Shown here: positions 1-64,000 of the stretch, piece by piece
How the letters are laid out: every line of letters starts with the position of its first letter
Position numbering within the stretch: position 1 is the stretch's first letter
Assembly: GCF_007997285.1 (NCBI RefSeq)
Contig: NZ_VORX01000002.1
Coordinates: 372,001-436,000 of the forward strand
Reading direction: 5' to 3'
DNA: 64,000 nucleotides
DNA from: Gelidibacter salicanalis
GTDB taxonomy: Bacteria > Bacteroidota > Bacteroidia > Flavobacteriales > Flavobacteriaceae
Notes under the pieces: model-generated
The model's input: only the letters and a program-made list of their open reading frames with translations
The model's database searches: none
What the model was told of the DNA's origin: nothing
Position numbers and translations under genes: made by a program

Positions 1-525
1 GATAAAATAATTAGGAGTTTCTTCCCAGGTTTTTAAAAGCTCTTTCATATAGGCTTCTGCGTTGCGCGCAATAGCCTTCGGTTTAAGTTTATCGGCCTTG
101 GTAAAAATGATGGAAAACGGTATGCCGCTTTCGCCCATATATTCCATAAATTCCAAATCAATTTTTTGAGGTTCATGACGTAAGTCGATCAAAACAAATG
201 CAGACACCAATTGTTGGCGTTTTTCAAAAAAATCAGTAATAAATTTCTGAAATTTTTTCTTAGATGATTTTGAAACACGTGCGTAACCATACCCCGGTAA
301 ATCGACCAAAAACCAACTTTTATTGATTAAAAAATGATTGATAAGCTGGGTTTTTCCAGGTCTTCCAGAGGTTTTTGCTAAATTTTTATGGTTGGTCAGC
401 ATATTGATCAATGACGACTTTCCAACATTGCTTCGACCAATAAATGCATATTCAGGTAAGGTATCCTTTGGGCACTTGTCCACATCGGAATTGCTCATTA
501 TAAATTCGGCAGTTTTAATGATCAT
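1..525 (-). CDS. engB: EngB/YsxC-family ribosome biogenesis GTPase (3' end outside window)
   Basis: The minus-strand reading frame starts with ATG at 525 and is still open at position 1, giving the first 175 residues of a protein that is usually about 200 long. The GTPase motifs are in order: the G1 P-loop GRSNVGKSS (residues 30-38), SGRPGKT in the switch region, G3 DLPG followed by YGYARV (75-84), and G4 TKAD near residue 140. Members of this family (YihA/YsxC/EngB) bind GTP and act in assembly of the large ribosomal subunit in the cytoplasm. In Bacteroidota the gene commonly sits beside an alpha/beta hydrolase gene and mraZ, as here. The upstream in-frame codons do not offer a better start. 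Confidence 0.95.
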
Positions 526-637
526 GATGTTCTAATTTTAAACGCAAAGGTCGCGAAGAATAGCTTATGTAGCGCTAGATTATTCTAATTTGTCATCTAA
601 TAGTTCACAGAGACGCGTATTTAAGATTTCGAGATCT

Positions 638-1402
638 TTAGAGATTCCGTTTTGTTAGCCACGCATCAAGTATGGCATTAAACTCATCCGGATGCTCCAT
701 CATGGCCGCGTGTCCGCATTTATCAATCCAATACAAGTCTGAATTTGGTAAAAGCTGATGAAATTCTTCAGCAACTTCCGGAGGGGTAACACTATCATTT
801 TTTCCCCAGATGATGCACACTGGTAAATTCATTTTTGGAAGGTCTTTAGCCATATTATGTCTAATGGCACTCTTGGCAATGGCTAAGGTTTTTATGAGTT
901 TGTTTCTGTCGTTGACGGTTTCGTAAACTTCATCAACAATGTCCTTGGTCGCAACTGCTGGATCGTAAAACACGTCTTGTGCTTTTTTTTTGATTACTTC
1001 ATAGTCGCCACGTTTGGTGTACCCACCACCCATGGCACTTTCATATAATCCTGAACTTCCTGTAATAATAAGTGCTTTTACTTTGTCTGGATAGAGTTTG
1101 GTGTGGTAAAGACCGATGTGTCCGCCTAGAGAATTTCCCAATAAAATAACGTCGTCCAGCTGTTTATACGCTATAAAATCATGCAGATATTTTGCAAAGC
1201 TTCGCACATTGGTTTTGAGCAAAGACATAGAGTAAATCGGTAATTCCGGAATAATTATCTTATAACCTTTGTTTCCAAAATAATGTAACACAGCATCAAA
1301 ATTACTCAATCCGCCCATTAATCCATGCAGAACAATGATGGGTTTGCCTTCGCCTACTTCAATATAACGGTAATTTTTTTCTTTTTTTAAGAGGTGTCTC
1401 AT
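638..1402 (-). CDS. alpha/beta-fold hydrolase
   Basis: This 254-residue soluble protein has the alpha/beta hydrolase layout. It shows an oxyanion-hole segment HGLMGG (26-31), a nucleophile elbow GNSLGG with Ser91, an acid residue Asp203 in WGKNDSVTPPE, and the catalytic His231 in CGHAAMMEHP. There is no signal peptide or membrane segment, so it is predicted cytoplasmic. The substrate cannot be read from sequence; relatives include esterases and C-C bond hydrolases. It lies between engB and the divergently transcribed mraZ, and a TAnnTTTG promoter element lies 28 bp upstream of the start. The conserved position next to the cell wall cluster is typical of Bacteroidota but does not define a role. 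Confidence 0.9.
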   Translation of the reverse strand: MRHLLKKEKNYRYIEVGEGKPIIVLHGLMGGLSNFDAVLHYFGNKGYKIIIPELPIYSMSLLKTNVRSFAKYLHDFIAYKQLDDVILLGNSLGGHIGLYHTKLYPDKVKALIITGSSGLYESAMGGGYTKRGDYEVIKKKAQDVFYDPAVATKDIVDEVYETVNDRNKLIKTLAIAKSAIRHNMAKDLPKMNLPVCIIWGKNDSVTPPEVAEEFHQLLPNSDLYWIDKCGHAAMMEHPDEFNAILDAWLTKRNL

Positions 1403-1429
1403 TAATGGTTAGCAGTTAATCATAAAAAA

Positions 1430-1437
1430 CAAATATA
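1430..1437 (-). promoter_or_regulatory. candidate -7 promoter element for the hydrolase gene
   Basis: On the minus strand this reads TATATTTG, a perfect match to the Bacteroidota -7 consensus TAnnTTTG, 28 bp before the hydrolase start. No convincing -33 element at the usual spacing is visible, so the call rests on the -7 match and position. Confidence 0.5.
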
Positions 1438-1620
1438 GTTATTTCATTCAAATTTTATTTCTTTTTGAACAGTTTCCAAACATTACTTCTACAATAGTTG
1501 TTTACAGCGTCATCTCCAGTTTTATCCCACTTTTTAAGCACTTGAAAAACAAGGTCTTGTCATTTTCACTATAATGTATTTTGTCGAAAATAAGCTACGA
1601 AATTCTAAACTTATCAACAA

Positions 1621-1650
1621 ATGTGGTAAATTGTGGTAAAAGGTGGTAAT
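1621..1650 (+). promoter_or_regulatory. putative MraZ operator: three direct repeats with 10-bp period
   Basis: Three exact-period decamers lie in tandem: ATGTGGTAAA, TTGTGGTAAA and AGGTGGTAAT. All share GTGGTAA at the same phase. MraZ of Escherichia coli binds tandem TGGGN repeats separated by 5 bp, which is also a 10-bp period. The array ends 8 bp before the -7 element of the mraZ promoter, so bound protein would cover the -33 region. The repeat unit, the helical spacing and the position in front of mraZ together suggest autoregulation of the dcw operon. Binding itself is inferred. Confidence 0.7.
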
Positions 1651-1658
1651 ATTTTCAA

Positions 1659-1666
1659 TATATTTG
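1659..1666 (+). promoter_or_regulatory. candidate -7 promoter element for the dcw operon
   Basis: TATATTTG matches the Bacteroidota consensus TAnnTTTG exactly and lies 33 bp before the TTG start of mraZ. The putative MraZ repeats lie immediately upstream where a -33 box would be. The predicted transcription start is a few bases downstream, which would give an untranslated leader of about 25-30 nt. Confidence 0.6.
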
Positions 1667-1699
1667 AATCTTAGTCGTTACTAAAACAAACAAAAGCTT

Positions 1700-2170
1700 T
1701 TGAACTCATTGATAGGGACATACGAATGTAAAGTTGATGCCAAAGGTAGGCTTATGTTACCTGCTGCGATCAAAAAACAGCTGTTACCTGCACTTCAAAA
1801 CGGTTTTGTTTTAAAAAGAGCGGTTTTTCAGCCCTGTTTAGAATTGTATCCAATGACCGAATGGGAAACGTTGATGCAAAAAATGAACAAGCTTAATCGC
1901 TTCAAAAAGAAGAACAACGATTTTATCAGACGATTTACTGCAGGAGTGAAAATGGTGGAGGTAGATAGCGCAGGTCGTTTATTGATTCCGAAGGACTTAA
2001 TGGTTTTTTCTGGGATTTCTAAAGAGATTGTAGTCTCTTCAGCAATCAACATTGTGGAGATCTGGGATAAAGATAAATACGAACAAGCTATAGATGACGC
2101 GGCTGATGATTTTGCAGATTTAGCCGAAGAAGTTATGGGACAAGATGAAGACACAGATGGACTATCATAA
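1700..2170 (+). CDS. mraZ: MraZ, transcriptional regulator of the division/cell wall cluster
   Basis: This 156-residue protein has two SpoVT/AbrB-like half-domains, each with the typical signature: GTYECKVDAKGRLMLPAA at the N-terminus and VDSAGRLLIPKDL around residues 85-100. MraZ forms ring-shaped oligomers that bind tandem repeats in its own promoter and regulate the dcw genes. The start is a TTG codon at 1700; it places LIGTYECKVD at the position usual for the family, and no in-frame ATG exists nearby. The gene is first in the operon and overlaps rsmH. A three-unit 10-bp repeat that looks like its operator lies 50-80 bp upstream. The acidic C-terminal tail is common in this phylum. Confidence 0.95.
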   Translation: MNSLIGTYECKVDAKGRLMLPAAIKKQLLPALQNGFVLKRAVFQPCLELYPMTEWETLMQKMNKLNRFKKKNNDFIRRFTAGVKMVEVDSAGRLLIPKDLMVFSGISKEIVVSSAINIVEIWDKDKYEQAIDDAADDFADLAEEVMGQDEDTDGLS

Positions 2171-3053
2171 TCCGGTTTTGCTTACTGAAACAGTGGATGG
2201 CTTAAATATTAAGCCTGATGGGGTGTACGTTGATGTCACATTTGGCGGAGGCGGTCACAGTAAGGAGATTCTAATGCGATTAGGACCAAACGGCAAATTA
2301 TTCGCTTTTGATCAGGATAAAGATGCGCTTGAAAACACTATTGACGATGTGCGTTTTACACTGATCAATGAGAATTTCCGATTCTTGAAACGTTTTTTGC
2401 GTTTTTACGGCGCTAAAGAAGTGGATGGAATTTTAGCTGATTTTGGAGTGTCGTCCCATCAATTTGATGTAGCAGAGCGTGGATTTTCCACTAGGTTTGA
2501 AGCTAATTTGGACATGCGCATGAATCAGGATAATAAATTATCAGCCTACCATGTGATCAATAAATATGATGAAGAGCAAATTGCGGATGTGTTGTTACAA
2601 TACGGTGAGTTGCGTCAAGCTCCAGCCATGGCCAGAAGGATTGTTGAAGCGCGTGCCACTGAGGTCATAAAATCTAGCGAGCAGCTTAAGGATGTTTTGA
2701 AGGCTTTTGTGAAACATAAAAATGAGAATAAAGTCTTGGCGCAAATCTATCAAGCCATTCGTATAGAAGTGAATCAAGAAATTGAAGTCTTAAAGGAGTT
2801 TTTACTGCAAGCGCCAGAGGTTTTAAAAAAAGATGGTCGCTTATGTTGCATCTCCTATCATTCTTTAGAAGATAGATTGGTAAAGCGGTTTATAAGAAAC
2901 GGATTGTTTGAAGGAGAGCCTGAGCGAGATGTATTTGGAAATTATGAAGTGCCTTTAAAGAAAGTTGGCGGATTGATTGTGCCATCTAAAGCAGAAATTA
3001 AAGAGAATAGCAGAGCGCGAAGTGCAAAACTGCGTATGGCTGAGAAACTATAA
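2145..3053 (+). CDS. rsmH: 16S rRNA (cytosine1402-N4)-methyltransferase RsmH
   Basis: This 302-residue SAM-dependent methyltransferase (MraW/RsmH family) N4-methylates C1402 of 16S rRNA in the ribosomal P site. Family blocks are clear: YHNPVLL at the N-terminus, the SAM loop VDVTFGGGGHS, ADFGVSSHQFD, the ERGFS and DMRMN motifs, and the C-terminal ISYHSLEDRLVKRF. The start may be ATG 2145 (MKTQMDYHNP) or ATG 2157 (MDYHNP), which fits relatives slightly better. Either way the gene overlaps the 3' end of mraZ, which implies translational coupling. It is followed after 53 bp by ftsL. Confidence 0.96.
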   Translation: MKTQMDYHNPVLLTETVDGLNIKPDGVYVDVTFGGGGHSKEILMRLGPNGKLFAFDQDKDALENTIDDVRFTLINENFRFLKRFLRFYGAKEVDGILADFGVSSHQFDVAERGFSTRFEANLDMRMNQDNKLSAYHVINKYDEEQIADVLLQYGELRQAPAMARRIVEARATEVIKSSEQLKDVLKAFVKHKNENKVLAQIYQAIRIEVNQEIEVLKEFLLQAPEVLKKDGRLCCISYHSLEDRLVKRFIRNGLFEGEPERDVFGNYEVPLKKVGGLIVPSKAEIKENSRARSAKLRMAEKL

Positions 3054-3106
3054 GTCCAAAAAATGAAGTGTAATTAAAAAGAAATCCTGCCCTTGTGGGA
3101 GCTACA

Positions 3107-3427
3107 ATGAAAAATAATATTTATCACATATTAAGAGGTAAATTTTTGGTCAGCGATGATTCCTTCAAAAATTGGAGAATCATCCTTTTTATTTCCTTTT
3201 TGGCTATTGTGATGATTGCAAGTTCGCACAGCGCCGATCAAAAGGTACACGATATTGCACGTTTAAATAATGAAGTAAAAGAGTGGCGTTCCGCTTTTGT
3301 AGATGGCAGATCAAAGTTGATGCGGCTTAAGATGGAGTCAGGAATTGTACAAAAAATGGCAGAAAAAGGCATTGTGCCTTCTTCAAACCCACCAAAAAAA
3401 ATAAAAGTTAAATCAGAGGATAATTAG
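3107..3427 (+). CDS. ftsL: FtsL-like divisome membrane protein
   Basis: This is a small bitopic protein of 106 residues with a short cytoplasmic N-terminus, one membrane segment (IILFISFLAIVMIASS, about residues 25-40) and a short periplasmic region rich in charged heptads that suits a coiled coil. FtsL-type proteins pair with FtsB/FtsQ and help activate FtsW-FtsI at the septum. Sequence identity in this family is very low, so the call leans on size, topology and position between rsmH and ftsI. A GTG codon at 3095 could add four residues, but ATG 3107 is the simpler start. The stop codon shares one base with the GTG start of ftsI. Confidence 0.85.
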   Translation: MKNNIYHILRGKFLVSDDSFKNWRIILFISFLAIVMIASSHSADQKVHDIARLNNEVKEWRSAFVDGRSKLMRLKMESGIVQKMAEKGIVPSSNPPKKIKVKSEDN

Positions 3428-5424
3428 TGGCAGACCCAGAGAAAAAGATATTGAACCGATTGTATTTTGTTGCAGGCGTCATGTTTGTAATAGCCTTGGC
3501 AGTGGTGTTCAAATTGTTCACCATTCAAATGGTGCAGGGCGACAAGTACCGTGAGTTAGCTGAAAAGCGCACTGTGCAAAATGTGACCATCCCTGCTAAT
3601 CGTGGTAATGTGTATGCCTCTGATGGGAGTTTACTAGCAACTTCAATTCCTAAATACGACATTCGCTTTGACGCGTTAACGCCAACAAACAAAACCTTTG
3701 AAAAATATCTAAAACCGTTAAGTGATTCTCTGTCAAAATACAATGGAAAATCCTCCAGTTACTATCAACAAGTGTTGCGTAAAGCAAGAGTCAATAAGAA
3801 CAGGTATTTTCTTTTGGCCCGCAATATAAATTATACGGATTATACGCGACTTCGAAATTTTCCATTATTGAATCTAGGTGCATTTAGAGGTGGACTTATT
3901 GTTGAGCAAACCACAAAGCGCGAACATCCAATGGGAGGAATTGCGCAACGAACCATCGGGTACGAACGTCCAGATGATGATGGCTATGTGACAAGAGCTG
4001 GTATTGACGGCGCTTTCGGCGAATTGTATTTGAAAGGAACTGACGGGCACCGCTTGAAACAAAAAATCGGTAAAGGTCAATGGAAGCCCATTACAGATTA
4101 TAATGAGATTGAACCCAGAGATGGTTATGACGTCTATACAACTTTAGATGTCAATATTCAGGACATTGCGCATCATGCCTTGCTAAAACAGCTAGTGTAT
4201 TACGAGGCAGAACACGGGAGCGTCATAGTAATGGAAGTTAAATCCGGCGAGATTCGAGCAATTTCCAACCTTGGAAAAACTACAGATGGTAATTATTATG
4301 AGAAACTGAACTATGCTGTTGGAGAATCGCACGAGCCAGGATCTACCTTTAAATTAATGGCATTGGCTGCCGCTTTGGAGGACAAAGTAATTGATACTTC
4401 AGATGTTATTGATACTGGAAGTGGGTATAAACGTTTTTTCGGACGAACTATCTATGATTCTCGTGGCTATGGAAAAATTTCTGTAGCCCGTGCTTTAGAA
4501 TTGTCTTCAAATATTGCTTTTGCCACAGTCATTAATGATGGCTATTCAAAAACACCGGACAAATTTATTGATCGATTAAAAAGTTGGCACCTCGATAAAC
4601 CACTAGGTATTGCGATTCAAGGAGAGGGCAAACCCGACATTCCATCTCCAGGAGATAAAAAATGGAGTAAGAACGCTCTGCCTTCAATGGCCTATGGCTA
4701 TAATTTAAGTTTAACACCACTTCAAACCTTGACCTTTTACAATGCTGTAGCCAATAATGGTGAGATGGTGAAACCTCGATTTATAAAAGAAGTAAGAGAG
4801 TTTGATCATGTTGTTGAAAAGTTTGAAAAGGACGTCATTGAAGAACGAATTGCTTCTGAAGAGACCATTGGGAAGCTGCAGGAAATACTCAAAAATGTTG
4901 TTGAAAGAGGAACAGGTAGAGGTCTTTATTCACCTACATTTTCAATGTCTGGAAAGACGGGAACTGCTCAAACAGAATATTGGATGGACGATTGGTCAAA
5001 AAACAAAAGATATATTTCGTCCTTCGCAGGCTACTTTCCTTCAGAAAACCCTAAATATTCTTGTATTGTGGTCATCCACAAACCAAGTACTAAAAAAGGT
5101 TATTATGGTTCTGATGTTTCTGGCCCAGTATTCAAGGCTATAGCGCAAAAAATATTTACGGACACGCCTATTACGGATGAAGTGGAAACATTGAGGATTC
5201 AAAGCACCATAGTGAATAAAGATTTTGAATCCTATTATGATGTCGCGCAAACCCATAAAACTGTCATGCCAGATGTGACGGGAATGCCTACCATGGATGC
5301 AGTCGCACTATTGGAAAATATGGGTCTAACTGTAAAACTTGAGGGTGTGGGTGTTGTTAAAAGACAATCCATCGAAAAAGGAAATAAAATAAAAAGAAAT
5401 CAGGAAGTCTTATTAAATATTTAA
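3427..5424 (+). CDS. ftsI: FtsI/PBP2x-like penicillin-binding protein with C-terminal PASTA domain
   Basis: This 665-residue class B penicillin-binding protein has an N-terminal membrane anchor (about 13-33), a dimerisation (pedestal) domain and a transpeptidase domain with all three active-site motifs: STFK (Ser306), SSN (360-362) and KTG (510-512). The last 60 residues, from VMPDVTGMPTMDAVALL, form one PASTA domain. It crosslinks septal peptidoglycan together with FtsW. The start is GTG at 3427, overlapping the ftsL stop by one base, and its stop overlaps the murE start in TAATG. The PASTA domain is known in FtsI-type proteins of Bacteroidota and contrasts with E. coli FtsI. Confidence 0.95.
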   Translation: MADPEKKILNRLYFVAGVMFVIALAVVFKLFTIQMVQGDKYRELAEKRTVQNVTIPANRGNVYASDGSLLATSIPKYDIRFDALTPTNKTFEKYLKPLSDSLSKYNGKSSSYYQQVLRKARVNKNRYFLLARNINYTDYTRLRNFPLLNLGAFRGGLIVEQTTKREHPMGGIAQRTIGYERPDDDGYVTRAGIDGAFGELYLKGTDGHRLKQKIGKGQWKPITDYNEIEPRDGYDVYTTLDVNIQDIAHHALLKQLVYYEAEHGSVIVMEVKSGEIRAISNLGKTTDGNYYEKLNYAVGESHEPGSTFKLMALAAALEDKVIDTSDVIDTGSGYKRFFGRTIYDSRGYGKISVARALELSSNIAFATVINDGYSKTPDKFIDRLKSWHLDKPLGIAIQGEGKPDIPSPGDKKWSKNALPSMAYGYNLSLTPLQTLTFYNAVANNGEMVKPRFIKEVREFDHVVEKFEKDVIEERIASEETIGKLQEILKNVVERGTGRGLYSPTFSMSGKTGTAQTEYWMDDWSKNKRYISSFAGYFPSENPKYSCIVVIHKPSTKKGYYGSDVSGPVFKAIAQKIFTDTPITDEVETLRIQSTIVNKDFESYYDVAQTHKTVMPDVTGMPTMDAVALLENMGLTVKLEGVGVVKRQSIEKGNKIKRNQEVLLNI

Positions 5425-6887
5425 TGGCACAGTTAAAAGACATATTATACAAGGTTACCATCAATGCTGTTGTCGGGAATACCAGTGTGGCAGTTAATGC
5501 CGTGCATTTCGATTCGCGCAACATTGCTGAAGGGGACGTTTTTGTAGCTATTAAAGGGAGTGTTACTGACGGGCATCAATATATTGATTTGGCCATTCAA
5601 AAAGGAGCTGTCGCTGTGGTTTGTGAAAACATGCCAGAGCAGACTCAAAGTGGAATTACCTATATCACCGTGGAGAATGCCAGTAGAGCGTTGGCATTTA
5701 TGGCGGCCAATTTTTATGACAATCCTTCTGAAAATTTAAAATTGGTGGGAGTTACGGGTACCAACGGTAAGACTACGGTCGCCACGCTTTTATACCATTT
5801 ATTTAAAAAGGCAGGTTTTAAAGTGGGCTTGTTGTCTACCGTAAAAGTGATGGTGGATACAGAGGAGCACAAAGCCACGCATACAACTCCAGATTCTTTG
5901 ACCATCAACAAATATTTGAGTTTGATGAATGAAGCGGGCGTAGAGTTTTGTTTTATGGAAGTCAGCTCTCACGGCATCCATCAAAATAGGACCGAAGGCT
6001 TGCATTTTGAAGGTGGAATTTTCACCAATCTGTCGCACGATCATTTAGATTATCACGCTACGTTCGCGGAATATCGAGATGTGAAAAAATCGTTTTTTGA
6101 CAATCTTCCAAAAAACGCTTTTGCTTTAGTGAATATAGATGACAAGAATGGTCTTGTGATGTTGCAAAACACTAAGGCAAAGAAATATACCTATGCTTTA
6201 AAAACTTACGCCGACTATAAAGCGCAGATTTTAGAAAATCAACTTTCCGGATTGTTGCTTAAAATCAATGATCAGGAGGTGTGGACGCGCTTGATTGGCA
6301 ATTTTAACGCCTATAATATTCTGGCAATTTACGCTGCCGCAGAAGTGTTAGGACTTGAAAAAAGAGAAAATTTAAGATTGATTAGTGAGTTGGAAAGTGT
6401 CTCGGGACGTTTTCAATATCTAATTTCTGATGACAAGATTACGGCAATTGTAGATTATGCACACACGCCTGACGCCTTGCAAAACGTGTTAGAAACGATT
6501 AACGCTATTCGCACAAAAAATGAAGAACTCATTACCGTTGTAGGATGTGGTGGGGATCGGGATAAAACTAAGCGTCCAAAAATGGGGCATATCGCTTCGG
6601 CTTTAAGTACCAAGGTGATTTTTACCAGTGATAATCCGAGAAGTGAAGTTCCTGAAACGATTATTGAAGATATAGAAAAAGGCGTAGAGCCTCAAAATTA
6701 TAAGAAAATTGTGTCCATTACCGATAGGAAACAAGCCATTAAAACCGCTTGTCAAATGGCCCAGCCCAATGATATTATTTTGATTGCCGGGAAAGGTCAT
6801 GAAACCTATCAAGAAGTGAAAGGTGTGCGTACTGATTTTGACGACTATAAAATTGTTCAGGATGTATTAAAGCAACTTGGGAAATAA
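5424..6887 (+). CDS. murE: UDP-MurNAc-L-Ala-D-Glu: meso-diaminopimelate ligase MurE
   Basis: This 487-residue ATP-dependent Mur ligase adds the third amino acid to the peptidoglycan stem peptide in the cytoplasm. The ATP loop is GVTGTNGKTT (GTNGKT at 112-117), the central domain carries HTTPDSLTI and MEVSSHGI, and the C-terminal domain has DYAHTPDAL. The motif DNPR at 403-406 is the specificity signature for meso-diaminopimelate rather than lysine, as expected for a Gram-negative organism. The ATG start overlaps the ftsI stop by one base. The last codon and stop run directly into a 7-bp tandem repeat array, so translation ends inside the first repeat. Confidence 0.97.
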   Translation: MAQLKDILYKVTINAVVGNTSVAVNAVHFDSRNIAEGDVFVAIKGSVTDGHQYIDLAIQKGAVAVVCENMPEQTQSGITYITVENASRALAFMAANFYDNPSENLKLVGVTGTNGKTTVATLLYHLFKKAGFKVGLLSTVKVMVDTEEHKATHTTPDSLTINKYLSLMNEAGVEFCFMEVSSHGIHQNRTEGLHFEGGIFTNLSHDHLDYHATFAEYRDVKKSFFDNLPKNAFALVNIDDKNGLVMLQNTKAKKYTYALKTYADYKAQILENQLSGLLLKINDQEVWTRLIGNFNAYNILAIYAAAEVLGLEKRENLRLISELESVSGRFQYLISDDKITAIVDYAHTPDALQNVLETINAIRTKNEELITVVGCGGDRDKTKRPKMGHIASALSTKVIFTSDNPRSEVPETIIEDIEKGVEPQNYKKIVSITDRKQAIKTACQMAQPNDIILIAGKGHETYQEVKGVRTDFDDYKIVQDVLKQLGK

Positions 6888-6970
6888 AGAATAAAGAATA
6901 AAGAATAAAGAATAAAGAATAAAGAATAAAGAATAAAGAATAAAGAATAAAGAATAAAGAATAAAGAATA
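6884..6970 (+). repeat. heptanucleotide array, about 12 copies of ATAAAGA
   Basis: From the stop codon of murE onward the 7-bp unit ATAAAGA repeats about 12 times without a visible interruption. It occupies more than half of the murE-mraY gap. It is the cleanest member of a set of 7-bp arrays in this window that differ in sequence but share the period. No open frame, hairpin or T-tract suggests another role. Confidence 0.95.
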
Positions 6971-6988
6971 ACTCAACTTAATCAACAA

Positions 6989-7021
6989 CCTGCCCGTACT
7001 GAAAAGGAACGTTCGGGCGGG
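6989..7021. repeat. GC-rich 33-bp imperfect palindromic element, copy 1
   Basis: The element begins CCTGCCCG and ends CGGGCGGG, so its arms pair apart from one G-T, around a centre with GAAAAGGAACGTT. Four further copies lie at 32929-33210. It stands out from the A+T-rich surroundings. It sits between the 7-bp array and mraY and lacks a following T-run, so a terminator role is doubtful. Confidence 0.8.
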
Positions 7022-7041
7022 TCAACAATCAATACTAAAAA

Positions 7042-8283
7042 ATGCTCTATTACCTGTTTGAATTTTTAAAACAACACTTTGATTTTCCAGGATCGTCTTT
7101 GCTCGGTTTTATCACCTTCAGGGCAGCTATGGCTATCATTCTGTCGTTATTAATTTCAACAATTTTTGGGAAGCGCATTATCAAGTTTTTGCAAAAGAAG
7201 CAGGTTGGAGAGTCCATTAGGGATTTAGGATTGGACGGACAGGTTGAAAAGGCGGGCACCCCAACAATGGGGGGGATCATCATCATCATTGCCACTTTAA
7301 TTCCGGTATTGCTGTTTGCTAAAATTGACAACATATATATCATTCTATTAGTAGTCACCACGCTTTGGATGGGAACTATCGGATTTATTGACGATTATAT
7401 TAAAAAGTTCAAACAGGACAAAGGAGGTTTACAGGGAAAATTTAAAGTTCTAGGGCAGGTCGGATTAGGAATCATTGTAGGTGCAACCTTGTATTTCAAT
7501 GAAAATGTAACGATCAAAGAGAAATTGCCAATTGCCCAGCAAAAACAAATTTTAGCTGAGAACCCTAACGTGGAAGCTTCAAAATTGTTTAAAGCGGAGG
7601 AGAAATCGACCAAAACAACTATTCCTTTTGTCAAGGAAAATGAGTTTGACTACGCAAATTTAGTTACATGGATCAGTCCGAGTCTTGAAAAATATGCTTG
7701 GATCATTTTTATTTTAGTCACTATCATAATTATTACAGCCGTATCAAACGGTGCTAATCTAACTGATGGGATTGATGGATTGGCGGCAGGAACGTCGGCC
7801 ATCATAGTGCTCACGTTGGGCATATTTGCATGGCTTTCTGGAAATATCATTTTTTCTGAATATCTGAATATTATGTTTATCCCCAGGGTGGAAGAAATCA
7901 CCATTTATATCGCGGCTTTTGTGGGAGCACTTATTGGATTTTTATGGTACAATACCTATCCAGCACAAGTCTTTATGGGTGATACCGGAAGTTTGACCAT
8001 AGGTGGAATCATTGCGGTTATTGCCATTGCCGTACGTAAAGAATGGTTAATTCCGGTATTGTGTGGAATTTTCGTAGCGGAAAATGCATCAGTGGTCATG
8101 CAGGTCGGTTGGTTTAAATATACCAAACGGAAATATGGCGAAGGACGGCGTATTTTTAAAATGGCACCCTTGCACCATCACTATCAGAAATCTGGGTATC
8201 ACGAAAGTAAAATTGCGACCCGCTTTTGGATTATAGGAATTTTACTGGCCATTGTGTCAATTGTGACCTTGAAAATTAGATAA
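7042..8283 (+). CDS. mraY: phospho-N-acetylmuramoyl-pentapeptide transferase MraY
   Basis: This 413-residue polytopic membrane enzyme with about ten hydrophobic segments transfers phospho-MurNAc-pentapeptide to undecaprenyl phosphate to make lipid I on the inner face of the membrane. Signature blocks are TPTMGGI (73-79), the Asp pair FIDDYIKK (Asp117/118), [10 protein letters not shown] (239-248, catalytic Asp region), FMGDTGSL and MAPLHHHY near the C-terminus. A hydrophilic insertion at about 153-208 lengthens it relative to the 360-residue E. coli enzyme; such an insertion is usual in Bacteroidota. It is separated from murE by 154 bp filled with repeats, and no obvious promoter is seen in that gap. 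Confidence 0.96.
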
Positions 8284-8366
8284 TGTTGAATTACGACGTA
8301 CGAATTAAGATTTAGGGTCGAGGCAAATGAAATTTTGTCAATAATAGTGGCCTCTATCAAAACATT

Positions 8367-8414
8367 TCGAAATCGTAAATCGTAAATCAAAAGTCGTAAA
8401 TCTAAAATCATAAA
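8367..8414 (+). repeat. degenerate heptanucleotide array (TCGTAAA type) abutting the murD start
   Basis: Reading from 8367, the units are TCGAAA, TCGTAAA, TCGTAAA, TCAAAAG, TCGTAAA, TCTAAAA and TCATAAA. Each starts with TC in 7-bp phase. The final unit ends on the A of the murD ATG. It belongs to the same period-7 class as the array at 6884 although the sequence is unrelated. Confidence 0.8.
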
Positions 8415-9745
8415 TGAAAAGACTAGTAATTCTAGGGGGTGGAGAAAGCGGTGTCGGAGCGGCGCTTTTAGGAAAGGCAAAAGGTTACGACGTGTTCCTT
8501 TCCGATAAGGGGAAAATTAAAGACAAGTACAAAGACGTTCTTAACTATAATGAAATTGAATTTGAAGATGGGCACCACACGGAAGCAAAAATCCTGAATG
8601 CAGACCTCGTGATGAAAAGTCCTGGGATTCCAGATAAGTCACCTTTAGTAAAACAGATCAGAAATAAGGGAATTTTAGTTGTTTCAGAAATTGAATTAGC
8701 AGCCAAATACACCAAGGCTAATATTATTGGTGTAACCGGGAGCAACGGGAAAACAACAACGGCAACACTGATCCATCATATTCTGAAAGAAGAATTAGAG
8801 GTTGGATTGTCGGGCAACATTGGTAAAAGTTTTGCGCAACAAGTTTTGGAGCAGGATTACCCAAATTATGTCTTGGAGATCAGTAGTTTTCAGTTGGATG
8901 ATATTGTCGATTTTAAACCGCACATCGCCATTTTACTGAACATCACGCCAGACCATTTGGACCGCTATGACTATAAGTTTGAAAATTATATCGCCTCCAA
9001 ATTTAGAATTGCTTTAAATCAAACCAAAGATGATTATCTGATTTATGATGCCGATGATGAAGTGATTAACGACTGGCTCAAATCAAATAAAGTTCAATCC
9101 ACATTATTGCCTTTTTCCTTGACTAAAACGATCGAAAATGGCGCCTATTTAGATAAAGAAGAGATAAAAATAACGATAGATAATAACCAAATAATTATGC
9201 CAACAAACAATTTAACCCTCGAGGGTAAACACAACATTAAAAATCAAATGGCGGCTTCAACTGTTGCTCATCTATTGAAAATCAGAAAGCAGACCATTCG
9301 TGAGAGCTTAGAGAATTTTCAAGGTGTGGAGCACCGTTTGGAGCATGTTTTAAAAATCAATAAAGTACAATACATCAATGATTCTAAGGCAACCAACGTG
9401 AACGCTACCTATTATGCGCTAGAAAGTATGGAGTCGCCAACAATTTGGATTGTAGGCGGTGTTGACAAAGGAAATAATTATAAAGAATTATTTCAATTTG
9501 TGAATGAAAAAGTAAAAGCCATCATCTGCCTTGGTGTGGATAATGAAAAACTGATGGAGACCTTCGGGACAATGGTAGATACGGTTGTGGAGACGCAATT
9601 TATGAGTGAGGCTGTTAAAATTGCCTATAAACTCGCTGAAACTGGAGATACGGTGTTGTTATCGCCAGCTTGTGCAAGTTTTGATTTGTTTGAAAGCTAT
9701 GAGGATAGAGGGCGTCAATTTAAAGATGCCGTAAGAAGTTTGTAA
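8414..9745 (+). CDS. murD: UDP-MurNAc-L-alanine: D-glutamate ligase MurD
   Basis: This 443-residue Mur ligase adds D-glutamate to UDP-MurNAc-L-Ala in the cytoplasm. The N-terminal nucleotide-binding segment is VILGGGESGVGAA, the ATP loop is VTGSNGKTTT (GSNGKTTT at 109-116), then LEISSFQLDDI, LNITPDHLDRY and the C-terminal block EHRLEHV and NDSKATN typical of MurD. Length matches the family. It lies between mraY and ftsW. A period-7 repeat array reaches its start codon, leaving the ATG directly after the last unit. There is no recognisable Shine-Dalgarno sequence, which is normal in this phylum. Confidence 0.97.
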   Translation: MKRLVILGGGESGVGAALLGKAKGYDVFLSDKGKIKDKYKDVLNYNEIEFEDGHHTEAKILNADLVMKSPGIPDKSPLVKQIRNKGILVVSEIELAAKYTKANIIGVTGSNGKTTTATLIHHILKEELEVGLSGNIGKSFAQQVLEQDYPNYVLEISSFQLDDIVDFKPHIAILLNITPDHLDRYDYKFENYIASKFRIALNQTKDDYLIYDADDEVINDWLKSNKVQSTLLPFSLTKTIENGAYLDKEEIKITIDNNQIIMPTNNLTLEGKHNIKNQMAASTVAHLLKIRKQTIRESLENFQGVEHRLEHVLKINKVQYINDSKATNVNATYYALESMESPTIWIVGGVDKGNNYKELFQFVNEKVKAIICLGVDNEKLMETFGTMVDTVVETQFMSEAVKIAYKLAETGDTVLLSPACASFDLFESYEDRGRQFKDAVRSL

Positions 9746-9782
9746 TACCATATCAAGCTGCCCAAAAGGCAGAATTAGAATT

Positions 9783-10976
9783 ATGAATAATTTGTTATCA
9801 CATATAAAAGGAGATCGATTGATTTGGGCCATTGTCGCATTGTTGGCAATTTTCTCATTTCTTCCGGTGTACAGCGCTTCTAGTAATCTGGCATATACTT
9901 CGAGTTCAGGCAGTACATTTTCCTTTTTTGTAAAGCACTTTATGCATTTGTTTCTTGGGTTTGCCATCATGTATGGCATTCACCGGGTGCCGTACCGTTA
10001 TTTTAAGGGCCTCTCCATTGTCATGTTACCTATCGTATTAATTTTATTGGTGTTGACCATGTTTCAAGGCACTACCATTGACGGTGCAAATGCAAGCCGG
10101 TGGATTCAAATACCGATTGTTGGGATGTCGTTTCAAACCTCCACCCTCGCCGCCGTAGTGCTAATGGTGTATGTGGCACGTTATCTGTCAAAAATTCAGG
10201 ATAGAGTCATCACTTTTAAAGAATCTATTTTGCCCTTATGGCTTCCGGTATTCTTTGTGTTAATTTTAATCCTTCCCGCTAACTTTTCGACCGCAGCAAT
10301 CATGTTCGCCATGGTCATGGTGATAACCTTTATTGGCGGATACCCAATAAAATATTTAGCGGTGATTATTGGAACTGGAATGGTGGTCTTGGCATTGTTT
10401 GTGTTGACTGCTAAAGCCTTTCCTGAGGTGATGCCCAATCGTATTGATACCTGGATGAGCCGCATCGAAAATTTTTCCAACGGTGAAGACACTGAAGCGG
10501 ATTATCAAATTGAAAAAGCAAAAATAGCGATCGCTACGGGCGAAATTACAGGGTTGGGCCCAGGTAAGAGTGTTCAAAAGAACTTTTTGCCCCAATCCTC
10601 ATCCGATTTCATTTTCGCCATTATCGTTGAAGAATACGGGTTAATTGGTGGTTTGGTCATCTTGACAGTTTATTGTTGGATGCTGTTCAGAATTGTCATC
10701 ATCGCCCAAAAATCAGAAACGGTCTTTGGGAAATTAGTGGTTTTGGGGGTTGGATTGCCTATCGTATTTCAGGCGTTTATAAATATGGCGGTTGCCGTAG
10801 AACTCTTTCCGGTTACAGGACAAACCTTGCCCCTCATCAGTAGTGGTGGAACATCTATTTGGATGACCTGTTTGGCAATTGGCATTATTTTAAGTGTGAG
10901 CGCCAAGCGAGAGGAGTTAAAAGAACAAGAAGAAGGATTGGATAATCCGTTAGAAATATTGAGTGAAGCGATTTAG
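9783..10976 (+). CDS. ftsW: FtsW, septal peptidoglycan glycosyltransferase (SEDS family)
   Basis: This 397-residue SEDS protein has about ten membrane segments and polymerises lipid II at the septum with its partner FtsI. SEDS signatures visible are DGANASRWIQI, the extracytoplasmic segment with GLGPGKSVQKNFLPQSSSDFIFA and EEYGLIGG, and INMAVAVELFPVTGQTLPLISSGG near the C-terminus; each is recognisable although only part is quoted. The ATG start follows murD by 37 bp. RodA is the main alternative in the same family, but the dcw position favours FtsW. Confidence 0.95.
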   Translation: MNNLLSHIKGDRLIWAIVALLAIFSFLPVYSASSNLAYTSSSGSTFSFFVKHFMHLFLGFAIMYGIHRVPYRYFKGLSIVMLPIVLILLVLTMFQGTTIDGANASRWIQIPIVGMSFQTSTLAAVVLMVYVARYLSKIQDRVITFKESILPLWLPVFFVLILILPANFSTAAIMFAMVMVITFIGGYPIKYLAVIIGTGMVVLALFVLTAKAFPEVMPNRIDTWMSRIENFSNGEDTEADYQIEKAKIAIATGEITGLGPGKSVQKNFLPQSSSDFIFAIIVEEYGLIGGLVILTVYCWMLFRIVIIAQKSETVFGKLVVLGVGLPIVFQAFINMAVAVELFPVTGQTLPLISSGGTSIWMTCLAIGIILSVSAKREELKEQEEGLDNPLEILSEAI

Positions 10977-10986
10977 GAGAGATCAT

Positions 10987-11020
10987 AGAAAAGAGAGAAG
11001 AGAAAATAGAGAAGAGATTT
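10987..11020 (+). repeat. degenerate heptanucleotide array (AGAGAAG type) between ftsW and murG
   Basis: In 7-bp phase the units read AGAAAAG, AGAGAAG, AGAAAAT, AGAGAAG and AGATTTT. It is short and purine-rich, so chance contributes, but it shares period and intergenic placement with the clearer arrays. Confidence 0.6.
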
Positions 11021-11042
11021 TTGTATATAAATCAGTAAAGTA

Positions 11043-12155
11043 GTGACAGAAAAGAAACCATATCATATCATTCTCTCAGGAGGCGGCACAGGAGGTCATA
11101 TTTATCCTGCTATTGCTATTGCCAATGAGTTGAAATCGCGTTTTCCGGATGCGAAGTTTCTATTTGTGGGTGCTTTAGATCGGATGGAAATGGAAAAAGT
11201 ACCACAAGCCGGATATGATATTGAAGGTTTATGGATTTCAGGTATCCAACGTAAGTTAACGTTGAAGAATCTTGCTTTTCCTGCGAAACTGGTTGTTAGC
11301 TTAATGCGGGCACGAAAAATTGTGAAAGCGTTTAAGCCTGATGTGGCTATAGGAACTGGCGGATTTGCGAGTGGACCATTATTGCAAGTGGCCGCTTCTA
11401 AAGGCATCCCTAGTTTAATTCAGGAGCAGAATTCTTTCCCAGGGATTACCAATAAATTACTGGGTAAGAAGGTTGATAAAATTTGTGTGGCTTACGATGG
11501 GTTGGAACGCTTTTTCCCAAAGAATAAATTGATCAAAACGGGCAATCCAATCCGGCAGGATTTGTTGCAGATTGATACAAAATCGATACAAGGCAAGGAG
11601 GCATTTAAACAAAATCACGGGAAATATACCTTGTTGGTTTTGGGCGGGAGTTTAGGAGCACGACGGATTAATGAATTGGTAGAACAGGAATTGGAGTTTT
11701 TCCAAACCCAAAATGTTCAGGTCATTTGGCAATGTGGCAAGTTATATTATGATACCTATAAAACATATAATAGTCATGAACATGTACAGGTTCATGCTTT
11801 TTTAAATATTATGGACTTGGCTTATGCAGCGGCCGATTTTATCATTTCTAGAGCGGGCGCAAGTTCTGTTTCCGAATTGTGTGTGGTGGGAAAACCAGTG
11901 ATATTTATTCCGTCACCCAACGTTGCTGAAGATCATCAAACTAAAAATGCGATGGCGGTAGTAGATCAAGATGCGGCGCTGTTAATTAAAGAAGCCGACT
12001 TATCGGTAGATTTTGAAAATACATTCACGCAATTGGTCAGCTCGTCAGAGAAGCAACAACAACTGCGCACCAACATTAAAAAATTGGCATTGGTAAATGC
12101 CACCAATGATATTGTGGATGAGGTAGAGAAATTGTTGAAGTCTTCGAGAATATAG
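11043..12155 (+). CDS. murG: MurG, lipid II synthase
   Basis: This 370-residue GT28 glycosyltransferase transfers GlcNAc from UDP-GlcNAc to lipid I at the inner face of the membrane, giving lipid II. The N-terminal glycine loop [15 protein letters not shown], the segment GTGGFASGP, and the C-terminal UDP-GlcNAc site with [10 protein letters not shown] and [12 protein letters not shown] are all present. The start is GTG at 11043, which gives the usual short N-terminus before the glycine loop. The stop codon lies inside a following 7-bp-period array. It is the last lipid II step encoded in this cluster. Confidence 0.97.
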
Positions 12156-12193
12156 AATAAAGAGAATAGAATAGAGAACATAGAATAAAGAGA
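12152..12193 (+). repeat. heptanucleotide-phase array (ATAGAAT/AAAGAGA) between murG and murC
   Basis: Six 7-bp units fill the gap: ATAGAAT, AAAGAGA, ATAGAAT, AGAGAAC, ATAGAAT and AAAGAGA. The first unit contains the murG stop codon, and the array stops 2 bp before the murC start. The pattern repeats best at 14 bp, two heptamers. Confidence 0.8.
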
Positions 12194-12195
12194 TC

Positions 12196-13548
12196 TTGGA
12201 TTTAAAATCAGTACATAACGTATATTTCATCGGCATCGGAGGCATCGGAATGAGTGCCCTTGCGCGCTATTTTGTAGCAGAAGGCAAGTCGGTGGCTGGA
12301 TATGATAGAACCAAAACGGAAATTACTGAGGCATTGAAAGACCTAGGTGTATACGTGCATTTTGAAGATGCTATTGCCAGTATTCCAACAGAATTTTTAG
12401 ACAAAGAGCGTACGCTGATTGTTTACACGCCGGCAATTCCTCAGAGCCATATAGAATATAATTATTTTAAAGATCAAGGTTTTGAGCTTTTAAAACGATC
12501 GGCGGTGCTGGGAGAAATCACCAAAAACACCTTCTGCCTTGCGGTAGCAGGCACGCACGGTAAAACGACCACAACGAGTATTTTGGGCCATTTAATGAAA
12601 GCGTGTGATGTTCCTATGACCGCATTTTTAGGCGGTGTGAGTGAGAATTACAATTCTAACTTTATCTTGAATGGGACGGACGTTACAGTGGTGGAAGCCG
12701 ATGAATACGATCGGTCATTTTTAACCCTTTCCCCAGATATGGCGGGCATCACGTCTATGGATGCGGATCATCTCGACATCTATGGAGCCCCTGAAGAATT
12801 GACAAAATCGTTTATAGACTTTACCAAAAGATTGAAGCCAGGCGGCAAATTATTCGTTAAAAATGGTTTGCCATTAAAAGGGATCACTTATGGTATAGAA
12901 GATGACGCGGATTATTCCGCTCAACATATTAAAATTGCCAATGGTAGTTATGAATTTGACCTGAAAACACCAACGGGTACGTTACATAATTTTAAATTTA
13001 ACCTACCGGGAAGACATAACCTGTCGAATGCTATAATGGCCTTGGCGATGACTGTAGAATATGGTATCCCTCACCAGCAGCTCGTCAAGGCTTTAGCATC
13101 GTTTAAAGGGGTGAAACGTCGCTTTACCTACCAGTTAAAAACTGACAATGTGGTCTTTATTGATGATTATGCCCATCACCCTGAAGAGATTAATGCGGTA
13201 CACCATGCCGTGAGAGAGATGTATCCAGGTAGAAAAGTCTTGGCTGTCTTTCAGCCGCATTTGTTTAGTAGAACACGTGATTTTGCGGACGATTTTGCGA
13301 AAAGTTTATCGCAGTTTGATGAAGTGATGTTGTTAGATATTTATCCTGCAAGAGAATTGCCGATGGAAGGTATTACTTCAGAATGGTTGTTGAAGAAAAT
13401 TAAAAATAACAGTAAAAAGTTAGTTGAGAAATCGGCGTTGCTATCAGAAATCAAAGCTTCAGATGCGTTTGTGATTTTAACTATTGGCGCTGGAGATATT
13501 GGAGAACAAGTAAAACATATAAAACAAGGATTAGAACTTGAAAATTAA
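12196..13548 (+). CDS. murC: UDP-N-acetylmuramate: L-alanine ligase MurC
   Basis: This 450-residue Mur ligase attaches the first amino acid, L-Ala, to UDP-MurNAc. The N-terminal domain starts VHNVYFIGIGGIGMSALA, the ATP loop is AGTHGKTTTTSIL (GTHGKTTT at 119-126), the central part has VVEADEYDRSFL and the C-terminal domain FIDDYAHHPEEI and VFQPHLFSRT. All are diagnostic of MurC. The start is TTG at 12196; it places the glycine-rich loop at residue 13, as usual. It overlaps ftsQ by 11 bp. Confidence 0.96.
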   Translation: MDLKSVHNVYFIGIGGIGMSALARYFVAEGKSVAGYDRTKTEITEALKDLGVYVHFEDAIASIPTEFLDKERTLIVYTPAIPQSHIEYNYFKDQGFELLKRSAVLGEITKNTFCLAVAGTHGKTTTTSILGHLMKACDVPMTAFLGGVSENYNSNFILNGTDVTVVEADEYDRSFLTLSPDMAGITSMDADHLDIYGAPEELTKSFIDFTKRLKPGGKLFVKNGLPLKGITYGIEDDADYSAQHIKIANGSYEFDLKTPTGTLHNFKFNLPGRHNLSNAIMALAMTVEYGIPHQQLVKALASFKGVKRRFTYQLKTDNVVFIDDYAHHPEEINAVHHAVREMYPGRKVLAVFQPHLFSRTRDFADDFAKSLSQFDEVMLLDIYPARELPMEGITSEWLLKKIKNNSKKLVEKSALLSEIKASDAFVILTIGAGDIGEQVKHIKQGLELEN

Positions 13549-14257
13549 TTATAACTATATAAAAGTCATAGGATTGCTGATGTTGGTAGCATTTCTTTTC
13601 GCGTTTTCTTCAGTGAGGAATTCGGCCAGGAAAGTGAGTGAGCCAAACATAAAATTTCTGGGTGATGAAAATTTATTCGTAACCCACGAAACTGTTAGTA
13701 AGTTGTTAATAGTAAATCAGCAGAGTGTTTCTAATATGACCAAAGAAATTATAGATTTGAACGACTTGGAATCTGCCCTGAACGCTAATGTCATGATTAA
13801 GCAAGCCCAAGTGTACATCAACGTTGATGGCACATTGACTGCTGAAATCGAACAAAAGAAACCAATTGCGAGAGTGAGTACAAATGCCTCTTACTATATT
13901 GATGATGAAGGCACTTACATGCCGTTGTCAACAAATTACAGTTCAAGAGTGCCTTTAGTAACAGGTTTTGTAACTAAAAATGAGTTGTATAATGTGTTTT
14001 ATGTTGCCCAAAAAGTACAAAGTGACGATTTCTTAAGAAAACACGTCACAGAGATACATCAAAACGAAAACAAAAGCATTGATCTCAAGTTAAGGTTGAA
14101 TGACTTTAAAGTGCAGTTAGGGTCTTTAGACCAATTAGATAAAAAGATTAATAATCTTAAGGCTTTTTATCAAAAAGCAATGAAAGATGGCTCGTTAAAC
14201 AGTTATAGCGCCGTCAATCTCAGATTTGATAAACAGGTCATATGTACCAAAAAGTAA
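13538..14257 (+). CDS. ftsQ: FtsQ-like cell division protein
   Basis: This 239-residue bitopic protein has a short cytoplasmic N-terminus, one membrane segment (about 8-25, VIGLLMLVAFLFAFSS) and a periplasmic region matching the POTRA plus FtsQ/DivIB beta domain layout, with IEQKKPIARV and ADEG-like DDEGTYMPL. FtsQ recruits FtsL/FtsB and links early and late divisome proteins. The start is TTG at 13538, overlapping the end of murC, and the stop is 3 bp before ftsA. Identity is low in this family, so position between murC and ftsA is part of the argument. Confidence 0.9.
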   Translation: MKINYNYIKVIGLLMLVAFLFAFSSVRNSARKVSEPNIKFLGDENLFVTHETVSKLLIVNQQSVSNMTKEIIDLNDLESALNANVMIKQAQVYINVDGTLTAEIEQKKPIARVSTNASYYIDDEGTYMPLSTNYSSRVPLVTGFVTKNELYNVFYVAQKVQSDDFLRKHVTEIHQNENKSIDLKLRLNDFKVQLGSLDQLDKKINNLKAFYQKAMKDGSLNSYSAVNLRFDKQVICTKK

Positions 14258-14260
14258 AGG

Positions 14261-15604
14261 ATGGAGAATAATAAAATTTCAGTAGGATTAGACGTCGGGA
14301 CAACAAAAATTGTTGCTATGATCGGTCGTAAAAATGACTATGGCAAAGCCGAAATTTTAGGGATTGGTAGAGCTAAAAGTTTAGGTGTACATAGAGGCGT
14401 GGTCAACAACATTACCCAAACCATTCAGTCTATTCAGCAGGCAATTCAAGAAGCTGAAGCTGAAAGTGGCCAAAAGATCGAGGAAGTTACCGTGGGCATT
14501 GCTGGTCAGCATATTCGCAGTTTGCAGCACAGTGATTACATTACTCGGGCCAATTCTGAATTGGTAATTGATGAAGAAGATATTGATCGTTTAATCAATC
14601 AAGTACATAAATTGGTGATGCTTCCTGGTGAAGAAATCATCCATGTATTGCCCCAAGAGTATAAAATTGATGGGCAAGCCGAAATTAAAGAACCTATCGG
14701 GATGTACGGCGGCCGTTTGGAAGCTAACTTCCATGTGGTTGTAGGGCAAGTGTCTTCAATAAGAAACATTGGACGTTGTGTAAAAAGCTCCGGATTAGAA
14801 CTGGAAGGCATTACCTTAGAACCTTTGGCCTCAGCAAATGCGGTGTTAAGTCAAGAAGAAAAAGAAGCGGGTGTGGCCTTGATCGATATAGGGGGTGGAA
14901 CTACAGATTTAGCCGTATTTAAAGACGGAATTATTCGTCATACCGCGGTCATTCCATTTGGAGGTAACGTCATAACGGAAGACATCAAAGAAGGCTGTTC
15001 CATCATTGAAAAACAAGCCGAATTACTAAAAATAAAATTTGGTTCAGCGTGGCCAGGAGAGAATAAGGATAATGAAATTGTTTCCATTCCGGGATTGAGA
15101 GGGAGAGAACCTAAAGAAATTACACTTAAAAATCTGTCAAAAATAATTCACGCCCGTGTGGTGGAAATTGTGGAACAGGTGTATGTTGAAATAAAGAATT
15201 ACGGTCACGAGGAGCAAAAGAAAAAATTGATTGCGGGTATTGTTCTTACCGGTGGAGGTGCGCAACTGAAGCATTTAAAGCAATTGGTTGAGTACATCAC
15301 AGGGATGGATACCAGAATAGGGTTTCCTAATGAGCATTTAGCCGGCGATAGTGATGAAGAAATTGCCAGCCCTTTGTATGCTACGGCAGTAGGTTTGGTG
15401 ATGGATGGTTTAAAACGCCAAGAACGCAAGCGTATTGAAAGAGCTGCGGCCCGGATAGAAGATGAGAACCATCAAAATACGGAAGCAGCAACCCCAGAGA
15501 TTGAAGAAGAGCCAGCATTGATACCGCCGCCAAAAAAAGAGCGTCGTACATTTTTAGACAAATTGACGGAGCGTGTCAAGGATTTCTTAGACAACGCCGA
15601 ATAA
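14261..15604 (+). CDS. ftsA: FtsA, actin-like membrane tether for FtsZ
   Basis: This 447-residue actin-fold ATPase anchors FtsZ filaments to the membrane. The phosphate-1 loop is VGLDVGTTKIVAMIG at the N-terminus, the SHS2 insertion follows, phosphate-2 is ALIDIGGGTTDLAVF (about 206-220), and the adenosine loop is IVLTGGGAQLKHL (about 326-338). The C-terminus RTFLDKLTERVKDFLDNAE can form the amphipathic membrane-targeting helix. It starts 3 bp after ftsQ and is followed by ftsZ after 79 bp. A Pro/Glu-rich linker precedes the helix. Confidence 0.97.
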   Translation: MENNKISVGLDVGTTKIVAMIGRKNDYGKAEILGIGRAKSLGVHRGVVNNITQTIQSIQQAIQEAEAESGQKIEEVTVGIAGQHIRSLQHSDYITRANSELVIDEEDIDRLINQVHKLVMLPGEEIIHVLPQEYKIDGQAEIKEPIGMYGGRLEANFHVVVGQVSSIRNIGRCVKSSGLELEGITLEPLASANAVLSQEEKEAGVALIDIGGGTTDLAVFKDGIIRHTAVIPFGGNVITEDIKEGCSIIEKQAELLKIKFGSAWPGENKDNEIVSIPGLRGREPKEITLKNLSKIIHARVVEIVEQVYVEIKNYGHEEQKKKLIAGIVLTGGGAQLKHLKQLVEYITGMDTRIGFPNEHLAGDSDEEIASPLYATAVGLVMDGLKRQERKRIERAAARIEDENHQNTEAATPEIEEEPALIPPPKKERRTFLDKLTERVKDFLDNAE

Positions 15605-15683
15605 TAAAATAAAGCGACAGAATTATAACTGTCCACAAGAAATTACAAAAATTAATAAAGAATCCAGAAAAACCCAAAACATT

Positions 15684-17591
15684 ATGAGCAATAAAAATGA
15701 ATTTGGAAATATCGCATTCGACTTGCCAAAAAACCAATCCAACGTCATTAAGGTGATAGGAGTCGGTGGCGGCGGAAGCAATGCTATTAACCATATGTTT
15801 CAACAAGGAATCAAAGGTGTTGATTTCGTCATCTGTAATACAGATTCCCAAGCACTACACAACAGTGGTGTCCCAAACAAAATTCAGTTGGGAGTTAACT
15901 TAACTGAAGGCCTCGGAGCCGGTGCAAATCCTGAAGTAGGAGAGCAGGCTGCGCTGGAAAGTTTGGAAGATATTCGCCGTATGCTGGATACCAACACAAA
16001 AATGGTTTTCATTACTGCCGGAATGGGTGGTGGTACAGGAACTGGAGCAGCTCCCGTCATTGCTAAAATGGCTAAGGAACTGGAAATTCTGACCGTCGGA
16101 ATCGTTACAATGCCGTTCTTGTTTGAAGGTAAAACACGGAATGAACAAGCTCAAAAAGGAATTGAAACCTTAAGAAGCCATTGTGATTCGTTAGTGGTGA
16201 TCAATAATAATAAATTACGGGAAGTATATGGTAATTTAGGATTCAAAGCTGGATTCTCTAAGGCTGACGAAGTATTGTCAACGGCCTCAAGAGGAATTGC
16301 TGAGGTTATTACGCACCATTATACCCAAAACATCGATTTACGCGATGCTAAAACGGTATTGAGTAATAGTGGAACTGCCATTATGGGTTCTGCCACGTCA
16401 TCAGGCAAAACGCGTGCGCAGGAAGCCATTATGAAAGCTTTAGACTCACCATTATTAAATGATAATAAAATTACAGGAGCCAAAAACGTATTATTGCTCA
16501 TCGTTTCTGGTGCTCAGGAAATTACTATTGATGAAATTGGAGAGATTAACGATCATATTCAAAATGAAGCAGGACATGGCGCAAACATCATTATGGGTGT
16601 AGGCGAGGATGAATCGTTGCAAGAATCAATTTCTGTAACCATTATTGCTACAGGATTCGACATTGAACAACAGGATGAGATTTCAAATACAGAAACAAAA
16701 AAAGTCATTCACGCCTTAGAAGATGATAATGCTGATAGTAAGGTTAAAGAGCGCGAGCCTGCAATCATTAAACCAGAAATCGTTCTCGAAAAGGAAGTAG
16801 AGCAGGTGGTTGTGCATAAATTGGTAGAAGAGGAAAAAAAACAGGATTTAAATATGAATCTGATTCCGACAACTGAATTTATCAAAAACTTAAATGTGGT
16901 ATATGATGAAGTTTTAGACAGCGCAGCGGAAGAAGCAGAAGACGATTTTATCATCACGCCAATTGAGCCTTTTAAAGCTGAAACGCCAAAGGATATTTTT
17001 GAAGAGGAACAGCAAATTACCTTAACTTTTGATTTGCCCTTGTTCAATCAAAACGTAGAAGAGACACCAAAAAAAGAAAAAAAAGTTCTTTTTGATTTAG
17101 ATGAAACCACTAAAGACATCAAAGTAAATGACCATGTGGAAATCATGTCAGTTAAGAAATCGGCTGAAAATGGTGAGAAACGCTATGCTTTAGAAGACGT
17201 TACCACTTACGAGTCGTCTTTAAATAAAACGAAAACGAAGCATAAATTAGAGATGGAAGAAGACATCGTTTTTGAAAGAAAAGTTGTTAAGAATCCAGAA
17301 GAAACTGCTGCCTCAGAAGAAATCGATCCGATGAACAGTCCAATTTCAGATATGTTAAAGGAACGTGCTGACGAGAGAAGACGCAAAATGAAAGATTTTA
17401 ACTATAAATTCAATTCTGCAAAGGTTGATGAAATTGAAAAAGAACCTGCCTATAAACGTCAGGGGGTACATTTAGATGAGAGAAGACACTCCACTGAACT
17501 CAATAGCTCAAGAATGTCTGTAGGTACAGATGATAATGATGATATACAGTTAAGAAGCAACAATTCTTTTCTGCATGATAACGTAGATTAA
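15684..17591 (+). CDS. ftsZ: FtsZ, tubulin-like division GTPase with long C-terminal linker
   Basis: This 635-residue FtsZ is much longer than the 380-400 residues of most bacteria. The GTPase core (about 1-330) has VIGVGGGGSNAIN (25-37), the tubulin signature GGGTGTG (115-121) and NLGFKAGFSKADEVL with the catalytic T7-like region. From about 335 to 600 there is a highly charged, Glu/Lys/Asp-rich region of low complexity, followed by a short tail ending LRSNNSFLHDNVD that probably serves as the FtsA-binding peptide. FtsZ forms the Z ring in the cytoplasm. Long linkers are known in Bacteroidota. It ends the dcw cluster and is followed by a strong terminator. Confidence 0.97.
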   Translation: MSNKNEFGNIAFDLPKNQSNVIKVIGVGGGGSNAINHMFQQGIKGVDFVICNTDSQALHNSGVPNKIQLGVNLTEGLGAGANPEVGEQAALESLEDIRRMLDTNTKMVFITAGMGGGTGTGAAPVIAKMAKELEILTVGIVTMPFLFEGKTRNEQAQKGIETLRSHCDSLVVINNNKLREVYGNLGFKAGFSKADEVLSTASRGIAEVITHHYTQNIDLRDAKTVLSNSGTAIMGSATSSGKTRAQEAIMKALDSPLLNDNKITGAKNVLLLIVSGAQEITIDEIGEINDHIQNEAGHGANIIMGVGEDESLQESISVTIIATGFDIEQQDEISNTETKKVIHALEDDNADSKVKEREPAIIKPEIVLEKEVEQVVVHKLVEEEKKQDLNMNLIPTTEFIKNLNVVYDEVLDSAAEEAEDDFIITPIEPFKAETPKDIFEEEQQITLTFDLPLFNQNVEETPKKEKKVLFDLDETTKDIKVNDHVEIMSVKKSAENGEKRYALEDVTTYESSLNKTKTKHKLEMEEDIVFERKVVKNPEETAASEEIDPMNSPISDMLKERADERRRKMKDFNYKFNSAKVDEIEKEPAYKRQGVHLDERRHSTELNSSRMSVGTDDNDDIQLRSNNSFLHDNVD

Positions 17592-17616
17592 TAGCAATCT
17601 TCTTTTTTTAATTAAG

Positions 17617-17650
17617 AACCCGAAAATATACTTTCTTTTCGGGTTTTTTC
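17617..17650 (+). terminator. rho-independent terminator after ftsZ
   Basis: A 10-bp perfect stem, AACCCGAAAA paired with TTTTCGGGTT, encloses a 9-nt loop and is followed by a T-run. It lies 25 bp after the ftsZ stop and closes the dcw operon. Confidence 0.9.
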
Positions 17651-17749
17651 ATTTTTAAGAAGGAAGCTGGTTGATAATCAATGCTATGACTTAGATAATT
17701 TAAGCGTCGTAGTCATACTACAATTTAAAACTATAAAATTTTTCATTAG

Positions 17750-17954
17750 TGTCCAATAAAACCTAATTGACAAACTAATTTAGAACAAGAGGCCTAAGTT
17801 GATTTCCTAAATGAGTCCTTGCTTTATAGAAACTATTTCTACCGAGTGAGATCATATAATTTTAATTTAAATGATCGCTGTTTGTCAGTTCGTTGCAAGC
17901 AAGTCTTTATTCTTGATTCTAGAAGCGTGAGCGGTCTTGATTCTTTATCGGACA
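17750..17954. mobile_element. candidate small non-autonomous element (MITE-like) with short inverted ends
   Basis: The left end TGTCCAATAAA (17750-17760) and the right end TTTATCGGACA (17944-17954) are inverted repeats that match at 10 of 11 positions, 205 bp apart. The interior has no convincing coding frame; an open frame of 68 codons across part of it has no recognisable features. No clear target-site duplication is seen at the flanks. It could be the remnant of an insertion sequence or a MITE. A chance pair of 11-mers in this A+T-rich gap cannot be excluded. Confidence 0.4.
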
Positions 17955-18000
17955 ACAATATAAATTTTTACATCATTTTTAGAAGAATCCTATCACGCGG

Positions 18001-18033
18001 TTGCATATCACTCCTTACTTTTTAGTATCTTCG
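18001..18033 (+). promoter_or_regulatory. candidate promoter of the GatB/YqeY gene
   Basis: TTG at 18001-18003 and TATCTTCG at 18026-18033 match the Bacteroidota -33 and -7 boxes (TAnnTTTG with one mismatch) with a 22-bp spacer. The start codon is 20 bp downstream of the -7 box. Confidence 0.5.
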
Positions 18034-18053
18034 CAGCAGCAAAAAAATCAACT

Positions 18054-18503
18054 ATGAGTTTACAAGACGATTTAATGACTGCGATGAAAGCAGCCATGAA
18101 GAGTAAAGATCAAATGGCTTTGGGCGCGTTAAGAGCTATTAAATCTGAAATTTTGTTGGCACAGACAGAAACCGGTTCAAAAGAAGAGATTTCTGAGGAA
18201 CAAGAGATTAAAATTCTGTCTAAGTTGGTAAAACAACGCAAGGATAGTGCTGCCATCTATACGGAACAGAATAGAAATGATTTAGCTGAACCTGAGTTGG
18301 CACAAGCTGAAATAATAAGCCAATTTTTACCGGCACAGTTAAGTGAAGCTGAAATTGAACAAGTAGTTTTAGAAACGATTGCTAGTACAGGAGCAGCGGG
18401 AATGAAAGATATGGGTAAGGTTATGGGAATTGTAAACCAAAAGCTCGCTGGTCAAGCGGATGGAAAAACGATTTCTACACTAGTAAAGGCTAAATTGGCT
18501 TAA
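18054..18503 (+). CDS. GatB/YqeY domain-containing protein
   Basis: This 149-residue all-helical cytoplasmic protein corresponds to the stand-alone YqeY family, related to the tail domain of the amidotransferase subunit GatB. It starts MSLQDDLMTAMKAAMKSKD and includes LGALRAIKSEI, and the C-terminal half carries the helical YqeY core ending in GKTISTLVKAKL. The family is thought to contact tRNA, but its function as a separate protein is not settled. The neighbouring tRNA-Arg gene 47 bp downstream is notable but not proof of a link. It has its own candidate promoter and is not part of the dcw operon. Confidence 0.92.
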   Translation: MSLQDDLMTAMKAAMKSKDQMALGALRAIKSEILLAQTETGSKEEISEEQEIKILSKLVKQRKDSAAIYTEQNRNDLAEPELAQAEIISQFLPAQLSEAEIEQVVLETIASTGAAGMKDMGKVMGIVNQKLAGQADGKTISTLVKAKLA

Positions 18504-18549
18504 ATTGATTTAGCATTATAAAGAGTTTCCTGCTATTGCAGGAATATTA

Positions 18550-18623
18550 GGCCACGTAGCTCAGCTGAATAGAGCACTGGATTTCGGCTCCAGCGGTCGG
18601 GGGTTTGAATCCCTCCGTGGTCA
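18550..18623 (+). tRNA. tRNA-Arg (anticodon TCG)
   Basis: A full cloverleaf can be folded over 74 nt: acceptor GGCCACG/CGTGGTC, D stem GCTC/GAGC, anticodon stem CTGGA/TCCAG with loop TTTCGGC, and T stem GGGGG/CCCTC with loop TTTGAAT. The anticodon is TCG, which reads CGA and by wobble other CGN arginine codons. The discriminator base is A and no CCA is encoded, so CCA would be added by the nucleotidyltransferase. A long inverted repeat follows directly. Confidence 0.93.
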
Positions 18624-18630
18624 CGAATAA

Positions 18631-18686
18631 GTAGTTTAATAAGAAAAAACGCCAAGCTCGCTTGAGCGTTTTTTCGTTTAAACTAC
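18631..18686 (+). terminator. long bidirectional hairpin terminator after tRNA-Arg
   Basis: AAAAAACGC (18644-18652) pairs with GCGTTTTTT (18666-18674). The pairing extends outward, imperfectly, through GTAGTTTAATAAG (18631-18643) and CGTTTAAACTAC (18675-18686). The T-run on the right fits tRNA termination. Its right half is also the first part of the 74-bp repeat unit. Confidence 0.8.
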
Positions 18687-18934
18687 TTTCAAAGCGGAAC
18701 GCTTTGGGATCTACAATCCATTTGGCCAAGCTCGCTTGAGCGTTTTTTCGATTAAACTACTTTCAAAGCGGAACGCTTTGGGATCTACAATCCTTTTGGC
18801 CAAGCTCGCTTGAGCGTTTTTTCGTTTAAACTACTTTCAAAGCGGAACGCTTTGGGATCTACAATCCCTTTTAATCTAGGATGCTTGAGCGTTTTTTCGT
18901 TTAAACTACTTTCAAAGCGGAACGCTTTGGGATC
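18651..18934. repeat. four tandem copies of a 74-bp hairpin-bearing repeat
   Basis: Units start at 18651, 18725, 18799 and about 18873, with a period of 74-75 bp. The first three are nearly identical and the fourth has a diverged left part. Each carries GCTTGAGCGTTTTTTCG, then TTTAAACTACTTTC, then AAAGCGGAACGCTTT, a perfect 6-bp stem with a 3-nt loop (for example 18691-18705). No coding frame runs through it. There are no unique spacers, so it is not a CRISPR array. Confidence 0.95.
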
Positions 18935-19673
18935 ATAATTCCTGCTTCATTAAGTTTAATCGAGCAGCTTTGCAAGAAAATATCCCAAAGGTTGAGGATA
19001 AGCATTGAAGAGCCTTCATTTCTATTTAGGATCCCGTGAACCTGTTTAATACGATAGCAGCTTTCATCAATAGGTGGCGAGCTTTAAAATATTTAATATC
19101 GCCTATATATTTATCTTAGTGATGTTAAGATAGACTAAAATTATTTCTTTGAAATTAATTCTAGGCTTACCCAAACTATGCTTTTAAATTTGGGTTCTTT
19201 GAGGTTTTTTTTTGAATTTGCGATATACTTTTAGACGATCAACTCCTGTCTCTGCCAGATTGGAATTGTAAAAACTTGAGAAATGTTCTGTAGCATTACC
19301 ACAGTTGCTGAAGTACGGAAGAAGAACATCTGCTATGTTTTTCGTTTACAATCGGGCTATTGTGGTATTGAGTGAAGTCTTCGCATTAAATAGTGTTTGC
19401 GGTACCTATAATAAACTTGATGGTTTTAAGCTTAAATTAGAATTGATAAAATAAGCACCAAAGTGACCTAAATGATTGAAGGTTTTTTGGAGTAGGAAAT
19501 AGACGTCGACTTGAATAGTTCAGCATCAGAATTAAGTAATGTATGCCGGATGGGAAACTCGTCCTAAAACACGAATATTAATGTGAGAATCAACATCTAA
19601 TTCAATTACATATTCCCCAAAAAGTTGAATACATTTTGAGGAATAAAATGGAATGAAGTACTAATACAGAATC
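18935..19673. other. gene-free stretch of about 740 bp
   Basis: No coding frame of useful length with recognisable content is seen on either strand. A weak hairpin, ACCCAAA (19170-19176) with TTTGGGT (19190-19196), is followed some bases later by a T-run. I found no tRNA, clear repeat or transposase remnant. It may be decayed sequence between two transcription units. Confidence 0.5.
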
Positions 19674-19719
19674 GGCCAAAAAACAAAAGAGACCTTATGT
19701 GTTTAAGGTCTCTTTTGTT
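19674..19719 (-). terminator. strong terminator closing the leftward gene set
   Basis: A perfect 16-bp stem pairs 19682-19697 with 19704-19719 around the loop TGTGTT (+ strand). On the minus strand it is followed by a T-rich run. It lies 52 bp after the stop of the outer-membrane protein gene. Confidence 0.92.
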
Positions 19720-19770
19720 AAGCTATTTAAATTAAAGATAGACAAAGTTGCCATCTCAATTTGCAAATTA

Positions 19771-20328
19771 TTACAATTTATACACTACTTGTAACGCATG
19801 CTGCCAGTGGTTGTTGGCATACTGACGGTCTTTATGATTTACTGCAAATTTTCCAATCGCTTGTAAACGTATCCCTAAATTGTCATTGATCCAGTATTGA
19901 ATACCTCCAGATAAATTACCTGACGTATTTAATTCGTCCATATGAAACAATCCAACGCCGCCACCAATATATAGTTCTAATTCATCTAAATTATAAATAT
20001 AATCAGAAAAGAACCATTTTACAGTGGTGTTCGTGGAAAAATAAGTCAAGTTGTCCGTTAGAATTCCGTCGTTCAAATAGACACCTTTTTTAAAACCGTT
20101 AAGGCTGAAATCTTGTTCTATAGAGAATTCCTGTGCCCATCTGTACTCAATCCCAATAATAAAAGGATTTCTAAATCCAAATTCATCAAGTCTTTCCAAT
20201 GGATTTTGGGTACCAAGATTGCCTACAGTATTAAATCCTGCATTAATCTGCCAACTATCTTCAAACTCTTGTGCCTGGGCATTGTATCCAAAAGTAGTCA
20301 CCAGCAAAATAATAAGTAATTTCTTCAT
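19771..20328 (-). CDS. outer-membrane beta-barrel protein (small porin-like)
   Basis: This 185-residue protein has a signal peptide (KKLLIILLVTTFGYNAQAQ, cleavage after AQA). The rest alternates polar and hydrophobic residues in strands, such as FIIGIEYRWAQEFSIEQDFSL, ELYIGGGVGLFHM and GIRLQAIGKFAV, and ends in YKL, the pattern of a small eight-stranded outer-membrane barrel. It resembles the OmpA/OmpW-like barrels common in Bacteroidota; the exact family is uncertain. It is the last gene of a leftward set, 69 bp after the nucleotidyltransferase gene, followed by a strong terminator. It may be co-transcribed with that set without sharing its function. Confidence 0.75.
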   Translation of the reverse strand: MKKLLIILLVTTFGYNAQAQEFEDSWQINAGFNTVGNLGTQNPLERLDEFGFRNPFIIGIEYRWAQEFSIEQDFSLNGFKKGVYLNDGILTDNLTYFSTNTTVKWFFSDYIYNLDELELYIGGGVGLFHMDELNTSGNLSGGIQYWINDNLGIRLQAIGKFAVNHKDRQYANNHWQHALQVVYKL

Positions 20329-20397
20329 AATAATTCTTTGGCCAAAAATAATGCTTTAGTTCAATATGGCAAAGTATTTCCCACAAGTTTTTAAATA

Positions 20398-21441
20398 TTA
20401 AGGTTTTTTGTGTCTTAATTTATTATGAAATAGATGAGCCCTGTAGCTCTTGTTGTAAGCCAGCAATCTTATGCGCTTTAAGAGATCATGAAGATTATAA
20501 AGTGTGTGTTGATAAAATCGCCCAATTTTGGGATGATTTATTTTAAAGTGATAGTAAGATCTTATCCGTTTAGAACTTTCTATTGTATGCTGGGGTTTTA
20601 ATTCCTGAAAATAAATACTTGCCAGTTCCAAGAATGAATGACATTGCTTTATAACAGCTATCCTATTAAGAAATGGTATTTTGTTGTGAAGCCCGAAGAG
20701 TAAGCAGTCAAAAATTGGTTTAAAATTTAAATTTCCAAACAAATGGCCGTGATCATTGATTTGGGAAGTGTAAATGCTTATCAGTATGGCGTCTTCTTCA
20801 GAGGGAATATATATCCCGTTAGTGGCACACTTCTGTTTTAAGAGATCGTCAACTTTAAGTAGTGTACGGTATTTATGGACCAAAACTTCTGAATGCAATT
20901 CTACAGCACCCATTTTTTCGGGATTAATTTGTCTGGGAAGATGGCGGAAGTTTTCATTAACATAATTAAATTCGATTGTTTCAGTGTAACCGTGGTTCTG
21001 CAATAATTCAAATGCTGCATGTAATTGATGAGGGGCAATTACAATATCCAAATCGCCCACCATACGAGCTCCAATGTCTTTTGATGCTATTGTAGCAATA
21101 ACCGCAACACCTTTAATATAGACATGATCGATACCAGCTTCATTAAATAGAACAGAAATTTCTTGGGCTTCCTCTAATAAGGTTCGATTTCTGTGGCTAT
21201 TAATATTGGAAATTTCTTCCAGATAAAGTTCTAAGTCTGGAGGAATATGGGTCAGTAAATCTTTATTATGAAGCTGATAATAAAGCGCAGGCAGCATCAA
21301 ATGTTGGCTTGCAAGCATTACCACCTTATCCCAATCGACAGCTAGGGCATCAAATTCGGTTGCCAATATCGTTCTATTGTCCTGAAAACTTAAGATGTTC
21401 GAAATGTGTTGTAAAGTGATGTGTGTTAAAGAATGTCCCAA
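20398..21441 (-). CDS. nucleotidyltransferase-like protein (NTP_transf_5 type)
   Basis: This 347-residue cytoplasmic protein has a central minimal nucleotidyltransferase motif: HVYIKGVAVIA followed by GARMVGDLDIVI, with Asp130 and Asp132 in the metal-binding position, and ELLQNHGY after it. This is the arrangement of the uncharacterised NTP_transf_5 family. Such genes are known beside HPr-kinase-like and PqqD-like genes, including in some lasso peptide and so-called HPr-rel-A loci, as is the case here: the PqqD-HprK fusion lies 54 bp upstream. The donor and acceptor are unknown. The C-terminal half is helical and rich in His and Arg with no motif I recognise. Confidence 0.75.
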   Translation of the reverse strand: MGHSLTHITLQHISNILSFQDNRTILATEFDALAVDWDKVVMLASQHLMLPALYYQLHNKDLLTHIPPDLELYLEEISNINSHRNRTLLEEAQEISVLFNEAGIDHVYIKGVAVIATIASKDIGARMVGDLDIVIAPHQLHAAFELLQNHGYTETIEFNYVNENFRHLPRQINPEKMGAVELHSEVLVHKYRTLLKVDDLLKQKCATNGIYIPSEEDAILISIYTSQINDHGHLFGNLNFKPIFDCLLFGLHNKIPFLNRIAVIKQCHSFLELASIYFQELKPQHTIESSKRIRSYYHFKINHPKIGRFYQHTLYNLHDLLKRIRLLAYNKSYRAHLFHNKLRHKKP

Positions 21442-21495
21442 AATATGAAATTAATCTGTATCCAAATGTAGTCAACTGAAATGTAAAGAAAGCAA

Positions 21496-22629
21496 TCACA
21501 CTTTGAATAACTCTCTAAACTTTGATACCGCCATGGTATTATCAGAGTAAATTAATTCGTAACCTTTAAGATCTTGGAGCCATTCTAAAAATAATTCGGC
21601 ATTGGACGCCAAAGGTGATAACCATGATTCTGGGATCAGGGTTTCTAAAATCTTTTCCGTACTAATTTGCTTTATACTTGATGTCGCATTGGGATCATAC
21701 TTCACGTACACAATTTTTTTACACGGCACATGTGTAATGCCCTCACCAAGCGTTTTAATGGGAGGAATATATTTGATAATTACATCTTTAGACGTGCTCT
21801 TGTGCAATGGGTAGCATTTAAAATCAGGATAGAGTTGTTCCAACATTTTAAAGGCCCCTTCTTTTACTGAAATTCCTGAAGGAAACCGATAAACTTCCTT
21901 GTTCTGTGCCAACAAAGGTGTAAAGTCATCGGCTAATACATCAATACCAGCAGCCATTAACACGGAAGAAAGGGTGCTTTTGCCGTTTCCTGAAGCTCCA
22001 ATTATCATGATGGCTTCCTCATCATTACAAACCGTTGAAGCATGAAATGTCGCAATCCAATCAGATTCCACTTTTTGATAAAGAGCATTGATGAGTTGAA
22101 ATGAAAATTGTCCTTGTAATAAATGGTAATCGGATTCTCTATACGTGCCAATATAAAGGTCATTTTTAAAGAGATATAACTGCTCTCCTTCCTGAAAAAG
22201 ATCGAAGGTTGTAGAAGTGTTTTTATGAGAGACACCCGCAGCATGCGCCCATTGTGGATGAATTAGATTTTCAATATCCGATGAACCATAATTGACAGAA
22301 ATGGAATTGGTTCCAAATTGATACTGTCTAACCATCTTTGGGGAAGTAATAGCTATCGTGGGGGATATCGTAGAGGGAAGTTCAGCCGTGGTATTTGCGT
22401 CTTCCAATAAGCCTTTTATCTCGTTGTAGAAGGCTGTTGCTTGATTATCTGCTATATGTTGCTCAACCAACACGGCTATAAACTCAGATTTGCTAGGGAT
22501 TAGTAAAAACACCTCTAGCAAATCTTTAATCATTTCTGAAACAACAACATATTGATTGGATTTTTCAAACCATAACACATAATTGCTTTCTAATTTCACT
22601 ATATACCTTGGAGCTGCCATAGCGCTCAA
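21496..22629 (-). CDS. PqqD-like domain fused to HPr kinase/phosphorylase-like kinase
   Basis: This 377-residue protein has two parts. Residues 14-82 resemble PqqD-type peptide-binding domains (NYVLWFEKSNQYVVVSEM, then a helical ELVEQH-like region). Residues 190-345 resemble the HPr kinase-related family, with FHAST (195-199), a P-loop GASGNGKS (211-218) and ADDFTPL (233-239). PqqD-like domains act as peptide chaperones for modifying enzymes, and HprK-like proteins in peptide gene clusters can phosphorylate the peptide. The fusion suggests a peptide or small protein kinase, possibly acting on the product of the adjacent small gene 49 bp upstream. That target is inference. Start is ATG 22629 or ATG 22620. 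Confidence 0.8.
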   Translation of the reverse strand: MSAMAAPRYIVKLESNYVLWFEKSNQYVVVSEMIKDLLEVFLLIPSKSEFIAVLVEQHIADNQATAFYNEIKGLLEDANTTAELPSTISPTIAITSPKMVRQYQFGTNSISVNYGSSDIENLIHPQWAHAAGVSHKNTSTTFDLFQEGEQLYLFKNDLYIGTYRESDYHLLQGQFSFQLINALYQKVESDWIATFHASTVCNDEEAIMIIGASGNGKSTLSSVLMAAGIDVLADDFTPLLAQNKEVYRFPSGISVKEGAFKMLEQLYPDFKCYPLHKSTSKDVIIKYIPPIKTLGEGITHVPCKKIVYVKYDPNATSSIKQISTEKILETLIPESWLSPLASNAELFLEWLQDLKGYELIYSDNTMAVSKFRELFKV

Positions 22630-22678
22630 TATACTATAATTTTCTAAGTATGGGGGTGGCGGTAGCTATTTGTCTCAA

Positions 22679-22963
22679 TTAATTCCAGATGTCATTGTCA
22701 GTAAAGAATTTAGGGTTTGTCTTATCCTTATCCTTATAAGCATTTCCTTGGCCTAAACCGTTGCCCTTGTTGCCAGAAGAGCCAGAAGCAGAAGGTTCTC
22801 TAAAGTTGTCGCCACCTTCTGGTCTATTACCAGGTGACTGCGCTTGAGCTGTCTTGGGATTTAAAATTATAAAAGTACCCATAGCTGTTAAGGCAGCATA
22901 TTTACCCATGCGTTGCAAGGCTTCTTTTCTGCTGATAACTTCTTTAGGGTGTTGTGTATTCAT
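22679..22963 (-). CDS. small exported protein with Tat-like signal, paralogue 1
   Basis: This 94-residue protein begins MNTQHPKEVISRKEAL. The segment SRKEALQRMGKYAALTAMG followed by a hydrophobic run and AQA has the order of a Tat-like signal peptide (SRK in place of SRR, then a hydrophobic core and an A-x-A site near residue 41). The mature part starts near SPGNRPEGG, is rich in Gly, Asn, Ser and Lys, and ends FTDNDIWN. A longer frame reaching 23149 exists, but a TAnnTTTG element lies inside it at 23006-23013, so the ATG at 22963 is preferred. The gene leads the PqqD-HprK / nucleotidyltransferase set. A second copy with the same signal lies at 24168. No function is known to me. Confidence 0.75.
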   Translation of the reverse strand: MNTQHPKEVISRKEALQRMGKYAALTAMGTFIILNPKTAQAQSPGNRPEGGDNFREPSASGSSGNKGNGLGQGNAYKDKDKTNPKFFTDNDIWN

Positions 22964-23005
22964 GATAGGTAGGTGGTTTGGGGGCGTGGCTTTTTTAGCA
23001 CGCTG

Positions 23006-23013
23006 CAAAAGTA
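23006..23013 (-). promoter_or_regulatory. candidate -7 promoter element for the small protein / PqqD-HprK set
   Basis: The minus strand reads TACTTTTG, a full match to TAnnTTTG, 42 bp before the ATG at 22963. A TTTTCG about 20 bp upstream could stand in for the -33 box. Confidence 0.5.
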
Positions 23014-24167
23014 GAGGTATGCTTAGATGTATTCGAAAATCAACGTTGTACTGAATAGATATTTGTTGAAATGCATATTTCAATGATTTATTCCAATATT
23101 TACACCCCAAAAGCACTGATTTCATCTCAAAGTTTTCTTGTTTTTTCATGTGCTTGCTAGATGTAAATACAAGATTACTTTATATAAAATTTTAGTGCGG
23201 TTCCTCTTAAATCCGCTTTCTAATTGTTTGTATACTAACATGTCGCGTTTTTAATTGAGTAACCATGATACAGAAATACGTCATACATCAAGAATTATCT
23301 GGGCTCACAAATAATTAGTAATTTGGAGGTGGTCGTGGTAAGGGACGTATAAAAATCAGGATAGCGTTACTCTCATAGTTTATGTCTCGTTTCCTTACTG
23401 GATATACGCAAGTCAATAGCTATACCAACTTAATTTTTGTCTGTAAGAATATGAAACGATTAGCTAAAACATAAATTTCAAAAGCCTATGATGCAGCGAA
23501 CACCTGATAATAATTGCCGAGGCGCTTTTGACCTAGTAGCTTCTTGCTTTTTAAAAATCGTAGGGGCATTCCGCTACAATAGAACTGTAGACTGTATTAG
23601 TGGACTGTTAGGCAAATTGCCCTTGAAGGTATTGAAAACTTTTGCGGTTTTTTCTGGTAGATAAGTTCGGTTTCTAAATGGAAGAAGCCTGATCATTTTT
23701 TGCCTTGAGATGTCAAAGTCAGAGCTCTGAGGCATATTGTAATTAATTATTGAAGGGTTCCACTACTGATAAGTAATTTTTCAGTTTCATGAAAATCGGA
23801 ATGGATAACTGCTCTAGAACTACTATACTTATATAGTTGACCCTATTAACTTAAGAGATTATAGGTAAGAGTATCCGAAAAAATTGTCATGGAACTGGAA
23901 TACTAGAATTTACAACGAAGCGATATAGCGGTGTATATGATGAAGGCGCTACTTTCACTACGTGATCTGTCTCAATAATATTTCTAATAGGAAAAGATTA
24001 TGTAAATCCACAAATAAACCCCTAAAAATCCTTTTATAGTAGTGCCAGAATATGGAACTGAGAAGTTTTCATAAATCATTAAATACATTAACGATCTCAT
24101 TATCCAAGTGAATTGGGTGCAACTGTATTGTTAAAATATTCTATAAAAAAACGCTCATACATTATTT
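23014..24167. other. gene-free stretch of about 1.1 kb between the two small paralogues
   Basis: Apart from the promoter side of the first small gene, no frame with recognisable content is present on either strand. I saw no repeat, tRNA or transposase fragment. In such a gene-dense window this is unusual. It may be a decayed gene or hold an RNA that I cannot recognise by eye. Confidence 0.45.
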
Positions 24168-24242
24168 CTAAGGTTTCCCAGGTTTACCAGGTTTCCCAGG
24201 TTTATAAGGTTTCCCAGGTTTATGAGGTTTCCCAGGTTTCGT
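24168..24242 (-). repeat. 18-bp coding minisatellite for the GKP tail
   Basis: On the plus strand the unit reads AGGTTTCCCAGGTTTAYMA and recurs about four times with 18-bp period and half-period similarity. It encodes the GKPxKP repeat of the small exported protein and is prone to length change by slippage. Confidence 0.85.
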
Positions 24243-24455
24243 TTGATTGTTATTATTATGCCAGATTTCTTCATTTTCAATTCGATCAGTATTAGCAGGT
24301 CCGGCTGGTCTATTACCTGGATCAGGTATGGATTGTGCCTGAGCTGATTTAGGATTTAAAATTAAAAATGTTCCCACAGCCGTTAATGCGGCATATTTAC
24401 CCAAACGCAGTAACGCTTCTTTTCTTGTAATTTCATCGGTAATGTTAGTTTTCAT
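24168..24455 (-). CDS. small exported protein with Tat-like signal and Lys-Pro-Gly repeat tail, paralogue 2
   Basis: This 95-residue protein is MKTNITDEITRKEALLRLG followed by KYAALTAVGTFLILNPKSAQA, almost the same signal as the gene at 22679. The mature part shares two short motifs with it: PGNRP followed by a small residue and Gly, and an acidic-IW-[N/H] motif (NEEIWH). The tail is unique: NNNNQTKPGKPHKPGKPYK and further GKP units to the C-terminus, that is Gly-Lys-Pro triplets alternating with His or Tyr. The tail is coded by an 18-bp DNA repeat. It could be a cell-surface linker or adhesion tail. It lies between the T9SS gene and the first paralogue. Function unknown. Confidence 0.75.
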   Translation of the reverse strand: MKTNITDEITRKEALLRLGKYAALTAVGTFLILNPKSAQAQSIPDPGNRPAGPANTDRIENEEIWHNNNNQTKPGKPHKPGKPYKPGKPGKPGKP

Positions 24456-24650
24456 GTTTTAATTATAAAATTTAATGTTAATATACTAATGAATATTCAA
24501 TTTTGTTAATTATTACTGAGAATTTGTTAATTAAATGTTCTTTTCGTCCTGTTTTGATTATAATAATTCGAATTATCCAGGTCGTCACCAAAGAAAATGA
24601 TCAAAATGTTTTTAACATTTTATTTTTTAAATTCTTAGTTTTGAAATACA

Positions 24651-26855
24651 TTATCTTAAGATTATTTTCTGTGTTTTTTCTTGAGTCCTATTTGAGAGTT
24701 TTACAATGTACATACCCGCATCGGCTTGGGATAAATTAATATCATTACTGTTGGTTTGTCCTTTTAAATGCACTGTCTTAACAACTCTACCTTGTATATC
24801 ATAAACGTTAGCAAGCGTTGCATCTTCTAAAATTCCTTTTACAACTACAATTTTATCTGATACATACAAATGAAGTCCACTTTTAATTTCCGGGTCAACG
24901 CTTAATGTCGTGCGTTTAAAGGTTAGAAAAAAGCGTCCGATAGTGGTGATGTTTGTTTGTGCACTAAATGTGTAATCAGCACTATGTAATGGTGTAAATA
25001 TATTAGCAACATTATCTTCAAGATAAACTTCCGTTCCTTCTGGCAATTCATTTTTGTGAAGGCTTACAGTAACTTGTTGTCCTTTAGTTGCATTAATACC
25101 TAAAGGTATGGAAACTTCAGAATCAAGATCAGCGTATGCTAATGACTGAATGGCCATATCTAATCCGGCATTGTTTTCAACTAAATGCGAGAAAATTGCG
25201 AAATTGGGTGCTTTTCTGTTATATATCGCAGCATCATAACCTCTGTCCAAGGACTTTGTGGAGTGATCATTAAAATAAAATTCCGTTGTAAACATCCTTG
25301 AATCACTACTAATTTGTATGGCAGCGTGCGCGCTATTCGTGTTTGCATTTTTGTTTTGAATAAAGTCATCTGTATTGGCTATGCGTCTCATAGAGGTGGT
25401 GAATTTAATTTGTCCACCTCCAGTTGGGACGGAGATGAAAAACCCTTGACCCGGAGCTACATTGTTGGTTACATTGTTTAAATTCCAGGTTACCCAACCG
25501 TCGGAGGCATTACCATCATAGCCATATATAGCTACTTCTGAATCACTTAAAACAGCTCCATTCAACTCTAAAAATTCTTTAGCATTGATATATGCGGTAT
25601 AAGGGTTTCCTACCAAATTCCACCTGGCATACGCGGAACTGTGACGCAAATCTTTGGTAATGTCTCCTAAAACAGGCTTCCCAACAAAAATAAATGGTGC
25701 GTTATCAGTAGATGCTGCACGATACCCGGTAACAGGGTCTAACACCGTATTCCCTGTTGTAGACCAAGTTTCATACTTGCCTGTATCTTTATTAAAAGGC
25801 CCAAACAACAAAGTACTGTTGGCTAAAGGTTGAATATTTGTATTATTGGCACGAAAGAGTTCAAAATTCTGACCCTCTAAAATAGGAGAAATGAGGTCAT
25901 TGTTGTTGGCATAACTATTGACATGACGTTTGTAAACCACACTGTTTACGCCACCTTCATATATAGCACCTTTATAAATTAAACTGGAGTAATTTGTAGA
26001 CGTAGAATTTAGTTCAACTGATCCATTGTTAATAAAAACAGTTCCGGCAATAGTGAGACTTCCATTAGCTGGGATGACAACTTTAGTTCCTGATGCCGTT
26101 CTTAATTCTTTTACAACAATATCCAAAGCACCATTGTTAGCGCCTATAGTATAGGTGCCTGAATTTATACTTACAGGATTATTTGCAGTAATACTACTTG
26201 GTGCAGACGGTGACCAAACTCCGTTAGTATAACTTAAAGTAGGAAATTCACTTGTCACCGTACCTTTCATAAGAATTCCTATCCGATCGGATGTCAGAGC
26301 TGAAGAACCCTCTGCAAGTTGACCAATACCATAACGTTGATTAGTAGACCCTCCATACGCATATAATCTAAAGGTAAGCGTAGTTCCTGCTGATAAGGTA
26401 ATTGCCGTTGGTGCAACTAACTCAAATATTTCATTAACAGTGGTTCCGCCATGTGTTTTTTCACCAAAGCTATTTACCCCAATACTCCAATTATTTGTGG
26501 TAGTATAGCGTACTGTAAATTTTGTCGATGCATTTTTATTTTGTCGTGAAATTGACAAATTCACTCTATCGATGTCAACTGTAGTGTTAGAATTTGCAGA
26601 AACCTGCCACTCAATATAATCATTGTTGGTAATTGCTTCATTTAAAGTAGCACTATCAAATCCATTCGAAATAAAACCGATGTTAGTTTGTGTACTCGGT
26701 TTTGAAATGCCCGACCCTCGTACTAACGGTATTGCAGAAACACCAACGGCTGTTACAGTAGTATTAGCAGGAATCCTAATCGCCGCAACATCCGATTGCG
26801 CAGTCCCAAGCTGCCATGTGAATAGGGTAAGTAATAGAATGTAGAGTTTTGCCAT
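24651..26855 (-). CDS. T9SS-exported surface protein with type A sorting domain
   Basis: This 734-residue secreted protein has an N-terminal signal peptide (MAKLYILLLTLFTWQLGTAQ). The body is rich in Thr, Ser, Asn and Gly, with beta-sandwich-like strands and no catalytic motif I recognise. The C-terminal 75 residues match the type A secretion tail of the type IX system: GLHLYVSDKIVVVKG, ANVYDIQGRVVKT, and AGMYIVKLSNRTQEKTQKII near the end. The protein is therefore exported across the outer membrane and probably anchored on the cell surface. T9SS is confined to Bacteroidota. It is the first gene of the leftward set, about 195 bp before the GKP-tail protein. Its role, perhaps adhesion, is inference. 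Confidence 0.9.
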   Translation of the reverse strand: MAKLYILLLTLFTWQLGTAQSDVAAIRIPANTTVTAVGVSAIPLVRGSGISKPSTQTNIGFISNGFDSATLNEAITNNDYIEWQVSANSNTTVDIDRVNLSISRQNKNASTKFTVRYTTTNNWSIGVNSFGEKTHGGTTVNEIFELVAPTAITLSAGTTLTFRLYAYGGSTNQRYGIGQLAEGSSALTSDRIGILMKGTVTSEFPTLSYTNGVWSPSAPSSITANNPVSINSGTYTIGANNGALDIVVKELRTASGTKVVIPANGSLTIAGTVFINNGSVELNSTSTNYSSLIYKGAIYEGGVNSVVYKRHVNSYANNNDLISPILEGQNFELFRANNTNIQPLANSTLLFGPFNKDTGKYETWSTTGNTVLDPVTGYRAASTDNAPFIFVGKPVLGDITKDLRHSSAYARWNLVGNPYTAYINAKEFLELNGAVLSDSEVAIYGYDGNASDGWVTWNLNNVTNNVAPGQGFFISVPTGGGQIKFTTSMRRIANTDDFIQNKNANTNSAHAAIQISSDSRMFTTEFYFNDHSTKSLDRGYDAAIYNRKAPNFAIFSHLVENNAGLDMAIQSLAYADLDSEVSIPLGINATKGQQVTVSLHKNELPEGTEVYLEDNVANIFTPLHSADYTFSAQTNITTIGRFFLTFKRTTLSVDPEIKSGLHLYVSDKIVVVKGILEDATLANVYDIQGRVVKTVHLKGQTNSNDINLSQADAGMYIVKLSNRTQEKTQKIILR

Positions 26856-27519
26856 AGTTGTTAAATTTATAATGCGATTTAGGCTGTCTTATGAAACTAA
26901 TTATTATTAGCACGACATAACGCTTATTAAATACGTGTCTTAGCTTCACCAATAATTCTTGATTTTTAAAGATTTACCATAAAAGCCAGCTATAAATTTA
27001 TATACTAATGTGAAATTGAAAAAATACTCAAGCCCTAAGGGATAAATAATCGTTGAAATACTAAAGTGCTTAAATATCAGAAGTTTTGAGGCACAAAACA
27101 TTCATCTATTTAATGGAGGGCTCCTTGTAATTAAATGTCACTAGAAAAGCTTGCTAAGGTGACTTTAGTGAGGCCTTGCGCAGTATTCGTCTCTAGCCAA
27201 CGATAGAATTTTTTAGATTGTATGAACTAGGATGTAGGATATAGAGTTATGATAAAATAGCACAAAAAATGTCCAATTAATAGAGAAAAGTGCTTCTTCC
27301 ATAAGCCTTTAAAGCTAATTATCATTGAAATTGGTTTATTTCAAAGGATAGAATATCCTAATTTGTTTGTAACTGATCATTTGCCATTTTTTAAACTTTT
27401 GCTTTATCCCAGTATAGTTGAAGGTGATGGCATTTAAAGTATTGCGGCTTTTAATTGGCTGTTTTAAAGGGATTGGTTTACTTTGTAGTCTCAAATCCTT
27501 AATAGTATTCCTACAACTT
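26856..27519. other. gene-free divergent region before the polysaccharide cluster
   Basis: About 660 bp separate the T9SS gene from the antiterminator gene. A frame runs from ATG 27418 into the antiterminator, but its first 34 codons look non-family, so I place the start at 27520. The region must hold promoters for both directions, yet no perfect TAnnTTTG element is obvious. Confidence 0.5.
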
Positions 27520-27981
27520 ATGGCTTGGCACGTTTTAATTACAAAACCAAAGTTTGAACTTAAAGTGGCAGAACGGCTTTCACAGATGCACTTTGTGGTG
27601 TGTTGTCCTACTCGTATTGAAGTCCGACAATGGAGCGATAGAAAGAAAAAAGTCCGCGTGCCCTTATTGCCTTCAATGATCCTTATAAATATTCCCGAAA
27701 AGCAACGTGCCGAAGTTTTTGTGGTCAGCGGTGCCCTAAGGTATCTGTTTTGGCTGGGAAAACCTGCCATAGTACCCACGGATGAGGTGGATTTATTACT
27801 AGATATTGCTAAAAATGAACAACAGGTAGTGTCCACAGAAAAAATTGGGGTAGGTCAGGAAATTGATTTAGAAGCGTTTGGAATGAAGGAGAAAAAGGGA
27901 ACCGTTAAATATGTGTCCGGTAATCAATGTTGGGTGGTGCTGCATAAATTAGGCTATGTGGTAAAGTTGAAAATCAGTTAG
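27520..27981 (+). CDS. UpxY-family transcription antiterminator (NusG-like)
   Basis: This 153-residue NusG paralogue has an N-terminal NGN domain, MAWHVLITKPKFELKVAERL with the W-x-V-L-x-T-K-P signature, RVPLLPSMILINI and ALRYLFWLGKP, and a C-terminal KOW-like part GTVKYVSGNQCWVVLHKLGY. UpxY proteins in Bacteroides are encoded at the start of capsule operons and let RNA polymerase read through the long leader and operon; RfaH is the enterobacterial analogue. The ATG at 27520 is preferred over 27418 because the family starts just before the WHVL motif. The cluster promoter lies 28 bp after its stop. Confidence 0.88.
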   Translation: MAWHVLITKPKFELKVAERLSQMHFVVCCPTRIEVRQWSDRKKKVRVPLLPSMILINIPEKQRAEVFVVSGALRYLFWLGKPAIVPTDEVDLLLDIAKNEQQVVSTEKIGVGQEIDLEAFGMKEKKGTVKYVSGNQCWVVLHKLGYVVKLKIS

Positions 27982-28008
27982 AATGGGTAAAGCATTAAAA
28001 AATAGTTG

Positions 28009-28016
28009 TATTTTTG
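28009..28016 (+). promoter_or_regulatory. candidate promoter element for the polysaccharide cluster
   Basis: TATTTTTG matches TAnnTTTG and sits in TTGTATTTTTGCAT, a 14-mer that recurs exactly at 39972-39985 before the ABC exporter genes. The first gene, gmd, starts about 130 bp downstream, leaving a long leader as expected for an antiterminator-controlled operon. Confidence 0.6.
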
Positions 28017-28038
28017 CATCTTTTTGCGCTTAAACTTC

Positions 28039-28056
28039 ACACCAGCGTATTGGTGT
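28039..28056 (+). promoter_or_regulatory. leader hairpin upstream of gmd, possible UpxY target
   Basis: ACACCA (28039-28044) pairs with TGGTGT (28051-28056) around a 6-nt loop, about 25 nt after the expected transcription start. Antiterminators of this class act at leader elements; a link to this hairpin is inference. Confidence 0.4.
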
Positions 28057-28150
28057 TAGTTATATAAATATCAGACAGTTCTAATAAATTTTGGGACTGG
28101 CAGTGGCGAAGCCGTAGCTTAGCTTAAAAGTTCTATAAACAAATATTGAA

Positions 28151-29266
28151 ATGAAAAAAATTGCACTTATTACGGGAATTACAGGGCAAGATGGTGCATA
28201 CCTAGCCGAGTTTTTATTGAATAAAAATTATGAAGTCCATGGGGTGAAAAGACGGTCGTCTTTACTAAATACGGACAGAATAGATCATCTGTATCAGGAT
28301 CCGCACGAGACAAATCGTAATTTTTTCCTTCACTATGGAGATCTTACGGACAGTACAAACTTAATTCGACTGATTAAGGAAGTCCAACCAGATGAAATTT
28401 ACAATCTGGCGGCGATGAGCCACGTGAGTGTATCCTTTGAGATTCCAGAATACACAGGGAATACTGATGGTTTAGGAACTTTGCGAATTTTGGAGGCCGT
28501 CCGTTTATTAGGGATGGAGAAAAAAACTAGAATTTATCAAGCTTCTACGTCTGAACTTTACGGAAAGGTACAAGAAGTGCCACAGACGGAAACCACCCCT
28601 TTTTACCCGCGTTCACCCTATGCAGTAGCTAAAATGTATGCGTATTGGATCACGGTCAATTACCGTGAAGCCTATAATTTGTTTGCGTGCAATGGGATTT
28701 TGTTCAATCACGAGTCGCCAATTAGAGGAGAGACGTTTGTAACTCGAAAAATTACGAGAGCGGTATCTCGTATTGCCTTGGGCATGCAGGATAAAGTGTA
28801 CCTCGGAAATTTGGATGCTAAAAGAGATTGGGGTCACGCCAAGGATTATGTTCGTATGATGTGGATGATCCTTCAGGCAGATGAGGCTGAAGATTGGGTA
28901 ATTGCTACAGGGAAAACCACTACTGTGCGCGACTTTATTAAAATGGCCTTTGCAGAAGTAGGTATGGACCTCGAATTTAAAGGTGTTGGCGTAGAAGAAA
29001 AGGCCTTTGTAACCGCTTGTCATAACGATAAATTTCAGTTGCCAATTGGAACAGAAGTGGTAAATGTAGACCCTAAGTATTTTAGACCTACAGAAGTGGA
29101 CCTTTTAATTGGTGATGCGTCTAAGGCTAAAAATAAATTAGGTTGGGTACCGCAAATGGATTTACAGGATTTGGTAAAGGACATGATGAAGGGCGATGTG
29201 AAATTAATGCAGAAGGAGCATTATTTAAAAGAAGGCGGCCATAAAACGCTAAATTATTTTGAATAG
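28151..29266 (+). CDS. gmd: GDP-mannose 4,6-dehydratase
   Basis: This 371-residue short-chain dehydrogenase converts GDP-D-mannose to GDP-4-keto-6-deoxymannose, the first step to GDP-L-fucose. The NAD(P) loop is [14 protein letters not shown] (7-20), the substrate region [14 protein letters not shown], and the catalytic Ser/Thr-Tyr-Lys set is in [10 protein letters not shown] (130-139) and SPYAVAK with Tyr157 and Lys161. Length and motifs match family members closely. It is the first biosynthetic gene after the leader and is followed after 2 bp by the fucose synthase gene. Confidence 0.97.
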
Positions 29267-29268
29267 TT

Positions 29269-30219
29269 ATGAATAAAACGACTAAAATTTATATTGCTGG
29301 CCACAACGGAATGGTGGGCTCGGCGGTCTGGAGGGCATTATCGGCTTTAGGCTACACCAATCTTATTGGTAAGAGCAGTAAGGAACTGAACTTGCGCAAT
29401 CAAGCCGAGGTCAATGCATTTTTTACAGCGGAGAAACCAGAAGTTGTTGTAGATGCAGCAGCAAAAGTGGGCGGCATTTTGGCCAATAATGAAAATCCGT
29501 ATCCTTTTTTGATGGAGAATCTTCAAATTCAAAATAATTTGATTGATGCGGCCCACAACTTTGAAGTTGAAAAATTTATATTTTTAGGGAGTTCTTGCAT
29601 CTATCCAAAATATGCCCCTCAACCATTAAAGGAGGACTGTTTATTGACCGATAGTTTAGAGCCTACCAACCAATGGTATGCCATAGCAAAAATTGCTGGT
29701 GTTAAAGCTTGTGAAGCCATCCGAACGCAGTACAATAAAGATTTTGTGAGTTTAATGCCTACCAATCTTTACGGGTCTTACGATAATTTCGACCTGAAAT
29801 CGTCCCATGTTTTACCGGCGATGATCCGCAAGTTTCATGAGGCTAAAAAAGACAATGCTTCTGTAGAACTTTGGGGGAGCGGCACACCAATGCGCGAATT
29901 TCTTCACGTAGATGACATGGCTAAAGCCGTCGTGTACGCTGTTGAAAACACCTTGGAAGACAATCTTTATAATGTGGGTACGGGCGTAGATGTGACCATT
30001 AAAGAATTAGCGCATACCATTCAGGATATCGTGGGCCACACCGGGAATGTTGTTTGGGACAGCTCTAAGCCTGACGGGACGCCCCGTAAGTTGATGGACG
30101 TAAGTAAGCTGAAAAATCAAGGATGGCAGGCAGAGATCGATTTGAAATCAGGTATTGCCAATACGTACCAATGGTTTCTTGAAAACCAAGACTCTTTTAA
30201 AGGTAAGGACGCTTCATAA
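29269..30219 (+). CDS. fcl: GDP-L-fucose synthase
   Basis: This 316-residue enzyme epimerises and reduces GDP-4-keto-6-deoxymannose to GDP-L-fucose with NADPH. The loop is IAGHNGMVGSAVWRAL (GHNGMVG at 11-17), followed by AAKVGGILANN, the catalytic Ser108-Cys110 segment LGSSCIYPK and the Tyr137-x3-Lys141 pair in QWYAIAKIAG. It directly follows gmd, completing the GDP-fucose pathway. The surface polymer therefore probably contains L-fucose or a derivative. Confidence 0.97.
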   Translation: MNKTTKIYIAGHNGMVGSAVWRALSALGYTNLIGKSSKELNLRNQAEVNAFFTAEKPEVVVDAAAKVGGILANNENPYPFLMENLQIQNNLIDAAHNFEVEKFIFLGSSCIYPKYAPQPLKEDCLLTDSLEPTNQWYAIAKIAGVKACEAIRTQYNKDFVSLMPTNLYGSYDNFDLKSSHVLPAMIRKFHEAKKDNASVELWGSGTPMREFLHVDDMAKAVVYAVENTLEDNLYNVGTGVDVTIKELAHTIQDIVGHTGNVVWDSSKPDGTPRKLMDVSKLKNQGWQAEIDLKSGIANTYQWFLENQDSFKGKDAS

Positions 30220-30277
30220 GTACTGATCTTCTGAGAAAAAATAATTAAGATAAACGAGTCAGAAAAAAACAATTAAA

Positions 30278-31669
30278 ATGAAAGTTACCAATATTTGCTG
30301 TATCGGAGCTGGTTATGTAGGAGGTCCTACCATGGCAGTCATCGCTCAAAAAAACCCCCATATTAAAGTTACTGTAGTCGATGTGAATGAAGCGCGTATT
30401 GCGGCTTGGAATCATGACGATTTGGAGCAATTACCAATTTATGAGCCAGGGCTTGACGCTGTAGTTGCTGAAGCCAGAAATCGGAATTTGTTTTTTAGTA
30501 CAGATGTTGATGGCGCTATTGATGCGGCTGATATGGTTTTTATTTCAGTAAATACACCAACCAAAACCTACGGAAAAGGTAAAGGGATGGCTGCCGATTT
30601 GAAGTACATTGAATTGTGTGCCAGACAAATTGCTCGAGTGTCTAAAACGGATAAGATTATTGTAGAAAAATCGACGCTTCCCGTAAGAACGGCTCAAGCC
30701 ATCAAAAGTATTTTACACAATACCGGTAATGGTGTCAAATTCCAAATTTTATCAAATCCAGAATTTTTAGCGGAAGGCACTGCAGTGCAAGATTTAATGG
30801 CTCCAGACCGTGTATTAATTGGAGGAGAACAAACCGAAGAAGGGTTTAAGGCAATTCAGGCTTTGGTAGACGTCTATTCTACTTGGGTACCTGACGAAAA
30901 TATTCTGACGACTAATTTATGGTCTTCGGAATTGTCAAAACTAACCGCTAATGCTTTCTTGGCACAACGTGTTTCTTCCATCAATGCCCTTTCAGAATTG
31001 TGTGAGGTTACCGGCGCAAATGTTGGAGAAGTGGCAAATGCCATCGGCAAGGACAGTCGTATCGGACCTAAATTCTTAAAGGCTTCGGTAGGTTTTGGAG
31101 GCTCATGTTTTCAAAAGGATATTTTAAACTTGGTTTACATTTCTAAATCTTATGGACTAAATGAAGTGGCTGATTATTGGGAACAGGTAATTATCATGAA
31201 CGACTATCAAAAGCATCGCTTTGCCACTAAAATCATCCAAACCCTTTACAATACAATTTCAGGTAAGAAAATCGCCTTTTTAGGCTGGGCCTTTAAAAAA
31301 GATACCAACGATACGCGAGAGTCGGCTGCCATCTATGTAGCAGATCAGCTAATTGATGAACAAGCTACTATTGCCGTTTACGACCCTAAAGTAACCGCGC
31401 AACAAATGGAAAGTGATCTTAATTATTTAGGCACGCGGGCAGAAGAAGAAAACGAGCGTTTCTTAATGGCTATCAACGATCCTTATGAAGCTTGTAAAGA
31501 TGCTCACGCCATAGCAGTGCTTACGGAATGGGACGAGTTCAAAACTTACGACTGGCAAAAAATTTACGACAACATGCTAAAACCCGCATTTGTATTTGAT
31601 GGTAGGGGTATTTTAGATCACAAAAAATTAGAGACTATAGGATTTCAAGTGTATGTCATTGGAAAATAA
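30278..31669 (+). CDS. ugd: UDP-glucose 6-dehydrogenase, long (eukaryote-like) type
   Basis: This 463-residue nucleotide sugar dehydrogenase oxidises UDP-glucose twice to UDP-glucuronate. It has the NAD loop [15 protein letters not shown] (9-23), [12 protein letters not shown] (159-170) and the catalytic Cys277 in [14 protein letters not shown]. Segments such as [19 protein letters not shown] and [11 protein letters not shown] are the form seen in the longer class that includes animal and plant enzymes, rather than the roughly 390-residue Ugd of E. coli. The next gene overlaps its 3' end by 17 bp and encodes a glucuronate epimerase-like enzyme. Confidence 0.92.
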
Positions 31670-32696
31670 TAATACCTCAAAAACCATATTGGTTACCGGA
31701 GCAGCGGGCTTTATAGGGTTTCATTTGTCTCAATCGCTGTTGGCTCTGGGCCATAAAGTAATAGGCATAGATAATCTTAATGATTACTACGATGTGAACT
31801 TAAAGTTGGCACGATTGACGGAGCTGGGGATTGATCAAGCAGAAGCATCTCAAGATCTTAACGCCTCATCGAGCACTACTTATGGTGACCAAATGATTTT
31901 TGTGAAAATGGATTTGGAAGACAGAAATGCGCTACCAAAACTATTTGAAGTCCATCAGATCGATAGTGTCTGTAATTTGGCAGCCCAAGCAGGGGTCCGC
32001 TATTCGTTGGAAAATCCTGAAGCTTACGCAGATAGTAATTTAACCGGTTTTCTAAATATTTTGGAATGCTGCCGAAATTTTAAAATCAAGAAATTAGTCT
32101 ACGCCAGCAGTTCTAGTGTCTATGGTAATAGTGATGCTGTTCCTTTTGAAGAAACCGCTAATGTAGATCATCCCGTCAGCTTGTATGCTGCCACCAAAAA
32201 GGCGAATGAACTGATGGCCCATGCCTACTGTCATTTGTATGGTTTTGAATGTATTGGCTTACGGTTTTTTACCGTTTACGGACCTTGGGGCAGACCGGAT
32301 ATGGCCATGTTTTTATTTACGGATGCCATTATCAATAATCAGCCCGTAAAGGTGTTTAACAATGGCAACCTTTCTCGTGATTTTACCTATATCGACGATA
32401 TTGTGGCGGGAATTTTGGCGACGCTTTTAGAGACGTCCGAGAATGCCTCACCGTATAAACTTTATAATATAGGAAACAGTCAGCCCGTTCAGCTTCTAGA
32501 ATATATTGAAGCTATAGAAACGGCGCTGGATAAAAAGGCTCTCAAAGAGATGATGCCCATGCAACCTGGAGATGTCAAGCAAACTTATGCCAATGTAAGC
32601 TTGTTGAAAAAAGATTTCAACTACCAACCGAAAACTGAAGTGAAAGAAGGAATTGCCGCTTTCGTGAAGTGGTATAGGGAATTTTATAAAAAATAG
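31653..32696 (+). CDS. NAD-dependent epimerase, probably UDP-glucuronate 4-epimerase
   Basis: This 347-residue extended short-chain dehydrogenase has [34 protein letters not shown], the catalytic region [11 protein letters not shown] and [11 protein letters not shown] with the Tyr-x3-Lys pair, and [14 protein letters not shown]. The DNLNDYYD and PWGRPDMA forms are typical of UDP-glucuronate 4-epimerases, which make UDP-galacturonate. The immediate overlap with the UDP-glucose dehydrogenase gene supports this substrate. A short low-complexity insertion, [14 protein letters not shown], is found after the cofactor region. A generic UDP-hexose epimerase is the alternative. Confidence 0.85.
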
Positions 32697-32746
32697 ATTT
32701 AAGACCGCTTCGCTGTTAGAATTAAGTATTAAGAATTAAGATGAAA

Positions 32747-32912
32747 GAAAATAGAAAATAGAAAATAGAAAAGTGTACGAATAACGAATAACGAATAACG
32801 AACAAAGTAATTACGAATAAGGACTAAAGAATAATCATTACTATTCACAACTCACAACTCACAACTCACAACTCACAACTCACGAACAACGAATATCGAA
32901 TAACGAATCACC
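32747..32912 (+). repeat. run of different heptanucleotide arrays
   Basis: Several 7-bp-period arrays follow each other: GAAAATA (32747-32773), CGAATAA (32778-32803), TCACAAC five times (32845-32879), and a CGAACAA/CGAATAT/CGAATAA/CGAATCA set (32883-32912). Unit sequence changes abruptly while the period stays seven. No coding frame is present. Confidence 0.9.
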
Positions 32913-32928
32913 ATTCAACACATAACAG

Positions 32929-33210
32929 CTTGCCCGTACCGAAAAGGAATGTTCGGGCGGGTTACTAGTCAGCAGTAGGCAGTTAGCAGTTAGCAGTCGG
33001 AAGTTGCCCTTATGTATTTAGAAATCAACAACCTGCCCGACCGATAAGGAACGTTTGGGCGGGTCCGTAGTTAGCAGTAAGCAGTTAGCAGTAAGCAGTG
33101 GGAAGTTGCACATATGTATTTAGAATTCCAAACCTGCCCGACCGATAAGGAACGTTCGGGCGGGTCAACAATCCCAACCTGCCCGTACCGAAAAGGTTAG
33201 TTCGGACGGC
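32929..33210. repeat. four GC-rich palindromic elements interleaved with heptanucleotide arrays; 102-bp tandem duplication
   Basis: Copies of the 33-bp CCTGCCCG...CGGGCGGG element lie at 32929-32961, 33032-33063, 33133-33164 and 33178-33210 (the last is degenerate). Between them are CAGTTAG-type 7-bp arrays at 32973-33000 and 33075-33102. The stretch from the array through the palindrome is itself duplicated with a 102-bp period (for example AAGTTGC at 33001 and 33103). This mixture fills the gap between the epimerase and wbpB-like genes. Confidence 0.9.
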
Positions 33211-33216
33211 TCACCC

Positions 33217-33254
33217 ATCAACAATCAAAAATCAACAATCAACAATCAACAATC
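33217..33254 (+). repeat. heptanucleotide array ATCAACA before the wbpB-like gene
   Basis: Five 7-bp units (ATCAACA, one ATCAAAA variant) end 19 bp before the ATG at 33274. Same class as the other period-7 arrays. Confidence 0.9.
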
Positions 33255-33273
33255 CCATGACCATTAACCCCTC

Positions 33274-34230
33274 ATGAAAAATTTCGCATTAATCGGTGCT
33301 GCGGGTTATATTGCCCCACGACACATGAAAGCCATTAAAGAAACTGGTAACACCTTGGTGGCTGCGCTTGATCCTTATGATGGGATTGGGGTAATGGACA
33401 GCTATTTTCCTCAGGCTAGTTTTTTTACAGAATTTGAACGTTTTGACCGGTTTGTGGATAAATGGCGAAGGGACAGTGGCAATAAAATTGATTATGTATC
33501 TATTTGTTCGCCCAATTATTTACATGACTCGCATATCCGATTCGCTTTAAGAAATGGTGCGGACGCCATCTCGGAAAAACCCTTGGTGCTCAACCCTTGG
33601 AATGTGGATCAATTGAAAGTGATCGAAAACGAAACCGGCAAAAAAATTTATAACATCCTTCAGTTGCGCCTCCATCCAGCGATTATTGCCTTACGGGAAA
33701 AAGTTACGAAGGAATTGCAAAGCAATCCCCATAAGGTCTATGATATTGACCTCACGTATTTTACCTCTCGGGGCAAATGGTATTTTGTGTCTTGGAAGGG
33801 GGATGAAACCAAATCCGGTGGCATTGCCTCAAATATCGGGGTTCATTTTTTTGATATGTTGTGCTGGATCTTTGGTGAGGTTCAAGAAAACACTGTTCAT
33901 CTAAAAACTTCGGATACCAACGCAGGGTTTTTAAAATTAAAACATGCCAACGTGAAATGGTTTTTATCGGTGAATTACGACTATATCCCCACAGCGATAA
34001 AAGCTGAGGGCCTTTCCACCTATCGGTCGATAACCGTCAATGGAGAAGCTATTGAATTTAGTGGGGGCTTTGCAGATTTACATACAAAAAGTTATAACGA
34101 GATTTTAAACGGCAATGGTTTTGGTCTTGATGAAGCTTATGGCTCCATAAACACCGTTTCCGCCATCAGAAATTTAGAGCCTATCGGTTTAAAAGGAGAA
34201 TACCATCCGTTTTGCAAAATTGTTCCGTAA
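33274..34230 (+). CDS. Gfo/Idh/MocA-type oxidoreductase, WbpB/WlbA-like
   Basis: This 318-residue NAD-dependent oxidoreductase begins MKNFALIGAAGYIAPRHMKA and carries DYVSICSPNYLHDSHI and EKPLVL, with the NILQLRLHPAIIALREKV segment. These match WbpB/WlbA, which oxidises C3 of UDP-N-acetylglucosaminuronate in the pathway to 2,3-diacetamido-uronates of O-antigens. An N-acetyltransferase gene of the same pathway (WbpD-like) follows, but the expected aminotransferase (WbpE) is not next to it and a WbpA-type dehydrogenase is not evident. Both flanks are 7-bp repeat arrays, so this gene pair sits in a repeat-bounded block. Confidence 0.88.
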   Translation: MKNFALIGAAGYIAPRHMKAIKETGNTLVAALDPYDGIGVMDSYFPQASFFTEFERFDRFVDKWRRDSGNKIDYVSICSPNYLHDSHIRFALRNGADAISEKPLVLNPWNVDQLKVIENETGKKIYNILQLRLHPAIIALREKVTKELQSNPHKVYDIDLTYFTSRGKWYFVSWKGDETKSGGIASNIGVHFFDMLCWIFGEVQENTVHLKTSDTNAGFLKLKHANVKWFLSVNYDYIPTAIKAEGLSTYRSITVNGEAIEFSGGFADLHTKSYNEILNGNGFGLDEAYGSINTVSAIRNLEPIGLKGEYHPFCKIVP

Positions 34231-34264
34231 TATTTGGAAATTGCCGTTTCGGGTTTTTAATTTT

Positions 34265-34346
34265 CACCCAACACCCAACACCCAACACCCAACACCCAAC
34301 ACCCAACACCCAACACCTCACACCTAACACCTAACACCCCACACCC
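34265..34346 (+). repeat. heptanucleotide array, CACCCAA
   Basis: Seven exact CACCCAA units are followed by CACCTCA, two CACCTAA and a last partial unit. The array ends 3 bp before the ATG of the acetyltransferase gene. On the plus strand it is C-rich and purine-poor. Confidence 0.95.
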
Positions 34347-34349
34347 ATA

Positions 34350-34922
34350 ATGAGCGATTTCTTTGTACATGAATCCAGTTATATAGACGCTGACGTAAGG
34401 ATAGGCAAAGACACCAAAATTTGGCATTTCAGTCACATCTTGTCCCATACAAAAATTGGTCACAACTGTTCTTTTGGTCAAAATTGTATGGTCGGGCCAA
34501 AAGTGACTATTGGGAATAATGTAAAAGTGCAGAACAATATTTCAATTTACGAGGGTGTGGAGATTGAAGATGATGTGTTTATTGGTCCCTCGGTCGTGTT
34601 TACAAACGTGATTAATCCCCGAAGTTTTATCATAAGAAAACAAGAGTTTAAAAAAACGCTGATAAAAAAGGGCGTCTCCATTGGGGCCAATGCCACCATT
34701 ATTTGTGGCAACACCTTGGGTTCCTATGCCTTAATCGGAGCCGGAGCCGTGGTGACTAAAGAGATGCCTGATTTTGCATTGGTGGTTGGCAATCCAGCCC
34801 GACAAATAGGTTGGGTGAGTAGGGCAGGACATCAATTGGAGTTTAGTGATCTTCATGTCGCAACATGTCCAGAAACAGGAGATACCTATGAGCTTAAGGA
34901 AAACCGAGTTTATGTTTTATAG
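34350..34922 (+). CDS. N-acetyltransferase, WbpD/WlbB-like left-handed beta helix
   Basis: This 190-residue protein has hexapeptide repeats ([IV]G-x4) through residues 14-140, with KIWHFSHILSHTKIG, GQNCMVGPKVTIG, VEIEDDVFIGPSVVFTNV and GVSIGANATIICG. This is the pattern of WbpD/WlbB, which acetylates the 3-amino group of UDP-2-acetamido-3-amino-uronate. It acts in the cytoplasm as a trimer. Its placement 119 bp after the WbpB-like gene supports one pathway. The gene starts immediately after the CACCCAA array. Confidence 0.87.
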   Translation: MSDFFVHESSYIDADVRIGKDTKIWHFSHILSHTKIGHNCSFGQNCMVGPKVTIGNNVKVQNNISIYEGVEIEDDVFIGPSVVFTNVINPRSFIIRKQEFKKTLIKKGVSIGANATIICGNTLGSYALIGAGAVVTKEMPDFALVVGNPARQIGWVSRAGHQLEFSDLHVATCPETGDTYELKENRVYVL

Positions 34923-34937
34923 GTCGTTTTTAGTATT

Positions 34938-36215
34938 TTGAAAAAAGGAAATGAATTTGTAAAACGTATTAAGGCGTCACTTTATATACGTAATGTGGCA
35001 ACGTTGGCATCTGGTACGACGCTAGCACAGATAATTACATTTTTTACAGCACCTATTTTATATCGGATATACAGTAAGGTGGATTACGGAACTTTAGGAC
35101 TTTACATAGCCATTGTGGGAGTTGTCGGAGTCTTTTCTTCTATGCAATATTTACAACCTATATTGTTAGAAAAGGAGGATAACGATGCTAAACAAATCAT
35201 GTGGTTAAACCGTTTGATTAATTCGGGAATGACAGTTATCGTCTTGGTTACAGTAGTTCTTTTCGGAGACAACCTAGGGGAAGCATTGGGAAATAAAGCT
35301 CTAATGCCTTGGCTATATTTGGCTCCAATATCGTTTTTCTTTTCTGGACAAAATCAAATTTTCAGTATTTGGGCAAATCGAAAAAAGGAATATAGGATTT
35401 TATCTCTTAATGCTATTTTGACGGCAATTCTGGTGCCAATAGTATCTATTACAATTGGGTTGTATCATAACGGACCTTTAGGTTTATTTTTAGGATTGAT
35501 GATTGGTCAAATTGTGCCACCGATCCTTTTTTTTATTACATTAAACAGAAATGATGTACTAAGTTTAGATAACTTCAATTGGAAAATAATTAAGCAAAAA
35601 TCTAGAGATCATAAACAATTTCCAATGTACAGCTTGCCTTCAGAATTTATTAATAGACTTACAAATCAACTTCCAGTATTTATGTTGAGCACCTATGCTG
35701 GTCCCGCAGTAGTAGGAATTTATAATTTAAGTGTTCGAATGCTTGGCTTACCAATTCAATTAATTGGAGGTGCAATAACGCAGGTATTTCAACAGCAGGC
35801 TACAGAATCCTATAATGCGCAAGGTCATTTTAAACATATGTTTTGTAAAACAGTTCAATTGTTGAGTATAGTGGCACTCCCAGGATTGCTTATAATTATA
35901 TTTTTCGGGCCACAATTATTTGCTTTTATATTTGGTCTCGAATGGAGAGAAAGTGGTGTATTTGCACAGATTTTAGTCGGCATGTTTGTACTAAAATTAA
36001 TCGTCGCCCCAATATCATATGCTTATTACATAAGAAATATGTTAAAAGAAAACATGATGATACATATTTACCTCCTTATTTCAATGTTAATCATATTTTT
36101 TATAGGTTTCAAAACATTTGAAGATTACAAAAGTGTTATTTTATTGTACGTGATTAACTATTCTTTCGTTTATATTCTATATTTGTTAAGAACATATCAT
36201 TTTTCTAAACCTTAA
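34938..36215 (+). CDS. wzx: oligosaccharide flippase, Wzx type
   Basis: This 425-residue polytopic protein has about 12 hydrophobic segments, starting NVATLASGTTLAQIITFFTAP, the usual N-terminus of the polysaccharide biosynthesis (MATE-like) flippase family. Wzx moves undecaprenyl-linked repeat units across the inner membrane. The start is TTG at 34938; the nearby ATG at 34951 is out of frame. It is followed by a 365-bp gap. A Wzy-like polymerase is encoded at 60915, so the cluster has a Wzx/Wzy pair as well as an ABC exporter. Confidence 0.9.
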   Translation: MKKGNEFVKRIKASLYIRNVATLASGTTLAQIITFFTAPILYRIYSKVDYGTLGLYIAIVGVVGVFSSMQYLQPILLEKEDNDAKQIMWLNRLINSGMTVIVLVTVVLFGDNLGEALGNKALMPWLYLAPISFFFSGQNQIFSIWANRKKEYRILSLNAILTAILVPIVSITIGLYHNGPLGLFLGLMIGQIVPPILFFITLNRNDVLSLDNFNWKIIKQKSRDHKQFPMYSLPSEFINRLTNQLPVFMLSTYAGPAVVGIYNLSVRMLGLPIQLIGGAITQVFQQQATESYNAQGHFKHMFCKTVQLLSIVALPGLLIIIFFGPQLFAFIFGLEWRESGVFAQILVGMFVLKLIVAPISYAYYIRNMLKENMMIHIYLLISMLIIFFIGFKTFEDYKSVILLYVINYSFVYILYLLRTYHFSKP

Positions 36216-36580
36216 TAGTTCATTGGTAATATCGAGAAAAAAAGAATTTTTTCCCTCACTGCGACAAAAAAATTATGTTAATTTTGCTTAATAAAAATAT
36301 CACTTTATTTCTAGGCTGAAGATTGAAGTTGTATCAATTTCACCTAATTGCCCAACTCATGGTGCGGTACATATTTTACTCTAAGACTTTATGAAGAAGG
36401 GTTTGAAAATCTCTAGTATAATTTCTAAATAAAAAAGGAATTGGAAAACGATGTTTAACTTTGCAACCATTAATCAATACCTTAGTCGTTATATTACATG
36501 ATTACAAATAGGAACAAATAATAATGCTTTTTTGGCAACGAAGATTATTATGTTGAATTAATAAAAATATACTTTTTAAA
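36216..36580 (+). other. intergenic region with two candidate promoters before the rml genes
   Basis: This 365-bp A+T-rich gap has no gene. TAATTTTG (36279-36286) and TAACTTTG (36456-36463) both match TAnnTTTG; neither has a clear -33 box at ideal spacing. One of them could start a separate rml transcript. Confidence 0.45.
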
Positions 36581-37630
36581 ATGACTAAAAAAATAATAAT
36601 TACAGGTGGTGCAGGATTTATAGGGTCTCACGTGGTGCGACTATTTGTAAACACATATCCTAATTACCAAATCATAAATTTGGACAAATTGACCTATGCT
36701 GGGAATCTGATGAATTTGAAGGATATTGAAGATAAGCCTAATTATAAGTTTGTGAAAGGCGATATCACGGATGCACAGTTTATTGACGCTTTGTTCCAAG
36801 AAGAACAACCAGATAGTGTGATTCACTTAGCGGCGGAGTCGCATGTAGACCGATCGATCAGCAATCCGTTGGAGTTTGTAATGACCAACGTGATTGGTAC
36901 TGTCAATCTTTTAAACGCGGCAAAAGAGCTTTGGAAAGGCAACTATGAGCAACACCGCTTTTATCATGTCTCTACAGATGAAGTGTATGGTGCCTTAGGT
37001 GAAGAAGGGATGTTTACGGAGACGACGTCTTATGATCCGCATTCACCTTACTCCGCATCCAAAGCGAGCTCTGATCACTTTGTAAGAGCTTATCAAGATA
37101 CCTATGGCTTGCAAACCGTGATTTCTAATTGTTCCAATAACTATGGCTCCCATCATTTTCCAGAAAAACTGATTCCTTTAGCTATCAATAATATTAAAAA
37201 CAATTTACCTATCCCTATTTATGGAAAAGGTGAAAATGTGCGCGATTGGTTGTGGGTAGAAGACCATGCCAGAGCCATTGATATTATTTTTCATGAAGGG
37301 AAAACGGGGGATACTTACAACATTGGTGGTCATAATGAATGGACCAATATTGATTTAATTCATACATTGTGTAATGTATTAGATAAAAAACTAAAGCGTC
37401 CTGAAGGCAGCTCTAAAAAGTTGATCACCTACGTAACCGATCGCGCTGGTCATGATTTGCGCTACGCAATTGATGCTCAAAAATTAGAAAAAGAATTGGG
37501 ATGGACCCCAAGTTTACAATTTGAAGAAGGTTTAGAAAAAACAGTGGATTGGTACTTGAATAATGAGGAATGGCTAGAAAATGTCACCAGCGGTCAGTAC
37601 AAGGAGTATTATGAAAAACAATATAATTAA
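36581..37630 (+). CDS. rmlB: dTDP-glucose 4,6-dehydratase
   Basis: This 349-residue short-chain dehydrogenase converts dTDP-glucose to dTDP-4-keto-6-deoxyglucose. The NAD loop is ITGGAGFIGSHVVRLF (6-21), then LDKLTYAGNLMNL, LAAESHVDRSI, the catalytic HVSTDEVYGAL with the Asp-Glu pair, and SPYSASKASSDH with Tyr-x3-Lys. These are diagnostic of RmlB. It is the first gene of rmlB-C-D-A. The product can also feed the aminotransferase at 43637. Confidence 0.97.
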   Translation: MTKKIIITGGAGFIGSHVVRLFVNTYPNYQIINLDKLTYAGNLMNLKDIEDKPNYKFVKGDITDAQFIDALFQEEQPDSVIHLAAESHVDRSISNPLEFVMTNVIGTVNLLNAAKELWKGNYEQHRFYHVSTDEVYGALGEEGMFTETTSYDPHSPYSASKASSDHFVRAYQDTYGLQTVISNCSNNYGSHHFPEKLIPLAINNIKNNLPIPIYGKGENVRDWLWVEDHARAIDIIFHEGKTGDTYNIGGHNEWTNIDLIHTLCNVLDKKLKRPEGSSKKLITYVTDRAGHDLRYAIDAQKLEKELGWTPSLQFEEGLEKTVDWYLNNEEWLENVTSGQYKEYYEKQYN

Positions 37631-38179
37631 ATGAAGTTAATAGATACAGCTATTGAAGGTTGTTTTATACTGGAGCCGAGACTATTTAATGATGATCGGG
37701 GCTACTTTTTTGAAAGTTTTAATGAGGCTCAGTTTCGTAACCTAACTCAAACGGACATCCATTTTGTGCAAGACAATCAGTCGTTTTCCAAGTTTGGGGT
37801 GTTGAGAGGCTTACATGCGCAAAACGGAGATCATGCACAAGCAAAATTAGTACGTGTGTTGCAGGGCGAAGTATTGGATGTTGCGGTAGATGCGCGCAAA
37901 GGATCGGCTACTTTTGGTGAGCATGTTTCGGTGCTTTTAAGTGCAGGAAATCAAAAACAATTTTTTGTTCCAAAAGGATTTCTACATGGCTTTGTGGTAT
38001 TATCTGAAACTGCGGAGTTTTTCTATAAATGTGATAATTATTACAATAAAGGCGCTGAAGTAGGGATTAGATACGATGATCCTACTTTAAACATTGATTG
38101 GTCACTCTCTAAAGATCAGATATCCGTTTCTGAGAAAGATTTAATTTTACCCCAATTTAATGACATTTTCCAAAGATAG
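37631..38179 (+). CDS. rmlC: dTDP-4-dehydrorhamnose 3,5-epimerase
   Basis: This 182-residue cupin starts one base after the rmlB stop. RmlC blocks are clear: DDRGYFFESFNEAQFR, QDNQSFSKFGVLRGLH with the catalytic His, GEVLDVAVDARKGSATFGEH, FFVPKGFLHGF and CDNYYNKGAEVGIRYDDP. It epimerises C3 and C5 of dTDP-4-keto-6-deoxyglucose. The 3' end overlaps or abuts rmlD. Confidence 0.97.
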   Translation: MKLIDTAIEGCFILEPRLFNDDRGYFFESFNEAQFRNLTQTDIHFVQDNQSFSKFGVLRGLHAQNGDHAQAKLVRVLQGEVLDVAVDARKGSATFGEHVSVLLSAGNQKQFFVPKGFLHGFVVLSETAEFFYKCDNYYNKGAEVGIRYDDPTLNIDWSLSKDQISVSEKDLILPQFNDIFQR

Positions 38180-38180
38180 C

Positions 38181-39047
38181 ATGCAGAAAATTTTAATTAC
38201 TGGAGTAGGAGGGCAATTAGGATCAGAATTGCAGGCAATAGCAAAACAGTATCCACAGTTTGAATTTATAGGTGTAGACCGTAAAGAATTGCCTTTAGAT
38301 GATTTAAACAAAATAAAAATAGGTCTCGATAAAATTAAACCAAACATTATTATCAGTGCAGGTGCCTATACGGCGGTTGACAAGGCAGAGACTGAAAAAG
38401 AATTAGTCGATACCGTGAATCATTTAGCAGTCGCCGAGATCGCGAAATGGGCCGTAAGTAATAATGCAAAAGTATTGCATATTTCTACAGATTATGTGTT
38501 TGATGGGACTAGTAAAACGCCACTGGATGAATTGGCAAGCACCGCACCTATCAACTGGTATGGCGAAACCAAATTAAGAGGTGAGCAAGCGCTCCTGCGA
38601 GCGCTTCCAGAAGGCATAATAATTAGGACCGCCTGGGTGTATTCTGAATTTGGTGCTAACTTTGTAAAAACCATGTTGCGCTTAATGCGTGAAAAATATT
38701 CGATTAGCGTGGTTAATGATCAAATAGGTGCGCCTACCTATGCTGCGGACTTAGCAAATGTCATTATGAAAATCATTATTTCAGAAACATGGGTGCCTGG
38801 GATATTTCATTATTCAAATTGTGGAGAAATCTCCTGGTATGATTTCGCAAAGGCCATTCAAGAGATTTCAGGTCGTGATTGTGAAGTAAATGGTGTCTCC
38901 TCAGATCAATTTCCAACTCTTGCTGAACGCCCTAAATACTCATTACTCAATACCACAAAAATTCAGAACACCTATGGTCTCAGTATACCCCAATGGAAAG
39001 ACAGTTTAGAAATAGTACTACGAAAACGCTTATTAAAAAATCAATAA
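38181..39047 (+). CDS. rmlD: dTDP-4-dehydrorhamnose reductase
   Basis: This short-chain reductase makes dTDP-L-rhamnose with NADPH. From ATG 38181 it reads [23 protein letters not shown] 38160 would add seven residues and overlap rmlC, so the downstream start with a 1-bp gap is preferred. Motifs: [22 protein letters not shown] and [11 protein letters not shown] with Tyr-x3-Lys, [14 protein letters not shown]. Length about 288 residues, normal for RmlD. Confidence 0.96.
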
Positions 39048-39049
39048 CT

Positions 39050-39922
39050 ATGAAAGGAATTATCTTAGCAGGAGGGTCCGGTACACGTTTACACCCTTTA
39101 ACCTTAGCGGTGAGTAAACAATTATTACCTATTTATGATAAACCGATGATTTATTACCCCCTATCGGTGTTAATGTTGGCAGGGATACGAGAAATTCTCA
39201 TCATTTCTACGCCTCATGACCTTCCTAATTTTAAACAATTATTAGGGGATGGACAAAAATTCGGCATCACTTTAAGTTATAAAGAACAACCAAGCCCGGA
39301 CGGTTTAGCGCAAGCCTTCATCATAGGCGAAGACTTTATAGGCGATGATGATGTGTGTTTGGTATTGGGCGATAATATTTTTCACGGCTCAGGGTTACAA
39401 AAGATTTTAAAGGAGGCTGTAAAGGCTGTTGAACAAGACGGTAAGGCCATCGTTTTTGGAAACTATGTTAAAGACCCAGAACGCTATGGCGTTGCCGAAT
39501 TTGACGCTGATCATAACGTCATCAGCATAGAAGAAAAGCCGACAAATCCCAAATCAAACTATGCTGTTGTAGGTTTATATTTTTATCCTAATTCTGTTAT
39601 TGATATTGCCAAAAACGTAAAGCCTTCCCACCGTGGGGAGTTAGAAATCACCTCAGTGAACCAAGCCTATTTAGACGACGAAAATTTAAAACTTCAAATA
39701 TTGAGTAGAGGTTTTGCTTGGTTAGATACGGGAACTCATGAAGCGCTAACCGAAGCTACAGAATTTGTGAAAGCGGTCGAGAAACGTACAGGCCTTAAAA
39801 TTGCCTGTTTGGAAGAGATTGCTATGAATTACAATTGGGTAAGCAAAGAAACTATGGCTGATCAAATAGACCACATGAAAGGGGATTATTTTGATTATTT
39901 AAAGTCGATTATCACTAAATAA
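39050..39922 (+). CDS. rmlA: glucose-1-phosphate thymidylyltransferase
   Basis: This 290-residue nucleotidyltransferase makes dTDP-glucose from glucose-1-phosphate and dTTP. The N-terminal [18 protein letters not shown], the [11 protein letters not shown] region, [22 protein letters not shown] and [11 protein letters not shown] are all RmlA signatures. A longer frame starts at 38993 inside rmlD, but ATG 39050, 2 bp after the rmlD stop, gives the canonical N-terminus. Last of the rml genes. Confidence 0.97.
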
Positions 39923-39973
39923 AAATATGTAAAAATTAATTGGTTTTAAGCAAGGCATACCTTAATTATTTTG

Positions 39974-39981
39974 TATTTTTG
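39974..39981 (+). promoter_or_regulatory. candidate promoter element before the ABC exporter genes
   Basis: TATTTTTG lies within TTGTATTTTTGCAT, the same 14-mer as at 28007-28020 before gmd. The start codon of the permease is about 128 bp downstream, again a long leader. Confidence 0.55.
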
Positions 39982-40108
39982 CATGCTTAAAAAAAAGACT
40001 TTAATAATTTTTTTAAAAAAAGTTATTTTGATTTTCAATCACTTATGGAATATTATGGGAGTGATGAGTGCGAAGCCATTGTTAGTAATGAGATTAAATA
40101 TTTGACAT

Positions 40109-40972
40109 ATGAGTTTAACAGATAAACAATCTGATTATATCTTGGTTATTGAGCCAAAGACTAAGCTACTTGATCTTAACTTGAAAGAAGTATGGCGTTA
40201 TAGGGATTTGTTGCTACTTTTTGTCCGTCGGGATTTTGTGTCGGTGTACAAACAAACCATATTTGGGCCACTATGGTTTTTTATTCAGCCCATTTTAACC
40301 ACCATTATGTTCATGGTAGTGTTTGGTGGTATTGCTAAAATGAGCACTGATGGTTTGCCACAGGCTGTTTTTTATCTCTCGGGTATTGTTATTTGGAATT
40401 ACTTTTCAGGGGCCTTGTCATTGACCTCTAACACATTCATTGGTAATGCAGGAATTTTTGGAAAGGTTTATTTCCCAAGGATTATTACGCCTCTTTCCAT
40501 TGTAATATCTAAATTGTTAGGCTTTGGTGTTCAGTTTGTCTTGTTTTTAGGGGTGTTTTTTTATTATTTATGTTTTTCAGATGCTATTCTCAAGCCCAAC
40601 GCTGCTCTATTATTAGTGCCGGTTTTAATTATTATTACGGCCGGGCTGGCTTTTGGACTAGGTTTGATAATTTCATCTTTAACAACTAAATACCGTGATT
40701 TTACATTTTTACTTGGCTTTGCCATACAATTAGCTATGTATGGCACTCCAGTTATTTATCCGTTAAGTGAAATTGACAACCCCAAACTTAAATTAGTAAT
40801 CCAGGCCAACCCCGTGAGTGCCATTATCGAAACCTTTAGATATGCTTTTACAGGAGTCGGTGAGTTGAACTGGTTGTGGCTTGGTTACAGTGTTGGTTTT
40901 ATGATTGTAGTAATAATTCTTGGAATCCTGATTTTTAATAAGATTGAAAAAACTTTTATGGACACTGTATAA
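40109..40972 (+). CDS. wzm: polysaccharide ABC transporter permease (Wzm type)
   Basis: This 287-residue ABC-2 type permease has the usual N-terminal amphipathic segment with LLFVRRDFVSVYKQTIFGP and six membrane segments. Wzm with Wzt exports completed lipid-linked polysaccharide chains through the inner membrane. It lies 2 bp before its ATPase partner. The presence of this pair in addition to Wzx is discussed under findings. Confidence 0.93.
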   Translation: MSLTDKQSDYILVIEPKTKLLDLNLKEVWRYRDLLLLFVRRDFVSVYKQTIFGPLWFFIQPILTTIMFMVVFGGIAKMSTDGLPQAVFYLSGIVIWNYFSGALSLTSNTFIGNAGIFGKVYFPRIITPLSIVISKLLGFGVQFVLFLGVFFYYLCFSDAILKPNAALLLVPVLIIITAGLAFGLGLIISSLTTKYRDFTFLLGFAIQLAMYGTPVIYPLSEIDNPKLKLVIQANPVSAIIETFRYAFTGVGELNWLWLGYSVGFMIVVIILGILIFNKIEKTFMDTV

Positions 40973-40974
40973 TT

Positions 40975-42273
40975 ATGAGTAATAAACCAATAATTAAAGT
41001 AGAAAACATAGGCAAGCAGTACCGTTTGGGCACTGTTGGCACTGGTAGTTTTGCACACGATGTTAATCGTTGGTGGCAAGGCATTCGTGGTAAGGAAGAT
41101 CCTTACCAAAAAGTTGGCGAGGTGAACGACCGCACTATGGTGGGTGGCTCGGAGTACGTTTGGGCTTTACAAGACATTAACTTTGAAGTTCAGCAAGGTG
41201 AAATATTAGGTATTGTTGGTAAGAATGGAGCTGGAAAATCCACATTGCTTAAATTATTGAGTCGAGTGACGGCACCTACCACAGGCAAGATAATCTGTCA
41301 TGGCCGCATCGCTTCACTATTGGAAGTTGGTACTGGTTTCCATCCTGAATTAACAGGTCGTGAGAATATTTATCTAAACGGGGCTATTTTAGGAATGACT
41401 AAAAAAGAAATTGCTTCAAAATTTGATGAGATTGTTGACTTTGCAGGTTGCCAAAAATACATTGAAACTCCGGTAAAACGTTATTCCTCTGGTATGTATG
41501 TGCGATTAGCTTTTGCAGTTGCGGCGCATTTGGAACCTGACATTTTAATTGTTGATGAAGTATTGGCTGTTGGTGACGCTGAATTTCAGAAAAAAGCTAT
41601 CGGCAAAATGCAGGATGTTTCCAAAAACAGTGGTAGAACTGTGTTATTTGTAAGTCATAATATGGCGGCTGTAAAAAGTTTGTGTACAAGAGGAGTTCTG
41701 ATGGAGCAAGGTAAGGTGGTATTTTCAGGAAATGTGGATGATGTAGTAAACAAATACTTGAGTAATTATTCGGTTACAGATTCATTTATCAAATTGAATG
41801 AGAATAACAAAGATTTATTGTGTTGTGATATTGTCTGTGTTGAAGAAATATTTTTCGAAGACATAAATGAGAATAAGTTGGCTGTTTCAAGCATAAGCGA
41901 CGATTCGTTCATTGTGATAAAATATAATGTTAAAAAGAGTGGTTACCATTTAAATTTATCATTGTCTATATATTCGGAAGATGAAGAATATGTGTTGTCA
42001 TCACCATCCATAACTGATGAAAATTGGTTCAGGAAAAAGCATGATTTAGGTAATTATACGGCTAAATGTAAATTGCCTAAACATATGTTCAATGACAAAA
42101 GTTATGTGTTTAGTGTACTATTAGTTGATTCGGGTACAAAAGTAATATTGGAGATAGAAAGAATTATCAAAATGGATTTTTATGATGACGGAATTAATAG
42201 AAGTAGTTATTTTGGTAAATGGAATGGATTAGTTAGACCTATTTTGGAATGGAATACGGAAAAAGAATCTTAA
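40975..42273 (+). CDS. wzt: polysaccharide ABC transporter ATPase (Wzt type) with C-terminal domain
   Basis: This 432-residue ATPase has Walker A GKNGAGKST (82-90), signature YSSGM (170-174) and Walker B ILIVDE (190-195), followed by a switch His in VSHNMAAV. Residues from about 265 onward form an extra beta-rich domain like the carbohydrate-binding Wzt C-terminal domain, which in the E. coli O9a system recognises the modified chain end. Its family-specific fold here is inferred from position and composition. It energises export together with the preceding permease. It overlaps the next gene by 25 bp. Confidence 0.93.
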   Translation: MSNKPIIKVENIGKQYRLGTVGTGSFAHDVNRWWQGIRGKEDPYQKVGEVNDRTMVGGSEYVWALQDINFEVQQGEILGIVGKNGAGKSTLLKLLSRVTAPTTGKIICHGRIASLLEVGTGFHPELTGRENIYLNGAILGMTKKEIASKFDEIVDFAGCQKYIETPVKRYSSGMYVRLAFAVAAHLEPDILIVDEVLAVGDAEFQKKAIGKMQDVSKNSGRTVLFVSHNMAAVKSLCTRGVLMEQGKVVFSGNVDDVVNKYLSNYSVTDSFIKLNENNKDLLCCDIVCVEEIFFEDINENKLAVSSISDDSFIVIKYNVKKSGYHLNLSLSIYSEDEEYVLSSPSITDENWFRKKHDLGNYTAKCKLPKHMFNDKSYVFSVLLVDSGTKVILEIERIIKMDFYDDGINRSSYFGKWNGLVRPILEWNTEKES

Positions 42274-43457
42274 GAATTTTAAAGGAATTTCGAAATAAGA
42301 AATATTATGTAAAAAATTATTTTGTTAAAAACGAAATATTAATTTTTGATGATATTATGCCATCAATTCTTTCCCCTTGGAGAGCTATAGAATTTGAAGC
42401 ATTATGTCATAATTTTAAAAAAGTAAAAGTTCTTACCGATTTGAGGACATTTGATCAATATAATAAAGGTCTAAATTTTAATCGAAATATAATTAACCTG
42501 AAGAAAACTTACCCCAATTTATCTTCAAATATTACAAAAATTGGTACCATTAACAATGTTTACTCTAAATTAATATATTTCATTTTTTTTTCAAATACCT
42601 GTATGTATTATGAAATTGCGGAGGAGAATAAAACTAATTTTGCATTTACGTTGTACCCAGGAGGTGGATTTCTTTTAAATCACAAGGGGACAGATGAAAT
42701 GCTAAAGAAAATTTTTAGTTCCAAATTTTTTAAAGGTGTCATAGTTAATCAATTTCATGTTAAAGATTATTTAATATCGAAAAATCTTTGTGAGGCAGAC
42801 AAAGTTCATTTAATATTTGGAGTACCAATGAATACAAACATATCGATTTTAAAGGATCACCCCAAAGATAAATTTGAATCTAATTTGAACATAGTATTCT
42901 TTGCAAATAAATATATAGAAAAGGGAAAAGATAAGGGGTTTGATGTCTTTCAACAAACGGCAAGTCTCTTAATAAAGAGAACAAAAAATGTAATATTTCA
43001 TGTCATAGGTAATTTTGATGCCAATGATTTAGAAGATACGTCAGTTTTAGAGTATTTTAATTTTTACGGTGTTTTGACTGAAATAGAATATGTTGAGATA
43101 CTCAAGAAAACCAATATAATTTTATGTCCAAATAAGCCTTTTGTATTGCATCCAAATTCGTTTGATGGATTTCCATTAGCTACTTGTATTGAAGCTTCTC
43201 TGAATGATAATGTAATTATGGCAACTGACTATTTTAATGAATCGTCAAAAATTAAATTAGTCGACAATCGGGATTTTATGTTGGTAAATTCAAACCCTTC
43301 TGACATTTTAGAAAAAATTATTATGTTAGATAACAATAGAAATATGCTCAAAAAAATTGCGATGTCAGGAAAGGAAAGAATTTTGGATATATATTCAATT
43401 GAGAAACAAATAAAGAAAAGAACACAGATTTTTGAAGAATTATTAGCAGATTCTTGA
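42249..43457 (+). CDS. glycosyltransferase (GT4-like, uncertain family)
   Basis: This 402-residue soluble protein has a C-terminal half with the Rossmann-like order of GT-B enzymes: LNIVFFANKYIEKGKDKG, NVIFHVIGNFDA, and an end-region NSFDGFPLATCIEAS that resembles the E-x7-E nucleotide-sugar binding motif. The N-terminal half is not clear. It probably transfers a sugar to the lipid-linked chain. The ATG overlaps the wzt 3' end. The DNA is visibly A+T-rich compared with the dcw genes. Substrate unknown. Confidence 0.7.
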   Translation: MEYGKRILRILKEFRNKKYYVKNYFVKNEILIFDDIMPSILSPWRAIEFEALCHNFKKVKVLTDLRTFDQYNKGLNFNRNIINLKKTYPNLSSNITKIGTINNVYSKLIYFIFFSNTCMYYEIAEENKTNFAFTLYPGGGFLLNHKGTDEMLKKIFSSKFFKGVIVNQFHVKDYLISKNLCEADKVHLIFGVPMNTNISILKDHPKDKFESNLNIVFFANKYIEKGKDKGFDVFQQTASLLIKRTKNVIFHVIGNFDANDLEDTSVLEYFNFYGVLTEIEYVEILKKTNIILCPNKPFVLHPNSFDGFPLATCIEASLNDNVIMATDYFNESSKIKLVDNRDFMLVNSNPSDILEKIIMLDNNRNMLKKIAMSGKERILDIYSIEKQIKKRTQIFEELLADS

Positions 43458-43481
43458 TGTCTAAAAATCTTTAATTACTGT

Positions 43482-43489
43482 TACATTTG
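43482..43489 (+). promoter_or_regulatory. weak candidate -7 element in the gap before the aminotransferase gene
   Basis: TACATTTG matches TAnnTTTG, with TTG about 26 bp upstream, a longer spacing than usual. The start codon is about 148 bp downstream. It is only suggestive in this A+T-rich gap. Confidence 0.3.
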
Positions 43490-43636
43490 CTATTTTGAAT
43501 AGATTGGAACTTAACATATAAAGAAGATTATTTGGTTTTCTTAATTTATGGTTTCAAAAAGTATTAAATATATTTACAGAGTTTTATAACTCATACTAAA
43601 GGTGCAATTTATTACAAGACCAATAAGATATAATAT

Positions 43637-44719
43637 ATGATATTAGTAACTCAACCATTTTTACCTCCAAAGAGTGAGTATGATGCATTGATTGACCAAG
43701 TATGGAAGCGCAATTGGCTTACTAACAATGGCCCTTTGCTCAATGAATTGGAGCTCAGCTTAAAAGATTATTTAAAACTTGACCATTTATTGTTTACTGG
43801 AAATGGTACAATTGCGCTTCAAATGGCCATAAAGGCATTAGATTTAAAAGGCGAAATAATTACAACTCCTTTTTCGTATGTAGCCACAACTAGCGCTATT
43901 GTATGGGAAAATTGTATTCCAATTTTCGCAGATATTGAGACTAAACAATTAACAATAGATCCTTCCAAAATAGAAGCTTTAATCACTGATAAAACTTCAG
44001 CGATTATGGCTACCCATGTATTTGGACTCCCTTGTAATGTTGAAGCTATAGAAGTAATAGCTAAAAAGCATAATTTGTTTGTTATATATGATGGGGCTCA
44101 CGCATTTGGAACCACTTATAAAAAACAATCACTTTTAGCGTATGGAGATATTAGTACTTTGAGTACACATGCGACAAAATTATTCCACACTATTGAAGGT
44201 GGTGCAGTCATTACGAATTCTCCAGATATTCTTAAAAAATTGGCTTATTTGAGAAATTTTGGTCATGATGGTTTGGACAAATACAATGGAGTGGGAATTA
44301 ATGGTAAAAATTCAGAATTTCATGCGGCAATGGGAGTGGTCAATCTTCCATATGTTGATAAAATTATAGAGCGACGAAAACTTTGCAGTGATCAATATGA
44401 CTACTGGTTGCTGAAGCACAACGTATATAGACCTGAAATTCCAAAGTTTACTGATTACAATTACGCTTATTATCCCGTGGTATTTGAATCTTCGGCAGTT
44501 GCAACTCAAGTATTTGAAGCTCTTATAAAAGAGGAAATTTATGCAAGAAAATATTTTTATCCTTCATTAAGCACATTGAATTATGTTACAAAGCAATCCA
44601 CTCCTGTGAGTGACGATATTGCCTCAAGAATTCTTTGTCTCCCTCTGTATTATGACCTGTCAACGACTGAAGTGGATTTGATTTGCAGAATTATACAAAG
44701 AGTTTTAAATTATAAATAA
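43637..44719 (+). CDS. DegT/DnrJ/EryC1 aminotransferase, VioA-like
   Basis: This 360-residue PLP enzyme transaminates a nucleotide-linked keto sugar. Key parts: VTQPFLPPKSEYDALID and LTNNGPLLNELE at the N-terminus, GNGTIALQMAI, YDGAHAFG with Asp152, and the PLP lysine Lys181 in STHATKLFHTIEGGA. The N-terminal form resembles dTDP-4-amino-4,6-dideoxyglucose synthases such as VioA. The likely substrate is dTDP-4-keto-6-deoxyglucose from rmlB. It is followed 2 bp later by an acetyltransferase, which would complete an N-acetylated 4-amino sugar. Substrate assignment is inference. Confidence 0.85.
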   Translation: MILVTQPFLPPKSEYDALIDQVWKRNWLTNNGPLLNELELSLKDYLKLDHLLFTGNGTIALQMAIKALDLKGEIITTPFSYVATTSAIVWENCIPIFADIETKQLTIDPSKIEALITDKTSAIMATHVFGLPCNVEAIEVIAKKHNLFVIYDGAHAFGTTYKKQSLLAYGDISTLSTHATKLFHTIEGGAVITNSPDILKKLAYLRNFGHDGLDKYNGVGINGKNSEFHAAMGVVNLPYVDKIIERRKLCSDQYDYWLLKHNVYRPEIPKFTDYNYAYYPVVFESSAVATQVFEALIKEEIYARKYFYPSLSTLNYVTKQSTPVSDDIASRILCLPLYYDLSTTEVDLICRIIQRVLNYK

Positions 44720-44721
44720 TT

Positions 44722-45264
44722 ATGGCTTTTTTAGATAGGCAAAGTATCAATTCTATTGGTTTCAAAAGTATTGGTGAGAACATACTCATTTCTGATAAAG
44801 CAGCATTTTATAATCCTGAGCTAATTAGCATAGGTTCGAATGTTAGGATAGATGATTTTTGTTTACTTTCAGGCACTATTTCTCTCGGTAATTACATTCA
44901 TTTAAGTGCCTACAATGCCTTATATGGTAAATTGGGTATAACGATGGAAGATTTCTCTGGACTGTCTCCGAGGTGTACTGTTTTTAGTGCATCAGATGAT
45001 TTTTCTGGACAATCGATGATTAGTCCAATGGTTCCAAGTAACCTTACCAATGTGTCCGGTGGCGAAGTAAAGATAGGGAGATTTTCTCAAGTTGGCGCCA
45101 ATTGCATTATACTTCCGAATCTTGAATTGGCAGAAGGAACCGTCATTGGTGCAATGTCATTAGTTAAAGAAAGCACGAAGGCCTGGAGTTTATATGCTGG
45201 GTGTCCCGCAAAGTATATTAAGCCGAGAAATAAAAATATTCTCAATCTCTATAAGACTATTTAA
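44722..45264 (+). CDS. hexapeptide-repeat acyltransferase
   Basis: This 180-residue left-handed beta helix protein shows [LIV]G-x4 repeats, for example ELISIGSNVRIDDF, GTISLGNYIHLSAY, GEVKIGRFSQVGANCIILP and EGTVIGAMSLV, and a C-terminal GCPAKYIKPR as in sugar acetyltransferases. It probably acetylates the amino sugar made by the preceding aminotransferase, or alternatively O-acetylates a sugar. The two genes are separated by 2 bp. Confidence 0.82.
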   Translation: MAFLDRQSINSIGFKSIGENILISDKAAFYNPELISIGSNVRIDDFCLLSGTISLGNYIHLSAYNALYGKLGITMEDFSGLSPRCTVFSASDDFSGQSMISPMVPSNLTNVSGGEVKIGRFSQVGANCIILPNLELAEGTVIGAMSLVKESTKAWSLYAGCPAKYIKPRNKNILNLYKTI

Positions 45265-45299
45265 AATTTAGGCGAAATGAACATTAACATCTGCTCAAT

Positions 45300-46235
45300 A
45301 TGAGTAAACCCATAGTGAGTGTAGTCATGATAACTTATAATCATGAAAAGTATATAGAACAATCCATACATGGTGTTCTAATGCAAAAATGCAATTTTGA
45401 AGTTGAATTAATAATTGCAAATGACAAATCAACAGATAGCACCCACAAGGTTATTGACAAATTATTGAAGGACACCTGCTTACCTAATCATATCACAATA
45501 AGATATTACAATCATCATAAAAATAAAGGGATGATTAATAATTTTTATTGGGCTTTAGAACAATCTAAAGGTAAATATACTGCACTTTGTGAAGGAGATG
45601 ATTATTGGTTTGATCCTCTCAAGCTGCAAAAACAAGTAGATTTTTTAGAATTTCACCAAGATTACGTGCTATGTGGAACAGGTTTTCATGTCATAAACAA
45701 TAATGAAGTTGTAAGAGAAATAAGTTCAGGTGATACCAATAGTCAAAAATCATTTGAGCAGCATTTAATGAGTAATCAATTCGCTACCCTTACGTTGTGT
45801 TTCAAGACCAAGGTTTTAAGCATGATTAATTTAGAGGCGTTACATAATTATTTACTGGGTGATTGGCCTTTAACATTGCGCTTATTACAATTTGGAAAGG
45901 GTATTATCCTTAGCGATATAACATGTGCTTATCGAGAGCATGATAGTGGTGCATTTTCCCTCATTTCAAGTAATAATCAATCAAAAACTGTATTGTTAAC
46001 GATTTCAAAATTCATTACTCAAAATTCAATAAATATAAGTGTGGAAAGGAGAGAGCAACTAAAGAAGGAATTATGGCAGGTTTTATACCAAACAAAAGAC
46101 ATCCGAGAAAGGACTGATATATTAAAGCAAGTTCTTCCTGCAATAGGATCAAATAAATTAAAATTTCAGACATTCATGCTTATTGCTAATACTCCACATT
46201 CAGTATTTTCACGTCTTGGATGGCGATTAATATAG
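45300..46235 (+). CDS. glycosyltransferase family 2
   Basis: This 311-residue GT-A enzyme opens with VVMITYNHEKYIEQSIHGVL and has the nucleotide-sugar site NDKSTDST and the metal-binding motif EGDDYWF (Asp-Asp), as in GT2 proteins. It is soluble with no membrane segment and probably acts on the lipid-linked precursor at the inner face of the membrane. Donor and acceptor cannot be told. It follows the acetyltransferase by 35 bp. Confidence 0.85.
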   Translation: MSKPIVSVVMITYNHEKYIEQSIHGVLMQKCNFEVELIIANDKSTDSTHKVIDKLLKDTCLPNHITIRYYNHHKNKGMINNFYWALEQSKGKYTALCEGDDYWFDPLKLQKQVDFLEFHQDYVLCGTGFHVINNNEVVREISSGDTNSQKSFEQHLMSNQFATLTLCFKTKVLSMINLEALHNYLLGDWPLTLRLLQFGKGIILSDITCAYREHDSGAFSLISSNNQSKTVLLTISKFITQNSINISVERREQLKKELWQVLYQTKDIRERTDILKQVLPAIGSNKLKFQTFMLIANTPHSVFSRLGWRLI

Positions 46236-46458
46236 TCATTAGAATTTAGAACATTTAATAGAATAATAAATTCACATTCAAAATTGAAGCAGTAAATATT
46301 TTATTCATAGTTCTTGATTATTTATTAATAAAAAATAAGTTTTCTCTATTCTTTTAAGGTTCTTTTATCAAGAAATAATTCTAGATATTCATTTTAAAAA
46401 ATTTATCAAAGTAGAATTTCAAATATGAAAATTGTAGAGTTAAAAATTTTTATTTACC

Positions 46459-47427
46459 ATGAGCATTTACTATTACGTTCCAGACAATATTAAACCGAGT
46501 TGGGGCATTGGCGTCATTTATCATCACGTAAAGGCATTAAATGAATCAGGACAAAGTGCTTTTGTTTTGCATCAAAAACAGGGATTTATATTACCATGGC
46601 TTGAGCTCAAAGTACCTACTAAATATAGAGATGCCATTAGCAACTATGAAATTTCTTCATCGGATAGTTTAGTTGTACCAGAAGTTATGGCACATGAGAG
46701 TTTTGTGTTGCAATGTAAAGCCAGAAAAATTCTTTTTATTCAAGCTACAGGTTGGATCTTTGAAGCATTACCTTTACATGTAACCCATAAAAAATTAGGC
46801 TTTTCATCTGCTATGGTAATTATGCCGCATATGTTACCTATTGTAGAAAAATTTATTGGATTGCCATCTTTTTTGGTTCCGCCCATGGTGGCGGATTATT
46901 TTTTTAACAAACCCATCCCATTACACCGAAAGAAAACCATTGTAATGTATCCTAAGTTTAATCAAATTGATTTTTCTATTGTAAATGGACTGCTCCGCAG
47001 GAAGCTAGGTAACAATAAAATAAAAAAAGCCTTGGGTGTGGATTGGCGTATTCAACTTTTGGAGGGGCTTTCTCATCAGGAGGTTTCAGCTACTTTTGAT
47101 CAGGCTACATTTTTCATCTCACTTAATACCTTTGAGGCTCTAAATACTTCCGTAGTAGAAGCGATGGCACGAGGGTGCATTGTTTTTTGTTATGAAGGTT
47201 TTGGCCCAAAAGATTTTTTACTGGATAACATAAATGCTTTTGTTTTTGGCAATAATGAACCTTATGCATTGGTCGAAAAAATTTATGACATCTTAGATCA
47301 ACCTGATCAGTATAAATCTCAATTAGGAACCATGAGACAACATGCACTGGAAACAGCCAACCAATATACTTATGATAAAATGAAGGAATCGTTAGCAAAT
47401 CAAATTGAATTTATTGTGAATGAATAG
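46459..47427 (+). CDS. glycosyltransferase (GT-B type, GT4-like)
   Basis: This 322-residue protein starts MSIYYYVPDNIKPSWGIGVIYHHVKALN, close to GT-B N-termini, though only part of that is diagnostic. The C-terminal half contains SLNTFEALNTSVVEAMARGC with an E-x7-E motif, NTSVVEAMARG and GFGPKDFL. The product is soluble. The gap before it (46236-46458) holds no gene. It overlaps the next GT2 gene by 8 bp, so the two are probably coupled. Confidence 0.75.
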   Translation: MSIYYYVPDNIKPSWGIGVIYHHVKALNESGQSAFVLHQKQGFILPWLELKVPTKYRDAISNYEISSSDSLVVPEVMAHESFVLQCKARKILFIQATGWIFEALPLHVTHKKLGFSSAMVIMPHMLPIVEKFIGLPSFLVPPMVADYFFNKPIPLHRKKTIVMYPKFNQIDFSIVNGLLRRKLGNNKIKKALGVDWRIQLLEGLSHQEVSATFDQATFFISLNTFEALNTSVVEAMARGCIVFCYEGFGPKDFLLDNINAFVFGNNEPYALVEKIYDILDQPDQYKSQLGTMRQHALETANQYTYDKMKESLANQIEFIVNE

Positions 47428-48361
47428 TTCTACATTACTTACCCCACCAAAAACGCCGCTGGTTTATACTATTATTGTAACTTATAATGGGATGCAATGG
47501 ATTGATCAATGTCTTAAAAGTTTACGAGAATCATCTATCCCAACCCATGTCATTGTCATTGATAACCTTTCTACCGATGATAGCGCAAAACATATTGGAG
47601 AAAATTTTCCAGAGGTCCACCTTATAAGATCTAAAATAAACTTGGGTTTCGGAAAAGGCAATAACATAGGTCTAACAAAAGCCTTAAAGGACAATGTTGA
47701 TTACGTGTTTTTACTCAATCAGGATGCATGGGTCAGACGTGATTCAATTGAATTACTTATCAATATTCATCGCAATAATAATGATTATGGTGTTTTGAGT
47801 CCTGTACACTTAAATGGAACCGAAAAAGAATTAGAAACCAAATTTGCTGAATATGCGGGTCCAGAGAATACGCCAGGTTTTTTATCAGACTTGTATATGC
47901 AAAGCATAAAGCCATTATATACCTCAAATTTTGTTAATGCTGCGGCTTGGTTGATTTCTAAAAAGTGTTTAGAGAAAGTAGGCGGTTTCAACCCATTATT
48001 TGCACATTATGGCGAAGATGAAGATTATATAAACAGAGTGAAATATTGGGGATTTAAAATTGGGATTGTTCCTAATGCAGTTATTACCCACGATTCTATT
48101 TTCTCTTGGGAAAAAATTGAGTTTCATCCTGTACGTAACGTAATTTTCAACCTCGTACCTTTAGCCGATATAAATAACCGGTATCGAAGTGCATGGTTGG
48201 CATTTATCAAGAAGAGCATGGATGAATTGACGGGACAATTATTGTTTAGAAAATTCAAACGGTTTAAAACCCGCCATAAAGCATTTTGGAATACAATTAC
48301 TAAATTTCAAGAAATTAAGAAGGCTAGAGAAAACAGTAAGCATCAAGCAGCTTTTTTATGA
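47420..48361 (+). CDS. glycosyltransferase family 2, rhamnosyl- or similar type
   Basis: This 313-residue GT2 protein has VYTIIVTYNGMQWIDQCL, DNLSTDDS, a NQDAWV region in place of the usual DDD motif, and HYGEDEDYINRVKYWG as found in GT2 enzymes of polysaccharide clusters. The C-terminal region is basic. It overlaps both its neighbours (8 bp before, 4 bp after), which points to one operon. Confidence 0.85.
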   Translation: MNSSTLLTPPKTPLVYTIIVTYNGMQWIDQCLKSLRESSIPTHVIVIDNLSTDDSAKHIGENFPEVHLIRSKINLGFGKGNNIGLTKALKDNVDYVFLLNQDAWVRRDSIELLINIHRNNNDYGVLSPVHLNGTEKELETKFAEYAGPENTPGFLSDLYMQSIKPLYTSNFVNAAAWLISKKCLEKVGGFNPLFAHYGEDEDYINRVKYWGFKIGIVPNAVITHDSIFSWEKIEFHPVRNVIFNLVPLADINNRYRSAWLAFIKKSMDELTGQLLFRKFKRFKTRHKAFWNTITKFQEIKKARENSKHQAAFL

Positions 48362-49326
48362 TGAAATCTATCGTTAGCATTATTACCCCGCTTTTTAATC
48401 GTTCAGATTTAGTACCTGAAACTTGGGCTTCTATTCAAAACCAAAGTTATGAAAACTGGGAATGGATTGTAGTAGATGATGGTTCTACCGATGGAGGAGA
48501 TGCGTTTATAAGAGATTTAGCGTTGACGGATCCTCGAGTTCAATTACATCACCGGGAAAGTTTACCAAAAGGACCTTCACATTGTCGAAATATTGGAACT
48601 GAATTTGCCAAAGGAGAGTATCTAATATTTTTAGATTCAGATGATATTATTAGTCACACTTGTTTAGAAAAAAGAGTTGAGTTTATAAAACAGCATCCGA
48701 AATTTGACTTTGCAGTTTTTGCACAGGCAACATTTACAACAAAAATTAAGGATCATGAAGTTTTCGGGAACATATATAAGGATAAAAAGCAGTACCTCAT
48801 ATCATTTATTAAGGACATGCCACCATGGTGTATCAGTGGACCTATTTGGAAAACGGTTAGTTTTCAATTAATTGGAGGGTTTAGAGAAGACTATATGATA
48901 ATGGAAGATCCTGAGCTACATATTCGAGCGCTTATGTCAGGACTGAATTTTGAAGTAGTAGAGACTTCTCCAGATTTCTTTTATCGCGTTTTGCCCAAAA
49001 CGCCTGAGCAAGAAATTGCATTCTGGAAAAATTCAATTTTAGGAAGAATTACTTTTTTTAAAAATCTTTATCCTCAGATGAAAACAGTTGAGCATAAGAT
49101 TGCTCTTCAAGAAGGGATTAAAAATCTTTACGGCACGTTTTTATTAAGTAGAATTGTGAAATTTAAAAATGTTCATGACGATTTTATGAATTGGATTAAA
49201 GAACGAAATCTTATGCCAAAAAACAAAATGTCATTTATAAAACTGTATTTATGTATTTCAAATCATCGAGTATTAAATTCAATCCCATTTATAAAAGGTT
49301 GGTTATTTAGAAATACTATTAATTAA
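48358..49326 (+). CDS. glycosyltransferase family 2
   Basis: This 322-residue GT2 enzyme has SIITPLFNRSDLVPETWAS, VVDDGSTDGG and LDSDDIISHTC with the Asp-x-Asp metal site, and a membrane-free C-terminus. Start is ATG 48358 (ATGATG; 48361 is possible) in an ATGA overlap with the preceding gene. Substrate unknown. A gap of 290 bp follows. Confidence 0.87.
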   Translation: MMKSIVSIITPLFNRSDLVPETWASIQNQSYENWEWIVVDDGSTDGGDAFIRDLALTDPRVQLHHRESLPKGPSHCRNIGTEFAKGEYLIFLDSDDIISHTCLEKRVEFIKQHPKFDFAVFAQATFTTKIKDHEVFGNIYKDKKQYLISFIKDMPPWCISGPIWKTVSFQLIGGFREDYMIMEDPELHIRALMSGLNFEVVETSPDFFYRVLPKTPEQEIAFWKNSILGRITFFKNLYPQMKTVEHKIALQEGIKNLYGTFLLSRIVKFKNVHDDFMNWIKERNLMPKNKMSFIKLYLCISNHRVLNSIPFIKGWLFRNTIN

Positions 49327-49616
49327 CAACTTTATTTTTTATGCAGTAATTAGAATTTGCAATCTGTTTCTTGTGTTTTATGAAAAAATATAAATTTCGA
49401 TTTTTGCATTTATATGTAAGTATTTTATATGCGCTCTGTAGTTTAAAACTAAAGTTTAATCCTTAAACTAATTATTACAATATACTTCACGTTACTAAAA
49501 GTTTTATCTAAGTACTAGTTTTAGAGTAAAATGAATAACAGCAATTTATATTTTAAACTGGCCTTAAATTAAAAATAGGTCAATCGAGTAATATTAAAAT
49601 AGTAGACCTACTAATA

Positions 49617-50693
49617 ATGAAGCAAATAGAAGCTAAAAAATTTTATCCTGAATTAGAAACGCTTAGAGCTATAGCCGTGTTGATGGTGTTAATGGCTCAT
49701 TTTATTCCTGAAGATAGTTTCTTTTATATCCCATACCTGTGGTATGGCGTAGACTTATTTTTTACGATATCAGGTTTTTTGATAACTTCAATATTACTTA
49801 AAGCGAGGTTCATGACAGATAAAAGTAATAAAACGTTATTAAAGAATTTTTATATGCGTCGAGCTCTCCGACTATTTCCTGTTTATTATTTATTCATTTT
49901 CTTCTTTTATTTCGCTAAACATTGGGGAAATCTTCAAATGTGGAATGATGATTATAATTTCTATTTTTTTACCTATTTCCAGAATATTTACTTCTTTAAG
50001 TTAGGGAATTTTAATAGTATGTTCAGTCATCTATGGTCTTTAGGCGTTGAAGAACAATTCTACATGGTCTGGCCCTTTGTGATCCTGTTCTTATCAAAAC
50101 GATGGCTCCCGTACTTATTCGGTTTTATTATTTTTATGTCACTTTCACTTATTACAATTTTCCAAGATGTTCCTTTATTTCGATCTTTAACTTTCGCGAA
50201 TTTTCACACCTTAGGAATCGGTGCGCTTTTTGCATATTTTCATATTTGTAAGCCACATAATATTATTTTCGATAAAATACGATCCAACCGAACACTTATA
50301 ACTATTGTTTTAACGCCTATTTTTATTATTACTTTAATCTACTCTTACAAATTAGGAGGCGTCGGCCCTCTTATTTTAGAATTTATGTTAGCCATTACCA
50401 TGGTAGCTTATGTTATTACTAGCACTTATGGTTGGCAATTAAACTTAAAGTATATTACCCAAAACAAAATTTTAATGCATATCGGTAAAATAAGTTATGG
50501 AATTTACCTTTTTCATTTACCATTGCCAGCTATATGCGCAGTGTTTTATCACAAACTGACTGGGCAAGATTTAATTATCCCACATGAACTTTTTAGTTTT
50601 TTATTATTTACTACATTAACTATAATTATAGCACATTTTTCATTCAAATGGATTGAGACGCCCTTTTTAAATCTTAAGAAAAAATTTGAATAA
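49617..50693 (+). CDS. membrane O-acyltransferase, acyltransferase 3 family
   Basis: This 358-residue polytopic protein (about ten hydrophobic segments) has the N-terminal signature LETLRAIAVLMVLMAHFIP, a second signature WYGVDLFFTISGFL, and SHLWSLGVEEQFYMVWP, which are features of OafA/YrhL-type acyltransferases. Such enzymes O-acetylate sugars of surface polysaccharides at the membrane. A second member of the family follows. Both lie in very A+T-rich DNA. Confidence 0.9.
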   Translation: MKQIEAKKFYPELETLRAIAVLMVLMAHFIPEDSFFYIPYLWYGVDLFFTISGFLITSILLKARFMTDKSNKTLLKNFYMRRALRLFPVYYLFIFFFYFAKHWGNLQMWNDDYNFYFFTYFQNIYFFKLGNFNSMFSHLWSLGVEEQFYMVWPFVILFLSKRWLPYLFGFIIFMSLSLITIFQDVPLFRSLTFANFHTLGIGALFAYFHICKPHNIIFDKIRSNRTLITIVLTPIFIITLIYSYKLGGVGPLILEFMLAITMVAYVITSTYGWQLNLKYITQNKILMHIGKISYGIYLFHLPLPAICAVFYHKLTGQDLIIPHELFSFLLFTTLTIIIAHFSFKWIETPFLNLKKKFE

Positions 50694-51030
50694 TTTGATA
50701 TTTTAGTAAACTAAATTTAAAATATTTAACTAATAATTCCGTTATGTGATGTTCAGTTCTATATCAGTGTACTTAATTTTATTATAATATCAAACTAATC
50801 CTTTACATGGAAAATAAATGAAGTTATTAAAATGAGTATGTTTTAGTACCTAAAAAATTAAAAATTTTAATTAAACCATAACTAAATAGATACGGGTTTT
50901 AACAAGCTTCGATATTAGATATAGATTCAAAATAAATTTATTAAACATAGTTTTTATTTTCAGTTAAGAAAATTATTTTAATGAATTAAAGTAACATAAT
51001 TCTATGTTGTTACTGATGTATACCAAAATT
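50694..51030. other. A+T-rich gap of about 340 bp between the two acyltransferase genes
   Basis: No frame with recognisable content on either strand; the region is strongly A+T-rich and holds no clear hairpin or repeat. A promoter could be here, but no perfect TAnnTTTG element with a -33 box stands out. Confidence 0.5.
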
Positions 51031-52137
51031 ATGACGGCTGAAAAAACGAGAATATCTATTTTAGATGGTTTTAGATCAATAGCAATTCTTATTGTTATTC
51101 TATATCATTTTTTTTCTCGGTGGACACCACCAAATAGCCAAAGATCCTTATATCCATATGATGACCAATTTAATTATTTTAGCTATGGTCATCTGGGTGT
51201 GCAATTTTTTTTTATAATCAGTGGATTTGTTATTTTTTTTACTCTTGAAAAAACGGATAAATTTATATCATTTTGGAAGAAAAGGGTAATAAGATTACTT
51301 CCGTCAATGGTAGCTGCATCCATTTTAACTTTTCTAATTGTTTATTTTTTTGACATAAATAATCTGTTCCCTGATAGCCGCTCATTGACAAATTTAGTAT
51401 TTAGTCTAACATTTATTAATCCAGATCTATTCAATGTGATTTTTAATTCTGATGTTTCGTATGTAAATGGTTCATATTGGAGCTTATGGCCTGAAATTCA
51501 ATTTTATGCATTTTCAAGTTTACTATATTTCGTCAAAAAGGAGAAATTTTTATGGAATTTTTTATTGGTATCATTTATTTTATTTTTCTTAAATTATTTT
51601 ATTCAACATACCCAAGGCACTAATACCTTCAATATTGACGTTCCTCATAATTTTATATTATGGTATAGGCAATGGGTAACAAATGGATTTAATCTTATAC
51701 AATATTTACATTTATTTTGTTTGGGCATTTTGTTTTATGAACTATATAAAAATAAAAAGAGAGAAAAAACTAGTCCTCTATGCATTCAAATTAGTTTGCT
51801 ATTTTTAATATTATTTACCATTTATTCCGGAATTAGACTGCCAATTAGGATTATTTATGCAATGATGATTATTGCATTTATTATGTTTATATATTACCCA
51901 AATAATTTAAAATTTTTAGAGAATTCAACTATAACCAGTATTGGAAAGTCATCCTATTTTCTTTATCTCATACATGAAAATATTGGCGTGTTATTAATTT
52001 TTAGCTTCGGTTCTGCTATTATGCCATTATCTATTTTATTGCCAATTATCATAATTGTTAGCTTGATTTTATTAAGTATTTTGTTTTCAAACAAAATTGA
52101 TAAACCTATTAATAGATGGTTCAAGAGATATACATAA
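51031..52137 (+). CDS. membrane O-acyltransferase, acyltransferase 3 family (second copy)
   Basis: This protein of about 368 residues has about ten hydrophobic segments and the family signatures ISILDGFRSIAILIVILYHFF and GHLGVQFFFIISGFVIFFTLE, both only partly quoted here as family blocks. I start it at ATG 51031 (MTAEKTRISIL); ATG 51004 would add nine residues. It may modify a different sugar from the copy at 49617; sequence similarity between the two is modest. Confidence 0.88.
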   Translation: MTAEKTRISILDGFRSIAILIVILYHFFSRWTPPNSQRSLYPYDDQFNYFSYGHLGVQFFFIISGFVIFFTLEKTDKFISFWKKRVIRLLPSMVAASILTFLIVYFFDINNLFPDSRSLTNLVFSLTFINPDLFNVIFNSDVSYVNGSYWSLWPEIQFYAFSSLLYFVKKEKFLWNFLLVSFILFFLNYFIQHTQGTNTFNIDVPHNFILWYRQWVTNGFNLIQYLHLFCLGILFYELYKNKKREKTSPLCIQISLLFLILFTIYSGIRLPIRIIYAMMIIAFIMFIYYPNNLKFLENSTITSIGKSSYFLYLIHENIGVLLIFSFGSAIMPLSILLPIIIIVSLILLSILFSNKIDKPINRWFKRYT

Positions 52138-52273
52138 GTTGAAATCATAATAGAAATTATCAATTTCAAAAAACCTCTTTTACACATAAAGATTTTTTTA
52201 ATAATTTAATTTATATGACCCATAATTCGAGGGATAAAATGGTTATTAATTTAATTTTTACAACTCCCAAACT

Positions 52274-52281
52274 TAATTTTG
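52274..52281 (+). promoter_or_regulatory. candidate -7 element directly before the GT2 gene at 52287
   Basis: TAATTTTG is a full match to TAnnTTTG and ends 5 bp before the ATG. If used, the transcript would have almost no leader. Chance match is possible in this A+T-rich sequence. Confidence 0.35.
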
Positions 52282-52286
52282 TATAA

Positions 52287-53231
52287 ATGATAACCATATC
52301 AATTGTAATTCCTGTTAAAAATGGTATTTCTACTATTGAACGTTGCTTAAATGCTATTTTTAGTCAAACAATAATAAAAGAAGCTGAAGTTATTATTATA
52401 GATAGTGGTAGTACTGATGGAACTTTAGAGGTTTTAAAAAATTACGATGTCCGTCTTTACCAAATAGATCCCAACAACTTTAACCATGGTGCTACTCGGA
52501 ATTTTGGCGTTTCTTTAGCAAATGGGGAAATTATTGTGATGACGGTGCAGGACGCGATGGCGTCTGATTCTAAATGGTTGGAAAGTCTGATAACTCCATT
52601 TGAAGATGCATCCATCGCTGGAGTTTGTGGTCGACAAATGATTGCTCATGATAACCAAAATAATCCAGGGGCCTGGACAGAAACTTTTAGTGATCCTCAA
52701 TTTCGAAAGGTTAGCTTTTCTAAAGCTGAATTAGTCCAAATGAGCCCTGTTGAACGAAAAAATAATTGTGGCTGGGATAATGTTACTGCTGCATATCGTA
52801 AAGATATGCTTCAACAAATTCCTTTCCCTATTACGAATTATTCTGAAGACATTCATTGGGCGTGGCAAATGTATCATAAAGGATTTCATTTAGGTTACGC
52901 ACCGCAAGCAAGTGTCTTTCATTACCATCACGAAAATTATATATACCGTTACAAACGACATTTTATTGAAATAACGAATCACTTTAGAGTTTATGGATTA
53001 AAAGCCTACCCTGCACTCAAAAAGTCAGATTTAATTCCATTTTATCGAGTTTTAAAAAAGACAAAGGTCAATAAATTTAATTGGCTACTTTATAATGTAC
53101 GCCTAATTACTGCAAATAAGATGGCAGAGTCTCTATTTGCCATAACGTATTGGCTAAATGGTGAAAAGGGAATTACTAAGAAATATTATCAATTAACCAA
53201 AGAAGTCCCAATTGGAAAATCAAACTTATAA
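52287..53231 (+). CDS. glycosyltransferase family 2, rhamnosyltransferase-like
   Basis: This 314-residue GT2 enzyme has SIVIPVKNGISTIERCL, IIDSGSTDGT, the NFNHGATRNFG segment and VMTVQDAMASDSKWL, features common in GT2 rhamnosyltransferases. The dTDP-rhamnose genes earlier in the cluster make rhamnose transfer plausible, but this is inference. It overlaps the next gene by 20 bp. Confidence 0.82.
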   Translation: MITISIVIPVKNGISTIERCLNAIFSQTIIKEAEVIIIDSGSTDGTLEVLKNYDVRLYQIDPNNFNHGATRNFGVSLANGEIIVMTVQDAMASDSKWLESLITPFEDASIAGVCGRQMIAHDNQNNPGAWTETFSDPQFRKVSFSKAELVQMSPVERKNNCGWDNVTAAYRKDMLQQIPFPITNYSEDIHWAWQMYHKGFHLGYAPQASVFHYHHENYIYRYKRHFIEITNHFRVYGLKAYPALKKSDLIPFYRVLKKTKVNKFNWLLYNVRLITANKMAESLFAITYWLNGEKGITKKYYQLTKEVPIGKSNL

Positions 53232-54072
53232 ACAAACCCCTCTTGTAAGCATTTTAATGACCACTTATAATAGAGGTCAATATATTGAAGAGGCCATTGA
53301 AAGTGTTCAAAAGTCTTTATATGTGCATTGGGAATTAATTATTACCGATGATTGCTCTACTGATGCTACAACAGAGCTAGTGCATAAATATCTTGATGAT
53401 AAGCGTATAAAATATTTTAAAAATGATCACAATCTAGGACAATTTGCTAACCGAAATAAAGCAGCTTCCTTGGCAAATGGCAAATACATTAAATATTTAG
53501 ATTCCGATGACTTAATTTATGCTTTTGGATTAGATATTTTAGTAGAGGGATTGGAATTATATCCAAGTGCTGCCATTGCTATTGCGTCACAAGATACACA
53601 TCCTACAGAATTTAAATATCCCAAATTAGTTAGATCGGAAGACGCTTATAAGACCTATTTTTTTAATGATGCCTTATTGACCATTGGCCCCACTGGGACC
53701 ATGTTTCGTAAAGATGCGTTTGATGCTGTTAAGGGCTATTCAGGAACTCATGCCACAGCTGATACGGAGTTAATGTTAAAGTTAGCGGCCTTGTATGACG
53801 TGGTAAGAGTTCAACCAAGTTTCTTTTTTTACCGTATCCACGGTGAACAAGTATTAAATCAGTCTGAAAAAATTGAAATTTACGCGATTGAAGCTTATAA
53901 AAATGGAGTTCTTGCCTTGTATGATTCAAAGTGTCCTTTGAATGATAATGATAGGGACAAAGCATACTCAATTATGCGAAAAAAAATAGTTAAGATAGGT
54001 CTTTATCAAATCATAAAAAAAGGGAAAATTAAATTAGGATTCTCAATCATTAAACATCTTTTGAAAAGATGA
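53212..54072 (+). CDS. glycosyltransferase family 2
   Basis: This 286-residue GT2 enzyme has SILMTTYNRGQYIEEAIESV, TDDCSTDAT and KYLDSDDLIYAFG with the Asp-Ser-Asp-Asp metal site. It is followed by a GT4 enzyme in an ATGA-type overlap of 4 bp (54069-54072). Substrate unknown. Confidence 0.86.
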   Translation: MENQTYKQTPLVSILMTTYNRGQYIEEAIESVQKSLYVHWELIITDDCSTDATTELVHKYLDDKRIKYFKNDHNLGQFANRNKAASLANGKYIKYLDSDDLIYAFGLDILVEGLELYPSAAIAIASQDTHPTEFKYPKLVRSEDAYKTYFFNDALLTIGPTGTMFRKDAFDAVKGYSGTHATADTELMLKLAALYDVVRVQPSFFFYRIHGEQVLNQSEKIEIYAIEAYKNGVLALYDSKCPLNDNDRDKAYSIMRKKIVKIGLYQIIKKGKIKLGFSIIKHLLKR

Positions 54073-55382
54073 CGCAATATAAACTCCTTTTTGTACTTGA
54101 ATCCTTTTTCCCAGATCATCGTGCTGGCACAGAAGTTTATGTGCTTAACCTGTGCAAATATTTTAGCGCTAGAAATTGGCCGGTAGCGGTTTTAATTGCC
54201 ACTACCAGTAATCAAAAGGATTACATTTACGAGGGTTTCCCCGTTCACACATTTCCAATTCCCAAAAAACCAGACGTAAAAGAGTTAAATGGACTGATGC
54301 CTCCAAAAGGTATAAAAGATTTCCTTGATCGCGTAAATGAAATAAAACCAGATGTGGTGCATTTTCATTCTTTTGGTAGAGCAATTAACGGATTTCACTT
54401 AAAGCGAATTAAACATTTGGGTTATAAAACGTTGTATACGCCTCACTTAGGTAGTTTGTTCTGTATTAAAGGGAATATGCGTTTATTTGATAGGGAAAAT
54501 TGTGATGGACATGTTGAGGTGAACCGATGCATGAGTTGTTTACTGTACAGTAAAGGCTATAATCTAGCGGTGTCTAAAGTAATGGGTGCAGGAATCAGTA
54601 TGGTAGCTGAAGTACACCCATTATCTAATATTATACCTCCCACGTGGCAACAAGCAAGTCACAGAAAGAGCGAGTTGGACCGTATTTCCAATTATGCCGA
54701 CATAATTTTCGCTATTGCACCGTGGATACAAAAGGCTTTTGTATCTAATTCAATTAATAATAGTATACTTATTCCTCAAGGCATAAGTTCTGTTTTTTTT
54801 CAAAGCGAAAAAAATGTTAATAAGCCATGTTCTAAAGAAATTAATTTTGTATTCGTGGGTAGGATGCATCCTTCAAAGGGATTTCATTTGTTGAAGCAAG
54901 CGTGGGATGAATTGGATGGTGGAAATCACAAACTCCATATTATAACAAATCCTTCTGGGAATGAAAACGATTACTTCAGTGCTCATAAAATTTGGGCAAA
55001 TCAAAAGTCGAGTGTTGTATGGAATGAAGGATTTTCACAAGAACAAGTTGCAGATTATTTAAACTCTATGAGTGTACTGATATTACCTTCGATCTCAAAT
55101 GAAGTAGCACCATTGGTAATTCTAGAAGCTGCGACTAGAAAAATTCCTGTAATTTCATCGAATTATATTGCCATGATAGATGTGATATTGAATATGAAGA
55201 ATGGTTTGCTGTTTGAAAATGGTGATTGGGAGGCTTTACTGGATCAGATAAAAAAATTAATTGTTAACCCAAAACTTATTGATCAATTAAGTGATAATGT
55301 TAATGTCCCAGCAACCATGGATGAGGTTGCCGAAATTATAGAACTTGAAATTTTAAAAATATTTAGGCCCTCTCTATTTTAA
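54069..55382 (+). CDS. glycosyltransferase family 4 with Cys-rich insertion
   Basis: This 437-residue GT-B enzyme starts with LLFVLESFFPDHRAGTEVYV and ends with the GT4 donor region NEVAPLVILEAATRKIPVIS. A middle insertion has four cysteines, in LFCIKGNMRL, ENCDGHVEV and RCMSCLLY, a pattern seen in some GT4 proteins and consistent with a structural metal or disulfide; that function is inferred. The 3' half of this gene has a degraded duplicate at 56722-57168. It overlaps the next gene by one base (TAATG). Confidence 0.83.
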   Translation: MTQYKLLFVLESFFPDHRAGTEVYVLNLCKYFSARNWPVAVLIATTSNQKDYIYEGFPVHTFPIPKKPDVKELNGLMPPKGIKDFLDRVNEIKPDVVHFHSFGRAINGFHLKRIKHLGYKTLYTPHLGSLFCIKGNMRLFDRENCDGHVEVNRCMSCLLYSKGYNLAVSKVMGAGISMVAEVHPLSNIIPPTWQQASHRKSELDRISNYADIIFAIAPWIQKAFVSNSINNSILIPQGISSVFFQSEKNVNKPCSKEINFVFVGRMHPSKGFHLLKQAWDELDGGNHKLHIITNPSGNENDYFSAHKIWANQKSSVVWNEGFSQEQVADYLNSMSVLILPSISNEVAPLVILEAATRKIPVISSNYIAMIDVILNMKNGLLFENGDWEALLDQIKKLIVNPKLIDQLSDNVNVPATMDEVAEIIELEILKIFRPSLF

Positions 55383-56575
55383 TGAATCAAACGAATATTA
55401 TTTTTATAACTACTTCCAGTCTTGCTTCAAACCCAAGATTAGTAAAGGAGTTCGAGGCGCTTAAAAATGAATTCTCATGTCATGTTTTGTGTTTTAGGCA
55501 TCAGGATTGGAGTTTGGAACTTTCAGAAACTATTAAATCGAATAACCCAGAGGTTAATTTTATTGAGATAGACAGAAAGAGCGCCATCATCATAACCATC
55601 ATTTGCAAAATAATACATAAAGTCAGCATTAGTATTAATAGTACTTTTCCAAAAAGCTTTAAAGTTTGCGCTTTTGCCAACAATGATGAAGCCTTGCAAT
55701 TATGGATTAAGGCAAAAACTTTAGATAAAAAAACAAAATTTTCTCGTGTCATTGCACACAATTTGGGAGCCTTTTATGCTGCAGTTAAATTTTCAGAGAA
55801 AAAAAGTAGTGCCTTACAATTAGATATTGAAGATTATTACCCAGGGGAAGCCTTATATTTTAATAAAAAGATTGAAAAGCAAAACAGGATGGAGCTAATG
55901 GCATACAGTTTTTTAAGAGCAGAAAGCATCACTTATGCTTCTAAAGGTATCGAACTAGAGTGTGAGAAATATTTTAAAGTTCGTAACCATACAAAACAAT
56001 TGACCATCATCAATACCTTTAAAGCGAATGACTTTTCAGAACCAAAATCGACAACATTACATCCCTTGAAATGTGTTTGGTTTTCCCAGAATATTGGTCC
56101 GAATCGTGGTCTTGAACAAATTTTTGAGGCAGCAAAGAGTTTGAGTCATATAGAATTTCATCTCGTCGGGAATCAAAATCCAGAATTTTTAAAGATTATA
56201 ACAATTAGCGACAATATTATTTTTCATGATATAATGCAACAATCAGAATTGCACATATTCTTGGCAAAAATGGATGTGGGTTTAGCTTTAGAACCTGGGA
56301 AAGATTTGAATAATTTAATTGCATTATCAAATAAAATCATTACCTACGCCCAAGGCGGTCTCTATATATTAGCAACCGATACCTTTGGACAATGCGATTT
56401 TCTTAAATCCTTAGATTATAATGCTGGTTTAATTATGACATCATCTTTGGAAAACGCATTGCAGAATTTGGACAACGACCTATTAAGCACCAATTCTAAA
56501 ATTGGAAGATGGAAGAATGCCAAGTTCTTTTCTTGGGATTACGAACAACTCAAATTAAAGGAAGTAGTTTCATGA
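55382..56575 (+). CDS. glycosyltransferase, first copy of a duplicated gene
   Basis: This 397-residue protein begins MNQTNIIFITTSSLASNPRL and contains HNLGAFYAAVKFSEKKS, then a GT-B-like C-terminal part with VWFSQNIGPNRGLEQIFEA and KMDVGLALEPG. The first 185 residues are nearly identical to the gene at 57178, while the C-terminal half differs clearly, so the two are mosaic paralogues. Donor and acceptor unknown. Start is ATG 55382, overlapping the stop of the previous gene. Confidence 0.8.
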   Translation: MNQTNIIFITTSSLASNPRLVKEFEALKNEFSCHVLCFRHQDWSLELSETIKSNNPEVNFIEIDRKSAIIITIICKIIHKVSISINSTFPKSFKVCAFANNDEALQLWIKAKTLDKKTKFSRVIAHNLGAFYAAVKFSEKKSSALQLDIEDYYPGEALYFNKKIEKQNRMELMAYSFLRAESITYASKGIELECEKYFKVRNHTKQLTIINTFKANDFSEPKSTTLHPLKCVWFSQNIGPNRGLEQIFEAAKSLSHIEFHLVGNQNPEFLKIITISDNIIFHDIMQQSELHIFLAKMDVGLALEPGKDLNNLIALSNKIITYAQGGLYILATDTFGQCDFLKSLDYNAGLIMTSSLENALQNLDNDLLSTNSKIGRWKNAKFFSWDYEQLKLKEVVS

Positions 56576-56721
56576 AATTGTCATCAGGAGTATATGAACT
56601 CTTTGCCTTTACATGGAAGTCATAAGAGCCTAATAAAAGACAATATTTATAAACATTTGAAGCGCACATGTTAAAAATGATATTAATTCAGGGTATTATT
56701 AATAGTGAACAGCATTTGACC

Positions 56722-57168
56722 GATAAATTACATATTATTACAAATCCTTCCGGAGGTGAAGACGATTATTACAATACTTTTAAAAATTGGGCAAATTAGG
56801 AAAGTTCAGTCCAATGGAACTAAGGATTTTCCCAGAAAGAGGTGGCTGTTTATTTAGACCAGATGGATGTTTTAATTTTGCCATCAGTAGCTGAGGTAGC
56901 GCCTCTTGTAATTTTAGAGGCAGCGACTAGACACATTCCGGTTATTGCATCAGATTATCTTGCAATGAAAGATATGATCGAACCTAATATCAATGGATTG
57001 CTTTTCGAAAATGGCAATTAGGAAGATTTATTGATGCATTTACAAAAAATATTAAACAATCCAAAACTTATCAATGAACTAGGAAAAAACATCCAACTTC
57101 CGGTTTCTATGAGCTATATTGCTGAACTTATAGAGGTAGAGGTTCAAAAACTTCTTGATAATTTATAA
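56722..57168 (+). pseudogene. degraded copy of the 3' part of the GT4 gene at 54069
   Basis: In one continuous frame this stretch encodes a C-terminal GT4 segment matching the gene at 54069: DKLHIITNPSGGEDDYY, EVAPLVILEAATRHIPVIAS, NGLLFENGN and NPKLINELG. Three in-frame stops interrupt it: a TAG where the paralogue has Gln, a TAA where it has Glu and a TAG where it has Trp. No frameshift is needed. The N-terminal two-thirds are missing. It is a remnant of a tandem duplication. Confidence 0.88.
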
Positions 57169-57177
57169 ATATAACTT

Positions 57178-58374
57178 TTGAATCATACACAACTTCTATT
57201 TATAACTACTTCAAGTCTCGCTTCAAACCCAAGATTAGTAAAGGAGTTCGAGGTGCTTAAAAATGAATTCTCATGTCATGTTTTGTGCTTTAAGCATCAG
57301 GATTGGAGTATGGAACTTTCCGAAACTATTAAATCGAATAACCCCGAGGTTAATTTTATTGAGATAGACAGAAAGAGCGCCATCATCACAACCATTATTT
57401 GCAAAATTATACATAAAGTCAGCATTAGTATTAATAGTACTTTTCCAAAAAGCTTTAAAGTTTGCGCTTTTGCCAACAATGATAAAGCCTTGCAATTATG
57501 GTTTAAAGCAAAAACTTTAGATAAAAAAACAAAATTTTCTCGTGTCATTGCACACAATTTGGGAGCCTTTTATGCTGCAGTTAAGTTTTCAGACAAAAAA
57601 AGCAGTGCCTTACAATTAGATATTGAAGATTTTTACCCAGGGGAAGCCTTATATTTTAATAAAAAGATTGAAAAGCAAAACAGGATGGAGCTAATGGCAC
57701 ACGGCTTTATAAGAGCAGAGAGCATTACTTACGCCTCAAAAGGCATCCAATTGGAATGTGCAAAACACTTTAATGTTCCGACTGAAACTAAACAAGAAAC
57801 CATTATAAATGCATTTAAGGCTGATGATTTTTTGCAACCAAAAGATTACACATCAGACACTATAAAAGCGGTCTGGTTTTCACAACATATTGGTCCTAAT
57901 CGCGGTTTGGAACAGGTATTTGAAGCTGCTAATAGCCTTAAGCATATTGAATTTCATCTTATTGGCAATAAAAACCAAGACTATTTAGATACTTTTATTT
58001 TAAACACTAATGTAATTGTGCACGACATCATGAAACAAGAAGAGTTGCACGAATTTCTGAGTCACATGGATGTAGGTCTTGCCCTTGAAAATGTGAATGC
58101 TGATCTTAACAGAGACATTTGTCTTACTAATAAGTTTTTGGCGTATGCCCAAGCAGGCTTATATATTTTAGCAACAGATACCTTTGGGCAAACGCAGTTT
58201 ATGAATTCATTACATTATAAATCTGGTGTTATTATTGACAAAACTTTGAAAGAAGCCTTAATTGAATTAGATGAGAATGAAATTGCTATAGCTACCAAAA
58301 TACAGAGGTGGCAAAAAGCGAAATTATTTGCGTGGGAAACTGAACAACTTAAATTAAAGCAATTACTGACTTAA
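57178..58374 (+). CDS. glycosyltransferase, second copy of the duplicated gene
   Basis: This 398-residue protein starts at TTG 57178 (MNHTQLLFITTSSLASNPRL) and is almost identical to the gene at 55382 over about 185 residues, including HNLGAFYAAVKFSDKKS. Then it diverges: VWFSQHIGPNRGLEQVFEA, VDVGLALE-like HMDVGLALENV and a different C-terminus. It retains an open frame throughout, so it may be functional. The change from near identity to moderate identity within the gene suggests recombination or gene conversion. Confidence 0.8.
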   Translation: MNHTQLLFITTSSLASNPRLVKEFEVLKNEFSCHVLCFKHQDWSMELSETIKSNNPEVNFIEIDRKSAIITTIICKIIHKVSISINSTFPKSFKVCAFANNDKALQLWFKAKTLDKKTKFSRVIAHNLGAFYAAVKFSDKKSSALQLDIEDFYPGEALYFNKKIEKQNRMELMAHGFIRAESITYASKGIQLECAKHFNVPTETKQETIINAFKADDFLQPKDYTSDTIKAVWFSQHIGPNRGLEQVFEAANSLKHIEFHLIGNKNQDYLDTFILNTNVIVHDIMKQEELHEFLSHMDVGLALENVNADLNRDICLTNKFLAYAQAGLYILATDTFGQTQFMNSLHYKSGVIIDKTLKEALIELDENEIAIATKIQRWQKAKLFAWETEQLKLKQLLT

Positions 58375-58457
58375 ATCTCACTACAAGTTCTTTATTTAGT
58401 GCAGAACTTTCAAATGCATGCTACGAGTTTCAGTTAGCGCTTAATACTTAAAATTAC

Positions 58458-59702
58458 ATGCAAACTGTATTGATTATATATCCACACTGGGTACCGGCAA
58501 ATATGGCTGGTGTGCAACGACCGCGTTTGATAGGCAACTATTTAAAGCAGTTTGGGTGGCATCCATTATTACTTACTGTCGATTCAAAATATTATGAGGA
58601 AACACCTGATCCGCTTATGGAAAAAACCGTTTCTGATGATATCGAGGTGATCTACACTAAAGCCTATAACGTGACGAAACCAAGATTGATTGGAGATATC
58701 GGTTTGCGCGCGTTTCCTTTTTTAAAAAAGGAAGCTCTGCGTTTATGTAAGGAGCGACAAATAGACTTTATTTGGATACCGATTCCTTCATTTTATACGG
58801 CACTATTAGGACGGATCATCCACGACAAAACGGGCATACCTTATGGCATAGATTATATAGATCCATGGGTAAGAGATATTACTAATCAAAGTGATGTAAG
58901 AGCCAAACTAAGTCAGGCAGTGGCAAGAACCTTAGAACCGTATGCGGTTAAAAAGGCTGCTTTGATTACTGGAGTTTCGACGCCTTATTACCAACCAGTT
59001 ATTGATAGAAACTTTAAAACGCCTCCAATCCATGCGGGGATGCCCTATGGTTTTGACCCCAAAGATCATGAGATTGAATTGGAAGGTTTGAAATTGCCCT
59101 GGGATGATCAACCCACTTGTAGACCGTGGCTCTATGCCGGTGCCTTTTTGCCCAATTCTCATCTGTTCGTTCAGTCATTTTTTGAAGCTGTTGCCGCTCT
59201 AAAATTAGAAGGCAATTGGGATAAAAACATCAGACTTTACTTTGTAGGTACCGGCCCATATCCAGCAAAACGTATAACGGCTTATGCAAAAGATTATGGG
59301 TTAGAAGATATTGTTGTGGAACATAGAGAGCGTTTTCCGTTTTTGCACATTCTTAATTTCTTATCTAAGGCAGATCGCGTGATGCTCTTTGGAAGCACTG
59401 AAAAGCACTACACGGCCTCAAAAACCTTTCAGTGTTTGTTGAGTAAACGGCCATTATTATCAATGCTACATGCTGAAAGTTCTGCTGTTGATGTAATTAG
59501 GGAAGCTAACGCAGATGCGTTTTTGATGCCTTTTCATGAAGGGGACAAAAAAGGAGCTATTGTAAGCCAATTAAAACCTTTACTCAATCATTTACAAGAT
59601 GAGGTGAACTGGAATCTCAATTTAAACCACATTGATGCGTATACTAGCAGGCAATCAGCCAAAGTCTTGGCGGAGGCAATGGATGAAGTATTGAGAAAAT
59701 AA
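58458..59702 (+). CDS. glycosyltransferase (GT4-like)
   Basis: This 414-residue protein starts QTVLIIYPHWVPANMAGVQR and LIGNYLKQFGWHPLLLTV, typical of GT-B N-terminal domains, and has GIPYGIDYIDPWVRD and a C-terminal sugar nucleotide region with VMLFGSTEKHYTASKTFQ. No membrane segment. The donor is unknown. It begins 84 bp after the second duplicated gene and precedes another GT4 gene by 24 bp. Confidence 0.8.
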   Translation: MQTVLIIYPHWVPANMAGVQRPRLIGNYLKQFGWHPLLLTVDSKYYEETPDPLMEKTVSDDIEVIYTKAYNVTKPRLIGDIGLRAFPFLKKEALRLCKERQIDFIWIPIPSFYTALLGRIIHDKTGIPYGIDYIDPWVRDITNQSDVRAKLSQAVARTLEPYAVKKAALITGVSTPYYQPVIDRNFKTPPIHAGMPYGFDPKDHEIELEGLKLPWDDQPTCRPWLYAGAFLPNSHLFVQSFFEAVAALKLEGNWDKNIRLYFVGTGPYPAKRITAYAKDYGLEDIVVEHRERFPFLHILNFLSKADRVMLFGSTEKHYTASKTFQCLLSKRPLLSMLHAESSAVDVIREANADAFLMPFHEGDKKGAIVSQLKPLLNHLQDEVNWNLNLNHIDAYTSRQSAKVLAEAMDEVLRK

Positions 59703-59726
59703 AAATAATAACGACGTTACGTTAGC

Positions 59727-60887
59727 ATGAAAAAATTAGCCATCATCAGTACGCACCCCATCCAATACAATGCACCATGGTTTAAACTATTGGCAATGCG
59801 TGGCAATGTAGACTTAAAAGTGTTTTACACCTGGTCGCAAGCGGCGGATACTGTAAAAGACAAAACCTTTGGACAGAATATCAAATGGGATATCCCTTTG
59901 CTTGATGGATATACCTATGAGTTTGTGGAAAATGTGTCAAAAAAGCCAGGGTCACATCATTTTTTTGGCATGGACTGTCCTACTTTAATTTCAAAAATAA
60001 ATGCATTTAGTCCAGATGCCGTCTTATTTTTTGGTTGGAGTTTTAAAAGTCACTTAAAAGCGATGCATTATTTTCATGGTAAAGTTCCTGTTTGGTTTAG
60101 GGGAGACTCTACATTACTGGATGAGACTGGCAGTTTTAAATCTAGTTTAAGAAGATTGATTCTTAAAACAGTCTATCGATACGTGGATAAGGCATTTTAT
60201 GTGGGCCAAGCCAATAAATTCTATTTTTTGAAGCATGGTCTAAAAGAAAATCAATTAGTCCTTGCACCACATGCTGTCAATAATGGCCACTTTTCAGATG
60301 ATAAGAGTTGTAATTACGAAACACGTGCCCTGCAATGGAAGAAAAAATTGAATATACCTGAAAGTCAAATTACTGTAATATTTGCGGGTAAATTCGAGAA
60401 AAAGAAGCAGCCGGATTTATTAATAAAGGCTGTCCTGGAAGCAAATAAAAAAAGGAAAGACCCTATTGCATTAGTGATGATTGGTGGTGGCCCTATGGAA
60501 CAAAAAATAAACGAAATGGCATTAGTTCAAGATAATATTTGGATATTACCATTTCAAAATCAAACCATGATGCCATTGGTGTATCGCTTAGGTTCTGTTT
60601 TATGCTTACCATCCCAAGGCCCAGGAGAAACTTGGGGTTTGGCCATGAATGAAGCAATGGCGTCTTCAAGACCTGTAATTGTCACTGATAAGGTAGGTGG
60701 TGCTGAAGATATGGTCATTCAAGATTATAATGGTTATATCTTTAAACATGACCAGTTAGAGGAAATAGTTAAAATTTTGGAAAAACTAAATTCGGATACT
60801 CTTAAAGAGATGGGATTGAATGCAAAAGCACATTCTGAGAAATTTACAATTAATCACATTGTTAATGCATTAGAATCCGCGTTGTAG
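59727..60887 (+). CDS. glycosyltransferase family 4
   Basis: This 386-residue enzyme has IISTHPIQYNAPWFKLL, VPVWFRGDSTLLDE, and a C-terminal GT4 donor site with ITVIFAGKFEKKKQPDLLI, CLPSQGPGETWGLAMNEAM and KVGGAEDMV with the E-x7-E type acidic residues. It fits the general GT4 family. Adjacent to the Wzy-like polymerase gene, which starts 28 bp after it. Confidence 0.88.
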   Translation: MKKLAIISTHPIQYNAPWFKLLAMRGNVDLKVFYTWSQAADTVKDKTFGQNIKWDIPLLDGYTYEFVENVSKKPGSHHFFGMDCPTLISKINAFSPDAVLFFGWSFKSHLKAMHYFHGKVPVWFRGDSTLLDETGSFKSSLRRLILKTVYRYVDKAFYVGQANKFYFLKHGLKENQLVLAPHAVNNGHFSDDKSCNYETRALQWKKKLNIPESQITVIFAGKFEKKKQPDLLIKAVLEANKKRKDPIALVMIGGGPMEQKINEMALVQDNIWILPFQNQTMMPLVYRLGSVLCLPSQGPGETWGLAMNEAMASSRPVIVTDKVGGAEDMVIQDYNGYIFKHDQLEEIVKILEKLNSDTLKEMGLNAKAHSEKFTINHIVNALESAL

Positions 60888-60914
60888 CTAATATATAATT
60901 GTAAGTATAATTTA

Positions 60915-62186
60915 ATGGATATTTGGTCATTTATAGGTGTTGGGTTTGTATGTTATATTGCGTTTATATTTATAAAGCGATTAGGACAAGGATTACCTAT
61001 CCTGGAACTTATGTTATTAATTGCTGGTCTCCAATGGATTATTGGACCCCTAATAGAGTATGGATCTCCTAACCTGCATTTTAAATATTACATGTATGTA
61101 GACCAATTTATTTATATGTCTTTTGTAGTACCAGCTTACATCATATTTTCAGTTGCTGTAATTTTGATGATAAAAAAAACTGCCAATATCAATCTCAATG
61201 TAGAGCGATTACAATTTTACAGTCCTTATGGATTAATAATTTTTATCATAGGCATAATATTTGACGTTTTTGGAAGTTTTTTGCCTGGAGCCCTAGGTTT
61301 TTTCGCTTTCATTTTGGCAAATTTCAAATTTGTGGGTGCCATTATTCTATTTTACTCTGAAAATTTAAAGCTTAAAAAGATTTTCTATATCGCAATCCTT
61401 TATCTTTTGGCGGTCTCAATATCAAAGGCTCTATTTCATGATTTTATTTTATGGTCAGTATTTTTCTATATGTTTTGGGCACTAAAATATAAACCTTCAA
61501 TTTCAAAAATCCTACTTACTATAGTTATTGGTTTTTTAGCAGCATCAACCTTGCAAACTATTAAAGCAGTATATCGCACACAAATATATGAAGACTATAC
61601 AGGTAATAAATTAGAGTTGTTCGTCAGTTTAATGTTTAATGCGTTTTTAGTTGATGAGACTACCAATGAAAATTTTGATGATGGGACGGATTCAAACGTG
61701 AGATTAAATCAGGGCTGGATTATTAGTGCAATTATGGATCACATCCCTAAAAATAGAAGTTATCTTAATGGTAGCACAGTAAAAGATGCCATATTTTCTT
61801 CCGCTTTACCTAGGTTTTTAAATCCTAGTAAAACTACAGCTGGGGGTCGAGAAAATTTTAGAGATTTTACGGGACTAAGTCTTAGGGACGGTACATCCAT
61901 GGGTATAAGTATTGTTGGTGAAGCCTACGGTAACTTCGCCGTCACTGGTGGTATACTATTTATGGGATTATGGGGATTGTTTTTAGGGAGAATTTGGAAG
62001 TTCTTATTTCAAAGAATAATTGATAATATTGTATTTATTGCTTTTATCCCACTTATTTTTTTACAAGTTATTAAAGCAGAAACAGAGTTGGTTGTTGTTT
62101 TAAACCATTTAATAAAATCTATAATTGTAGTTTTTTTATTTTTATGGTTTGTGAAGCGTAAATTAAACTGGAATTTTGACAGATGA
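60915..62186 (+). CDS. wzy: O-antigen polymerase-like membrane protein (Wzy candidate)
   Basis: This 423-residue polytopic protein has about eleven hydrophobic segments and a large loop between the middle segments with SALPRFLNPSKTTAGGRENF, RDFTGLSLRDGTSMGIS and GEAYGNFAVTGGILFMGL. These loop features recur in Wzy and related polysaccharide polymerases. It would join repeat units on the periplasmic side after Wzx transport. Sequence conservation in this family is poor, so confidence comes from topology, loop motifs and context. It overlaps the next gene by 4 bp. Confidence 0.75.
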   Translation: MDIWSFIGVGFVCYIAFIFIKRLGQGLPILELMLLIAGLQWIIGPLIEYGSPNLHFKYYMYVDQFIYMSFVVPAYIIFSVAVILMIKKTANINLNVERLQFYSPYGLIIFIIGIIFDVFGSFLPGALGFFAFILANFKFVGAIILFYSENLKLKKIFYIAILYLLAVSISKALFHDFILWSVFFYMFWALKYKPSISKILLTIVIGFLAASTLQTIKAVYRTQIYEDYTGNKLELFVSLMFNAFLVDETTNENFDDGTDSNVRLNQGWIISAIMDHIPKNRSYLNGSTVKDAIFSSALPRFLNPSKTTAGGRENFRDFTGLSLRDGTSMGISIVGEAYGNFAVTGGILFMGLWGLFLGRIWKFLFQRIIDNIVFIAFIPLIFLQVIKAETELVVVLNHLIKSIIVVFLFLWFVKRKLNWNFDR

Positions 62187-63184
62187 ATGAAATAATCACT
62201 TATATTTTTAGAAAACCAGACCCTAAATACAAAAGTATTGAAGGCTTGTTTAATGTTATCGCAATAAATTTAAAAGGTGATGTCGTTACGAAAAGAATAC
62301 AAATGGCATTTTCTGGTGGAGGTTTAAAAACTATCTGTAATAATTTGACAAATTTTAAGAAGCAGGCAAACCAACTGTATCACATCACTGGTGATGTACA
62401 TTATATGGCTTTAAAAACGGGAAGTAAAACCGTTTTAACTATTCACGATGTTCAGTCAATATTGAAGACTTCTTTTATCAAGGGATTATATTTAAAGCTG
62501 TTTTGGTTTTGGCTACCTGCTTTTTGTGTTTCGCGAATTACCGTAATATCAGAGTTTACAAAAAAAGAATTATCGATAATAATTCCATTTGCCAAAAGAA
62601 AAGTTAGAGTAGTACATAATCCAGTAAATCCGAAATTCCAACCTAATGCATATCAATTTAACAAAGTAAAGCCAACCCTCTTATTAATTGGTACCAAACC
62701 AAATAAGAATTTGGAGCGCACAATTCAGGCCTTAGAAACTATAAACTGTAAAGTCATAATAATTGGTAAACTTTTGGATGCGCAAGTAAATTTATTGGAT
62801 AAATTGAACATCAATTACGTTAATAAATTTGACTTATCCTTTGATGATCTATACGCCCAATACAGAACCTGCGACCTGGTTTGTTTTGCATCTACATATG
62901 AAGGCTTCGGTATGCCAATTATTGAAGCGCAGGCGATAGGACGTCCGGTAATAAGTTCAAATTTGGGTGCAATGAAAGAGGTGGCTCAAGAATCTGCCTG
63001 TCTTGTTGATCCATATAAAGTACATGCAATTAGAGAAGGAATTCTGAAATTGATTAATAATGATCAATACCGTGAAGATTTAATTTCAAAAGGTTTTGTA
63101 AATATTGAACGCTTTCAAACTGCTAAAATTGCACATGAATATTTACAGGTCTATAAAGAAATTCTGAAAAATAATGGCAACTAA
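62183..63184 (+). CDS. glycosyltransferase family 4
   Basis: This 333-residue GT4 enzyme has LTIHDVQSILKTSFIKGLY, VISEFTKKELSIIIPFAK, LLIGTKPNKNLERTIQAL, and the donor motif FASTYEGFGMPIIEAQAIGR with SSNLGAMKEVAQESACLVDP. Such motifs resemble mannosyl- or other hexosyltransferases. It overlaps the polymerase gene (ATGA-type, 4 bp) and the next gene by 11 bp. Confidence 0.9.
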   Translation: MNEIITYIFRKPDPKYKSIEGLFNVIAINLKGDVVTKRIQMAFSGGGLKTICNNLTNFKKQANQLYHITGDVHYMALKTGSKTVLTIHDVQSILKTSFIKGLYLKLFWFWLPAFCVSRITVISEFTKKELSIIIPFAKRKVRVVHNPVNPKFQPNAYQFNKVKPTLLLIGTKPNKNLERTIQALETINCKVIIIGKLLDAQVNLLDKLNINYVNKFDLSFDDLYAQYRTCDLVCFASTYEGFGMPIIEAQAIGRPVISSNLGAMKEVAQESACLVDPYKVHAIREGILKLINNDQYREDLISKGFVNIERFQTAKIAHEYLQVYKEILKNNGN

Positions 63185-64000
63185 GAAAATATTAATTACA
63201 ATTGATTGGTTTCTTCCTGGCACTAATTCAGGTGGTCCTGTGCGTTCGTACGCCAATTTAATAGCCCATCTCGACAAGGGCTTTGAGTTTTTAATTGTGA
63301 CACGTAATTCTGATTTTGGGTCAACAATACCTTATGATGGCATAACACCAAATACTTGGACTAATTTTAATGAGTATACCAAAGTCTTTTATTGTTCTCC
63401 GGACTATCTTTCTAGGGTTAATTTGAAACACTTATTCAATAACACGCAATTTGATGTTGCCTATATAAATGGCATTTATAGCTGGTACTTTTCGATATTG
63501 CCTGTAATTCTTATTAAAAATAAGCCGGTCATTGTTTCGGCCAGAGGGATGTTAAATCCTCAGGCATTCTCTGTAAAAAGTACTAAAAAGATTGCTTTTA
63601 TAAAGCTAGCCAATATTTATGGACTTTACAAAAAAGTTCGTTTTCATGCTACCAATAAAAACGAAGCACACCATATAGAAAGCTTAATTAATGCTCAAAA
63701 AGGAGTTTCTATAGCACCCAATCTGCCAAGGAAGATTGATTCTGCAAACAGAACTTTGGCAGTGAAACAACAACCTATACGTTTTGTGAATTTAGCTAGA
63801 ATTTCCGTAGAAAAGGGGACACTTAATATGCTTAAGGCCTTTTCTAATGTCACCCAGCCACTTATTCTGGATTTATATGGTCCTATTTATGACGCGGCGT
63901 ATTGGGAAAAATGCCAAAATGCAATTGCAACCTTACCTGACCATATTGAAGTCAACTACAAAGGAATTATTGATAGCGAGCAAGTACCAAATACGCTTGC
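63174..64000 (+). CDS. glycosyltransferase family 4 (3' end outside window)
   Basis: A reading frame opens with ATG 63174, overlapping the previous gene by 11 bp, and is still open at the window end after 275 codons. It begins MATKKILITIDWFLPGTNS followed by a Gly-Gly-Pro-Val-Arg-Ser-Tyr segment typical of GT4 N-terminal domains. Later parts include VSARGMLNPQAFSVKS and FVNLARISVEKGTLNML, the acceptor-to-donor domain junction of the family. The C-terminal E-x7-E site lies beyond the window. Confidence 0.85.
   Translation, partial: MATKKILITIDWFLPGTNSGGPVRSYANLIAHLDKGFEFLIVTRNSDFGSTIPYDGITPNTWTNFNEYTKVFYCSPDYLSRVNLKHLFNNTQFDVAYINGIYSWYFSILPVILIKNKPVIVSARGMLNPQAFSVKSTKKIAFIKLANIYGLYKKVRFHATNKNEAHHIESLINAQKGVSIAPNLPRKIDSANRTLAVKQQPIRFVNLARISVEKGTLNMLKAFSNVTQPLILDLYGPIYDAAYWEKCQNAIATLPDHIEVNYKGIIDSEQVPNTL

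Follow-up and report, generated by a model that had tools for sequence, protein, structure and literature searches.

Organization of the locus

The window, the whole stretch of 64,000 nucleotides from Gelidibacter salicanalis that was analyzed, contains a leftward series of genes that runs from a surface protein sorted by the type IX secretion system (T9SS) through two small peptides (S1 and S2) to a fusion of an RRE (PqqD-fold) domain with an HprK-like kinase and, finally, to an NTP_transf_5 protein. The features of the locus and its surroundings are:

24651..26855, minus strand: T9SS cargo protein, 734 aa (above the PF18962 and TIGR04183 cut-offs; found with the module A4 profile)
24168..24455, minus strand: small peptide S1, 95 aa (family HMM, coordinates and residues)
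22964..24167, no strand: spacer between S1 and S2, 1204 bp (no related CDS recognized except an in-frame 5' extension of the S2 frame)
22679..22963, minus strand: small peptide S2, 94 aa (family HMM, residues)
21496..22629, minus strand: RRE(PqqD-fold)-HprK-like kinase fusion, 377 aa (ATG at 22620 the probable start)
20398..21441, minus strand: NTP_transf_5 protein, 347 aa (predicted nucleotidyltransferase fold)
19771..20328, minus strand: outer-membrane beta-barrel protein, 185 aa (PF13505 below its cut-off; cluster c3)
27418..63184, plus strand: divergent surface-polysaccharide cluster, NusG-family gene first (ORFs, two of them scanned; a neighbor, at most a candidate member)

An earlier note on this DNA had described S2, the fusion and the NTP_transf_5 protein as a three-gene peptide locus. 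The positions of these genes and the gaps of 49 and 54 bp between them were confirmed, but the unit is larger, and its constant partner is a subfamily of T9SS surface proteins with a variant sorting domain. The candidate promoter and strong terminator also proposed there could not be upheld, the window scan giving matches at chance level (for the Bacteroidetes-type promoter pattern, a motif taken from general knowledge, six matches against 6.35 expected). A search of the S1/S2 spacer for a decayed cargo gene gave nothing convincing.

The small peptides and their candidate modifying enzymes

Across 45 pooled peptide copies (seven of them taken from six named loci; those of genome G383, six in number, were counted separately, and a frame-broken second copy in G197, L083, lies outside the set), the leader I-T-R-K-E-A-x-x-K-M-G-K-Y-A-A-L-T-A-x-G-T-F-x-I-L-N-P is strongly conserved. 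Counted from its invariant proline (P), position P+3 is Ala, Ser or Thr in all 45 copies and P+4 is Gln in 38, a predicted signal-peptidase-I (SPI) site that follows the Bacteroidetes Q-rule, with a small residue before the cut and Gln after it. Under this rule the new N-terminal Gln is reported to be converted to pyroglutamate (PMC5837995). The predicted cut falls before Q39 in S1 and before Q40 in S2, and the fixed serine lies at Ser42 and Ser43, respectively; S1 continues in a P/G/K-rich tail and S2 in a G/N/K-rich tail with a DIWN end, both unusually long for the family.

The fixed serine, at P+7, occurs in 42 of the 43 cores that could be read (L051 and L084, whose frames end ahead of this position, were omitted) and is followed by at least seven residues in 42 of 42 peptides; five copies (L044, L050, the second L057 copy, L058 and L079) contain no other Ser, Thr or Tyr from +6 onward. 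The sole exception is a Tyr in G283 (89% complete), a genome in which no fusion was detected. G136 and G275 (84% and 82% complete), also without a detected fusion, keep the serine. Column entropy lies below 0.5 bit in 11 of the 27 leader columns (−26 to the Pro) and in one of the 18 core columns (+4 to +21, insertions kept without re-alignment), namely that of the serine; elsewhere the core varies, is rich in Pro and Gly and, in most copies, is short. Two hallmarks of a RiPP, a conserved leader ahead of a variable core and an RRE in the putative modifying enzyme, are recognizable at the level of sequence.

The leader looks like a conserved export signal, and the earlier description of it as Tat-like is possible, but twin Arg occurs in none of the 45 copies and the leader ends in a Q-rule SPI site. 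TatC is found in all 30 genomes scanned (20 with the fusion, hereafter carriers, and 10 non-carriers), with or without the system, and is therefore uninformative on this point. Comparison of 20 peptide family members with Pfam and NCBIfam gave no convincing match, one member reaching E = 0.035 to formate_TAT.

The predicted structure of the fusion confirmed the suggestion of a joined PqqD and kinase protein, with an RRE/PqqD-type fold and an HprK-like kinase in one chain: Foldseek returned mainly PEPCK and HprK among its matches to the model, and the RRE part was recognized by a VIA second look at the model. The Pfam PqqD model gave no match at the fusion in 20 carriers. The kinase half matches TIGR04352 (HprK-related kinase A), which, together with its 'HPr-rel-A' cassette, we take to be a related known system; here the match (E = 1.7e-18) reaches 66.7 bits against a cut-off of 200 and the RRE is fused to the kinase. 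His196, Lys217, Asp234 and Asp235 (TTG numbering) are invariant in the 24 fusions aligned from the 29 loci and, as judged from the alignment, correspond to the His-Lys-Asp-Asp catalytic motif reported to be essential in paeninodin-type (lasso-peptide) Ser kinases (PMC9266682). The NTP_transf_5 protein scores above the PF14907 gathering cut-off, and its Lys110, Asp130, Asp132, Glu181 and His183 are invariant in the alignment; its nucleotidyltransferase fold was assigned because of the VIA result on its model, for which Foldseek returned nothing at E = 0.001 or better. The closest named relatives of the fusion are from Gelidibacter salicanalis (77% identity), G. algens (60%) and G. mesophilus (57%), a list from which the window's own record was possibly left out.

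Co-inheritance of the fusion, the peptide and a T9SS cargo subfamily

One sample of 299 Flavobacteriaceae genomes was searched for the fusion, the peptide and the cargo module. The fusion is present in 29 genomes spread over 23 genera (G246, with a partial match of E = 1.9e-4 over 75 residues, was excluded), the peptide in 32, and the cargo module, with five candidates scored per genome, reaches at least 180 bits in 34; this threshold was chosen within an interval free of matches, from 164 to 184 bits, the upper of these scores belonging to a fragment. The peptide accompanies the fusion in 28 of the 29 carriers (Fisher p = 5.5e-34) and the cargo subfamily does so in all 29 (p = 1.6e-35), while peptide and cargo overlap in 30 genomes (p = 1.4e-34), all three values ignoring relatedness. 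Co-occurrence of the small protein with the fusion, which had been set beforehand as a refutation test, is thus borne out in all but one carrier, G048 (82% complete, with the fusion at a contig end). Peptide or cargo subfamily occurs in seven of the 270 genomes without the fusion: the peptide in G136, G275, G283 (Tyr for Ser) and G295 (frame-broken), the cargo in G066, G121, G275, G283 and G292. The match in G121, which at 210 bits exceeds the threshold, is without a CTD.

In two contrasts between genomes of the same genus, G255 and G261 carry fusion, peptide and cargo, whereas G028 and G038, each 99% complete, lack the peptide and are absent from the fusion and cargo match lists. Beyond the sample, a phylum search with the fusion profile covered 345 genomes, 186 of them with some match; among the matches listed, five genomes have the full-length fusion and all five belong to the family of the window, and the remaining matches listed are partial, covering the kinase half with at best 58 bits. 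The peptide profile, run over 295 genomes of the class, picked out three genomes, again all in this family. That all carriers found belong to one family would suit an explanation by shared ancestry only, with the locus retained beside ftsZ in certain lineages and its parts functionally unlinked, as would the ftsZ-like gene in eight and the yqeY-like gene in nine of the 29 fetched loci (both names presumed, by recognition), both of which also lie further left in the window. Set against the spread over 23 genera, the joint absence in two congeners and the unlinked peptide/cargo pairs of G383, G123 and G149, we regard this explanation as very improbable.

The window cargo consists of an N-terminal signal peptide (identified by eye), a partner module of approximately 400 residues and a C-terminal sorting domain of the Por_Secre_tail type (TIGR04183, 40.8 bits with a cut-off of 23; PF18962, 37.3 with a cut-off of 27) that has no PNP motif. 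The PNP motif is generally regarded as a defining feature of the T9SS type A sorting domain. The partner cargo share the Por_Secre_tail domain of type A cargo but not this motif: across the loci analyzed, none of 48 distinct cargo with the module has it in the last 95 residues, against 12 of 13 other CTD proteins of the same loci (Fisher p = 7e-12, relatedness ignored); these 13 were retrieved with a CTD profile made from partner cargo and represent what a profile of this kind detects. A C25 (PorU-family) peptidase is present in 20 of 20 carriers examined. In a deeper scan, cargo module A4 reached at least 193 bits in 20 of 20 carriers and in none of 20 non-carriers (top score 128), with a profile that leans towards fusion-linked cargo because nine of the 11 cargo used to build it lie at fusion loci. 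Many of the strong cargo-module matches are far from the fusion.

At the 29 fusion loci, a cargo gene is found in 24, a peptide in 24 and a nucleotidyltransferase gene in 25, most commonly in the order cargo, peptide, fusion, nucleotidyltransferase; in 12 loci a barrel gene then follows on the same strand and in one further locus it lies on the opposite strand, making it a frequent but not a constant neighbor. A T9SS-CTD ORF stands directly upstream, on the same strand, of 37 of the 42 peptide copies with upstream context (stop-to-stop distance below 650 nt; L076, L077 and L081, at contig edges, were omitted), three of the 37 being tiny CTD remnants (L073, L080 and L084). The five non-adjacent copies comprise two second peptides that follow a first (window S2 and G. 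algens), L052, where an opposite-strand gene is inserted, and L079 and L085, which have no cargo upstream.

The association also holds in trans. In G383, a genome outside the building of every profile, the fusion and the nucleotidyltransferase are on their own in the 20 kb examined (L172), and all six unlinked peptides, with slightly different cores, lie directly behind full cargo genes; this arrangement indicates that a single pair of enzymes can act for many peptide/cargo units and that the peptide is tied more closely to the cargo than to the enzymes. Unlinked peptide/cargo pairs also occur in G123 and G149, and G597 has six peptides. Nine strong cargo with one peptide in G157, and six with one in G045, exclude a strict one-to-one role.

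The slightly different cores of the six G383 units, and the resemblance of the leader/core anatomy, the RRE and the kinase and nucleotidyltransferase to those of tailored lasso peptides (PMC9266682), would also be compatible with a RiPP-like product that is secreted as a signal or as an antimicrobial and is phosphorylated and nucleotidylated or glycosylated in the manner of pseudomycoidin, with the cargo as its receptor, carrier or immunity factor and not as something anchored by it. We consider such a product rather unlikely: no transporter or cyclase was seen among the subset of neighbors annotated, an M90-family peptidase gene is present at nine of the 29 loci yet on the opposite strand every time, and the cargo subfamily is found in every carrier, often in several copies beside a single peptide.

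Surface-polysaccharide genes occur at 14 of the 29 loci; two of these, L044 and the short window locus L062, were counted on the strength of the NusG-family gene only. Such genes fit a glycoconjugate but may stem from an ancestral location near ftsZ that the loci have in common. As the HprK/PEPCK fold phosphorylates diverse substrates, the kinase and nucleotidyltransferase could instead act on another substrate, such as a precursor (sugar or lipid) of the neighboring polysaccharide, with the peptide regulating the cargo or helping in its assembly. The fusion of an RRE to the kinase, which points to a peptide substrate, makes this alternative improbable, as do the replacement of the serine only where no fusion was found (G283) and the occurrence of most unlinked peptide/cargo pairs in enzyme-bearing genomes.

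Proposed peptide modification and its relation to known systems

On balance, we lean towards a system for peptide modification that serves one particular subclass of T9SS cargo. For its chemistry, its export route and its role for the cargo, we infer the following scheme. The RRE domain of the fusion would bind the conserved peptide leader in the cytoplasm, the HprK-like domain would phosphorylate the single fixed core serine, and the NTP_transf_5 protein would place a nucleotidyl or sugar group on that phosphate. The leader would double as the export signal, and signal peptidase I would cut it off at the Q-rule site to leave a mature product of the form Gln/pyroGlu-x-x-Ser*-..., mostly short and Pro/Gly-rich. 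At the surface, the modified peptide would act, as ligand or anchor, with the T9SS cargo encoded upstream and with cargo of the same subfamily encoded elsewhere. By analogy with characterized kinases and their partners, the modification steps (phosphorylation and nucleotidyl or sugar transfer) are reasonably probable, and a role of the peptide with the cargo is probable to a similar, marginally lesser, degree; that the modified peptide is the covalent anchor of the cargo appears unlikely. In that case the amine used for joining would have to be part of the added group, given the expected pyroglutamate N terminus and the absence of Lys from most of the short cores. The earlier note had also envisaged an RRE-kinase and a nucleotidyltransferase acting on a small exported protein; co-occurrence and the near-invariant serine speak for this part of its proposal, but the locus reaches beyond the peptide and its enzymes.

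Several observations count against the favored scheme, namely the sub-threshold TIGR04352 score, the position of the serine near the mature N terminus, its retention in the fusion-less G136 and G275, the five genomes with cargo-subfamily matches but no fusion, and the bias of the cargo profile.

No description of this system was found in the literature covered, most subscription papers lying outside that coverage. The searches yielded no paper joining type IX secretion with PqqD or HPr kinase and none on 'HprK-related kinase' or 'HPr-rel-A'; papers on type IX secretion and RiPPs in flavobacteria concern other matters, to judge from titles and abstract openings, and those that combine HPr kinase, PqqD, nucleotidyltransferase and peptide appear to deal with lasso peptides or rumen genomes. 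The PNP motif occurs in none of the papers listed for it. The enzyme families are each known, and the tie between a peptide-tailoring pair and a T9SS cargo class is, as far as we have seen, apparently new; it suggests a so far undescribed way to make or attach surface proteins in some flavobacteria. To our knowledge, the surface anchor of T9SS cargo in free-living flavobacteria has not been established. If the scheme is correct, a kinase-modified, gene-encoded peptide inherited with a variant cargo class would connect peptide tailoring with protein secretion in a new way. The peptide, kinase and nucleotidyltransferase are simple knockout targets in marine bacteria, and the system offers an RRE-kinase fusion and a nucleotidyltransferase whose true donor and product could be identified.

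Among known systems, the tailoring of paeninodin and pseudomycoidin (PadeK, ThcoK and PsmK, with PsmN) likewise combines an HprK-like kinase bearing His-Lys-Asp-Asp, a partner annotated as a nucleotidyltransferase, a serine on a leader-bearing peptide and an RRE/B1-type domain. According to PMC9266682, PsmK phosphorylates the C-terminal Ser of pseudomycoidin and PsmN, an annotated nucleotidyltransferase, is responsible for the hexoses found on that phosphoserine, its true activity being left open. Unlike in those pathways, the RRE is here fused to the kinase and neither a lasso B2 protease nor a C cyclase was found among the window neighbors and cluster representatives scanned; the serine is internal and close to the mature N terminus rather than C-terminal, the leader resembles an export signal, and the constant partner is a T9SS cargo.

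For the surface step, the nearest parallel, by analogy, is the attachment of cargo by PorU. Type A cargo of Porphyromonas and Tannerella are described as using an amino-acid-bearing glycoconjugate for surface attachment (PMC7468200, PMC10202324), PorU joining the cargo to the amine of the seryl sugar of A-LPS (PMC10202324; sugar structure, PMC7468200). Released cargo are perhaps joined by PorU to free amines or short peptides, and the basis on which it attaches some cargo and releases others is described as unresolved (PMC10202324). The present system resembles this anchoring, with its PorU sortase and seryl- or glycyl-bearing linking sugar, in its CTD cargo and in the C25 peptidase of every carrier examined; it differs in that the partner CTDs lack the PNP motif and in that the locus supplies a gene-encoded peptide with a candidate phosphoserine.

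Peptide tails and tandem copies

The peptides of the Gelidibacter group, the small exported proteins of the system, carry long tails, in contrast to the short cores found elsewhere, and the motif (D/E)IW(N/H) lies near or at the end of these tails (in both window copies and in loci L033 and L085). The tandem in the window is arranged as follows:

24168-24455, peptide copy S1
22964-24167, spacer of 1.2 kb
22679-22963, peptide copy S2

No recognisable coding sequence was found in the spacer except a 5' extension of the S2 frame, and G. algens (L086) has a comparable peptide tandem with a gap.

Loci with altered parts

Several loci contain genes that look damaged or shortened:

L082 9911-10045 (genome G283), peptide with Tyr replacing the fixed Ser
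L090 10001-11133 (Formosa sp. L2A11), fusion with a broken reading frame
L073 9664-9897, tiny ORF with a T9SS CTD end, directly 5' of the peptide
L080 9751-9885, likewise
L084, just before 2592, likewise

The leader of the G283 peptide lacks a preceding ATG, a gene for an 1848-aa cargo adjoins it, and the fusion was not detected in the G283 genome; this peptide looks like a case of decay following enzyme loss. As in Formosa sp. L2A11, the fusion frame is broken in G040 (L050), and both genomes nevertheless keep the NTase, cargo and peptide genes. The tiny ORFs, which in L073 and L080 join the CTD end to a signal-peptide-like start, are either cargo genes that have shrunk or the product of a collapsed assembly; the genome from which L073 derives (G123) is a single contig.

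Neighbouring genes and related arrangements

Genes near the fusion, and a further pair noted by eye, are listed here:

window 19771-20328, gene for a small outer-membrane barrel, 69 bp downstream of the NTase gene
L035 13404-14255, opposite strand, M90-family metallopeptidase (cluster c7), one example
window 55382-56575 and 57178-58374, closely similar glycosyltransferase-like genes

The barrel gene, in line in 12 of the 29 fusion loci, may be an accessory part of the system. The metallopeptidase gene occurs in nine of the 29, always on the opposite strand. As a separate observation, the glycosyltransferase-like genes lie close together within the window's polysaccharide cluster.

Among the matches listed, other Bacteroidota (for example G301, G306, G469 and G461) have unfused PqqD-like and HprK-like genes a few kb apart, possibly representing lasso-type loci.
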